This document shows positions 1 through 39,582 of a DNA stretch of 39,582 nt, one piece after another; the stretch's first letter is position 1, and each line of letters starts with the position of its first letter. The notes beneath the pieces are model-generated. The model was not told the origin of the DNA and made no database searches. It was given only the letters and a program-made list of their open reading frames with translations. The translations under genes and the position numbers were made by a program. This DNA comes from Rhodospirillaceae bacterium (GTDB taxonomy: Bacteria; Pseudomonadota; Alphaproteobacteria; UBA8366): contig PAXN01000012.1 of assembly GCA_002715005.1 (NCBI GenBank), forward strand, positions 19,114 through 58,695, written 5' to 3'.

Positions 1-769
1 TATAACCTTTAAAGCTTGCAGGTATCTGAACATCATAGGAATCAGCACCTATAGTCTGCGCATAAAGACCGTCTGTGCCTTCGAACACGTTTTCTGGCCC
101 GGTCATGCCCGCTTCTGCCAAGAGTGCTGCATACACGCCTTCGCGCGCTGCGTCAGGACCAGCCATCCCCTTCCACATAGAAAGGTTACCACGACGTGTT
201 TGGTTGAGCGCTACATTGGCTACGGTTGCGATGGCAACCGCATCGCGCATTTGGGCCGGGCTTAAGTCCAACATTTTCGCAGATGCTAAAGCGATGGCAG
301 GAGCACCGCAAACAGGTTGGTCCCAGCCATTATTGTTGAAAGTTGCTATCTCGCACATACGGCATTGAGCTTCGTAGCTAATGATAGTTGCCAAGAGGAC
401 GTCTTTACCGGTGGCTCCCATGGCCTCTGCAATAGCGAGAATGGCTGGAATGTTGTCCGACGGATGTGCCGTGCTCGCCATTAAATAGGCGTCACTCATA
501 TCGAGGTAACGGACCATGGCACTATTGATGAGAGCTGCATGCTCTAACGAGACGGTCTCCAAAGTACCGAACACCCGAGCGTATCGCCCTTCGGTAACTG
601 GACTGGCGATCTTGCGCGCAGCAGCTACGGTTGGTGCATTCATGGCGCCCAAGGCACAGCCAAAGCTATCAATCATCCGCACTTTGGTGGCGTGGATTGC
701 CCCATCGGATAGGTTTGCATAGGTGATTGACGACGCAAAATTGACGAGTTTTTGTTCAGTGCTGTCCAT
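1..769 (-). CDS. MmgE/PrpD family protein, C-terminus cut by window edge
   Basis: The reverse-strand reading frame is open from an ATG at 769 to the window edge, giving 256 residues of a family usually about 450 long, so the C-terminal part is missing. The stretch around residues 88-106 (YLDMSDAY, then AHPSDN) fits the conserved all-alpha N-terminal domain of MmgE/PrpD proteins. Family members include 2-methylcitrate dehydratase, cis-aconitate decarboxylase and iminodisuccinate epimerase, so the substrate cannot be named. The start codon overlaps the stop of the upstream ThDP-enzyme gene by one base (TGATG), which indicates translational coupling within the minus-strand operon CmcJ-like, ThDP enzyme, MmgE/PrpD. 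The family assignment is good; the reaction is unknown. Confidence 0.85.
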   Translation of the reverse strand, partial: MDSTEQKLVNFASSITYANLSDGAIHATKVRMIDSFGCALGAMNAPTVAAARKIASPVTEGRYARVFGTLETVSLEHAALINSAMVRYLDMSDAYLMASTAHPSDNIPAILAIAEAMGATGKDVLLATIISYEAQCRMCEIATFNNNGWDQPVCGAPAIALASAKMLDLSPAQMRDAVAIATVANVALNQTRRGNLSMWKGMAGPDAAREGVYAALLAEAGMTGPENVFEGTDGLYAQTIGADSYDVQIPASFKGY

Positions 770-2403
770 CAGGACTTGTTACCCGCGCTCGATGGCCGCT
801 TAATAAGCGCCCACGTATTTGGCACCTCACCGATAGGGACTTCGATTAACGCTGGGCCGGGCGTATCCATAGTTTCTTTAAGGGCTGCTGCCAAAGCGTC
901 TGGGCCATCCGCATAAATGCCTGTCATCCCATAGGTCTCCGCCATCTTGGCAAACTCCGGATTGTGCAAGTCGACTGCGATGTGTCTGCCGCCATACCCC
1001 TCTTTCTGGAATCGCTTCACATTACCGTATGCCTTATCGGCAAATACGATACATGTAACATCAATATTGTGGGCTACGGCAGAAGATAATTCCTGAACGT
1101 TGAACATGAAGCCGCCGTCCCCGGCGATACAAACAACTTTCTTTTCTGGAAGGGCCACCTTGGCACCCAGTGCTGTTGGGTATCCATACCCTAATGTGGC
1201 TTGGTAGCCTGGGGTTATCAGGGTGCGTGGTTGATAGACCGGCATCCAATTTTGCATGTAGGTTGCCATCTGCGTGACGTCGGTCACCAACACGCCATCT
1301 TCTGGTAAGGCATCGCGTATAACTTTACCAAAGCCAAATTGCGGGTTGAGTCCTTCTAGCTTCGCAATAGTATCCGCTTTGGCCGCATTCAGCTCACTTT
1401 TTCGGCTTTCGCGTTTCTTATTGTGAGGTTCGATCTTTTCTGAGAGGACTGGCATTGCTTTTCTGGCGCTGGTAATAGCTGTAATGTCGGCCTCTCGAGG
1501 CAGTTTTGCCTGGGCCGGATCTATATCAATGCGAATGAGTTTGACGTCCCCTTCACGCCCCCAGGCTAGTCCTGGTGAAGAAAATCGTGTGCCAATAACA
1601 AGGGCGACATCCGCAGTTTCCCAGAGCTCTTGGCCAGTGATCATGTTCTGGGCCAGGTAATGGCGGTCGGTTAATGCGCCACGGCCGGTGCGGCTCATTA
1701 TAACCGGTGCTTCTAAAAGCTCTGCAAGACGCTGCAATTCCGACTCTGCGCCGAATACGCCAGAGCCGACAAATATAATCGGGTTTTCCGCATTGCCTAG
1801 CAGTTTGCCCGCTTCTTCTAATGCGGTTTCATCGGGCTCTGGTGCTGCATCATAATCTTCCACATCCATTAAGCTGACGTCTTCCGTTTTACCCATAATG
1901 TCGGGGGCCATTTCAAAAATAACCGGAAGCTGACGAGTGCCGAGCATTTGGCTGAAGGCTTCGTGCAAAACCGCAGGGGTATCCGAGGGTTGATCTGCTC
2001 GACCGACCCATTTCACAACGCCGCGCATAGCGCTGGTTTGGTCGATGATTTCGTGAGTTGCCCCAAGGCCGAGGCCTATTTGGTTGGATGGAATTTGCCC
2101 TGCAATGCAGATCACTGGAACGTTTGAGCCGTAGGCGGTGCAGAGTGCTGCGCCGGCGTTTAACAGGCCGGGTCCTGGGCCAACAATGCATGCGCCAATC
2201 TTACCGCTGGCTTGTGCATAACCGAGCGCCATATAGGCAGCACCTTGCTCGTGGCGGGTATGAATTGTGCGAAGTTGGTTCTTTGCCTCATAAAGCGCGT
2301 CGAACGTGTTATCGAGCTGTACGCCTGGTAGGCCAAAGATTGTGTCGACACCGTGATTAACGAGTGTACGAACGATTGCCTGTCCACCTGTCATTTTAGC
2401 CAT
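769..2403 (-). CDS. Thiamine-diphosphate-dependent enzyme, acetolactate-synthase-like
   Basis: This 544-residue protein has the three-domain layout of the acetolactate synthase / benzoylformate decarboxylase superfamily: N-terminal pyrimidine-binding domain with the cofactor-activating Glu at residue 52 (TRHEQGAA), a central domain (about 190-320), and a C-terminal pyrophosphate-binding domain with GDGG at 428-431 and the metal-ligand Asn region at AYGN (458-461). It probably decarboxylates or ligates a 2-keto acid, but the family does not fix the substrate. The ATG at 2403 follows a strong GGGGGA ribosome-binding site. It is the middle gene of a minus-strand operon, 78 bases after the CmcJ-like gene and overlapping the MmgE/PrpD start. 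It is unlikely to be the biosynthetic acetolactate synthase because no IlvN-type regulatory subunit is adjacent. Confidence 0.85.
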   Translation of the reverse strand: MAKMTGGQAIVRTLVNHGVDTIFGLPGVQLDNTFDALYEAKNQLRTIHTRHEQGAAYMALGYAQASGKIGACIVGPGPGLLNAGAALCTAYGSNVPVICIAGQIPSNQIGLGLGATHEIIDQTSAMRGVVKWVGRADQPSDTPAVLHEAFSQMLGTRQLPVIFEMAPDIMGKTEDVSLMDVEDYDAAPEPDETALEEAGKLLGNAENPIIFVGSGVFGAESELQRLAELLEAPVIMSRTGRGALTDRHYLAQNMITGQELWETADVALVIGTRFSSPGLAWGREGDVKLIRIDIDPAQAKLPREADITAITSARKAMPVLSEKIEPHNKKRESRKSELNAAKADTIAKLEGLNPQFGFGKVIRDALPEDGVLVTDVTQMATYMQNWMPVYQPRTLITPGYQATLGYGYPTALGAKVALPEKKVVCIAGDGGFMFNVQELSSAVAHNIDVTCIVFADKAYGNVKRFQKEGYGGRHIAVDLHNPEFAKMAETYGMTGIYADGPDALAAALKETMDTPGPALIEVPIGEVPNTWALIKRPSSAGNKS

Positions 2404-2481
2404 AAAATTTCCCCCAAATATGGTTGTTGTTCTTTAGGGAAATTTTTAGCACGAACTATCCCGTGGGCAGTAGGGGGATCC

Positions 2482-3324
2482 TTACTCTGGTCCGAAGAAA
2501 GCCAAGGCCCGCATTTCGCAGCTTTCTCGGGGGTGAGCGATGGGATCCTGGTTTGGTAATGGGAATGATGTGTGCGCCGTCCAGCGTGCGCGGCCGTCTT
2601 TTGCCGATTCATAAACCTTGAAAACCATCGCTTCGTCGCGTGTCATTTCCGAGAAATATAACCATTCATGCTCCGGGCTGTGGGTCACGACATAGGTTTC
2701 GCCCACGCGGTCGGGATAAATACGCCGAGAGGGGTAAAGTTGATTGCCTTTCAACAGCCGCGAATCACAAATGCAAAGAGGGTCTGATTTGATCGGTTTG
2801 TTGATCCCCCGCCATACCTGAATGATGGCGAAGCGGTATTTTAGCAATTCATCGGCTTCACCGGGAATGAGATCGCGTACCCGTTGTGGTCCGGACCACT
2901 CCGTATAGTCATTGTGGACTCGGCGTACCGGTTCACGCACCGGTTTGCCTAAGCGGAAATCATAGTCACTGGAACGTAATGTATGATCGAATACTTCAAC
3001 GCGTGTAGCGCCTGATGTGGTCTTAATTAGTTCTTCGGTTTCTTTATAGTAAACTGACAGCATTTCGTCGGGATCATAAAAGTCGCGAACTTTCGTTGGA
3101 TGCTTCACCAATTCGAACCCGTTTGTTTCAAGTTTAAATTCTTCATTTAAGCGTCGTGCATCCCTTATCTGAACCGTTATATGTTCATAGCTGCCTTCGT
3201 ACGATCGACTATTATCTATCTCGTCTCCGGTTTTACTTGCAGCGGGAGTGCCGTCGTCGATGTAGTACATCAAAGGGGCTTCCACCATATTAGGGTAAAG
3301 AGATTTCTGGCCGGTGGCAGTCAT
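2482..3324 (-). CDS. CmcJ/NvfI-family oxidoreductase (2-oxoglutarate/Fe(II)-like)
   Basis: The 280-residue protein resembles the CmcJ/NvfI/AsaB group, which contains hydroxylases, methoxylases and desaturases of small molecules, mostly from secondary metabolism. The supporting motifs are an HxD pair in VHNDYT (H137, D139) followed by SGPQRVR, a central FAIIQVWRGINKPIKSDPL segment, and a distal His in RWTAHTSF (H251). The HxD...H arrangement would supply the iron ligands of a non-haem oxygenase fold. The ATG at 3324 has AGGAG seven bases upstream. It is the first gene of the minus-strand operon that continues into the ThDP enzyme and MmgE/PrpD genes, suggesting that it modifies a substrate or product of those enzymes. 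Family call is moderately firm; substrate unknown. Confidence 0.7.
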   Translation of the reverse strand: MTATGQKSLYPNMVEAPLMYYIDDGTPAASKTGDEIDNSRSYEGSYEHITVQIRDARRLNEEFKLETNGFELVKHPTKVRDFYDPDEMLSVYYKETEELIKTTSGATRVEVFDHTLRSSDYDFRLGKPVREPVRRVHNDYTEWSGPQRVRDLIPGEADELLKYRFAIIQVWRGINKPIKSDPLCICDSRLLKGNQLYPSRRIYPDRVGETYVVTHSPEHEWLYFSEMTRDEAMVFKVYESAKDGRARWTAHTSFPLPNQDPIAHPRESCEMRALAFFGPE

Positions 3325-3423
3325 ATCGTAACTCCTATGTTTTAGGCGATTACACGCCGATCAGGGTCACAAGCTGGTCAATCTGCTCTTGTTCGTTAAA
3401 GTACCATACTATATCGATCCATT

Positions 3424-3882
3424 GATCAGGATTTTTGTATAATAGCACGAACAGATAGCGCCGCGTTATATGGAGTGGATGATGATATTGATCAACTTTG
3501 TCGGTTCGTCGGGGCTGGTGCAATCATTTGCTATGCGGATGCACTGATGACCGTTGGGGATCTTCAAAAGGTTGTTGCGAACATTCCAGCACCTGTGTGT
3601 ATGAACATGGGGCTGGGTTTCCAGGCCCGTGGTATGACGCCTTTGATAACTCCCAAGCAATTGCAAACGATGGGGGTTGCCATGGTGACATTCCCACGTC
3701 TATTGACGACTTTGCTGGTCAAAAGCATGAAGAATTGCATGGCTGCTTTTCAAAGTATGATTGGTGGCGAGGAACCTGAAGCACGTGAAGACTTGCAGGT
3801 AAGTTTCAAAGAGATTGGCGAATTGATGGACCTGCCGATATTAGACCACTTAGGTGAAAATATGCTGTGGATGCAAAAGTAG
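3424..3882 (+). pseudogene. Fragment of an isocitrate lyase/PEP mutase family gene
   Basis: Translation of this stretch aligns without gaps to the C-terminal half of the intact paralogue that follows it, starting at the equivalent of its residue 150 (DQDFCIIARTDS against DPDFIIKARTDS) and running through MNMGLG, TPL, MGVA and PRLLTT to a stop at 3880-3882. The N-terminal half, with the metal-binding DADTGYG and the catalytic Cys loop, is absent, and an in-frame TAA lies just upstream of the homologous part. No start codon with a ribosome-binding site is seen; the first ATG (3475) would give 135 residues without the active site. Divergence from the neighbour is considerable (roughly 45 percent identical by eye), so this looks like the remnant of an old tandem duplicate rather than a recent copy. 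Confidence 0.75.
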
Positions 3883-3901
3883 AAGAATAATGGAGGACAA
3901 T

Positions 3902-4807
3902 ATGGCGGATATAAAAAGCAAAGGGCGTAGGCTCAAAGATTTAATTGAAGCACCAGATATTCTTATATCGCCGGGCTTATTCGATGGGTATAGCGCACGT
4001 TTGGTTGCAAGTCGTGGTTTCAAAAGCGGTGCGATTTCCGGGGCGGGTCTATCAGAATGCCACCTTGGCTATCCGGACCGCGGCTTGATGGGCTTTGAGG
4101 AAAACCTTTCCAACTGTCGCGCGATCGCCGACTGCTGCGATTTATTACTCCATGCAGATGCGGATACCGGCTACGGCAATGCTGTCAATGTCTATTTCGT
4201 GACGCAGGCCTTTGAGAAAGCGGGTATGGCGGCTGTTATGTTCGAAGATCAGACTTGGCCTAAGCGTTGCGGGCATATGGTTGGAAAATCAGTAATTGAG
4301 GCGGAAGAAATGGTTGAGAAAATTCATGCTGCTTGTGATGCAAAAAAAGATCCGGACTTTATTATTAAGGCGCGTACGGACTCACGCGGTCCGCTCGGCC
4401 TTGACGAAGCTATTAAGCGGTTAAATATGTATGCGGAAGCAGGTGCGGACTTGTTATTCGCTGACGCGCTTTTATCGGAAGACGATATACGCACAGTCGC
4501 CGCAAATGTAGACAAGCCATTGACGGTTAATATGGGTCTCGGTATTCGCGCGCGCACGACGACGCCGTTGGTGCCGCCTCAGCGGCTCGAGGAAATGGGA
4601 GTTGCTGCAGTTTCCTACCCGCGCTTGCTGACGACATCTGCGATGCGCGGCATGATTAACGGTATGGACGCATTCGATGAAATGGTGAAAGCCAATGAGC
4701 CGATAGATCGCCCTGACCTTTGTGTTAATTTTGAAGAGTTGAACGATATGCTTGATGTGAAATTTCTTGACGAATTGGAAGAAAAATACGCGGTCGACGG
4801 GAATTAA
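3902..4807 (+). CDS. Isocitrate lyase/PEP mutase superfamily C-C lyase (dimethylmalate- or methylisocitrate-lyase-like)
   Basis: The protein has 301 residues and a TIM-barrel of the ICL/PEPM superfamily: Mg-binding DADTGYG at 85-91, FEDQ at 114-117, and the active-site loop KRCGH at 121-125 with C123. The Cys loop marks a C-C bond lyase rather than a PEP mutase or phosphonatase-type member. Candidate reactions are cleavage of 2-methylisocitrate, 2,3-dimethylmalate or a similar substituted malate to pyruvate or glyoxylate plus a second acid. GGAGG five bases before the ATG at 3902 decides the start over an in-frame ATG at 3890. Aconitase-type large and small subunit genes follow 40 bases downstream, the same gene content as dmdA-dmdB-dml in nicotinate-fermenting Eubacterium. 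Family call is firm; the exact substrate is inference. Confidence 0.85.
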   Translation: MADIKSKGRRLKDLIEAPDILISPGLFDGYSARLVASRGFKSGAISGAGLSECHLGYPDRGLMGFEENLSNCRAIADCCDLLLHADADTGYGNAVNVYFVTQAFEKAGMAAVMFEDQTWPKRCGHMVGKSVIEAEEMVEKIHAACDAKKDPDFIIKARTDSRGPLGLDEAIKRLNMYAEAGADLLFADALLSEDDIRTVAANVDKPLTVNMGLGIRARTTTPLVPPQRLEEMGVAAVSYPRLLTTSAMRGMINGMDAFDEMVKANEPIDRPDLCVNFEELNDMLDVKFLDELEEKYAVDGN

Positions 4808-4847
4808 ACAGTTCGCGGAATAAAAAAATACGGATGGGAGACCGCTT

Positions 4848-6101
4848 ATGGGAATGACCATTATCGAGAAAATCTTAAGTCGCGCAGGCAGTGGCGAAAC
4901 GCTTAAGCCGGGTGATTTGGCAACGGTGAAAGTGGATATTGCATGCTTATTCGACAATAACTTTATGGCTAGCGTGTGGCGTGAAGTGTTACATGTTCAA
5001 GACCCCTCTAAAGTTGTTGTGGTGATTGATCATCGGGCACCCGCAGCCCATGTGGGTAGCGCGCACGCTCATAGTACGGCGCGTAAATTCGTTGAGCAGT
5101 TCGGTATCGAGAAGATGCACGACATAGGCTACGATCAGGGTATTTGCCATGTTCTTATGGCAGAGCATGGGTATGCTCGGCCAGGTAGCGTGTTGCTGTG
5201 TAGCGATTCACACACGTGTAGCGCGGGGGCATTGAATTGCGCGGCACGTGGTGTCGGTACCCCGGACATGCTTTATGCCATTACCAAAGGTGAGACCTGG
5301 TTCCGGGTTGGTGAAACCATTCGTTACGAATTGACTGGTCAATTGCCAGACAATGCGTTTATGAAAGATGTGTTCTTCCAAATAGCGGGTCAGTACGGCG
5401 GGCACGTTTCCCAGAATGTAGAGTTTGGCGGGCCTGCCCTCGAGACCTTAGGGATAGATGCTAGGCGTACAATGGCGACGATGGGTGCCGAATTATCGGC
5501 TGAATTTGCTACTTTTGAGCCGGACTCAATTCTGGTGAAATACGTCAAAGAACGCACAAAAGTCTCATTTGAACCGCAAATGCCCGATGTCGATGCGAGG
5601 TATCTCGACAAACGCGAAATTAATCTAAGTGAAATAAAGCCGTTGGTTGCTTTGCCCGATAGCGTTGTCAACAACTCGGCCAAGGTCAGCGATGTAGCGG
5701 GGACTAAGCTTGATCAATGTTTCGTCGGCTCCTGCGCTAACGGTACGTTCGATGATTTGGCGAGTGTCGCCAAGGTGCTGGCTGGCCGGAAAGTTGCCAA
5801 GGGAACCCGCTTTATTATTACGCCAGGCAGTCAAAGCATTTACCGCAGAGCGGTCAAGGCTGGTATCGTTGAAACTTTGCTAGAAGCAGGTGCGGTGGTC
5901 ACTAATTCTACTTGTGGTGCCTGTGGTGGAGGACATATGGGCATTGTTGGTGCAAACGAAAATGTCATAACGGCATCGACCCGCAATTTTAAAGGTCGTA
6001 TGGGTGATCCATCGGCGAAGATTTACATGGGGTCATCAGCAACGGTAGCTGCATCGGCTGTGGAAGGTGCGATTGCTGACCCGACACCTTACTTAAGTTA
6101 G
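4848..6101 (+). CDS. Aconitase-superfamily hydratase, large subunit (LeuC/DmdA-like)
   Basis: The protein has 417 residues, the length of the short (type 2) 3-isopropylmalate dehydratase large subunit. The [4Fe-4S] ligands are visible as C296 in GSCANG and C356/C359 in STCGACGG; SDSHTCSAGAL (119-129) and STRNFKGRMGD (377-387) are further family signatures. It would dehydrate or hydrate a substituted malate/maleate together with the small subunit encoded ten bases downstream. A true leucine-pathway role is unlikely because no leuA or leuB is adjacent, whereas an ICL/PEPM lyase is. Dimethylmaleate or another alkylmaleate hydration is the best contextual guess. The ATG at 4848 is preceded by GGGAG with about nine bases of spacing. 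Confidence 0.85.
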   Translation: MGMTIIEKILSRAGSGETLKPGDLATVKVDIACLFDNNFMASVWREVLHVQDPSKVVVVIDHRAPAAHVGSAHAHSTARKFVEQFGIEKMHDIGYDQGICHVLMAEHGYARPGSVLLCSDSHTCSAGALNCAARGVGTPDMLYAITKGETWFRVGETIRYELTGQLPDNAFMKDVFFQIAGQYGGHVSQNVEFGGPALETLGIDARRTMATMGAELSAEFATFEPDSILVKYVKERTKVSFEPQMPDVDARYLDKREINLSEIKPLVALPDSVVNNSAKVSDVAGTKLDQCFVGSCANGTFDDLASVAKVLAGRKVAKGTRFIITPGSQSIYRRAVKAGIVETLLEAGAVVTNSTCGACGGGHMGIVGANENVITASTRNFKGRMGDPSAKIYMGSSATVAASAVEGAIADPTPYLS

Positions 6102-6111
6102 GAGGCGAATA

Positions 6112-6627
6112 GTGGAGTCAAAAATCGTCCGCGCTCGGGTTTGGAAGTTTCCGGAAAACGTTAACACCGACCAGATTATTCCAAACCGAGCCTACTATTT
6201 TACGCCGGAGGAACAGTTAACTTATATTTTCGATGCTATGCGGCCGGGCTGGGTCGACGAGATGGAGAGGGGTGATATTATAGTCTCAGAGCGGAATTTT
6301 GGTATGGGCTCTTCGCGACCTGCCGCCCGGAACCTGGCGCTGCTCGGCATTCAGTGTCTGGTGTCTGAGAGTATTAACGGGCTGTTCTACCGAAACGCGG
6401 TAAATTTCGGACTGCCGGCAATGGAATGCCCGGGCGTGGCATCCCTGTTCGAAGAAGGGCAAATAGCCGAAGTCTCTTTTGAAGAATTCTCAGTCAAGAA
6501 TTTAGACACTGGTGAAAGCTTGCAAGCGCAAGAAGTCCCAACGTCTCTGCTGAATATTTTGATGGCCGGTGGCCTATATCCTTTGTTAGAAAAGGAACAT
6601 ATGATCGCTCCGGTAGCCGACACTTAG
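6112..6627 (+). CDS. Aconitase-superfamily hydratase, small subunit (LeuD/DmdB-like)
   Basis: The 171-residue product begins with GTG and has the swivelling-domain signature VNTDQIIP (17-24) and the substrate-recognition loop NFGMGSSRPAA (62-72). In most LeuD proteins I recall, the loop is NFGCGSSREHA, so Cys is replaced by Met and Glu-His by Pro-Ala. This suggests a subfamily with a different substrate. GGAGG lies about six bases before the GTG, and the gene starts ten bases after the large-subunit stop, so both are certainly cotranscribed. The most likely job is the partner of the upstream large subunit in hydrating a dicarboxylic acid that the ICL/PEPM lyase then cleaves. Confidence 0.85.
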   Translation: MESKIVRARVWKFPENVNTDQIIPNRAYYFTPEEQLTYIFDAMRPGWVDEMERGDIIVSERNFGMGSSRPAARNLALLGIQCLVSESINGLFYRNAVNFGLPAMECPGVASLFEEGQIAEVSFEEFSVKNLDTGESLQAQEVPTSLLNILMAGGLYPLLEKEHMIAPVADT

Positions 6628-7103
6628 GTCTCATTAAGAGACTGTAATAAAATCAAATCTATCACGCTAATCCCAGTTTGGATGGAGATGAGCGTTGAAC
6701 ATCAAAAGCTTCTTGGTTTTGGAAATGGATCAGGTATGGAAGTTCAAGCGCGCGAAACATGGTTTGCCGACATTGATTATAAAGCTTGGCAAATGCGGTG
6801 GTTTTTATAAGGCAAAGTAAATTACCCGCAAGGCAGAATCTGCTAACCTGCCGGTATGTATAGATTGGGCCAAGGTAGCCGGCGGCTGGATATGGCAACC
6901 GATTAAATTCATTTAGCGTTGAGGATAGCCGCGTGCGACCCATGCATGGATTATTATTAACGTATTAACGATGAGCCGGTTGCAGAAAGCGGCGCTTAAT
7001 TTAGGAGTAGTCGTTGTAAAATTCCTGGTGCGCTAAGGCTTTTGCTAACGCTTAGTGAGAACTCAATAAAAGTGATTTCGCAACGTCGTTAAAAAATTAC
7101 TCG
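6628..7103. other. Intergenic region without a supported gene
   Basis: This 476-base gap separates convergent genes. A short inverted repeat GTCTC/GAGAC (6628-6642) follows the LeuD-like stop but lacks a T-run. Plus-strand frames contain a 42-codon ORF (6682-6810) and a hydrophobic 21-codon ORF beginning MSRLQKAAL (6971-7036), neither with a ribosome-binding site. A 93-codon minus-strand ORF (6662-6943) has no recognisable family. I see no promoter or RNA gene I can defend. Confidence 0.4.
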
Positions 7104-8858
7104 TTATTCGCCAATTTTGTAGGCCTTCATAACTTCTACAACACGTTCCGCAATGGGGTGACCCTGCTCGGCGGCTTTTTCATACCATTGTCGGGCTATT
7201 TTATCGTCTTTCTTTACGCCGTGCCCTTTTCGGTACATCACGCCGAGATTGAACTGCGCTGCGGGTTCGCCTTGTCTTGCTGCTTTTTGGTACCATTCGA
7301 CCGCTTTCTGATAGTTTCTTTCTACGCCCATTCCATGTTCGAAGAGATAGCCCATTCGTGTTTGGCTTTCTGCCTCACCCTGTTGTGCTAGCGGCCGCCA
7401 CCAACTAAGGGCCTTTTCAAAGTCGCCCAGTTTGTATGCCGCTAGCCCGTCTCTAAAACTTGCAGCGCTGTCTTTTATTCCCTCGACAGCACCAGACTTC
7501 TTTGTGATGCCTTCGGTGGGGTTTTCAACGGCCTGTGTGGTTGTTGTTACTTTTGTTTGAACCGGTATCGATTTGACTAAAAGGACGTCAGCAGCGGGGA
7601 TGGGCGATGTGCTCGATATTTTAGGCTCGTGTGCTGCTTTCTCTTTAGCAAGCACTTTGCGATATTGTTTCGCGGGTTTGTTTCCGACTATTTCTTCCGG
7701 AGTAGATTTTGCCTCGTCTACTTGGCCTACAGGTGCTTTCGCCTGCGTTGGGTCCGCTCGGGGGTCATCGGCATTTGGAGGTGGTGGTGCTTTTTTCCCA
7801 TCTCCCAATAAGCCTGAGGTCGAATTTTCAGTTTTTTTTGTCAGGCTGGCTTGATCTGGGTTCTTTTTTAAGTTCGGTAAAGCCTGGTTGGGTAAAATCC
7901 GGTCAACAATGGTTGGCTCTATCTCGTCCGGATTTAATGTTTCACTGGTTATTGATCCCGAAGTAATGAGCACCGTTGGCGGTTCGTCCTGTGAAGATGC
8001 TTTTTCCTTTGAGCCCTTTGGGACGATTAATTGGGGAGTAGCAGTTGAAGTATTTTCCAATAGATTTTCGGTGCTGAGAGGCGTGGGTAGGATTGTTGAT
8101 TTCTTAAGGCCTATATTCTCTGAAACCGAGGCAACTTTTGCACCAGAACCTAATTTGAGCGCGCGAAGCTGTTTTTTTGAATCAGGGTGATCCTGCTGCG
8201 CGGCTTTACGGAACCATTGTTCGGCCTTCGATGGATTATTTGTGACTCCGTATCCATGTAAATACATCAGACCCATTTCATATTGTGCAAAAGCATGGCC
8301 CATTTCAGCCAATGGTTGATAAACACCATACGCTGCAGAATAGGGACGTTCGATTTGTTCTAGCGGCATGTCTGCAGCAGGCGCAGAACTGCTGGGTTTG
8401 CCAGCGGTGGCTTTTGCAACACCCAGTTTTGTAGGAGGCGTGTAGTTATTGGTTGTACTGCTTGATGATGAAGACTGTTCTTTGTTTTCGATACTGGTGG
8501 TATTATCAAGGGATTTGATACCGAAGATCTGGCTAAAAAAATCACTGATCTCAGCCAGTATGTTCTGTTCTGGTTTAGAGGTTGAACCATTTGCAGTTTT
8601 TGGGCGACTGTTTGCTTTAGGCGTTTTTTCTTTTAATTTTTCTTCAGAAAGTCCGGTTTCTTTTGTTGAATTTTGGTCGCGTGAGTGAGCTACGATGGAT
8701 TTCTTGCTTGTTCTATGCTGCGAGGATACTTGGTCGGCTGCAACTGTGGGTGAGGGGGGTAGTCCAGCCTTCTCCGATTTATCATTTAACAACAGGTTCT
8801 GGCACGCGCCCATAAACAGTGCGGCAGTAAATATAAAAGTTGGGTGTTTTGCGTACAT
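7104..8858 (-). CDS. Sel1-repeat (TPR-like) lipoprotein with long low-complexity linkers
   Basis: The 584-residue protein starts with a short signal peptide ending FMGAC, where C19 fits a lipobox, so it is probably an envelope lipoprotein. Residues 20-170 and about 230-460 are rich in Ser, Thr, Pro, Lys and Glu (including a poly-Ser run and a poly-Pro run) and look disordered. One Sel1 repeat lies near 186-225 (AQYEMGLMYLHGYGV), and three more in the C-terminal 120 residues (for example AAQFNLGVMYRKGHGV), each an alpha-alpha hairpin of about 36 residues. Sel1 proteins usually act as protein-protein interaction scaffolds. No enzyme domain is seen. Its neighbours are unrelated by function, and the partner is unknown. 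Confidence 0.8.
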   Translation of the reverse strand: MYAKHPTFIFTAALFMGACQNLLLNDKSEKAGLPPSPTVAADQVSSQHRTSKKSIVAHSRDQNSTKETGLSEEKLKEKTPKANSRPKTANGSTSKPEQNILAEISDFFSQIFGIKSLDNTTSIENKEQSSSSSSTTNNYTPPTKLGVAKATAGKPSSSAPAADMPLEQIERPYSAAYGVYQPLAEMGHAFAQYEMGLMYLHGYGVTNNPSKAEQWFRKAAQQDHPDSKKQLRALKLGSGAKVASVSENIGLKKSTILPTPLSTENLLENTSTATPQLIVPKGSKEKASSQDEPPTVLITSGSITSETLNPDEIEPTIVDRILPNQALPNLKKNPDQASLTKKTENSTSGLLGDGKKAPPPPNADDPRADPTQAKAPVGQVDEAKSTPEEIVGNKPAKQYRKVLAKEKAAHEPKISSTSPIPAADVLLVKSIPVQTKVTTTTQAVENPTEGITKKSGAVEGIKDSAASFRDGLAAYKLGDFEKALSWWRPLAQQGEAESQTRMGYLFEHGMGVERNYQKAVEWYQKAARQGEPAAQFNLGVMYRKGHGVKKDDKIARQWYEKAAEQGHPIAERVVEVMKAYKIGE

Positions 8859-8926
8859 AATAAGAATTCTACCGCGCTATGAAGCGAAGACAAAGGTAAT
8901 CTTCAGACAAAGTTATACACTACGCT

Positions 8927-9973
8927 CTACCAGGGGGTATTGTAGCTCTGAAATGGCGATGCGATGCGTTGGATGTCCTGAATGAGGTCAGCTGGCATGC
9001 CGGGATCATCGGTTTCGCGGATGCCGCTCCCAACGGAGTCTGATGCACCGCCGAAGCGGGTCTTGATTTCCTTAGCTACATTTTCATATGTGCCGATAGC
9101 GGCAAAAAGCTTGAGCACGTCGTCGTCAATCTCGTTGGGCATCTCATCCCACAGCTTTTCACGCGACATTTGGTGCAGTTTTTTGCCAAGGTCTTCCAGT
9201 CCGTGCACTTCCCAAACCGGAAAGTAATTTGGCGTCGAGCCATAAAAGGCTACACGATAGCGCACCCACTCTAAATTTTTGGCTACCGTTTCCTCATCCG
9301 GACCGGTCACAATGTATCCACTGCCAACGATTTCCAAGTTTTCCCGTTTTCGGTCACTTCGATTCAGACCGGTTTCAAGCTCTTTCATCACAACTTGGTC
9401 GATATATTTGCGCGTGCAGAACGGATGCAGCCTAACTCCGTCACAGACTTCCCCGGCGAGCCTGAGCATCGCCGGCCCTACTGCGGCTATGGTGATTGGC
9501 ACCATTGGCTGACCGGATGCGGGTGGCTTGAAGTTGGGGGTCATCAAGTTGAACTGATAATGTTCGCCCTCGTATTCTAGTTTTTCGTCTTTCTCAAAAC
9601 AGCTCCAAATCGCACGTAACGCTTCAATATACTCTTTCATCCGGGGGACTGGTGCGCTCCAAGGAACGCTGAATCGGCGGACATTATGGGCTCGGACTTG
9701 CGATCCCAATCCAAGTATGAAACGGCCGCCGGAACTATGCTGCAAGTCAAAACAAGTTTCCGCAACCGCCATAGGACTTCTGGCGAATGCAATAGCTATC
9801 CCAGTCATTAGATTGATTTTGCTGGTAACCGGAATGGCTGCGGCATGGGGAAGAAACGGTGCGTGTTGGTTTTCCGAACTGACGATGCCATCAAAACCAG
9901 CGTTTTCTGCCTCCGCTGCAGCATCTGCCGAATTATTTAGATTGTCCTGTGGCATGCCTGTGTAAACGCGCAT
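8927..9973 (-). CDS. LLM-class (luciferase-like) flavin-dependent oxidoreductase
   Basis: The 348-residue protein matches the bacterial luciferase-like monooxygenase / F420-dependent oxidoreductase superfamily, with features such as AAEAENAGFDGIVSSEN near the N-terminus, INLMTGIAIAFARSP (about 53-67), HSSGGRFILGLGSQV (79-93) and the C-terminal barrel. These enzymes use FMN or F420 to oxidise or monooxygenate aldehydes, sulfonates or other small molecules; the sequence alone does not show which. No F420 biosynthesis gene is in the window. The ATG at 9973 has GGGAG upstream. Stand-alone minus-strand gene or weak operon with the Sel1 gene 68 bases downstream. An alkanesulfonate-monooxygenase role is possible in view of the sulfonate genes nearby but unproven. 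Confidence 0.85.
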   Translation of the reverse strand: MRVYTGMPQDNLNNSADAAAEAENAGFDGIVSSENQHAPFLPHAAAIPVTSKINLMTGIAIAFARSPMAVAETCFDLQHSSGGRFILGLGSQVRAHNVRRFSVPWSAPVPRMKEYIEALRAIWSCFEKDEKLEYEGEHYQFNLMTPNFKPPASGQPMVPITIAAVGPAMLRLAGEVCDGVRLHPFCTRKYIDQVVMKELETGLNRSDRKRENLEIVGSGYIVTGPDEETVAKNLEWVRYRVAFYGSTPNYFPVWEVHGLEDLGKKLHQMSREKLWDEMPNEIDDDVLKLFAAIGTYENVAKEIKTRFGGASDSVGSGIRETDDPGMPADLIQDIQRIASPFQSYNTPW

Positions 9974-10138
9974 AAGTAGCTCCCTTGCATTTATTAACTC
10001 AGCCTATAATCCATCAGGCGAGCAGCTTCAATCCTATGTAGTGGTGTGCGTTACTCGCCATCTGGTCAGTAGAGCAAAAATCGTGATATGAATCTATCAG
10101 CATTCTGAATCTTAGAAACGTTTTGAGGGAGAAAATCT

Positions 10139-10921
10139 ATGGCAGCAGTAGCCAGCGCTCATCCGGATGACGTCCTCAGTATCCGAGAACAGGTATCTGA
10201 AGAGGAATGGGAAACGCGGGTTAATTTAGCCGCGTGTTACCGCTTGGTGGATCATTATAATATGTCTGACTTGCTGGGTACGCATATTTCCGCTCGCGTG
10301 CCAGGTGAAGACAATACATTCCTTTTAAATCCTTATGGCATGTATTTCGATGAAATCACCGCTTCCAGCCTAATTAAGGTAGATTACGACGGTAATGTGC
10401 TGACCGAAACACCGTTTGATCTTAATTTGGCGGGCTTTACTATTCATAGCGCTGTCATGATGGGGCGTCCTGATGTTGATTGTGCACTTCACACTCATAC
10501 GCGCGCTGGTATGGCGGTCTCTGCGCTAAAATGTGGCTTGCTTCCTATGTCCCAGCATTCTGCGCGTTTTATCGACCGCACCGGTTACCATGACTATGAA
10601 GGCGTCGCGCATGACCATGATGAGCGCGAGCGTTTGCAACGGGATCTTGGTGATAATTTGGCACTTATATTACGTAATCACGGATTGCTCACCTGCGGCT
10701 ATAATATTGGTCATGCATTTTGGTTGATTTATAAACTGGAGCGGGCCTGTCAGGCACAAATTGACGGAATGTCGGCGGGTGCCAAGGTAATTGAGATTGA
10801 GCCATCGGTGCAGGAAAGTTCCAAAGAGCTTTTTGAGAAGCGCCGCACAGCGGGTGGTGATTTAGGGTGGCCAGGCCATTTGCGCCGGCTCGATCGGTTG
10901 GACCCCAGCTACAAAGATTAA
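10139..10921 (+). CDS. Class II aldolase/adducin family protein, copy 1
   Basis: The 260-residue protein has the zinc site of class II aldolases: HTHTRAG with H118 and H120, and RNHGLL with H181; the region around E72 in YFDEIT matches the usual acid/base position. The family covers fuculose- and ribulose-phosphate epimerases/aldolases and many decarboxylase- or dehydratase-like relatives, and the adducin-like subset often annotated simply as aldolase. A GAGGGA ribosome-binding site precedes the ATG at 10139. It is followed 20 bases later by a paralogue with the same C-terminal signature (GWPGHLRRLD, then DPSY). Substrate unknown; the pair may form homo- or hetero-oligomers. Confidence 0.85.
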   Translation: MAAVASAHPDDVLSIREQVSEEEWETRVNLAACYRLVDHYNMSDLLGTHISARVPGEDNTFLLNPYGMYFDEITASSLIKVDYDGNVLTETPFDLNLAGFTIHSAVMMGRPDVDCALHTHTRAGMAVSALKCGLLPMSQHSARFIDRTGYHDYEGVAHDHDERERLQRDLGDNLALILRNHGLLTCGYNIGHAFWLIYKLERACQAQIDGMSAGAKVIEIEPSVQESSKELFEKRRTAGGDLGWPGHLRRLDRLDPSYKD

Positions 10922-10941
10922 TTAAGTCGGAGGAATTTAGT

Positions 10942-11694
10942 ATGTCATTGAAAGATAAAGTATCGCCAGAAGAGTGGCAGACGCGCGTCGATCTCGCTGC
11001 CGCCTATCGACTTTGTGAACAATACGACATGACGGACTTAACCGGGACCCATCTGTCGGCGCGTGTTCCGGGTGAGCCGGATAATTTTCTGTTGAACCCT
11101 TATGGGATGTATTTCGAAGAAGTTACGGCAACCAGCCTGATCAAACTCACTTTGGATGGGGATGTACTTGAAGATCCATTGGGGCTTGGTGTAAACGCTG
11201 CTGGATATACGATCCATAGTGCCGTTTTGGCGGGACGAGACGATCTTAATTCCGTTATGCATACACATACACGTGCTGGTATCGCTGTTTCGTCTATGGA
11301 ATGCGGGTTGTTACCTATGTCGCAGCACTCGATGCATTTCTATAACGCAATTTCCTACCACGACTATGAAGGTGTGGCTGTCAATTTGGATGAGCGTGAA
11401 ATGTTACAACGCGATTTGGGTCCCGTAAATATGGCTTTAATGTTGAAGAATCACGGGTTGTTAACTGCTGGGCTTAGTGTTTCGGATGCTTTTTATAAAT
11501 TGATGAGGTTAGAAAAATCATGCCAGGCCCAGGTGGATGCAATGTCTACTGGTGGAGAACTACACCTCGTGCCTGAAGCGGTTTCAGCTCACACCAATAG
11601 CCAGTTTAAGAACCGCGGCACGGAGCTTGGTGATCGCGGGTGGCCGGGACATCTTCGCCGGTTAGATAAGATGGACCCATCTTACGCTCACTAA
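10942..11694 (+). CDS. Class II aldolase/adducin family protein, copy 2
   Basis: This 250-residue protein is a tandem paralogue of the preceding gene, about half identical by eye over the full length and sharing FLLNPYGMYF, CGLLPMSQHS, YHDYEGVA and the GWPGHLRRLD tail. Zinc ligands are H107 and H109 (HTHTRAG) and H171 (KNHGLL). A frame extends upstream into the previous gene, but CGGAGGA at 10928-10934 followed by the ATG at 10942 fixes the start. A clear intrinsic terminator lies just downstream, so the two aldolase genes make a two-gene transcription unit. Retention of all zinc ligands in both copies suggests that both are active. Substrate unknown. Confidence 0.85.
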   Translation: MSLKDKVSPEEWQTRVDLAAAYRLCEQYDMTDLTGTHLSARVPGEPDNFLLNPYGMYFEEVTATSLIKLTLDGDVLEDPLGLGVNAAGYTIHSAVLAGRDDLNSVMHTHTRAGIAVSSMECGLLPMSQHSMHFYNAISYHDYEGVAVNLDEREMLQRDLGPVNMALMLKNHGLLTAGLSVSDAFYKLMRLEKSCQAQVDAMSTGGELHLVPEAVSAHTNSQFKNRGTELGDRGWPGHLRRLDKMDPSYAH

Positions 11695-11717
11695 GGGAAA
11701 TTATGAATGTTCTCGGG

Positions 11718-11749
11718 AGCGGTCAGCTTTGCTGGCCGCTTTCTTTTTT
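11718..11749 (+). terminator. Rho-independent terminator after the aldolase pair
   Basis: A ten-base-pair stem (AGCGGTCAGC at 11718-11727 with GCTGGCCGCT at 11731-11740, one G-T wobble) with a three-base loop is followed by TTCTTTTTTT. It begins 24 bases after the stop codon of the second aldolase gene. Confidence 0.9.
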
Positions 11750-12021
11750 TATGCAATTAGGTTTGAGTTATGGTTAATCAAGGCTAGTCCATAACTGTGT
11801 ATCTTAAGAGCTATAATGAGAACTTGTCGTCGCAGTGATGCTGAAGTGTTCAATAGACGGGCGCGCTCTGGCGAAAGGACCTGGGAGTGGAGATACAATC
11901 ATAATCTGAAATTTAAATCTAAAGATATTGGGCTTTTTATAAATTTAGCAAAAGCTCCTAATCATGCATTCCCGTTGGCGATCTCCTTAGATACAATCGC
12001 TCTAACAATCAGGAGGGCACG
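11750..12021. other. AT-rich upstream region of the CinA-like gene
   Basis: The 327 bases between the aldolase stop and 12022 hold the terminator and then this AT-rich stretch, which presumably contains the promoter for the CinA-like gene. A 108-codon ORF that runs from 11816 across the next gene start is in another frame, has no recognisable product and is treated as spurious. I cannot point to a convincing -35/-10 pair. Confidence 0.4.
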
Positions 12022-12810
12022 ATGGCTCAAAATAACAAGTCACAACAAAAGCGGGTCACCGCCGCATTGCTTATCATTGGAGACGAAATACTATCCGGAC
12101 AAACACATGATAAAAACCTTCCCTATATCGCGGAAAGTGTAAATAGCGTTGGCGTGCAATTAGCTGAAGTACGTGTGGTGCCTGACATAAAGCAAGAAAT
12201 TATTGATGGGGTAAATGCTCTTAGGCATCGCTATGACTATGTCTTTACTACCGGTGGTATTGGGCCGACTCATGACGACATCACCGCAGAATCAGTTTCT
12301 GAGGCGGTAGGGCGAAAACTAATCCAGAATCCGGAAGCGCGACGCCGGTTGGAAGAGCATTATAAATTCAATGGCACTGAAATTAATGCCGCGCGAATGA
12401 GTATGGCCAATACACCAGAAGGAGCTGAGTTGATTGATAACCCTATTTCAACAGCTCCGGGCTTCAAAATTGAAAATGTCCATGTGATGGCTGGTGTGCC
12501 GAGAATTATGCAAGCGATGATGGACAACATAACGGGTAGCTTAGAAGGTGGGGCTACAAAGCTTAGTTGCAGTATTCTTTGTAATTTGGGTGAAGGGACC
12601 ATTGCTAGTGGTTTAAGCGATATTCAGGGTAGGTTTCCCGAAATCGATATTGGCTCTTATCCTCACTACGCCCGTGGGGATTACCGATTGTCGCTTGTGA
12701 TTAGGGGCTTTGACGAAACGGAATTGGAGGAAGCTCAACAAGCTGTCTTCGACATGATTACCGACCTTGGTGGCGACCCAATTAAGGGCAAGGATACGGA
12801 GAGTGCCTGA
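12022..12810 (+). CDS. Molybdopterin-binding-domain protein (CinA N-terminal type)
   Basis: The 262-residue protein contains the MoaB/MogA-like fold seen at the N-terminus of CinA: IIGDEILSG (18-26) and TTGGIGPTHDD (76-86) are diagnostic. The C-terminal nicotinamide-nucleotide amidase domain of full-length CinA is absent, so this is the stand-alone short form often annotated competence/damage-inducible protein A. In some lineages the CinA N-terminal domain has ADP-ribose pyrophosphatase (COG1058) activity, which is an alternative role. GGAGGG with good spacing precedes the ATG. The last eight bases overlap the next gene, an alkaline-phosphatase-superfamily enzyme, suggesting that the two work together or at least are coexpressed. 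Confidence 0.85.
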   Translation: MAQNNKSQQKRVTAALLIIGDEILSGQTHDKNLPYIAESVNSVGVQLAEVRVVPDIKQEIIDGVNALRHRYDYVFTTGGIGPTHDDITAESVSEAVGRKLIQNPEARRRLEEHYKFNGTEINAARMSMANTPEGAELIDNPISTAPGFKIENVHVMAGVPRIMQAMMDNITGSLEGGATKLSCSILCNLGEGTIASGLSDIQGRFPEIDIGSYPHYARGDYRLSLVIRGFDETELEEAQQAVFDMITDLGGDPIKGKDTESA

Positions 12811-14272
12811 TCACCGTGTCCTGATTGTTTGTTTTGATGCTCTTCGTCCGGATATGGTAACACCGCAACTAGTCCCAAACTTACACCGATTTGCGAGTAG
12901 TGGCGCCTACTGGCCAGACGCCCATTCCACTTTCCCTACGGAGACACGAGTTAACCAAGCCGCTCTAGTAACCGGTTGCTACCCAGGGCTTCATGGTATT
13001 GTTGGCAATAAATTTGTCGACCCAATTGCGGCGCCTGGGCAAATTTTTAATACGGGTATTGAAGAGCAATTACGCGATGGCGATGAAAGATTAGACGGCA
13101 AATTGCTGGGCGTGCCTTCGATGGGTGAGTTTCTTATGGAGGCTGGAAAAGTTTACGCAAGTTTAAGTGCCGGTACGCCCGGTGGTGGTCGGATGCTTAA
13201 TCATAAGGCGGAAACGGTAGGCGGCTTCCGCATGGCGCTGCACGCCCCGGAAGCGACTGTCGCACCCGGCGGACTTGCGGCGGTCAAAGAAAAGGTTGGT
13301 GATTTCCCTGACTACGAAATCCCATCCATGGAGTGGAACCGATACGCGACTGATATCTATTTGAAGTTCGTAGAACCGGAAGTGTACCCCGACGTGATGG
13401 TGTTATGGTTTTGTGAGCCGGATTCCAGTTACCATTATAAGGGCATTGGGGCACCAGAAAATTTGGCCGCTATTCGTGGCGTGGACGAACAGTTTGGGCG
13501 CATTGTTGATTGGCGCGATGGACCTGACGGACCAGGCGAGGCACTTCAAATCATTACCATATCGGACCACGGACAGATCACGGTCGAAGCGGAAAACCTT
13601 GATCTCAGAAGCAAGATGGAAGCGGCTGGGTTTTCTATTGGCAAGACACTAGAAGACGGTGCCGATGCGGCGCTGGAACTATCTAGCGCGGGTGGAATTT
13701 ATGTGCGTAATTCAGATCCCTCTCTTATTCGGAGAATAGTGGAGTGGTTGCAAGGCGAAGACTGGTGCGGTCCTATTTCCACACGCGCGGAAGAAGGGAC
13801 GCTTAAACACGCAGATCTTTGCTGGGATCACCCGCGTACACCGGACATCGGCTTAGTTCTAAAAAGCCATGACAATAAAAATGAATATGGAATGGTAGGT
13901 TACACGCTGCAGAATTCTGACTATCCCGTGAACGGCGGGCTTCATGGTGGATTGCATCCAGTAGAATTGAATAATTGGCTAGCGGTTGGCGGCAATGCAT
14001 TTAAAATTAAATATGTCTCTTCATTACCTGCTGGGATTATTGATGTTTTCCCAACGACGTTGACACTGTTGGGATTGTCAGTGCCGGCGTATATGCAAGG
14101 GCGTACTTTGACTGAAGCATTGTTACAGGATGGCGAATTTGACCCGCCATCGTCGACCCAGAAGGAAATCGTCGTAGACGGTATAAAAGGATATCGCGCT
14201 CATCTCCAAACTAGTCGTGTCGGTAATACGGCTTATTTGGATGCCGGTTGGGTGACGCGCAGGACCGTGTGA
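12803..14272 (+). CDS. Alkaline phosphatase superfamily phosphodiesterase/pyrophosphatase-like protein
   Basis: With GTG at 12803 as start, the product has 489 residues. Metal and nucleophile residues of the nucleotide pyrophosphatase/phosphodiesterase-type fold are recognisable: D12 in VCFDALRPD, the nucleophile T46 in FPTETR, D207 and H211 in CEPDSSYHYKG, D255-H256 in SDHGQ, and a distal His in GGLHGGLHP. It therefore probably hydrolyses a phosphate ester, diester or phosphonate using two zinc ions. No signal peptide is seen, so it is cytoplasmic. The alternative TTG at 12767 would overlap the CinA-like gene by 44 bases and adds a stretch without family resemblance; GTG 12803 has AAGGA eight bases upstream. 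Substrate unknown. Confidence 0.8.
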   Translation: MPDHRVLIVCFDALRPDMVTPQLVPNLHRFASSGAYWPDAHSTFPTETRVNQAALVTGCYPGLHGIVGNKFVDPIAAPGQIFNTGIEEQLRDGDERLDGKLLGVPSMGEFLMEAGKVYASLSAGTPGGGRMLNHKAETVGGFRMALHAPEATVAPGGLAAVKEKVGDFPDYEIPSMEWNRYATDIYLKFVEPEVYPDVMVLWFCEPDSSYHYKGIGAPENLAAIRGVDEQFGRIVDWRDGPDGPGEALQIITISDHGQITVEAENLDLRSKMEAAGFSIGKTLEDGADAALELSSAGGIYVRNSDPSLIRRIVEWLQGEDWCGPISTRAEEGTLKHADLCWDHPRTPDIGLVLKSHDNKNEYGMVGYTLQNSDYPVNGGLHGGLHPVELNNWLAVGGNAFKIKYVSSLPAGIIDVFPTTLTLLGLSVPAYMQGRTLTEALLQDGEFDPPSSTQKEIVVDGIKGYRAHLQTSRVGNTAYLDAGWVTRRTV

Positions 14273-14285
14273 GCGGAACTAGCTT

Positions 14286-14444
14286 TTATTGAAGCATGAG
14301 CGAATTTATATATACCAGGATTATCATCACGATAGCGATGGCCCAGGCGATAGGCACCATGACTGAGGTTCCCCTTTGGTGCCGGGCGTGAAAATTCAGC
14401 TGCAACAAACCGATCGTGACATAGTTGAACCAAGTCGTATTCAT
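14286..14444 (-). CDS. Possible small single-span membrane protein
   Basis: A 52-codon reverse-strand ORF ends in a strongly hydrophobic segment (MVPIAWAIAIVMIILVYI) typical of a transmembrane helix. A GGGGA motif lies nine bases before an internal ATG at 14360, so a 24-residue product starting there is also possible; the outer ATG at 14444 has no ribosome-binding site. It lies in the 255-base gap between the phosphatase gene and tRNA-Leu. No homologue is recognised, and it could be chance. Confidence 0.25.
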   Translation of the reverse strand: MNTTWFNYVTIGLLQLNFHARHQRGTSVMVPIAWAIAIVMIILVYINSLMLQ

Positions 14445-14527
14445 ATTAGTTATTACGCAAAAATTTGAGAAATTAGAGTTTGTTCGCTAGCGCCCGGGCG
14501 GTGGCTCCTTTAAGATCGTGACGAAAT

Positions 14528-14613
14528 GCGGACGTGGTGGAATTGGTATACACGACAGACTTAAAATCTGTTGGCTCATGGCCATGCGGGTTCGAGTCCC
14601 GCCGTCCGCACCA
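14528..14613 (+). tRNA. tRNA-Leu (anticodon UAA)
   Basis: The acceptor stem GCGGACG (14528-14534) pairs with CGTCCGC (14603-14609), followed by A and an encoded CCA (14611-14613). The anticodon loop is CTTAAAA with TAA at 14562-14564. A long variable arm (TTGGCTCATGGCCAT region) and a T-arm GGGTTCGAGTCCC identify a class II leucine tRNA reading UUA (and UUG by wobble). Confidence 0.97.
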
Positions 14614-14654
14614 TATATAACAGCCTGACGTTACGCGATTATGAGAGCGATCAT

Positions 14655-15419
14655 ATGACTATCGATTCCGAAACGGTAATGGTGAAGGCATTTGCGGTTG
14701 TCGAGATAATTTTAAAAGAGGATCGCCCTTTGGCGTTGCCGGAATTGGCGGAGTTGTTAGGGCGTCCCAAACAGACCGTCCACAGGACCGTACGTCAGCT
14801 TGAAGCGGCAGGCTTTTTGGCCCGTGAACCGGGACGCAACCGCTACGGCATTGGGCCGCGCTTAAGCTCTGTTGCTGGTGATGTATTGGAGTGGTGCATA
14901 CGCTACACACCGCGCCATCTGTCGTTGACACGGCTAGTGGCCGAAGTGGGTGAGACCTGCAATATCGGTATCATAGACGGCGATGCAGTAAAATATTTGG
15001 ATCGGGTTGAAAGCGACTTTCCGCTACGTGCTCAGTTGCATCCTGGGAGCCGTGTGCCACTTTATGCGACGGGTTTGGGGAAGTTATTACTTGCCCATTT
15101 AGTGAGGCGAACACGGATGCGCATCCTCGAAAAATTAGACCTCGCGCGCTTTACCGATAATACGATCACCGACCTAGCGGCGCTTGAAGATGAATTGAAG
15201 AGTATTCGCAAGCGCGGATATGCGATTAATAACCAAGAGTTCCATGAGGGCATTATCAGCGTTGCCGTTCCTATTATTCGCGGTGAACGCGTTATCGCAG
15301 GCTTAGCCATGCATGCGCCATTAGCTCGCTTGAGTATCGACCAAGCCGCAGTGAACGTGCCCGTACTGAACCGCTATGCGGAAGGCTTTGCCGCGGACTT
15401 CGCGTGGGAGAACCAATAG
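14655..15419 (+). CDS. IclR-family transcriptional regulator, probable sulfoacetate-locus regulator
   Basis: The 254-residue protein has an N-terminal winged helix-turn-helix (about 10-65; LALPELAELLGRPKQTVHRTVRQLEAAGFL) and a C-terminal IclR effector domain with LHPGSRVPLYATGLGKLLLA and GIISVAVPI. A longer frame starts inside tRNA-Leu, but the ATG at 14655 matches the family start. The gene ends 13 bases before the stop of the convergent SucD-like gene. As I recall, the sulfoacetate locus of Cupriavidus necator has a regulator, SauR, beside sauS, so a regulatory link to the neighbouring sulfonate genes is likely. Its probable operators are the two palindromes in the sauS-xsc divergent region. 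The ligand is inferred, not seen. Confidence 0.85.
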   Translation: MTIDSETVMVKAFAVVEIILKEDRPLALPELAELLGRPKQTVHRTVRQLEAAGFLAREPGRNRYGIGPRLSSVAGDVLEWCIRYTPRHLSLTRLVAEVGETCNIGIIDGDAVKYLDRVESDFPLRAQLHPGSRVPLYATGLGKLLLAHLVRRTRMRILEKLDLARFTDNTITDLAALEDELKSIRKRGYAINNQEFHEGIISVAVPIIRGERVIAGLAMHAPLARLSIDQAAVNVPVLNRYAEGFAADFAWENQ

Positions 15420-15432
15420 TGCACAGGGAGAG

Positions 15433-16326
15433 CTAAGTTAAGTTTCGCGCTTCAGCTGCCTTCAGAGCATCTAGCATTGCGGCTCCTGCGTCAGATGGTG
15501 TGTCGATTATCCGAACGCCGGCTTTTTCCAGCGCTTCCCGTTTTGATGCGTAGGTACCTTTATTGCCGCTTACGATAGCGCCAGCATGTCCCATTTTCTT
15601 GCCCTCTGGGGCAGATCCGCCTGCAATAAACGAAACGACTGGTTTTCTCATAGTGGCGGCATATTTAGCAGCATGCTCTTCCATGGATCCGCCAATTTCG
15701 CCCAAAATGAACACAGCCTTAGTTTTTTCGTCTTTATCAAGGCATTTAAGTGCTTCCCTCGTAGTGGTGCCGATCACTGGATCACCGCCAATGCCGATAA
15801 ATGCTGATTGGCCGAGGCCCGCTTGTGTGATATTCAGCGAAATTAACGTTCCGAGACTTCCGCTACGCGAGATCACACCTACTTCTCCTTCACGCATGAT
15901 GTTTGTGTTGAAGGCAGGCATGAAGCCGACAAAGCATTCGCCTGGCGTCGCGACGCCGGTGGTGTTAGGTCCGATGATCTGTGTGCCGTTTGCTTTGCCA
16001 GCAGAGACAATATACATCACGTCTTGAACTGGAATATGTTCGGTAAGAATAACCAGTTTCTTGACCCCGGCTTCGATGGCATCAACGGCGCCGGATTTTG
16101 CATAAAGCGGCGGCACAAATAAGCCTGCCACATCGAAAGGCAAGTCTTTCATTGCATCAAAAGCATTGTCGAAAACGGGTACGCCGAGATGATTTTGGCC
16201 ACCTTTCTTTGGTACGATTCCACCTACAATGTTGGTGCCGTATTCCTGCATACGTTCGGTCCAAAAGGTGCCTTGCTTGCCAGTAATGCCTTGGATCATC
16301 ACTTTCTCATGTTTGCGGACGATCAT
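15433..16326 (-). CDS. SucD-like CoA ligase alpha subunit, candidate sulfoacetate-CoA ligase
   Basis: The 297-residue protein matches the succinyl-CoA synthetase alpha subunit: a CoA-binding Rossmann domain with GITGKQGT (13-20), and the phosphohistidine loop KMGHAGAIVSG with H247. It would form the NDP-forming acyl-CoA ligase with the beta subunit, whose stop codon overlaps this start by one base (TAATG). The TCA-cycle enzyme is normally encoded beside mdh or sucAB. Here the pair instead follows a SauS-like dehydrogenase and faces xsc, so activation of sulfoacetate to sulfoacetyl-CoA is the best contextual assignment. A malate thiokinase-type or housekeeping succinate role cannot be excluded by sequence alone. 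Confidence 0.85.
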   Translation of the reverse strand: MIVRKHEKVMIQGITGKQGTFWTERMQEYGTNIVGGIVPKKGGQNHLGVPVFDNAFDAMKDLPFDVAGLFVPPLYAKSGAVDAIEAGVKKLVILTEHIPVQDVMYIVSAGKANGTQIIGPNTTGVATPGECFVGFMPAFNTNIMREGEVGVISRSGSLGTLISLNITQAGLGQSAFIGIGGDPVIGTTTREALKCLDKDEKTKAVFILGEIGGSMEEHAAKYAATMRKPVVSFIAGGSAPEGKKMGHAGAIVSGNKGTYASKREALEKAGVRIIDTPSDAGAAMLDALKAAEARNLT

Positions 16327-17471
16327 TATACGACCCCTCCCTCATGTGCTTGAGCCGCATCGACAGCTGCTTTGCAGGCCTGATCCATCGTGTCATAAGG
16401 TGAGATATTTAGACGTTCTTTCAGTAGTTGACGTGCTTCCTCGTCACCGGTGCCGTGTACGGAAAAGAATACAGGCAGTGTGGGCTTTATTTCCTCCCAG
16501 GCTGCTACGATCCCCTCAGCCATAACATCACACCGCGCAAAAGCGCCGCAAAAATTGATTACCAGGCTTTTAACCTTGGGATTAGACAGAACTAACTCAA
16601 GCGCTGGTTTACCCTTGGTATAAGCTTCTCCCCCGATTTCCATGAAGTTCGCTGGAACTCCGCCATAATATTTAACCACATCCATAGTCGTCATTGTGAG
16701 GCCCGCACCATTAGCCAGGATGCCCACGGTACCTTCGAGTTCGATATATTTGAGGCCTAGTTCCTTGCCGTGCTTTTCAAGCTCAGTGGTTTTATCTGGC
16801 GTGCCGGTCTTAGCTTTCTCGAGATGCCGGACTAAGGCTGAATCGTCCATTGAGAATTTGCAATCTAGGGCTATAACTTTGTCATCTTTGGTGAGCACCA
16901 GCGGGTTAATTTCTAAAAGCTCTGCATCATTATCCAAAAAGGTATTATAGAGTTTGACCATGGTATCAGCGACCGGCGTTCTCATAGCGCCGAGATTCAG
17001 ATCGCCGAGGATTCGAATTGCTGCGGCTAGGTCGAGACCTTGACGAATATCGATTGGTTGGCGCCGTACCTGTTTGGGGTCCTGTTCCGCTGCTTCTTCT
17101 ATGTCCATACCGCCCAATGTAGAAAACAAAATCATGGGGCCACGTGATTCCGAATCATTCATAATAGCGAGGTAAAGTTCCCGGGCGATGGGCGCTTGCT
17201 CTTCGACCAACACTTTCTCGACCGTATGCGCGTCAATGGTCATTCCAATTATTTTTTTAGCCATTGCCTTGGCTTCATCTGAGTCCTTAGCGAGCTTAAT
17301 GCCGCCCGCCTTGCCGCGTTTGCCTGTTGGCACCTGCGCCTTTACGACACAGGGTCCGATCTGATCGGCCACCGCTGCCGCTTCGTCAGCTGTTTTAGCA
17401 ATAATACCTTTTGGTATGTTGATGCCCGAGGCCGCAAGCAAAGGCTTGGCGGCAAATTCTTCAAAATCCAT
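16326..17471 (-). CDS. SucC-like CoA ligase beta subunit, candidate sulfoacetate-CoA ligase
   Basis: This 381-residue protein has the ATP-grasp domain of SucC (residues 1-230, including ELLEINPLVLT near 190-200, which carries a Mg-binding Asn) and the C-terminal ligase domain (GILANGAGLTMTTMDVVKYYGG and ANFMEIGGEA). The gene starts 21 bases after the SauS-like stop and overlaps the SucD-like start, so sauS, beta and alpha form one minus-strand operon. Within it, the ligase would generate the thioester used by the acylating dehydrogenase. This differs from the single-chain SauT ligase known from Cupriavidus necator. The family is certain; the sulfoacetate assignment rests on context. Confidence 0.85.
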   Translation of the reverse strand: MDFEEFAAKPLLAASGINIPKGIIAKTADEAAAVADQIGPCVVKAQVPTGKRGKAGGIKLAKDSDEAKAMAKKIIGMTIDAHTVEKVLVEEQAPIARELYLAIMNDSESRGPMILFSTLGGMDIEEAAEQDPKQVRRQPIDIRQGLDLAAAIRILGDLNLGAMRTPVADTMVKLYNTFLDNDAELLEINPLVLTKDDKVIALDCKFSMDDSALVRHLEKAKTGTPDKTTELEKHGKELGLKYIELEGTVGILANGAGLTMTTMDVVKYYGGVPANFMEIGGEAYTKGKPALELVLSNPKVKSLVINFCGAFARCDVMAEGIVAAWEEIKPTLPVFFSVHGTGDEEARQLLKERLNISPYDTMDQACKAAVDAAQAHEGGVV

Positions 17472-17492
17472 CGTTGACCTACTTTTATGTGA

Positions 17493-18917
17493 TTATTTGC
17501 CGTACTTTTCCCAGTGAGCACCGAAAAGGTCCTCTTCACTAGGCCTGTCCTCGGGAATTGTTTTTACCAAATGGGTAATATTGATGAAATGGTGATAGCC
17601 AAGGTTCTCGCTGATTGAGTTTCCAGCCCAAGTCCCGCATCCCATGGTGAGAGTAAAGTCGAGGCCATTGTCAAAACTGCCACCATTTCCAAAGGTGTGG
17701 GCTTGGTTGACGAGAACACGGACGACATCGAGGCGCTCCGCCAGAATCTGCGCGTTCGCTGGATTTTTAGTGTGTATCCCTACGGAGTGACCCATGCCCT
17801 GGAAGTTGAGGACGTCTTGCACTTGATCCATGGCAGCTTCGATTGAAGGGGCACGATAAATTGTGAGCGCAAGAGATAGCTTTTCGCCGGACAATGGCCG
17901 GCCTTTACCCGCTCCTTTATCTTCCACCATGAAGAATTTAGCTTTTTTTGCTAGTTCCGGCAGACCGCAGACGTCGGCGAACACATCGGGGTCCTTGGCG
18001 AGGACATGGCGATTAAGGTGTCCGTCGACCCAAAGATTATCGAGAATCGCTTGTTTGTCTTCAGATGTACACATGTAGCCGCCGACATTCTTCATGGCGG
18101 TTATGGCATCATCATAAATATCGTCCAAAATCGTGACAGAGTTTTCTGAGGAACAAGAGGTGGCGTTATCAAAACATTTAGACGCCATGATCTTCTGGGC
18201 GGCATCGTCTAGATCGGCGCTTGAATCGATAATGACCGGGACATTACCTGCGCCGACGCCGATCGCGGGTGTGCCGCTTTTATAGGCATTACGGACGTTA
18301 TTCTGGGAGCCAGTGACGACAACCAAATCGCTGTCTTCCATAAGCTTGTTGGTGAGTGATTTGGAGATTGGCGCGGGTAGAATTTGTACAAGATTGGCAG
18401 GTAGTCCGATTTTCTCCAGTTCGTCGCGCATCAGTTTAACTACGCGACTTGTCGCCTTGAAACCCGCGGGTGAAGGGGCAATAACTACAGCATTGCGGCC
18501 TTTAATTGCCATCATACTTTTGTTGACTGGGGTGGCGCATGGGTTGGTCGATGGCACAACTGCGCCAACAACTCCGACAGGCTTAGCGTATTTGACTAGG
18601 CCTTTTTCAGGGATTTCTTCAATGATACCGACTGACTTAACCCGCATTAGATCGCGCAGGGTGCCGAAATTCTTACGCTGATTTTTAGTAATTTTATCTT
18701 CAATATTACCAAGCCCCGTGCCTTCTACAGCTAGTTTAGCGGTTTCACGGGCATGCTCTGGCTTATAGATTGACCAGCAAAGGGCGGTTACAGCTTCATC
18801 GACGCGGGCTTGGTCTGCGCTTGCAAATTGTGCCATAGCGCGACGGCCATTTATCATCAATTCATCGATGATAGCGTCGTCGTCTCTTTCGGTGGTGGAT
18901 TGCTGAGCTTGGCTCAT
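17493..18917 (-). CDS. sauS: Acylating aldehyde dehydrogenase, SauS-like sulfoacetaldehyde dehydrogenase
   Basis: The 474-residue protein is a CoA-acylating aldehyde dehydrogenase of the EutE/AdhE/SauS group. The catalytic Cys is C255 in NATSCSSENS, the nucleotide-binding stretch includes VTGSQNNVRNAYKSGTPAIGVGAGNVP (201-227), and PSTNPCATP (122-130) is typical of the acylating type. It would reduce sulfoacetyl-CoA to sulfoacetaldehyde with NAD(P)H. A frame extends to 18941, but the ATG at 18917 has GGGAG about seven to eight bases upstream. It is the promoter-proximal gene of the minus arm, back to back with xsc, whose substrate is sulfoacetaldehyde; that pairing is the strongest argument for SauS rather than a propionaldehyde or acetaldehyde enzyme. 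Confidence 0.75.
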   Translation of the reverse strand: MSQAQQSTTERDDDAIIDELMINGRRAMAQFASADQARVDEAVTALCWSIYKPEHARETAKLAVEGTGLGNIEDKITKNQRKNFGTLRDLMRVKSVGIIEEIPEKGLVKYAKPVGVVGAVVPSTNPCATPVNKSMMAIKGRNAVVIAPSPAGFKATSRVVKLMRDELEKIGLPANLVQILPAPISKSLTNKLMEDSDLVVVTGSQNNVRNAYKSGTPAIGVGAGNVPVIIDSSADLDDAAQKIMASKCFDNATSCSSENSVTILDDIYDDAITAMKNVGGYMCTSEDKQAILDNLWVDGHLNRHVLAKDPDVFADVCGLPELAKKAKFFMVEDKGAGKGRPLSGEKLSLALTIYRAPSIEAAMDQVQDVLNFQGMGHSVGIHTKNPANAQILAERLDVVRVLVNQAHTFGNGGSFDNGLDFTLTMGCGTWAGNSISENLGYHHFINITHLVKTIPEDRPSEEDLFGAHWEKYGK

Positions 18918-18989
18918 TAATTTTCTCCCTAACGAATTCATGGAACTATAGGCTAATAAACATCAAAAAAAACTATTTTGGAAAAAATG

Positions 18990-19004
18990 TCCCATTAAAT
19001 GGGA
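18990..19004. promoter_or_regulatory. Palindromic operator candidate 1 in the sauS-xsc divergent region
   Basis: TCCCATTAAATGGGA is a perfect 7-1-7 inverted repeat, centred at 18997, 72 bases upstream of the SauS-like start. A second, near-identical palindrome is centred 50 bases away, about five helical turns. The shape and length fit an IclR-family operator, and an IclR gene lies at the end of the minus arm. The remaining 309-base intergenic region is AT-rich and must hold both divergent promoters, whose -35/-10 elements I cannot assign securely. Confidence 0.65.
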
Positions 19005-19039
19005 TATTGAGTAATTATAAACAATTATATTGTTCAATG

Positions 19040-19054
19040 TCCCATTTAACGGGA
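19040..19054. promoter_or_regulatory. Palindromic operator candidate 2 in the sauS-xsc divergent region
   Basis: TCCCATTTAACGGGA repeats site 1 with one base pair of the palindrome changed (consensus TCCCATTnAAYGGGA). Both copies are flanked by ATG on the left and TA on the right. It is centred at 19047, 180 bases upstream of xsc. Confidence 0.65.
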
Positions 19055-19226
19055 TAATTCATTTTGTTAATTGAAGAACTTTTCTTTTTGATTTATGCCT
19101 ATTCATATTAGGTCGCAATTCATCAGATCGTTGCTGCTGTTAACGCGAAGTAGACGAAACGGGCGACAAGTGCCGTCTCATGGGCTAAATATTACAAAAC
19201 ACCAACGTTAAGGGGAGGTTCCGCAG

Positions 19227-20999
19227 ATGACCCAGATGACAACAGAAGAGGCTTTTGTAAAAGTATTGCAACGGCATGGTATCGAGCACGCTTTTGGTAT
19301 TATTGGTTCAGCAATGATGCCGGTATCTGATCTGTTTCCAAAAGCGGGTATCACCTTCTGGGACTGCGCGCATGAGTGCAATGCCGGCATGATGGCTGAC
19401 GGGTTTACCCGCTCTAGCGGCAAGATGAGTATGATGATTGCTCAGAACGGACCCGGGATCACGAATTTCGTCACGCCTGTGAAGACTGCCTATTGGAACC
19501 ACACGCCGCTCCTATTGGTTACACCGCAAGCGGCCAATAAGACTATGGGGCAAGGTGGGTTCCAAGAAATTCCCCAAATGGCCTTGTTCGCGGATATGGT
19601 TTGCTATCAGGAAGAAGTGCGCGACCCGACCCGCGTCGCGGAAGTTCTGAACAGAGTGATTGAAAAAGCATGGCGCGGCAGTGCACCTGCGCAGATTAAC
19701 GTACCGCGCGATTATTGGACGCAGGTTATCGATATTGAAATTCCTGAGACTATTAAAATTGAACGGCCTTCGGGCGGTATGGACGCGATCGCTGATGCGG
19801 CAAAGCTTTTGTCCGAAGCAAAGTTTCCGGTCATCTTGAATGGTGCTGGAGTGGTATTGAGCGACGGTATTCCAGCGTCTGCTGCTCTGGCAGAGAAGCT
19901 CAGTGCACCGGTATGTTGCGGTTACCAACATAATGATGCTTTCCCCGGCAACCATCCTTTAGCTGCGGGCCCGCTGGGGTATAATGGGTCGAAAGCGGCA
20001 ATGGAGCTGATTTCGAAAGCTGATGTGGTATTAGCTCTTGGAACACGCCTTAATCCGTTCTCTACATTACCGGGCTACGGAATTGATTATTGGCCAAAAG
20101 ACGCAAAGGTTATTCAGGTTGATGTTAATTCGGATCGGATAGGGTTAACCAAAAAAGTTACGGTCGCTATTCAGGGCGATGCACGTCAGGTGGCTGAACA
20201 GATTAGCAGTTGTCTGTCCCCAACGGCCGGCGATAGCAATCGAGACGATCGTGAGGCGCTCATCCATCAAACCAAATCCGCGTGGCAACAACAATTGTCT
20301 TCTATGGATCATGAAGACGATGACCCTGGCACGACTTGGAATGAGCGCAGCCGTAATCGTGAACCAGAAAAAATGTCGCCTCGTATGGCATGGCGCGCTA
20401 TTCAGGCTTCGCTTCCAAGGGAAGCTATTATTTCATCTGATATTGGTAATAACTGTGCAATCGGCAATGCATACCCGAGCTTCGATGAGGGACGGAAATA
20501 TTTAGCACCGGGGCTTTTTGGTCCCTGTGGTTACGGTTTTCCCGCTATTCTAGGTGCGAAGATCGCTAACTCGGACACACCTGTCGTTGGTTTTGCTGGT
20601 GACGGTGCGTTTGGCATCTCCATGAATGAGATGACTGCGTGTGGTCGCGACCCATGGCCGCCAATCACCATGATTATTTTCCGCAACTATCAATGGGGCG
20701 CAGAGAAACGCAATACGACGCTTTGGTATCAAGATAATTTCGTTGGCACAGAACTTGATCTCGATGTCCAGTATGCCAACATTGCCGAAGCGTGCGGCGT
20801 TAACGGTGTCCAAGTTACATCAATGCAGGAATTGACCGATCAGTTGGCGGTTGCTGTGGACGTGCAGATGAACAAAAAAGAGACTACATTTATAGAAGTA
20901 ATCCTTAACCAGGAATTGGGGGAACCCTTCCGCCGAGATGCCATGAAGGCACCTGTTGAAGTTGCAGGTATTGATGGGTCGGACATGCGACCACAATAG
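19227..20999 (+). CDS. xsc: Sulfoacetaldehyde acetyltransferase
   Basis: Xsc (EC 2.3.3.15) uses ThDP and phosphate to convert sulfoacetaldehyde to acetyl phosphate and sulfite. The 590-residue sequence carries family-specific stretches: FGIIGSAMMPVSDLFPKAGI (start region), FWDCAHECNAGMMADGFTR with the cofactor-activating E50, QAANKTMGQGGFQE (101-114) and PRDYWTQVID, plus the ThDP-binding GDG at 458-460 and NYQWGAEKRN (487-496). GGGGAGG eight bases before the ATG at 19227 is an excellent ribosome-binding site. It is divergent from sauS across two palindromes. No phosphotransacetylase or sulfite exporter gene follows, so acetyl phosphate and sulfite must be handled by genes elsewhere or, for sulfite, possibly by the ComA-like protein downstream. 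Confidence 0.95.
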   Translation: MTQMTTEEAFVKVLQRHGIEHAFGIIGSAMMPVSDLFPKAGITFWDCAHECNAGMMADGFTRSSGKMSMMIAQNGPGITNFVTPVKTAYWNHTPLLLVTPQAANKTMGQGGFQEIPQMALFADMVCYQEEVRDPTRVAEVLNRVIEKAWRGSAPAQINVPRDYWTQVIDIEIPETIKIERPSGGMDAIADAAKLLSEAKFPVILNGAGVVLSDGIPASAALAEKLSAPVCCGYQHNDAFPGNHPLAAGPLGYNGSKAAMELISKADVVLALGTRLNPFSTLPGYGIDYWPKDAKVIQVDVNSDRIGLTKKVTVAIQGDARQVAEQISSCLSPTAGDSNRDDREALIHQTKSAWQQQLSSMDHEDDDPGTTWNERSRNREPEKMSPRMAWRAIQASLPREAIISSDIGNNCAIGNAYPSFDEGRKYLAPGLFGPCGYGFPAILGAKIANSDTPVVGFAGDGAFGISMNEMTACGRDPWPPITMIIFRNYQWGAEKRNTTLWYQDNFVGTELDLDVQYANIAEACGVNGVQVTSMQELTDQLAVAVDVQMNKKETTFIEVILNQELGEPFRRDAMKAPVEVAGIDGSDMRPQ

Positions 21000-21560
21000 T
21001 CATAATTGGTGGCCGGTATTGTTGGAACGCTGCCGCTTGGTTCAACCTAAATTTGGTCCGTCGGCGAAAGTCGGCGGGTCATTTATTTTATGCTTTGGCC
21101 TGAATCGTAACCCTATATAAATGTCTTGCCAGACTTCTATTGAGTTCACTTTTTATGCGATACCGGCCTTACTCATTAGTTCAATAGAATTTTTTGCCGA
21201 GCCTTTGCCTTCTTTCGTAGCAGCAATATCAATTGTGCGCACCCCAAGAGTTATCTAAAGGCCTTGAGGAGCATTTGAGAGCTCTCGTAGCTTATTCCTG
21301 ATGCATAACTCGAACTAATAAAGCGGTTTTGACATCATATTGCCGGCCAAATATGATCGTGAGTTGAGTGGCCTCCAAAATTATTGCTGCGTCGGTAAGA
21401 AATACAGGCGGTAGAGATGGAGATTACTAACCGCCTTTTTGTTATGGCGATTGGACTATCTTGGAAGACGTATGGCTCGTCTAGAAAGCAGACATGGTGC
21501 ATAGCGATCCATGCAGAGGTTGGATGTTCCGGTTGCTTCTGAATTTCGAGGAAAATGACA
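21000..21560. other. Intergenic region between xsc and the DUF3604 gene
   Basis: No complete gene is supported here. After xsc there is a weak hairpin (CCGTCGG with TCGGCGG, 21058-21078, two wobble pairs) followed by a T-rich stretch, a poor terminator candidate. On the minus strand, 21153-21254 encodes a 33-residue protein-like end (ITLGVRTIDIAATKEG...) preceded by a stop, perhaps the C-terminal remnant of a lost gene that I do not recognise. A better terminator lies at 21406-21443. The remaining bases before 21561 may hold the promoter of the DUF3604 operon. Confidence 0.4.
21406..21443 (+). terminator. Possible Rho-independent terminator upstream of the DUF3604 gene
   Basis: AGGCGGT (21406-21412) pairs with ACCGCCT (21430-21436) across a 17-base loop that can pair a little further, and TTTTTGTT follows directly. 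It lies 407 bases after xsc and would isolate the downstream operon from xsc read-through. It could equally be an attenuator for the downstream genes. Confidence 0.5.
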
Positions 21561-23894
21561 ATGAGTGAACAACCGATGGGAAGTCCCGACGATGCTGCAG
21601 GCGGAGCGTTAGGTGGTTTGGTTAGCAAACCTATTAAGCCGACAATCCCCTCGGAAGAACTCGGTAGTATTTCATTATCCCCTAGCGGATCCTTTGAAGC
21701 AGGCTCCTACCAGACATTTAAACTTGTCTACACGGCTGGTAAATTCGGCATCGATGATAGCGGCTCTATGCGCATCTGTTTTCGCTTTGCATCCGATCAA
21801 ACCCGCCCACAATTTGATGACCCGAAATGGGCTAACTACACTACGGTGGCTGCTAGCAACAATGCGGTGCTTGAATATAACTACGACCCCAAGGGCAATG
21901 TGCGTCCGTGGGATCGTTGCCTTTATATAAAGGTCGTGAAAGGCTTTTTGCGGGAAGGCGATACCATTACTGTTACATTTGGTGACACAAGCCAAGGCTC
22001 GCCTGGTATGCGGCTGCAAACATTTCTCGAGGATACATTTGAGTTTCACACTCTGGTCGATCCTATCGCGACTTTTAATTATCAGCCGATGCCAGAGCAG
22101 CCGGTTATAAATATTGTTGCCGGACCACCTGAAGATTGGATTGCAGTCCTACCAACGTTTCGCCGCGTTAATGAATCCTTTGCATTAAAATTTAAAGGTG
22201 AGGATAAATGGGGTAATCCATCGGATCAAACTGACGCGACTTTCGAGTTGAGGGCGAGCGCACCAGTTAATGGCTTGCCCGAAACTATTACGATTAAGCC
22301 AGGAGAGGTCACAGTCAACGTCAGCGAACTTTCAGTGAGTAAGGCCTGTGAGGTGATCATCGATTTAGTGGATTGTGATAATATTATTGCTGCACAGAGT
22401 AATCCGCTCCGCATCGTGCAAGAATCCGAACTAGTCCATTTTTGGGGTGATATGCACGGTCAGTCGGAAGAAACGATCGGCAATAATAGTGCCAGACAGT
22501 ATTTTGGATTTGCGCGTGATAAAGCTTTTATTGATGCGACCGGTCATCAAGGTAATGATTTCCAGATCACCAACGAATTTTGGGGCGAACTCGACCGTCT
22601 ATCGGCGGAGTTTAATGTCGATGGTAGCTTTGTCGTGCTACCTGGATATGAATGGTCAGGTAATACCGGACTGGGTGGAGATCGAAATATCTATTTTTCC
22701 GAAGAGGGCCGTCAAATTCGACGTTCATCTCATGCACTGGTTGAAGACCAAAGCGATATTGATACGGATTGCAACAGTGCTACTGAATTATTTGAAGCAT
22801 TGACCGATCATAAGGAATTTGACGTGGTCAGCTATGCTCATTGCGGCGGGCGTTATGCAGATGTGAAACTGGCCCATGACGGACATTTTGAGAAATCTAT
22901 GGAAATTCACTCCTCTTGGGGAACTTTCGAGTGGCTAGTGCAGGATGCTCTCGAGATGGGGTACCGCTGCGGCATTGTCTCTAATTCGGATGGGCACAAG
23001 GGGCGTCCGGGTGCAAGTTATCCCGGTGCCTCTTTGTTTGGAGCCGTTGGCGGGCTTACATGCTTTTTGATGCCTGAGCTTTCTCGCAAAGCAATGCTGG
23101 ATTGTATACGCAAGCGCCACCATTATGGGACGACCGGTGGACATGGCGGGCGTATGATTATTGATGTGCAGGCCAGTTTTGATAAAGAAGGAACTCTTTA
23201 TCACGATGATCCTAACCTTGGACCAGCTGAGGGCTCAGTAACTCAATCGGCGATCATGGGCGATATTGTGCATTTTCCAGAAGGTGGCGCAAAATTTTCA
23301 GCGGATATCGTAGGTGCAGCGCCTATTGAGCGTATCGATATTTTCAATGGGCTCGATCACATAGAAACCATCCGGCCTTATGAAAAAGAAGAACTTGGCA
23401 ATCGTATTCGTGTGGTTTGGGAAGGTGCGGAGTATCGGGGCCGGTTTCGCCAGGTGATTTGGGATGGCTCGGCACAACTATCAGATAACAAGATAGTCGA
23501 CGCGTCTACTATCAACTTCTTCAATCGGGATAAGACCCTAGATCGCGTTGGCGATAGCGGTCTTGCATGGCGTGCGCTAACGACCGGCAACATTGGAGGT
23601 TTCGATATGTGGGTGGAAGATCCTTATGGCGGCACGCTAAAGCTGGAAACGCCGCTAGTAAAGTGCGGCGTGCCATTGGAAGATATTGGCTACGAAGATG
23701 AAGTTTTTGATAATAGCGGTGTTTTGCCCCGTTTGTTAAAAATTTTTCGACTTCCAACGGAGAACACACATCAGGCATTTAGCTTTGAGCGCGCAATCGA
23801 ACTAAAAGATCAAGGTGATAACGCTATTTATATTAGGCTGACCCAAGAAGATGGAACACTCGCTTGGACTAGCCCGATTTATATCTACCGATGA
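21561..23894 (+). CDS. DUF3604/PHP-like metal-dependent hydrolase
   Basis: The 777-residue protein has an N-terminal beta-rich part (about 30-285, Ig-like or sandwich-like) and then a PHP-like amidohydrolase-type domain of the DUF3604 kind. Probable metal ligands are in HFWGDMHGQSEETIG (about 293-307), ATGHQGNDF, LPGYEWSGN, VVSYAHCGGRYAD (about 422-434), IHSSWGTFEW and SNSDGHKGRPG (about 474-484). There is no signal peptide. GAGGA at 21548-21552 favours the ATG at 21561 over the one at 21555. The stop codon overlaps the ATG of the ComA-like gene (ATGA), so the two are translationally coupled. Family proteins are metal-dependent hydrolases of unsettled substrate; a phosphoesterase role working with the ComA-like enzyme is speculation. 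Confidence 0.8.
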   Translation: MSEQPMGSPDDAAGGALGGLVSKPIKPTIPSEELGSISLSPSGSFEAGSYQTFKLVYTAGKFGIDDSGSMRICFRFASDQTRPQFDDPKWANYTTVAASNNAVLEYNYDPKGNVRPWDRCLYIKVVKGFLREGDTITVTFGDTSQGSPGMRLQTFLEDTFEFHTLVDPIATFNYQPMPEQPVINIVAGPPEDWIAVLPTFRRVNESFALKFKGEDKWGNPSDQTDATFELRASAPVNGLPETITIKPGEVTVNVSELSVSKACEVIIDLVDCDNIIAAQSNPLRIVQESELVHFWGDMHGQSEETIGNNSARQYFGFARDKAFIDATGHQGNDFQITNEFWGELDRLSAEFNVDGSFVVLPGYEWSGNTGLGGDRNIYFSEEGRQIRRSSHALVEDQSDIDTDCNSATELFEALTDHKEFDVVSYAHCGGRYADVKLAHDGHFEKSMEIHSSWGTFEWLVQDALEMGYRCGIVSNSDGHKGRPGASYPGASLFGAVGGLTCFLMPELSRKAMLDCIRKRHHYGTTGGHGGRMIIDVQASFDKEGTLYHDDPNLGPAEGSVTQSAIMGDIVHFPEGGAKFSADIVGAAPIERIDIFNGLDHIETIRPYEKEELGNRIRVVWEGAEYRGRFRQVIWDGSAQLSDNKIVDASTINFFNRDKTLDRVGDSGLAWRALTTGNIGGFDMWVEDPYGGTLKLETPLVKCGVPLEDIGYEDEVFDNSGVLPRLLKIFRLPTENTHQAFSFERAIELKDQGDNAIYIRLTQEDGTLAWTSPIYIYR

Positions 23895-24700
23895 ACAAAC
23901 AACCTTTTGATCTGGTGCCATTAGCGGAAGGCCGAAGTACCGTTAAACCACGTAAGACTGGTCTTACAATGGTAGTTGATTTTGGTGAGCCCATAGAGCA
24001 CGTAAGTTCGTTATTGGGAGTTGCTGGTCCTTATGTCGATCTTTGGAAAATCGCGGTCGGCTCGTCGAGGCTGTATCAAGACGATTATTTTTCCCGGAAA
24101 CTTGAGCTCTTGGACAAGCATCAGGCTCGCAGTTTCATTGGTGGTCAGTTTCTGGAATATGTGTTTGCAACACAAGGCTGGCAGGGTGTGAAGGTGTTTC
24201 TCGCCGAGGCTAAGCGGCTTGGAGTTAGTGCCATCGAGGTTTCTGATAATTGCGTGCCTCTTTCAGATGAAGAACGAACGCGCCTGATTAAAATGGCTAT
24301 TGATTTAGGTATTGAAGTACATGGTGAAGTTGGTTCGAAGAATTCAAAGCAGGCCGTCTCAGAACTGGTTGATCAGGCTAATATTTGCATAAATGCTGGT
24401 TGTGAGATTGTTTTGGTTGAGGCGGCCGAATTGGTACTTGACGGAGAAGTGCAGGCCGATTTGGTGCAGGCGGTGCAGGACGGAATTGATCCTGCACACT
24501 TATTGGTAGAACTGACGGGCTTTTGGATAAAGGGAACCACAAAGAACGATGTTTTTGAGATGATGAAGTTTCTCGTATTTACCTTTGGTTCGGATGCTAA
24601 TATTGCCAATGTACCGTCGGATATGGTGATGGTCTTAGAAGGTTTGCGCAATGGTCTTGGTGTCGTCGGACCTTCGGAGCGTTTCGAGGTAAGAGTGTGA
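23891..24700 (+). CDS. Phosphosulfolactate synthase (ComA) family protein
   Basis: The 269-residue protein matches the ComA family (PEP + sulfite to (2R)-phospho-3-sulfolactate, the first step of coenzyme M synthesis in methanogens), a TIM-barrel also represented by plant HSA32 and bacterial YitD-like proteins. Family-like segments are GLTMVVDFG (24-32), YVDLWKIAVGSS (48-59), FIGGQFLEYVF (82-92), AIEVSDN (114-120) and HGEVGSK (144-150). In the methanogen enzyme I recall a DKG motif in the first strand where this protein has DFG, so catalysis may differ. The start overlaps the DUF3604 stop by four bases. Its place downstream of xsc, a sulfite producer, makes a sulfite- or sulfonate-related role attractive, but function is inferred. 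Confidence 0.8.
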   Translation: MNKQPFDLVPLAEGRSTVKPRKTGLTMVVDFGEPIEHVSSLLGVAGPYVDLWKIAVGSSRLYQDDYFSRKLELLDKHQARSFIGGQFLEYVFATQGWQGVKVFLAEAKRLGVSAIEVSDNCVPLSDEERTRLIKMAIDLGIEVHGEVGSKNSKQAVSELVDQANICINAGCEIVLVEAAELVLDGEVQADLVQAVQDGIDPAHLLVELTGFWIKGTTKNDVFEMMKFLVFTFGSDANIANVPSDMVMVLEGLRNGLGVVGPSERFEVRV

Positions 24701-24719
24701 AAATAAAATAGAGCGAAAT

Positions 24720-25337
24720 ATGATGAAAATATGGGGACGCAAGAACTCGAGTAATGTTCGTAAAGTACTTTGGTGTGCAGCCGAACTGGGGCTTCAATTT
24801 GAACGTGCGGATGTGGGCGGAGACTTTGGTAAAAATGATGAGAAATGGTATCTCGAAATGAATCCAAATGGGCTTGTCCCAACCATCGAAATTGATGGGA
24901 ACATCCTATGGGAATCAAACACAATAATCCGATATTTATGTTGTAAGCATAGCGCTGGCGATATGTATCCGACGGATGCTGGTGAGCGGGCAAAGGCTGA
25001 GATGTGGATGGATTGGCACTTGTCTGTCGCGACACCTAAGACCGGCCCGATATTCCGAGGTATCGTCCATACGCCAGAGGATAAGCGAGACTATGCTGCC
25101 ATGAAAGCGGCAGGCGAAGAACTCACCAAATCGTATCAAATGTTGGAAAAACAACTTGCGGGAAAGGATTATATCATGGGTGATAATCTAACCATGGTCG
25201 ACTGCGCCCTTGGTATGCATGTGCACCGATATTACGCGTTGGTTGCAGATAAGCCTGCATTGAAAAATATGGACGTTTGGTATGAACGGCTAAAAGGGCG
25301 TCCGGCATTTGTCGAGCATGTCATTCCCTTTCCTTAG
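24720..25337 (+). CDS. Glutathione S-transferase family protein
   Basis: The 205-residue protein has an N-terminal thioredoxin-like GST domain (1-80) with KIWGRKNSSNVRKVLWCAAELG at the glutathione-site helix, NPNGLVPTIEIDG containing the cis-proline, and ESNTIIRYL; the all-helical C-terminal domain has GDNLTMVDCALG. The likely catalytic residue is one of the Ser residues near 10-11. It starts 19 bases after the ComA-like stop, so it probably belongs to the same operon. The substrate is unknown; a glutathione-dependent detoxification or thiol-transfer step linked to the sulfonate genes is only a contextual idea. Confidence 0.85.
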   Translation: MMKIWGRKNSSNVRKVLWCAAELGLQFERADVGGDFGKNDEKWYLEMNPNGLVPTIEIDGNILWESNTIIRYLCCKHSAGDMYPTDAGERAKAEMWMDWHLSVATPKTGPIFRGIVHTPEDKRDYAAMKAAGEELTKSYQMLEKQLAGKDYIMGDNLTMVDCALGMHVHRYYALVADKPALKNMDVWYERLKGRPAFVEHVIPFP

Positions 25338-25456
25338 GAGATAAAATAACCCCGCATGTAGAGTGGATATGGACGGATGCCGCGTCTATTTGTCATGGTT
25401 ACAAGCGAAAGGCTTTTACGTATTGTGCGATGCAGCATAAAAGTTATTATTGGATG

Positions 25457-25468
25457 TCTAACGTTAGA
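25457..25468. promoter_or_regulatory. 12-base perfect palindrome upstream of aapJ
   Basis: TCTAACGTTAGA is a perfect inverted repeat lying 54 bases before the aapJ start in the 185-base gap after the GST gene. It could be an operator for the transporter operon, but a palindrome of this size can arise by chance. Confidence 0.3.
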
Positions 25469-25522
25469 GGGGATTGCACCATAACATTTGTTGTAATTAC
25501 CAAAACCTGGGAGTTAAAAAAT

Positions 25523-26557
25523 ATGAAAAAATTAACCTTTTTATCGGCGATAGTTTTTTTCGCCATTAGTGCGGTCGGAGCTACTTTTGCACCGGCTCTC
25601 GCCGCGGACGGGCCAACTCTAACTGCTGTGAAAAAGCGGGGTGAATTAATTTGCGGAGTGCACCAAGGGCGATATGGATTTGCCATTGCCGATAAGAAAG
25701 GGAAATGGAAAGGCCTTGATGTTGATGTTTGTAAAGCGGTTGCTGCAGCGGTACTCGGAGATGGCAATAAGGTAAAGTATATTCCGCTCGGCAGCGTTCA
25801 AAGGTTCCCTGCCCTGCAATCTGGCCAAGTCGATATGCTATCTCGCACGACAACTATCACTTTGACTCGCGATTCTGCGCTTGGCCTCAATTTTGGGCCG
25901 CCAACTTTCTATACCGGTACCGGCTTTATGGTGCGTAAGAAACTAAACATTACTAAAGTTGATCAATTGGGTGGTGCTGCGATTTGTGTTTTCCCGGGCA
26001 GTACGACGGAAAAGAATATTGCAGCGTTGTTCAAGTCTAAGGGTATGAAAATGACCCCAGTGGTTATCGAAAACTCGAAGGAACTTGTAAGCGCTTATAT
26101 GTCTGGTCGTTGCGATGTGCTTGCTATGGATCAGGCTGGATTGCCGGGCCATCAACAGTTTGATGCAAAGGTTCCAGGGGACCACATTATTCTCGATGGC
26201 GTGTATTCCAAAGAGCCTCTTGCAGTGGGTGTTCGTGCCGACGACGATCAATGGTTTGACATCACTAAATGGGTGGTTCACGCACTTTTTAATGCGGAAG
26301 AGTGGGGTATTACGCAAAAGAACGTAGATAAAATGAAAGGGTCTAAAGACCCGAACATCAAACGTCTTCTGGGTGCCAGTGGTAATTTGGGTAAGAAGAT
26401 TGGTCTTGGCAAAAACTGGGCCTATGACGCTATTAAAGCCGTCGGTAACTATGGGGAAGTCTATGACCGCAATTGGGGCCCGCCGCTTAATCTGGCGCGT
26501 GGCATCAATAATCTGTGGACCAAGGGTGGCCTGATGTATGGTTTTCCTATGAAATAG
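25523..26557 (+). CDS. aapJ: General L-amino acid ABC transporter, periplasmic binding protein
   Basis: The 344-residue protein has a cleavable signal peptide (MKKLTFL, hydrophobic core, APALA before ADGP; cleavage near residue 27) and the family 3 extracellular solute-binding fold: LICGVHQGRYGFAIADKKGKWKGLDVDVCKAVAAAVLG is the first lobe, with SVQRFPALQSGQVDML and TLTRDS typical of amino-acid binders. Length and order match AapJ of Rhizobium. The frame is open to an ATG at 25430, but the ATG at 25523 begins the signal peptide and has GGGAG upstream. It is first in aapJQMP. Because sulfonate genes lie upstream, import of an amino-acid sulfonate such as cysteate is conceivable, but nothing in the sequence shows this. 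Confidence 0.88.
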   Translation: MKKLTFLSAIVFFAISAVGATFAPALAADGPTLTAVKKRGELICGVHQGRYGFAIADKKGKWKGLDVDVCKAVAAAVLGDGNKVKYIPLGSVQRFPALQSGQVDMLSRTTTITLTRDSALGLNFGPPTFYTGTGFMVRKKLNITKVDQLGGAAICVFPGSTTEKNIAALFKSKGMKMTPVVIENSKELVSAYMSGRCDVLAMDQAGLPGHQQFDAKVPGDHIILDGVYSKEPLAVGVRADDDQWFDITKWVVHALFNAEEWGITQKNVDKMKGSKDPNIKRLLGASGNLGKKIGLGKNWAYDAIKAVGNYGEVYDRNWGPPLNLARGINNLWTKGGLMYGFPMK

Positions 26558-26574
26558 GTTATGTTTCTGGAAAT

Positions 26575-26612
26575 GCCGTCCGGCTGAACGGGTCGGGCGG
26601 CGTCTCCCTTTT
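26575..26612 (+). terminator. Intercistronic hairpin between aapJ and aapQ
   Basis: GCCGTCCG (26575-26582) pairs with CGGGCGGC (26594-26601) over eight base pairs, one of them a wobble, and a short T-run (TTTT, 26609-26612) follows. Located 18 bases after the aapJ stop, it probably stabilises the aapJ transcript or partly terminates it, so that binding protein exceeds permease, as is common in ABC operons. Confidence 0.55.
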
Positions 26613-26652
26613 AGTTGGCAATCAAATGCACTTCATGAAGGCCTAATGGGCT

Positions 26653-27831
26653 ATGGCCGGCCAGCCTCAAGTAAACAAAAGCGATAATTCTATCCTGAAT
26701 CGTATTGCCTTCCGGGGCATTGTCTACCAGGTTTTGCTTGGGACAGGTATCGCGCTGCTTGGTTGGTATTTATACACCAATATAAATGAGAATTTAGCTC
26801 GACAGAATATTGCCACGGGCTGGGATTTCTTAAATGAGCCGGCTGGTTTCGGTATTAGTGAATCGATAATTCCGTTTGATTCCAGTCAAACCTTTGCGCG
26901 GATCTTTCTCGCCGGTATTTTGAATACGCTGCATGTGGCTTTCTTTGGCATTATTTTGGCGACAATACTAGGCGTCGCTATGGGGATTGCTCGGGTTTCC
27001 CGTAATTGGTTGGTTGCGAAACTAGCCTCCGGTTATGTGGAGATTTGTCGCAACGTTCCGGTTGTGCTTCATGTAATATTTTGGTCATCGATTATCCGAC
27101 TCTTACCGCACCCCCGGCAAGCTATCGAGCCATTTGACGGCGCTTTTATCTCTAATCGAGGCTTGATGCTGCCGTTCCCTTTCGACCATTCTCTCTATCC
27201 ATGGATCGCGTTGGCACTTGTAGTTGGAATTAGTGGCGCGGCCGTTTTTAACCGCTGGGCACGTATCAGACGCGAGAAGACTGGCAGATACATAGCGACT
27301 TTTTGGCCTAGTATCGGAATCACTCTGGGTTTGCCGCTAGTAGTTTGGCTAATTGGTGGGGCACCGCTAAGGTGGGATTTCCCAGTTTTGCGTGGCTTTA
27401 ACTATCAAGGTGGTATGGCGTTGTCGCCGGAATATATAGCACTGCTGATCGGGATCACCGTGTATACGGCAGCTTTTATTGCGGAAATCGTACGTTCCGG
27501 TATTGAATCCATACACGCAGGTCAGATAGAAGCGGCTAATGCGCTTGGGCTTCGGCGTGGTTTTGTCATGCGTTACATCACAATTCCCCAGGCGCTGAGG
27601 GTTATTGTACCACCTACTGCGAGCCAATTTTTGAGCCTCACCAAAAATAGCTCTCTCGGCGTCCTCATCGGCTATCCGGATCTGGTTAATATAGGTAACA
27701 CGTCGTTGAACCAAACAGGTCAAGCCGTCGAGGCCATCGCAATAATGATGCTCGTCTACCTTACAATTAGTCTGACGATTTCGGCCTGCATGAATCTTTA
27801 TAACAATCTCGTTGCCATCAAGGAGCGGTAG
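26653..27831 (+). CDS. aapQ: General L-amino acid ABC transporter, permease AapQ
   Basis: The 392-residue inner-membrane protein has an N-terminal span (VLLGTGIALLGWYLY), a His/Glu/Gln-type permease domain with several hydrophobic spans, and the EAA-type cytoplasmic loop IEAANALGLRRGFVMRYITIPQALRVIVPP that docks to the ATPase. The long spacing between spans, with a periplasmic stretch, is characteristic of AapQ rather than of short His-family permeases. It starts after an intercistronic hairpin and its stop lies two bases before aapM. It forms the transmembrane heterodimer with AapM. Confidence 0.87.
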   Translation: MAGQPQVNKSDNSILNRIAFRGIVYQVLLGTGIALLGWYLYTNINENLARQNIATGWDFLNEPAGFGISESIIPFDSSQTFARIFLAGILNTLHVAFFGIILATILGVAMGIARVSRNWLVAKLASGYVEICRNVPVVLHVIFWSSIIRLLPHPRQAIEPFDGAFISNRGLMLPFPFDHSLYPWIALALVVGISGAAVFNRWARIRREKTGRYIATFWPSIGITLGLPLVVWLIGGAPLRWDFPVLRGFNYQGGMALSPEYIALLIGITVYTAAFIAEIVRSGIESIHAGQIEAANALGLRRGFVMRYITIPQALRVIVPPTASQFLSLTKNSSLGVLIGYPDLVNIGNTSLNQTGQAVEAIAIMMLVYLTISLTISACMNLYNNLVAIKER

Positions 27832-27833
27832 GG

Positions 27834-28952
27834 ATGGCCGATATAGAGTTGAACCGGATGCGGAATGGCAAGCGCAAACAGGCGCAAGCGCCGGTAGCAG
27901 AAAAGGTTGCCGCGTTGCGCTGGGTGCGGGAGAATTTTTTTAGTACCATCGGGAATACCATCCTTACCGTCATCATTGGTGTCTTCATCATAAAATTCAT
28001 CCCACCGTTCATTCAGTGGGCATTTTTCGATGCGGTCTGGGGAGCGCAAACCCACGAAGTCTGTCGGGCATCGGAAGGTGCTTGCTGGGCGGTAATCACG
28101 GAAAAGCACCGGCCAATGTTATTCGGGCTTTATCCCTATGAAGAGCATTGGCGTTTGGTTGTCGCCCTAATTGTTTATGTTGGAGCGATTTGTATTACGC
28201 TAACGCGGCGATTCTGGCATGTGAAAATTCTTGTGCCACTCTGGATTGCCAATCTCGCTATCTGCTGCCTGCTGATGTGGGGTGGTATCCTTGGGCTCAC
28301 CTTTGTTGAGACTCAGCAATGGGGTGGTTTGCCGCTGACTATGGTGCTGTTTACGGGCACTGTGGTATTCGGCATGCCAATCGCGGTTTTACTCGCGCTA
28401 GGAAGGCGTTCGCATCTGCCGGGTATCAAAGCAGTATGTGTTGCGGCCATTGAATGCATGCGAGGCGTTCCGCTGATCACCATCTTGTTTGTTGCCGTTA
28501 ACGTCTTTCCGTTATTTTTGCCACAAGGGCTTGAGTTCGATGTCATGGTCCGAGTTATGGCTGGGATGGCGATTTTCTTTGCATGTTATCAGGCGGAGGT
28601 TATTCGCGGTGGTTTACAGGCAATTCCGCGCGGGCAATATGAAGCAGCCGAAGCCACAGGGCTCGGTTACTGGCAAATGATGATACGTATTATCCTGCCT
28701 CAGGCGCTTCGTGTTTGCTTGCCCGGAATCGTGAATCACATCATCGCTGCTTTTAAAAACACGTCATATGTTTTGATAATTGGCCTGTTCGATATTTTGA
28801 GTGCTACGACCGCTGTCATGCAAGATCCGCTTTGGCGCTTATTCACGATAGAGGCCTATCTCTTTGTTGCACTCATATATTTTATTTTTTGTTTTGCGCT
28901 CTCCAAATATAGCCAGAATTTGGAGCAATGGCTCGATCAAGGTCGGCGTTAG
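27834..28952 (+). CDS. aapM: General L-amino acid ABC transporter, permease AapM
   Basis: The 372-residue permease has a charged N-terminus, a first span near residues 40-60 (TILTVIIGVFIIKFIPPFI), further spans, and the conserved loop YEAAEATGLGYWQMMIRIILPQALRVCLPG. MRGVPLITILFVAVNVFPLFLP matches the characteristic AapM/BztC segment. It follows aapQ by two bases and precedes aapP by 19. Together with AapQ it makes the membrane channel. Confidence 0.87.
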   Translation: MADIELNRMRNGKRKQAQAPVAEKVAALRWVRENFFSTIGNTILTVIIGVFIIKFIPPFIQWAFFDAVWGAQTHEVCRASEGACWAVITEKHRPMLFGLYPYEEHWRLVVALIVYVGAICITLTRRFWHVKILVPLWIANLAICCLLMWGGILGLTFVETQQWGGLPLTMVLFTGTVVFGMPIAVLLALGRRSHLPGIKAVCVAAIECMRGVPLITILFVAVNVFPLFLPQGLEFDVMVRVMAGMAIFFACYQAEVIRGGLQAIPRGQYEAAEATGLGYWQMMIRIILPQALRVCLPGIVNHIIAAFKNTSYVLIIGLFDILSATTAVMQDPLWRLFTIEAYLFVALIYFIFCFALSKYSQNLEQWLDQGRR

Positions 28953-28971
28953 AAATGATTAGGGAAATTTT

Positions 28972-29736
28972 ATGACTGAAGCTATCCGAGTAGCCACTAA
29001 CGAAACTGTCATTGAGTTGAAAGACGTCAACAAGTGGTATGGCGAGTTTCAAGCTTTGGCGGATATCAATTTGTCGGTCAATAAGGGCGAACGTGTCGTG
29101 GTCTGCGGCCCCTCGGGCTCTGGTAAGTCTACCATGATCCGCTGTATTAACAGGCTTGAAGTCCATCAGCGCGGTACGATCATCGTTGATGGGATAGAAT
29201 TGACCGATAATCTCAAAAATATTGAGGCGATCCGTAGTGAAGTCGGCATGGTGTTCCAATCCTTCAATTTGTTCCCCCATATGCGAGTAGTCGACAATTT
29301 GACGCTCGCACCCATGTTAGTCCGCAAAATGCCGAAAAAGGACGCGGAGGAGATCGCCATGCAATACCTTGAGCGGGTCCAAATACCCGAACAGGCTTAT
29401 AAGTTTCCGGGACAATTATCCGGCGGTCAACAGCAGCGCGTCGCTATTGCACGTTCGCTCTGCATGCAGCCGAAAATAATGCTATTCGACGAGCCCACCT
29501 CCGCCCTTGACCCGGAAATGATTAAGGAAGTGCTTGACGTGATGGTGGAATTGGCGGAAGACGGCATGACTATGATCGTGGTGACCCATGAAATGGGCTT
29601 TGCTAAAACGGTGGCTGACACGATGGTATTTATGGATCAGGGCGAGATTGTTGAGACTGCTGAGCCGGGTAAATTTTTCACCAAACCGGATAGCGAACGG
29701 ACGCAATTGTTCTTAAGTCAGATCCTCACGCATTAG
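28972..29736 (+). CDS. aapP: General L-amino acid ABC transporter, ATP-binding protein
   Basis: The 254-residue ATPase has Walker [10 protein letters not shown] (46-54), the Q-loop [10 protein letters not shown] (94-103), the signature LSGGQQQR (149-156), Walker [13 protein letters not shown] (169-180) and the H-loop VVTHEMGF. It is the last gene of aapJQMP and powers amino-acid import. Its 3' end overlaps the convergent epimerase gene by four bases; no terminator is seen there. Confidence 0.9.
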
Positions 29737-30698
29737 TTCATAATTTCGTGATGTGCCTTTAAATACTCGATGTAGGCGCCTAAGCCCTTCTCTAATTCGA
29801 ATTCGGGTTCGAATCCCAAATCATCTCTTGCGCGCGTAATGTCGAGCGCGCCGCGGAGGCTGCCGGCGAGCGCCATATTACCCTGAAAGCTACCCGATCC
29901 CACGGTTAAGGCTGCGCCGGGCACGATCTTGTTCAATATGTCAGCTACTTTAGTTACCGAGAATAGTTTGCCGACGGCGATATTGTAAGCCGTATGTGCG
30001 AGTTTCTCTTTACCGTAGGCGAGCGCGATGCCCAGCGCGGCATCTGATCCGTAGGTGAAGTCGCGGACATAATCGCCGCCTTCCCTCATTTCAAAATTTT
30101 TGCCTTTGAGCGCATGAAAGCAGAGCTTTTGCATTGGATAATGCTCCACATTCCATGTCTTGCCTGGGCCATAGACGCTGGAAATTCGGGCAGAGACAGA
30201 GTCTGTGCCGAACTTCTCCCGGTATTGGCTCATCAAGCGTTCAGAAATATTTTTGGTCTCTGCGTAGAAGCCCTTCGGGTCCTCATCGCCTTCCACCAGT
30301 GGTTTGCCGGCGCTAGGCCCGTAAATTGTACCAGATGAACAAAATACAACTCGGCGGAGGTCATGCTGACGTGCAAGTTCCAGCACATTGGCAGTACCGA
30401 TTGTGTTGACTTTCACGCCGATGAGCGGATTTGCAAGGAAGACATTTTCATTTACCACCGCAGCAGCGTGAATAATACCTTGAACTTGGTGATCTACTAC
30501 GATCTTAGTAAGCTTATCAAGATCAAGCACATCTGCTTGGAGATGGGGAATGTCAGGTGCTGCATCGCCTAAAATGTAGGCTGCATGGGCGGGGCGATTA
30601 AGAAGGTCGATACAGACCACGCTTTTGCCTTGCTTGGCAAAGCGTTGGGCTGTGTAAAGCCCGATCAGGCCTGCGCCGCCAGTGATTAAAATCGTCAC
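29733..30698 (-). CDS. NAD-dependent epimerase/dehydratase (extended SDR)
   Basis: The 321-residue protein has the Rossmann motif GGAGLIG at 7-13, a Ser-rich segment [11 protein letters not shown] (119-129) and the catalytic pair Y145/K149 in GFYAETKN, as in nucleotide-sugar epimerases and uronate dehydrogenases. The start is GTG at 30698, with AAAGGAG five bases upstream. It lies 25 bases after the ThDP-enzyme gene, so the two form a minus-strand operon. No sugar-nucleotide genes surround it, so the substrate may be a small sugar acid or a 3-hydroxy acid rather than UDP-glucose. Confidence 0.85.
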
Positions 30699-30723
30699 AA
30701 AAACTCCTTTGGACTAATTTGGC

Positions 30724-32385
30724 TTAAACTCCGGCATTGGAACCGCCGGTCATGAGCCTTTCGTTCTCTGCTGTCGTTCGATATCCCTCAAACTCAAGAG
30801 GGACTTCAATGATGGTGGTTTTATCTGCCCTCAGGGCTTCCGCAATAGCTGGGGCCAGACCTTCAATTTCTGGCACCCGCTTGCCGTGAAAGCCGAAGGC
30901 TTCGGCTAATTTGACATAGTCCGGGTTAGTTAACACCGTGCCGATGTGGCGATTATAGCGCGATTCTTGGCGCTGGCGGATTATGGAGTAGCCGCCATTG
31001 TTAAATATAACGACGGGCATAGATAGGTTATACTGTTGCAACGTTGCTAATTCCCCACAGCCAAACATGAAACCGCCATCACCGCAGAAAGCAACAATTT
31101 CACGTTCTGGGAAAGCGGCCTTAGCACCAACGGCAGCATGGAAGGCAAAGCCCATAGAACCAAACGTATTGGCGAATAGAAATTGGCCAGGCTGATAGCA
31201 CTCGAAGCCAAAACGGGTCCAGTGTCCCATAATGGATTGGGATGCAACTATGGCATTTCGCGATAGAATAGAGCGAATATCTCGCATCGCCTGGAAAACT
31301 TCTGGCTGTTTGGCTTTCATTTCAGCGAAAGCCGCAGTCTTGAGTTTTTGTATTGCCTCAAGGCGACTTTCCGCAGCGATATAGCCAGTCTTTTCCAGGT
31401 TATGCATTAATGCTTGCAGTACCACCCGAGCGTCGCCTTCAATAGTTACTTTGGCTTTATAGTTCTTGCCGAATTCCGCCGGGTCGATATCACAATGGAT
31501 AAGGTTTTCGGGCATGGGAAGAGTCCATTGCTTAGTGGCGCGCTGCGAAAAACGTGTACCGATGGCAAGCACGGCATCCCCTTTGGCGAGCACCTCGTTT
31601 TGTAATGTGTCGCTCACTGTCAGCAGATTTCCAAGCGCAAGCGGATGATCGTCGGGTAGAACACCTTTGGAGCCGTTGGTGCAAAATACTGGGGCTTGCA
31701 GTATTTCCGCCATAGCCTTTACTTCGGCGGAGGCAGCGGCTTTGACTGCGCCGCCACCAATCCAAAGAATGGGCCGTTTTGCCTGTTTTAAGAGTTCGGT
31801 TGCATCTTTAATTTCAGATTGATTTGCCGGTGACGGGGTGACATTGGCTGGTGGTAAAATTGTAAAATCTGCTTCACCATGAAGAAAATCAGTTGGAATT
31901 TCGAGAAAGACTGGTCGTGGCCGGCCGGTGCGCATGCGTCGGTAAGCCTCATTAATGGCTTCGGGGATTTCGCCAATATCTTGTACCGTGTGTTGCCAAG
32001 AAGAGACGGGTACGAACATTTCGCTTTGTGCTGGACCGTCATGGTAAAAGCCCTTTTCCTTACCCATATGCTCGCTCAGGATTTGTGTTGAGATATGAAG
32101 CATCGGCCAAGATTCGTTATAGGCTTCGCCCATGGCGCAGGCGACGCCCGCAGCGCCTGGCCCGACTGTGGTTAGTACTACACCAGGATTGCCTGATACA
32201 CGGGTGTAGGCATCAGCCATGTGACCGGCCGAATCTTCATTGCGCGGCGTGATGAGTTTAATCGGGCTATCGTAAAGTGCATCGTAGGTGGGCATGAGGT
32301 GGCTGCCTAGCACTCCGTAGGCGACCTGAGCGCCCTCTGCTTCTAAGGACTGGACGACTGCCTGTCCACCGGTTAGCTTTGGCAT
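30724..32385 (-). CDS. Thiamine-diphosphate-dependent enzyme, acetolactate-synthase-like (second type)
   Basis: The 553-residue protein has the usual N-terminal cofactor-activating Glu (E50 in PRNEDSAGHMADAYTR), a central domain, and GDGGFMFG (435-442) with NNGGYS (462-467) for ThDP and Mg binding. It is a clearly different subtype from the 769-2403 enzyme and from Xsc. The reaction could be carboligation or decarboxylation of a 2-keto acid; no small regulatory subunit is nearby. GGAGGG precedes the ATG. It is divergent from two small paralogous genes of unknown function, with 152 bases between them, and precedes the epimerase gene in the same operon. Confidence 0.85.
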   Translation of the reverse strand: MPKLTGGQAVVQSLEAEGAQVAYGVLGSHLMPTYDALYDSPIKLITPRNEDSAGHMADAYTRVSGNPGVVLTTVGPGAAGVACAMGEAYNESWPMLHISTQILSEHMGKEKGFYHDGPAQSEMFVPVSSWQHTVQDIGEIPEAINEAYRRMRTGRPRPVFLEIPTDFLHGEADFTILPPANVTPSPANQSEIKDATELLKQAKRPILWIGGGAVKAAASAEVKAMAEILQAPVFCTNGSKGVLPDDHPLALGNLLTVSDTLQNEVLAKGDAVLAIGTRFSQRATKQWTLPMPENLIHCDIDPAEFGKNYKAKVTIEGDARVVLQALMHNLEKTGYIAAESRLEAIQKLKTAAFAEMKAKQPEVFQAMRDIRSILSRNAIVASQSIMGHWTRFGFECYQPGQFLFANTFGSMGFAFHAAVGAKAAFPEREIVAFCGDGGFMFGCGELATLQQYNLSMPVVIFNNGGYSIIRQRQESRYNRHIGTVLTNPDYVKLAEAFGFHGKRVPEIEGLAPAIAEALRADKTTIIEVPLEFEGYRTTAENERLMTGGSNAGV

Positions 32386-32537
32386 AGCGCTTAGCCCTCC
32401 ACGATTGTATTTGAGAATATTTACTTTAACGGTTTATATCGTAATCTGCTGTTTATAAAGAACATAAGTGTTGAGTTTCGGCATATTGGATGGCTCTCAT
32501 CGGGCATCGTATCTCAAAACAAAAAAAGGTGGATGGC

Positions 32538-32948
32538 ATGGACTTAGAGACACATTTAGCGCTAGCCCAGCGGTGGGACGTTACGCTCTCGAAGATCGAT
32601 CCACAAGAAGACCACACGGCAGCCATCGAGATTTGTATGATGATGGGAACCACCCTATTAAACGCTATTTTTCACAAACGCGGTATTCGTGAGGAAGCTT
32701 ACGACCAAAATCACACTACGCGCCCTCCGATCCCGCCTGAAGCCGAAGCACGTATTACACCGGATGTTCGAGCGATCATGGATAATCTGCATTATGTGGA
32801 ACAGATGCGCGGTCTCCACTGCCGTGGTATTACCGGTAAAATTCGCGATGCGCGGGACCTACCCGAATGGAATCCGGAGGTTTCAATGAGATGTATTACC
32901 ATAATCCGCGATATGCAGGCCTTCACCGAACAAGTTATGGACGAGTAG
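32538..32948 (+). CDS. Unrecognised 136-residue protein, tandem paralogue A
   Basis: I do not recognise the family. The start at 32538 is chosen because GGTGG precedes it and because it makes the protein the same length as, and gaplessly aligned to, the paralogue nine bases downstream. My ungapped count gives 75 identical positions of 136. The sequence is mainly helical in character, without signal peptide or membrane segments. The conserved polar residues cluster in NAxFHKRGI, DQNHT, EARITPDVR, LHCR and the QAFTE tail, so a metal site made of His, Asp and Cys is possible. It is divergent from a ThDP-enzyme operon. Confidence 0.75.
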   Translation: MDLETHLALAQRWDVTLSKIDPQEDHTAAIEICMMMGTTLLNAIFHKRGIREEAYDQNHTTRPPIPPEAEARITPDVRAIMDNLHYVEQMRGLHCRGITGKIRDARDLPEWNPEVSMRCITIIRDMQAFTEQVMDE

Positions 32949-32957
32949 GGGGCGGGT

Positions 32958-33368
32958 ATGAAACTTGATGCACATCTGAAATTGGCTCACCAATGGGATA
33001 TAACCCTCACCAAACTTGATCTTGAGACGGACTATTTAGCCGTACTTGAATTTTCCATGATGATGGGGACAAGCTTATTAAATGCAGTGTTCCACAAACG
33101 CGGTATTCAGGATGAGGCTTTTGACCAAAATCATACTAACCGACCAGTACTATCTGACGAAATCGAGGCTCGTATCACGCCGGATGTGCGCGAGATGATG
33201 GCAGATATGGCTTATATTGAACGGATGCGGAACCTGCATTGCCGCGCTATTGGCGAAGACCGTTCGGCACCCCGGGTTTTACCCGACTGGGATCCGGCGG
33301 TGGCGGAAAAGTGCGTAATCAATATACGTAAAATACAAGCCTTCACAGAGAAAGTGATAGCGGAATAA
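32958..33368 (+). CDS. Unrecognised 136-residue protein, tandem paralogue B
   Basis: This gene starts nine bases after its paralogue, with GGGGGCGGG before the ATG, and encodes a protein of exactly the same length. The shared core LEFSMMMGTSLLNAVFHKRGI with DQNHTNRP, EARITPDVR and RNLHCR is retained. The two could form a heterodimer or be duplicates with split roles. I see no cofactor motif or known domain, and cannot name a function. Confidence 0.75.
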   Translation: MKLDAHLKLAHQWDITLTKLDLETDYLAVLEFSMMMGTSLLNAVFHKRGIQDEAFDQNHTNRPVLSDEIEARITPDVREMMADMAYIERMRNLHCRAIGEDRSAPRVLPDWDPAVAEKCVINIRKIQAFTEKVIAE

Positions 33369-33583
33369 AATAGAATCTATTGTGGCAAGTGCCTTGGGTC
33401 ATTCTCAACTGAATTACGTCATATAAAGCCACATTTTTTCGCAACTCAACACCGCGTTTGTTGAAAACAAAGACTTATTTTTCGAAATTTTAGATACCGT
33501 TAATGATCAAAAAAAGCTTTGAAGGTTTAGACAGGCTGAAAGATGTGGTTGAGGACCTCTTCGAAGATTGGCCTTTGCGTAAC

Positions 33584-34342
33584 CTACTTTTTCTTTTTTG
33601 TGCGTGTTTTAAGGTTTCGATCAAATAAGTCTAGTAATCGCTTCCAACCTGCATCTGCGAGCCTGGGGTGATAGGGCGCGCGTTCCGCAAACATATAGCC
33701 ATGAAGAGCACCTTTGGGTTGTTCGACAAAATGTTTAAGTTTTGCTTTCTTGAGTGCTTTTTCCAGAACAGGAATAACTTCGTCGGGCACCGTCGGATCG
33801 TTCTCGCCGAAGCTGTAATAGAATTCGGCTTTCGCTTGACCTAAAAAGAGGTGGGGTGAGTCATCAGCATCAATTACAATGCCGACACCATAGAAGGCGG
33901 CAGCTGCTTTGATACGGTGGGGATACCTTGTTGCGGCATTTGTTATGTAGCGCCCACTCATGCAATGTCCAACGCATCCCATCGGCCCATTATACACTTC
34001 CGGTTGGGCGTCGAGATATTGGATCCAAGCATCGGTATCCTCATTTACAGCCATATGACTTAAATGGTTCATTGCAGCTTTGATAACCGTAGTCATGGAA
34101 TCGTCGCGACGCGCTAGATTGAACCGGATCGTGCCAAGTCGGTAATACATATCTGGCACGATGCAGTAATAGCCGGACTTGGCAACACGTCGGGCCATAT
34201 TGCAAATCTCTTCGCGAAAGCCGGGCGCGTCCATATAGAAAATGATTGCTGGGAAGGAACCGTCCTCGTCTGGACAAGCTATGAATGAGGGGCAGAGCCC
34301 ATGTTTGGTCGGCACAGTGACATGGTTTTCCTTCAAGCCCAT
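33584..34342 (-). CDS. Dienelactone hydrolase family protein
   Basis: The 252-residue alpha/beta-hydrolase has the DLH triad: nucleophile C127 in VGHCMSGR, D182 in FGENDPTVP and H214 in GALHGYMF. Cys rather than Ser is typical of dienelactone hydrolases, which open (di)enelactones in modified ortho-cleavage, though many members act on other esters. The C-terminus is unusually basic (TRTKKKK). AGGAGG precedes the ATG at 34342. It stands alone on the minus strand; the 215-base gap to the small paralogues holds no supported gene. Confidence 0.85.
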   Translation of the reverse strand: MGLKENHVTVPTKHGLCPSFIACPDEDGSFPAIIFYMDAPGFREEICNMARRVAKSGYYCIVPDMYYRLGTIRFNLARRDDSMTTVIKAAMNHLSHMAVNEDTDAWIQYLDAQPEVYNGPMGCVGHCMSGRYITNAATRYPHRIKAAAAFYGVGIVIDADDSPHLFLGQAKAEFYYSFGENDPTVPDEVIPVLEKALKKAKLKHFVEQPKGALHGYMFAERAPYHPRLADAGWKRLLDLFDRNLKTRTKKKK

Positions 34343-34767
34343 TATCGTCCCTCCTAGTTATTAGCACCAACTCAGCACAGATGAATTTTCAGACTATCAT
34401 TACCATCACGCGTTACAAAAAAAGATCCTTAAACGTACTAGAAAACCGAATTTCTCGGCTGGCGTCCTTTGGAGGAGTTCGTGTTCTTGGTTTCATGCGT
34501 GCGATGCTCATCTTGTATTGGTTAATGGTGCAGTTCGATATGAGGGCAGGCATGATAAAGTAAAGTTAATACCAGTGCGTTTTCTTGCCCCAAATGGCTT
34601 AAGCAGAGGACTTCAAAGATCCAGGAGGCTTCACATTTATTAGTAGCTTACGCTAGGTGATAGATTTGATAGTTGAAAATTCGAGGTTGGCCCCACTGAG
34701 GTCGCTTAGTTATTTGACGGTGATATGATGTTGCGGAATGAAGAAACAGCGTGAACGGAATTGTACC
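34343..34767. other. Intergenic region with a possible coding remnant
   Basis: This 425-base gap between divergent genes should contain both promoters. A 60-codon plus ORF at 34381-34563 and an open stretch in another plus frame ending at a stop at 34641-34643 (protein-like DAHLVLVNGAVRYEG) may be parts of one frameshifted relic; I recognise no family, and no ribosome-binding site is seen. Confidence 0.3.
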
Positions 34768-35538
34768 ATGTTACTGATCGAACGTTACGGTACGTCACTT
34801 ATTATCAGCATAAACCGACCCGAAGCGGGTAATTCGATAAATGGATCGGTAGCGAAGGATTTTGAGGAGGCGATTGTCCAGGCGGCTGGCGACGAAATCC
34901 TTTGTTGCGTTATCATAACCGGCAGTGGTGATAAGTTTTTTTGCGCTGGGGGAGATATTAAGGAGTACCGATCGGTCAAGCATCGCGATCAATTAGACGC
35001 AGTAATGGGCTGCACCCGTCGCGCTTTGTCCGGTTTGGAGGCGCTCGACATCCCTGTGATTATGGCTATCAATGGTTACTGCCTCGGTGGTGGTTTTGAA
35101 ATGATGCTTGCTGGCGATATACGCATTGCGTCGGCAACCGCTACCTTCGCATTGCCGCAAGTGCGTCTTGGTATTATCCCTGGGTGGCACGGTATCGAAC
35201 GTCTCGTCCAACTGGTTGGCCGCGGAATGGCTGTAATTTTGGCAGCAGGTGGCGAGACGATTGATGCGAAAAAAGCCCAACAGATTGGTTTGGTGGATGA
35301 AGTGGTTGTAGAATGTTCTGTGTTGGAACGGGCATTAGAAATTGGGGCAGATTTTGGGAAAGCAGCGCCGCTTTCACTAAAGGCTGTAAAGAAGGTGGCG
35401 AGAGCAGCCGAAGGAAAAAAAATCGAGCAATCCGAAGATATTTTTGCTGAACTTTGGTTTAGCGCGGACCATCGAGAGGCAGAAGCTGCCTTTGCGGAAA
35501 AACGACAAGCCCATTTTGAGGCACAGCAAACCAAATAG
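34768..35538 (+). CDS. Enoyl-CoA hydratase/isomerase (crotonase) family protein
   Basis: The 256-residue protein has the crotonase oxyanion-hole segments CAGGDIKEY (59-67) and GYCLGGGFEMML (103-114), including E111, equivalent to the first catalytic Glu (E144) of rat hydratase. The second catalytic Glu position (E164) is Gln, in LPQVRLGIIPG (Q131), and GAGG is replaced by GWHG. It may therefore be an isomerase, decarboxylase, hydrolase or lyase of a CoA ester rather than a standard hydratase. The start at 34768 has GGAA seven bases upstream; the ATG at 34738 would add ten residues and has no spaced ribosome-binding site. It leads the beta-oxidation-like gene set. Confidence 0.85.
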   Translation: MLLIERYGTSLIISINRPEAGNSINGSVAKDFEEAIVQAAGDEILCCVIITGSGDKFFCAGGDIKEYRSVKHRDQLDAVMGCTRRALSGLEALDIPVIMAINGYCLGGGFEMMLAGDIRIASATATFALPQVRLGIIPGWHGIERLVQLVGRGMAVILAAGGETIDAKKAQQIGLVDEVVVECSVLERALEIGADFGKAAPLSLKAVKKVARAAEGKKIEQSEDIFAELWFSADHREAEAAFAEKRQAHFEAQQTK

Positions 35539-35699
35539 TGGAAAATTTATCGTACTTATAATTTTTTCTGTGGGCAGAAATCGTCTTCATGCCAAAATGA
35601 GTGAGGTCATTAGGATCAAGGTTTAGATGAGTTCAAAGGTTAAGAAAATCAGTCAAGAACTGATGGGCATACAAATCCGACCAACTCGCTCCGATAGAG

Positions 35700-37427
35700 A
35701 TGACTGAGGTTGCCGTGCCGTATCTATGGGAAAAATCCTATGCATCTGGTGTCAATTGGGGGGCGTCAATTGTTGACGCGCCGCTATGGTCGTTGATTGA
35801 TGATGCCGTGAAGCAGCATGGCGAAAAACCGGCAATCGATTTTTTGGGTCGTAAATATTCCTATAAAGATCTTGGTGCGCTAGTAGATAAAGCTGCCGAG
35901 GGATTCCGTGAGATCGGTGTTCGACAAGGGATTCGGGTTGGCATTTGCTTGCCCAATACCCCTTATTCGGTTGTTTGCTACTTCGCTGTTTTAAAGGCTG
36001 GCGGAACGGTAGTGAATGTGAATCCGCTGTACTCAGAACGCGAACTGGAGCAAATAATTGAGGATGCTGAGATAAAGATTATGGTGAGCATGGATCTACG
36101 CCAGCTTTATCCAAAAGTCGCTAAATTACTGAAAGGGCAATTACTGCAGACGGTCGTGATCTGCCCTATGATCGATATTCTGCCAGCTATAAAGGGGGTT
36201 CTTTTCTCGATTCTGCAACGTAGTAAAATTTCTGATATACCTGAAGATTTGCAGCACGTTCACTTCGATAAGTTGGTTGATAATAATGGCTTGGTAAATA
36301 CGGCGAAAGTTGATCCGGTAAAAGATATCGCTGTTTTACAATATACCGGTGGCACCACTGGTTTGCCGAAAGGTGCCATGCTGACCCACGCCAATGTGCT
36401 GGCCAACGCTCAACAGATTAAACATTGGATGACTAGTATCGATGGGGGTGATGAAAGTGTTTTAGGCGTCATTCCGTTGTTTCATTCATTCGCAATGACG
36501 ACCGTCATGAACCTCTCTTTGATTAGTGGATCGCAGATGTACCTTTTGCCGCGGTTTGATCTGAAAAAAGTGCTCGAAACATTGGCTAAAAATAAGGTGA
36601 CGCTGATGATGGGCGTGCCGACGATTTTTATCGCAATTACCGGCTATGACGATTTACATGATTATGATCTTACAAGTTTGAAGGTTTGTATTTCCGGTGG
36701 TGCGCCCTTGCCAATCGCAGTCAAACAGGAATTCGAGAAGCAAACAGAGTGTTCGCTTGTGGAAGGGTACGGCCTAAGCGAGTGCTCGCCGGTAGTAACT
36801 TGCAATCCTATTGGTGCGGAGAACAAGCAAGGTTCAATCGGTTTGCCGCTTCCCGGTACAGTCGTTGAAATTCGATCCCCTAATGAAGAGAAGGTTTTAA
36901 AGCCGCTTGGCCAAAAGGGCGAAGTTTGTGTCATCGGGCCACAAGTGATGGCGGGTTACCTGGGGCGGGAGGAGGTGACTGCCAAGTCGATGATTAATGG
37001 GCGCTTTCATACCGGCGATGTGGGGTATATTGATGAAGATGGTTATATCTTCTTGGTTGACCGTATAAAGGATTTGATCCTTTGTGGTGGCTATAATGTC
37101 TATCCACGGGTGATCGAAGAAGCCATTCAACTTCATGAAGCTGTTGAAGAGGTAACCGTCATCGGAGTGCCCGATGATTACCGTGGAGAAGCTCCAAAAG
37201 CTTTTGTGAAATTGAAACCCGGTGCTGCACTGACGGATAAGCAACTACTTGAATTTCTGAAAGATAGGCTTTCTCCCATAGAAATGCCGGACTTTGTTGA
37301 ATTCCGTGAGGAGCTGCCCAAGACGATGGTTGGCAAACTATCCAAGAAAGAATTGATCGCCGAAGAAGCCGCTAAGCGGGAAGCTCAGAAATTAATCGTT
37401 GGTCTAGCGGATAATGAGGGAGTGTAA
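35700..37427 (+). CDS. AMP-forming acyl-CoA synthetase (long-chain type)
   Basis: The 575-residue protein is an ANL-superfamily enzyme: P-loop YTGGTTGLPKG (215-225), GYGLSE (356-361), HTGD (437-440), DRIKDLI with GGYNVYP (454-469), and a C-terminal catalytic Lys at K546 in KTMVGK. It activates a carboxylic acid through an acyl-AMP intermediate to its CoA thioester; the length and motifs fit medium- or long-chain FadD-type enzymes, but aryl or branched substrates are not excluded. It lies 161 bases after the crotonase and three bases before the thiolase gene, so the last three genes are one operon. The ribosome-binding site is weak. Confidence 0.88.
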   Translation: MTEVAVPYLWEKSYASGVNWGASIVDAPLWSLIDDAVKQHGEKPAIDFLGRKYSYKDLGALVDKAAEGFREIGVRQGIRVGICLPNTPYSVVCYFAVLKAGGTVVNVNPLYSERELEQIIEDAEIKIMVSMDLRQLYPKVAKLLKGQLLQTVVICPMIDILPAIKGVLFSILQRSKISDIPEDLQHVHFDKLVDNNGLVNTAKVDPVKDIAVLQYTGGTTGLPKGAMLTHANVLANAQQIKHWMTSIDGGDESVLGVIPLFHSFAMTTVMNLSLISGSQMYLLPRFDLKKVLETLAKNKVTLMMGVPTIFIAITGYDDLHDYDLTSLKVCISGGAPLPIAVKQEFEKQTECSLVEGYGLSECSPVVTCNPIGAENKQGSIGLPLPGTVVEIRSPNEEKVLKPLGQKGEVCVIGPQVMAGYLGREEVTAKSMINGRFHTGDVGYIDEDGYIFLVDRIKDLILCGGYNVYPRVIEEAIQLHEAVEEVTVIGVPDDYRGEAPKAFVKLKPGAALTDKQLLEFLKDRLSPIEMPDFVEFREELPKTMVGKLSKKELIAEEAAKREAQKLIVGLADNEGV

Positions 37428-37430
37428 ACC

Positions 37431-38567
37431 ATGAAGTCTGTCGTGATTGCTGAGTATTTACGGTCGCCATTTACCTTCGCCTCGAAGGGCGATATGGCCA
37501 AAATACGCCCTGACTTTATGGCTTCTCAGGTAGTAAAGGCTTTGGTAGTCAAAACGGGCATTGACCCCGCCGAGGTTGAGGATATAATTCTAGGTTGCGC
37601 CTTCCCAGAGGCAGAGCAAGGCATGAATATGGCCCGACTGGTTGTATTAGAGGCCGGTCTTCCGATTTCGGTGGCAGGCGCAACAATTAACCGGTTTTGC
37701 GGCTCATCAATGTACGCCATTCACATGGCGGCTGGCGCCATTCAACTCAATGCTGGAGATGCCTTTATTTGCGGCGGGGTTGAATCCATGTCCCGTGTGC
37801 CCATTGGTGGGTATAATCCTCTGCCAAGTCCTAGTCTTAATGATATTATGCCTGATGCCTATATTTCCATGGGCGATACGGCAGAAAATGTGGCGCGCCA
37901 ATATCAGTTGACGCGTGAAGAGCAAGAGACTTTTGCCGTTGCCAGCCAAGAGAAGGCAACCGCTGCCAGAAACGAAGGGCGCCTGAAAGGCGAAATAGTG
38001 CCAATCGACGGTGGGAATGGCGCGGTGACTGAGGATGGTTGCATTCGTTCGGGTACCACGATGGACGATTTAGCTGGATTACGGCCGGTTTTCGATGAAT
38101 CCGGTACGGTAACTGCGGGCACGTCTTCTCCGTTGACCGACGGTGCCGCGGCTACGCTGGTTTGTACCGAAAATTTTGCATTGAAGAATGATCTCAACCC
38201 GTTGGCGCGCATAAAATCGGTTGCCGTCGCGGGCTGTGCGCCGGAAATCATGGGTATTGGTCCCGTTGCTGCGTCCAAGAAGGCGTTAGAACGCGCGGGT
38301 CTTAGGATAGATGATATTGATGTAGCAGAACTCAATGAGGCGTTTGCATCGCAGTCGCTTGCTTGTTTACGGGATCTCAATTTGGACGTAGCTAAAGTTA
38401 ATTTGGATGGGGGTGCTATCGCTCTAGGTCATCCTCTAGGTGCGACGGGCGCGCGGATTACTGGTAAAGCGGCGCAGATTCTAAAACGCGAAGGAGGAAA
38501 ATACGCACTTTCCACTCAATGTATTGGTGGCGGTCAGGGGATCGCTACTATCATGGAGGCGATCTAA
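37431..38567 (+). CDS. Acetyl-CoA acyltransferase (thiolase)
   Basis: The 378-residue protein is a thiolase, somewhat shorter than the usual 390-400. The nucleophile is C90 in NRFCGSSM; H334 in GGAIALGHPLGATGAR and C364 in TQCIGGGQG complete the active site; ELNEAFASQ is also conserved. It would cleave a 3-ketoacyl-CoA to acetyl-CoA and a shortened acyl-CoA (or run in reverse). Its stop codon directly abuts the GTG of the 3-hydroxyacyl-CoA dehydrogenase, the enzyme that supplies its substrate, so it is part of a beta-oxidation pair. Confidence 0.9.
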   Translation: MKSVVIAEYLRSPFTFASKGDMAKIRPDFMASQVVKALVVKTGIDPAEVEDIILGCAFPEAEQGMNMARLVVLEAGLPISVAGATINRFCGSSMYAIHMAAGAIQLNAGDAFICGGVESMSRVPIGGYNPLPSPSLNDIMPDAYISMGDTAENVARQYQLTREEQETFAVASQEKATAARNEGRLKGEIVPIDGGNGAVTEDGCIRSGTTMDDLAGLRPVFDESGTVTAGTSSPLTDGAAATLVCTENFALKNDLNPLARIKSVAVAGCAPEIMGIGPVAASKKALERAGLRIDDIDVAELNEAFASQSLACLRDLNLDVAKVNLDGGAIALGHPLGATGARITGKAAQILKREGGKYALSTQCIGGGQGIATIMEAI

Positions 38568-39582
38568 GTGGCGGAAATAAGAAAAGCTGCGGTGATTGGT
38601 GCCGGTGTTATGGGAGCGGGTATCGCTGCTCAAATCGCCAATGGTGGTGTTCCGGTTCTCCTGTTGGATGTTGTCAAAGAAAAAGAGGAAGACCGAAGCG
38701 CTATTACGAAAGAGGCTATCCAGCGTCTATTGAAATCCGACCCGGCACCGCTGATGCATAAAAGAAATGCCCGTCTTATTACGCCGGGTAATATCGAAGA
38801 TGATTTGGATCAACTTGGAGAATGCGATTGGATCATTGAGGCGGTCATCGAGAACATTGATATAAAGCGGTCGCTCTATGAGAAAATTGATCTAGCCCGG
38901 AGGCCGGGATCGATAATATCTTCCAACACGTCGACCATACCACTTAGCCAGCTAACCGATGGGATGCGGGAAGGATTGGAAAAAGATTTTCTTATCACTC
39001 ATTTTTTTAATCCGCCTCGCTATATGCGCTTATTGGAATTGGTAGCGGGTACCAAGACCCGGTCCGATGCGCCTAAAACGATCCGTAATTTCGCTGACCG
39101 AACCCTTGGAAAGAGCGTAGTAGTTTGTAATGATACTCCAGGTTTTATTGCTAACAGGATTGGCATTTTTTGGCTGCAATGCGCTGTGGTTGAGGCCATG
39201 GACCGGGGAATATCGATTGAAGAGGCAGACGCAATAATTGGTCCGCCAGCCGGTATTCCGCGTACCGGTGTGTTTGGGCTTTTAGATATGGTCGGTCTCG
39301 ATTTAATGCCCAAAGTGCTTTCCAGCATGGCCGCAGGCTTGCCCGAAAACGACCCCTTTCATAGCGTTTATCGTCCGCCGGAAATGATCGAAAAAATGGT
39401 TGCTAGCGGCTATACAGGCCGGAAAGGCAACGGTGGTTTTTATCGCCTCAACAAAGAGGGCGGGCAACAGGTCAAAGAGGCCATTGACTTAGTGACTGGC
39501 GATTATGCCAAGGCAACGAAACCCAGCTTTGATAGTGTTGAAGCCTCAAAGAAGGGCGGTTTGCGGGCGTTACTAAATCACC
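38568..39582 (+). CDS. 3-hydroxyacyl-CoA dehydrogenase, FadB-like, C-terminus cut by window edge
   Basis: The frame starts at GTG 38568, immediately after the thiolase stop, with GGAGG eight bases upstream, and stays open for 338 codons to the window edge. An NAD-binding GAGVMGAG motif (11-18), the SSNTSTIP loop, the catalytic THFFNPP segment and NDTPGFIANRIG are typical of the 3-hydroxyacyl-CoA dehydrogenase domain of FadB/FadJ. No crotonase domain lies at the N-terminus; a C-terminal crotonase domain may follow outside the window, as in the reversed-order multifunctional enzymes, or the protein may be a stand-alone dehydrogenase. Confidence 0.88.
   Translation, partial: MAEIRKAAVIGAGVMGAGIAAQIANGGVPVLLLDVVKEKEEDRSAITKEAIQRLLKSDPAPLMHKRNARLITPGNIEDDLDQLGECDWIIEAVIENIDIKRSLYEKIDLARRPGSIISSNTSTIPLSQLTDGMREGLEKDFLITHFFNPPRYMRLLELVAGTKTRSDAPKTIRNFADRTLGKSVVVCNDTPGFIANRIGIFWLQCAVVEAMDRGISIEEADAIIGPPAGIPRTGVFGLLDMVGLDLMPKVLSSMAAGLPENDPFHSVYRPPEMIEKMVASGYTGRKGNGGFYRLNKEGGQQVKEAIDLVTGDYAKATKPSFDSVEASKKGGLRALLNH

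What the first reader, a model, noticed from the sequence alone, without database searches (positions are those of the whole stretch)
21561..24700. Translationally coupled DUF3604 hydrolase and ComA-family protein next to xsc: possible undescribed sulfonate module
Seen: the hydrolase and ComA-like genes overlap in ATGA and lie just downstream of xsc. Known: ComA condenses sulfite with PEP; DUF3604/PHP-type proteins are metal-dependent hydrolases; the normal next enzyme, ComB phosphatase, is not in the window. Inference: a hydrolase could replace ComB, so sulfite released by Xsc might be recaptured as sulfolactate, or the pair may act on another phosphorylated or sulfonated compound.
Basis: partly seen in the sequence, partly recalled or inferred. 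Interest (0 to 1): 0.65.

Follow-up and report, generated by a model that had tools for sequence, protein, structure and literature searches.

The report
ComA-like and DUF3604 organosulfur gene module
Two poorly understood enzyme genes, a metal-dependent hydrolase (DUF3604) and a cousin of the coenzyme M enzyme ComA, sit together here beside sulfoacetate-degrading genes and keep turning up together in many marine bacteria, which points to an undescribed step in breaking down sulfur-containing organic compounds, but not the sulfite-recapture step first proposed.

Summary
The pair is real: DUF3604 (21561-23894) overlaps the ComA-family gene (23891-24700) in ATGA, 561 bp downstream of xsc, next to sauS and sauCD-like genes.

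The association recurs. DUF3604 lies within 10 kb of a window-type ComA in 23 of 46 related loci, and 43 of 45 of their genomes carry both. A conserved Hyphomicrobiales operon is GntR-ComA-TauT-type ABC-TauD-DUF3604-sulfatase.

The ComB-replacement reading is not supported:
- All 72 members of the window's ComA subfamily have Ala where the reference phosphosulfolactate (PSL) synthases have Arg170. The window protein scores half the archaeal ComA cut-off.
- ComB is missing from the host and from 36 of 43 genomes with this ComA.
- In a sister genus DUF3604 follows xsc without ComA.
- Terminator- and promoter-like sites separate xsc from the pair.

Best reading: a divergent ComA-fold lyase/synthase, with metal-type acidic residues kept and one oxyanion-site residue lost, works in an uncharacterised organosulfur pathway with a CehA/McbA-like metallohydrolase that probably frees the substrate from a conjugate. 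The substrate is unknown. Association: strong. Mechanism: inferred.

The parts
21561..23894 (+). DUF3604 / CehA-McbA-like metallohydrolase, 777 aa (779 aa from 21555)
   Evidence: PF12228 24.2 bits; NF038032 22.8 bits, below cut-off; invariant D297, H299, H329, E364, H427, H450, D477, H479 in 17 relatives (numbering of the 21561 start)
23891..24700 (+). ComA-family TIM barrel of the 'AEL' subfamily, 269 aa
   Evidence: PF02679 166 bits; AF2 model pLDDT 88, best PDB match 1qwg/9cm1/1u83; Arg170 replaced by Ala
23891..23894 (+). ATGA stop/start overlap of DUF3604 and ComA
   Evidence: sequence
24720..25337 (+). glutathione S-transferase-like gene, 19 bp after ComA
   Evidence: PF13409/PF00043
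25430..26557 (+). amino-acid-type ABC substrate-binding protein, same apparent operon
   Evidence: PF00497, TIGR01096 below cut-off
26653..29736 (+). two ABC permeases and ATPase of the same apparent operon (26653-27831, 27834-28952, 28972-29736)
   Evidence: ORFs with 2-95 bp gaps; assignment from the translated sequence
19227..20999 (+). xsc, sulfoacetaldehyde acetyltransferase
   Evidence: TIGR03457 929 bits, above cut-off
17493..18941 (-). sauS, acylating sulfoacetaldehyde dehydrogenase
   Evidence: NF047625 758 bits, above cut-off
15433..17471 (-). SucCD-like ADP-forming CoA ligase pair, probably sulfoacetate-CoA ligase (SauCD)
   Evidence: NF001913/TIGR01019; adjacency to sauS conserved in four relatives
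21054..21081 (+). terminator-like hairpin with T tail just after xsc
   Evidence: number of such sites not above shuffles
21329..21357 (+). sigma-70-like promoter TTGACA-17-TATGAT upstream of DUF3604
   Evidence: 11 of 12 matches; number of such sites not above shuffles
21406..21440 (+). second hairpin with T run between the promoter-like site and DUF3604 (possible attenuator)
   Evidence: z = -2.6
30724..32385 (-). second TPP-dependent enzyme; borders DUF3604 directly in two sister-genus genomes

Best explanation
The pair belongs to a recurrent, undescribed organosulfur catabolic gene set. DUF3604 is a cytoplasmic PHP/CehA-McbA-type metallohydrolase. It most likely cleaves an ester, amide or carbamate bond in an imported conjugate and so releases a small sulfonate (in this genome plausibly one that feeds sulfoacetate/sulfoacetaldehyde and Xsc). 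The ComA-family protein keeps the ComA barrel and its acidic/lysine site, so it should still do metal-assisted enolate chemistry (addition or elimination of sulfite or a similar group next to a carboxylate). Having lost Arg170, it probably acts on a substrate other than phosphoenolpyruvate/phosphosulfolactate, possibly in the eliminating (sulfite-releasing) direction. In the window genus the ComA-GST-ABC block was probably added to an older Xsc-DUF3604 backbone. Shown: gene order, recurrence, residue changes, absence of ComB. Inferred: the bond cleaved, the direction, and the substrate.
For: Recurrent linkage: DUF3604 in 23 of 46 loci; 43 of 45 genomes carry both; within the order 14/14 ComA+ versus 15/30 ComA- genomes have DUF3604, Fisher p = 0.0013; linkage changes 10 times on the DUF3604 tree, at least 8 forced by supported branches. 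Organosulfur context: TauT/SsuT-type ABC, TauD-type dioxygenase (taurine dioxygenase model 223 bits, below its cut-off) and a sulfatase with CxPxR motif in conserved operons; haloarchaeal plasmid with LLM monooxygenases, sulfite exporter and sulfite oxidase; xsc-sauS-sauCD in the window and sister genus. ComA subfamily: D20, E103, S105, E133, K137, E168, E171, E205 kept (71-72 of 72), R170 to A in 72/72, T76 to Q in 71/72. DUF3604: invariant PHP-like H/D/E set and full-domain NF038032 matches in relatives.
Against: No substrate is identified. TauD genes are abundant in these genomes, which weakens that neighbour. The window's own operon has no TauD or sulfatase but an amino-acid-type ABC transporter and a GST. 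NF038032 scores are far below cut-off. The DUF3604 fold search returned only Ig-like beta domains, so the PHP fold is not structurally confirmed. The linkage sample was drawn with ComA as the query, which biases linked/unlinked counts.
Confidence: 0.42

Rival explanations
1. One reading: ComA fixes Xsc-derived sulfite onto PEP and DUF3604 replaces ComB as the phosphosulfolactate phosphatase, giving sulfolactate.
For: Adjacent to xsc; ATGA coupling; ComB missing in host and in 36 of 43 genomes; PHP-type proteins include phosphatases (general knowledge).
Against: Arg170 lost; TIGR03849 143.9 bits against cut-off 280; DUF3604 follows xsc without ComA in the sister genus; DUF3604 lacks this ComA in many genomes; terminator/promoter-like sites after xsc; losing PEP to sulfolactate makes little sense beside a sulfoacetate-degrading set.
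Confidence: 0.06
2. DUF3604 and ComA act independently: DUF3604 is an upstream hydrolase of the Xsc/sulfoacetate pathway, and ComA belongs to the inserted GST-ABC block acting on an imported amino-acid- or glutathione-like sulfur compound; the overlap is incidental.
For: Xsc-DUF3604-TPP2 backbone without ComA in two sister-genus genomes, Xsc-DUF3604 in a third; ComA-GST-ABC-epimerase block lies exactly between DUF3604 and TPP2 in the window; GGT genes beside ComA in about 10 loci and beside DUF3604 in 3.
Against: Independent linkage of the two genes elsewhere, including direct adjacency in L106, L138 and L159; near-complete co-occurrence.
Confidence: 0.27
3. The ComA subfamily has no sulfur chemistry at all: PF02679 is a broad TIM-barrel family whose five paralogues in this genome do unrelated reactions, and the pair degrades a phosphonate, carbamate or amino-acid derivative.
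For: Five paralogues in G000, each in a different subfamily, none with Arg170; transporter types near DUF3604 vary (TTT, BCAA, dipeptide, amino acid).
Against: Sulfatase, TauT-type transporter, TauD, xsc, sulfite exporter and sulfite oxidase neighbours in several lineages.
Confidence: 0.2

Closest known systems
ComA phosphosulfolactate synthase (M. jannaschii 1QWG, B. subtilis YitD 1U83, Xanthobacter Xaut_4872)
   Same: Same barrel (TM-score by target length 0.83-0.88); D20, E103, S105, E133, K137, E168, E171 and E205 kept
   Different: Arg170 to Ala, Thr76 to Gln, Ser172 to Leu; scores half the archaeal equivalog cut-off; no ComB partner; found in degradative gene clusters
CehA/McbA carbamate hydrolases (NF038032)
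   Same: Weak but full-length domain match in relatives; conserved His/Asp/Glu set of PHP type; published key histidines of CehA and McbA (PMC8292978)
   Different: Far below family cut-off; DxH in place of HxH in the first motif; long N- and C-terminal beta domains; different gene context
SauSCD-Xsc sulfoacetate degradation (Cupriavidus, Bilophila, sponge symbionts; PMC12625764, PMC12890257)
   Same: Window has sauS, ADP-forming CoA-ligase pair and xsc in one cluster
   Different: No recognised TTT (SauXYZ) transporter among the window genes examined; adds DUF3604, ComA-like, GST and amino-acid ABC genes
Bacterial coenzyme M biosynthesis cluster (Xanthobacter pXAUT01)
   Same: Contains a PF02679 gene
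   Different: The Xanthobacter gene keeps Arg170 and is followed by argininosuccinate lyase- and fumarate lyase-family genes, not seen in the window

Membership tests
ComA phosphosulfolactate synthase | PF02679 domain and ComA barrel | tested here: met
   166 bits; AF2/Foldseek best match 1qwg, 9cm1, 1u83
ComA phosphosulfolactate synthase | Archaeal ComA equivalog model TIGR03849 | tested here: not met
   143.9 bits, cut-off 280
ComA phosphosulfolactate synthase | Site residues of the reference enzymes: acidic set plus Lys137 | tested here: met
   72/72 for E103, S105, E133, K137, E168, E171, E205; 71/72 for D20
ComA phosphosulfolactate synthase | Arg170 of the ExRES motif | tested here: not met
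   Ala in the window and all 72 AEL-subfamily sequences
ComA phosphosulfolactate synthase | ComB phosphatase in the same genome | tested here: not met
   absent from G000 and 36 of 43 genomes
ComA phosphosulfolactate synthase | Sulfite addition to PEP | not testable with these tools
   needs an enzyme assay
CehA/McbA-type metallohydrolase | PF12228 DUF3604 gathering score | tested here: met
   24.2 against 20.4 bits
CehA/McbA-type metallohydrolase | NF038032 curated cut-off | tested here: not met
   22.8-29.5 bits against 80
CehA/McbA-type metallohydrolase | PHP-type His/Asp/Glu metal ligands | tested here: inconclusive
   H299, H329, E364, H427, H450, D477, H479 invariant, but no structural match to a PHP fold was found
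SauS-SauCD-Xsc sulfoacetate degradation | SauS and Xsc above equivalog cut-offs | tested here: met
   758 against 600; 929 against 676
SauS-SauCD-Xsc sulfoacetate degradation | Dedicated sulfoacetate-CoA ligase | tested here: inconclusive
   adjacent SucCD-like pair scores as succinate-CoA ligase; position next to sauS is the only evidence for sulfoacetate
SauS-SauCD-Xsc sulfoacetate degradation | TTT or MFS sulfoacetate transporter next to it | tested here: inconclusive
   none recognised among the window genes examined; not every window ORF was scanned

The most novel reading that the evidence does not exclude
The AEL subfamily of ComA is an undescribed sulfite lyase/synthase that handles a non-phosphorylated carboxylated sulfonate, and together with DUF3604, a sulfatase and a TauT/TauD set it forms a widespread marine pathway for degrading a still unknown sulfated/sulfonated metabolite that feeds the sulfoacetate-Xsc route.
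Probability: 0.25. Interest if true: 0.75.

Novelty: new variant of a known kind. Interest (0 to 1): 0.5.

Why it matters
Public annotation calls every PF02679 protein a phosphosulfolactate synthase. The residue and context data show that most of the relatives gathered here, including all five copies in this genome, lack an invariant residue of the reference enzymes, so those annotations are unsafe. The recurrent gene set gives a concrete, testable handle on an unknown part of marine organosulfur turnover, with a cultured carrier (Chelativorans sp. AA-79) available.

Tried and rejected
A PDB sequence search with DUF3604 alone or as a profile found nothing. The fold search with the DUF3604 model (pLDDT 78) returned only Ig-like beta-domain proteins with low TM-scores, so it was not used for function. 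The ComA structure paper (Wise et al. 2003) and one further paper, looked up under a guessed DOI for bacterial coenzyme M biosynthesis, were not held in the library, so no functional role is claimed for Arg170 beyond its invariance. DUF3604 as the ComB replacement was rejected on distribution and operon structure. Coenzyme M biosynthesis was considered and rejected: no lyase partners as in Xanthobacter. The first neighbourhood maps lost genes to antisense ORFs and were redone with forced reference genes. Literature searches found no paper joining phosphosulfolactate synthase with xsc, and one incidental mention of DUF3604.

Full report
OBSERVATION. Pfam assigns DUF3604 (24.2 bits, cut-off 20.4) and ComA (166 bits, cut-off 25.2). 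Xsc (19227-20999) and SauS (17493-18941, minus strand) pass their NCBIfam equivalog cut-offs. A SucCD-like CoA-ligase pair (15433-17471) lies beside sauS. This resembles the SauSCD sulfoacetate route described for Bilophila and for sponge symbionts (PMC12890257, PMC12625764). Downstream of ComA, in the same direction with gaps of 2-95 bp, follow a GST and a four-gene amino-acid-type ABC transporter (24720-29736). The apparent transcription unit therefore runs DUF3604-ComA-GST-ABC, while the 561 bp after xsc hold a terminator-like hairpin (21054-21081), an 11/12 promoter-like site (21329-21357) and a further hairpin with a T run. The number of such sites is not above shuffled expectation, so this is suggestive only.

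SELECTION. Against the same-genus MAG (L102), dN/dS is 0.05 for DUF3604, 0.15 for ComA and 0.01 for Xsc. The sibling's DUF3604 has two in-frame stops (codons 241 and 441 of the aligned gene) and its ComA a stop at codon 263. These may be recent inactivation or assembly errors.

RECURRENCE. The window genome (G000, 3.66 Mb, 64 contigs) has five PF02679 genes. In its order (44 genomes), close relatives of the window ComA (50% identity or more) occur in 14, and DUF3604 in 29. All 14 ComA carriers have DUF3604, against 15 of the other 30 (Fisher p = 0.0013; relatedness not corrected for). A scan of species genomes with the ComA alignment gave 59 named loci. Leaving out the sibling and the distant (under 40% identity) or partial hits leaves 46; DUF3604 lies in 23 of them within the 10 kb flank, although many contigs end early. 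DUF3604 is present in 43 of 45 of the corresponding genomes. A crude null (about 1.5 copies per 4.2 Mb) predicts under 1% per genome. On a DUF3604 tree the linked state needs 10 changes, at least 8 of them forced by supported branches. The sample was drawn from ComA hits, so it overstates how often DUF3604 is linked; it does not explain the repeated linkage. Directly adjacent pairs occur in the window genus, L106, L138 and L159.

ARRANGEMENTS. Hyphomicrobiales share an operon GntR-ComA-SBP-ATPase-permease-permease-TauD-DUF3604-sulfatase (L128, L132, L141, L142, L143, L146; shorter or broken copies in L133, L135, L144), with DUF3604 and sulfatase overlapping by 1-4 bases in most. Rhodospirillaceae-type MAGs keep most of the same genes in another order, with an S/N-oxide-reductase-type molybdoenzyme and a HAD-II gene (L105, L107, L108, L110, L113, L121). 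The transporter matches TauT/SsuT models (NF008421, NF008470; below cut-off), the dioxygenase the taurine dioxygenase model (223 bits, cut-off 313), and the sulfatase the choline-sulfatase model (288 bits, cut-off 433), with a CVPAR motif. Gamma-glutamyltranspeptidase genes recur beside ComA in about ten loci and beside DUF3604 in three. On plasmids, Chelativorans sp. AA-79 has both genes 9 kb apart. Natrinema halophilum has DUF3604 and a more distant PF02679 gene amid LLM monooxygenases, TauE/SafE sulfite exporter and sulfite oxidase. DUF3604 alone occurs with TTT, BCAA or ABC transporters in Sulfitobacter, Pseudosulfitobacter and Agrobacterium vitis.

SYNTENY WITH THE SISTER GENUS. In G041-G043 (L084-L086) DUF3604 (75-76% identity) directly follows xsc with sauS and the ligase pair conserved, and no ComA is there; in G041 and G043 the second TPP enzyme comes next. 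In the window, the ComA-GST-ABC-epimerase block lies exactly between DUF3604 and that TPP enzyme. The simplest reading is that ComA was added to an older Xsc-DUF3604 backbone; loss in the sister genus is not excluded. Another genome (G054) has a second DUF3604 copy 10.5 kb from xsc.

ComA ACTIVE SITE. Aligned with M. jannaschii ComA numbering, the window ComA and all 72 members of its subfamily keep E103, S105, E133, K137, E168, E171 and E205, and 71 of 72 keep D20. Arg170, present in M. jannaschii ComA, B. subtilis YitD and the Xanthobacter coenzyme M cluster protein, is Ala in 72/72; Thr76 is Gln in 71/72. The other four paralogues in G000 have E, G, S or Q there. The three Arg170 proteins separate from the rest on the tree with 97% SH-aLRT support. 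The model of the window protein matches 1qwg, 9cm1 and 1u83 far better than any other fold. The scaffold and acidic site are ComA-like; phosphosulfolactate synthase identity is not established and is made less likely. I could not read the structure paper, so the role of Arg170 in substrate binding is inference.

DUF3604. The alignment shows invariant WxDxHGQ, GHQxND, GYEW, AHxGGRYAD, ExHSxWGT and SDGHxGR motifs, an H/D/E set as expected of PHP-type metallohydrolases. Relatives match the CehA/McbA model over its length but at 26-30 bits against a cut-off of 80. Published work names essential histidines in CehA and in the PHP-like domain of McbA, which hydrolyse carbamates (PMC8292978). No signal peptide is apparent by eye. 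The fold search did not confirm the PHP fold.

INTERPRETATION. The specific proposal (sulfite recapture as phosphosulfolactate with DUF3604 in place of ComB) fits poorly: Arg170 and the equivalog score argue against the first step; ComB is absent in most carriers, but DUF3604 is too widely distributed, and too often tied to xsc or a sulfatase without ComA, to be its dedicated substitute. I commit to a degradative role: DUF3604 as a hydrolase of an imported conjugate, and ComA-AEL as a ComA-like addition/elimination enzyme on a different, probably non-phosphorylated, substrate. The first is moderately supported, the second weakly.

Noticed in passing
G000 contigs C41, C5, C14, C44 (L036-L039) and window 23891-24700: Five PF02679 (ComA-family) paralogues in one bacterial genome, each of a different subfamily, none with Arg170; database names calling them phosphosulfolactate synthase are probably wrong.
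   Followed up: partly
L102 / L040 (sibling MAG, PBOR01000031): DUF3604 is interrupted by an in-frame TAG and TGA, and ComA ends 7 residues early, although the gene otherwise looks under purifying selection.
   Followed up: partly
window 12767-14272 and its copies in L084-L086: A type I phosphodiesterase/alkaline-phosphatase-superfamily gene (PF01663) is conserved on the far side of the sauS/sauCD/IclR block in the sister genus, so it may belong to the sulfoacetate locus.
   Followed up: partly
L103, L104, L114, L119, L120, L122, L123, L126, L131 (near ComA); L095, L097, L100 (next to DUF3604): Gamma-glutamyltranspeptidase-family genes recur beside either gene, and the window operon has a GST: a possible glutathione-like substrate theme.
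   Followed up: no
L167 (Arthrobacter sp. ERGS1:01 plasmid), 5440-14115: An AEL-type ComA in an actinobacterial operon with a TauT-like ABC transporter, a CocE/NonD hydrolase, thioredoxin/thioredoxin reductase and a UGSC (seleno)protein.
   Followed up: no
L152, L154 (heparinase II/III-like); L153, L155, L157 (FAD oxidoreductase-GcvT fusion); L148, L150, L152, L154, L156 (M14 carboxypeptidase and DUF6785): More distant ComA relatives (35-39%) in Gemmatimonadota, Latescibacterota, Aminicenantes and Acidobacteriota sit with entirely different genes.
   Followed up: no
window 30724-32385 and 32490-33368: A second TPP-dependent enzyme followed by two small genes without Pfam match is syntenic with xsc-DUF3604 in G041 and G043 (L086, L085).
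   Followed up: no
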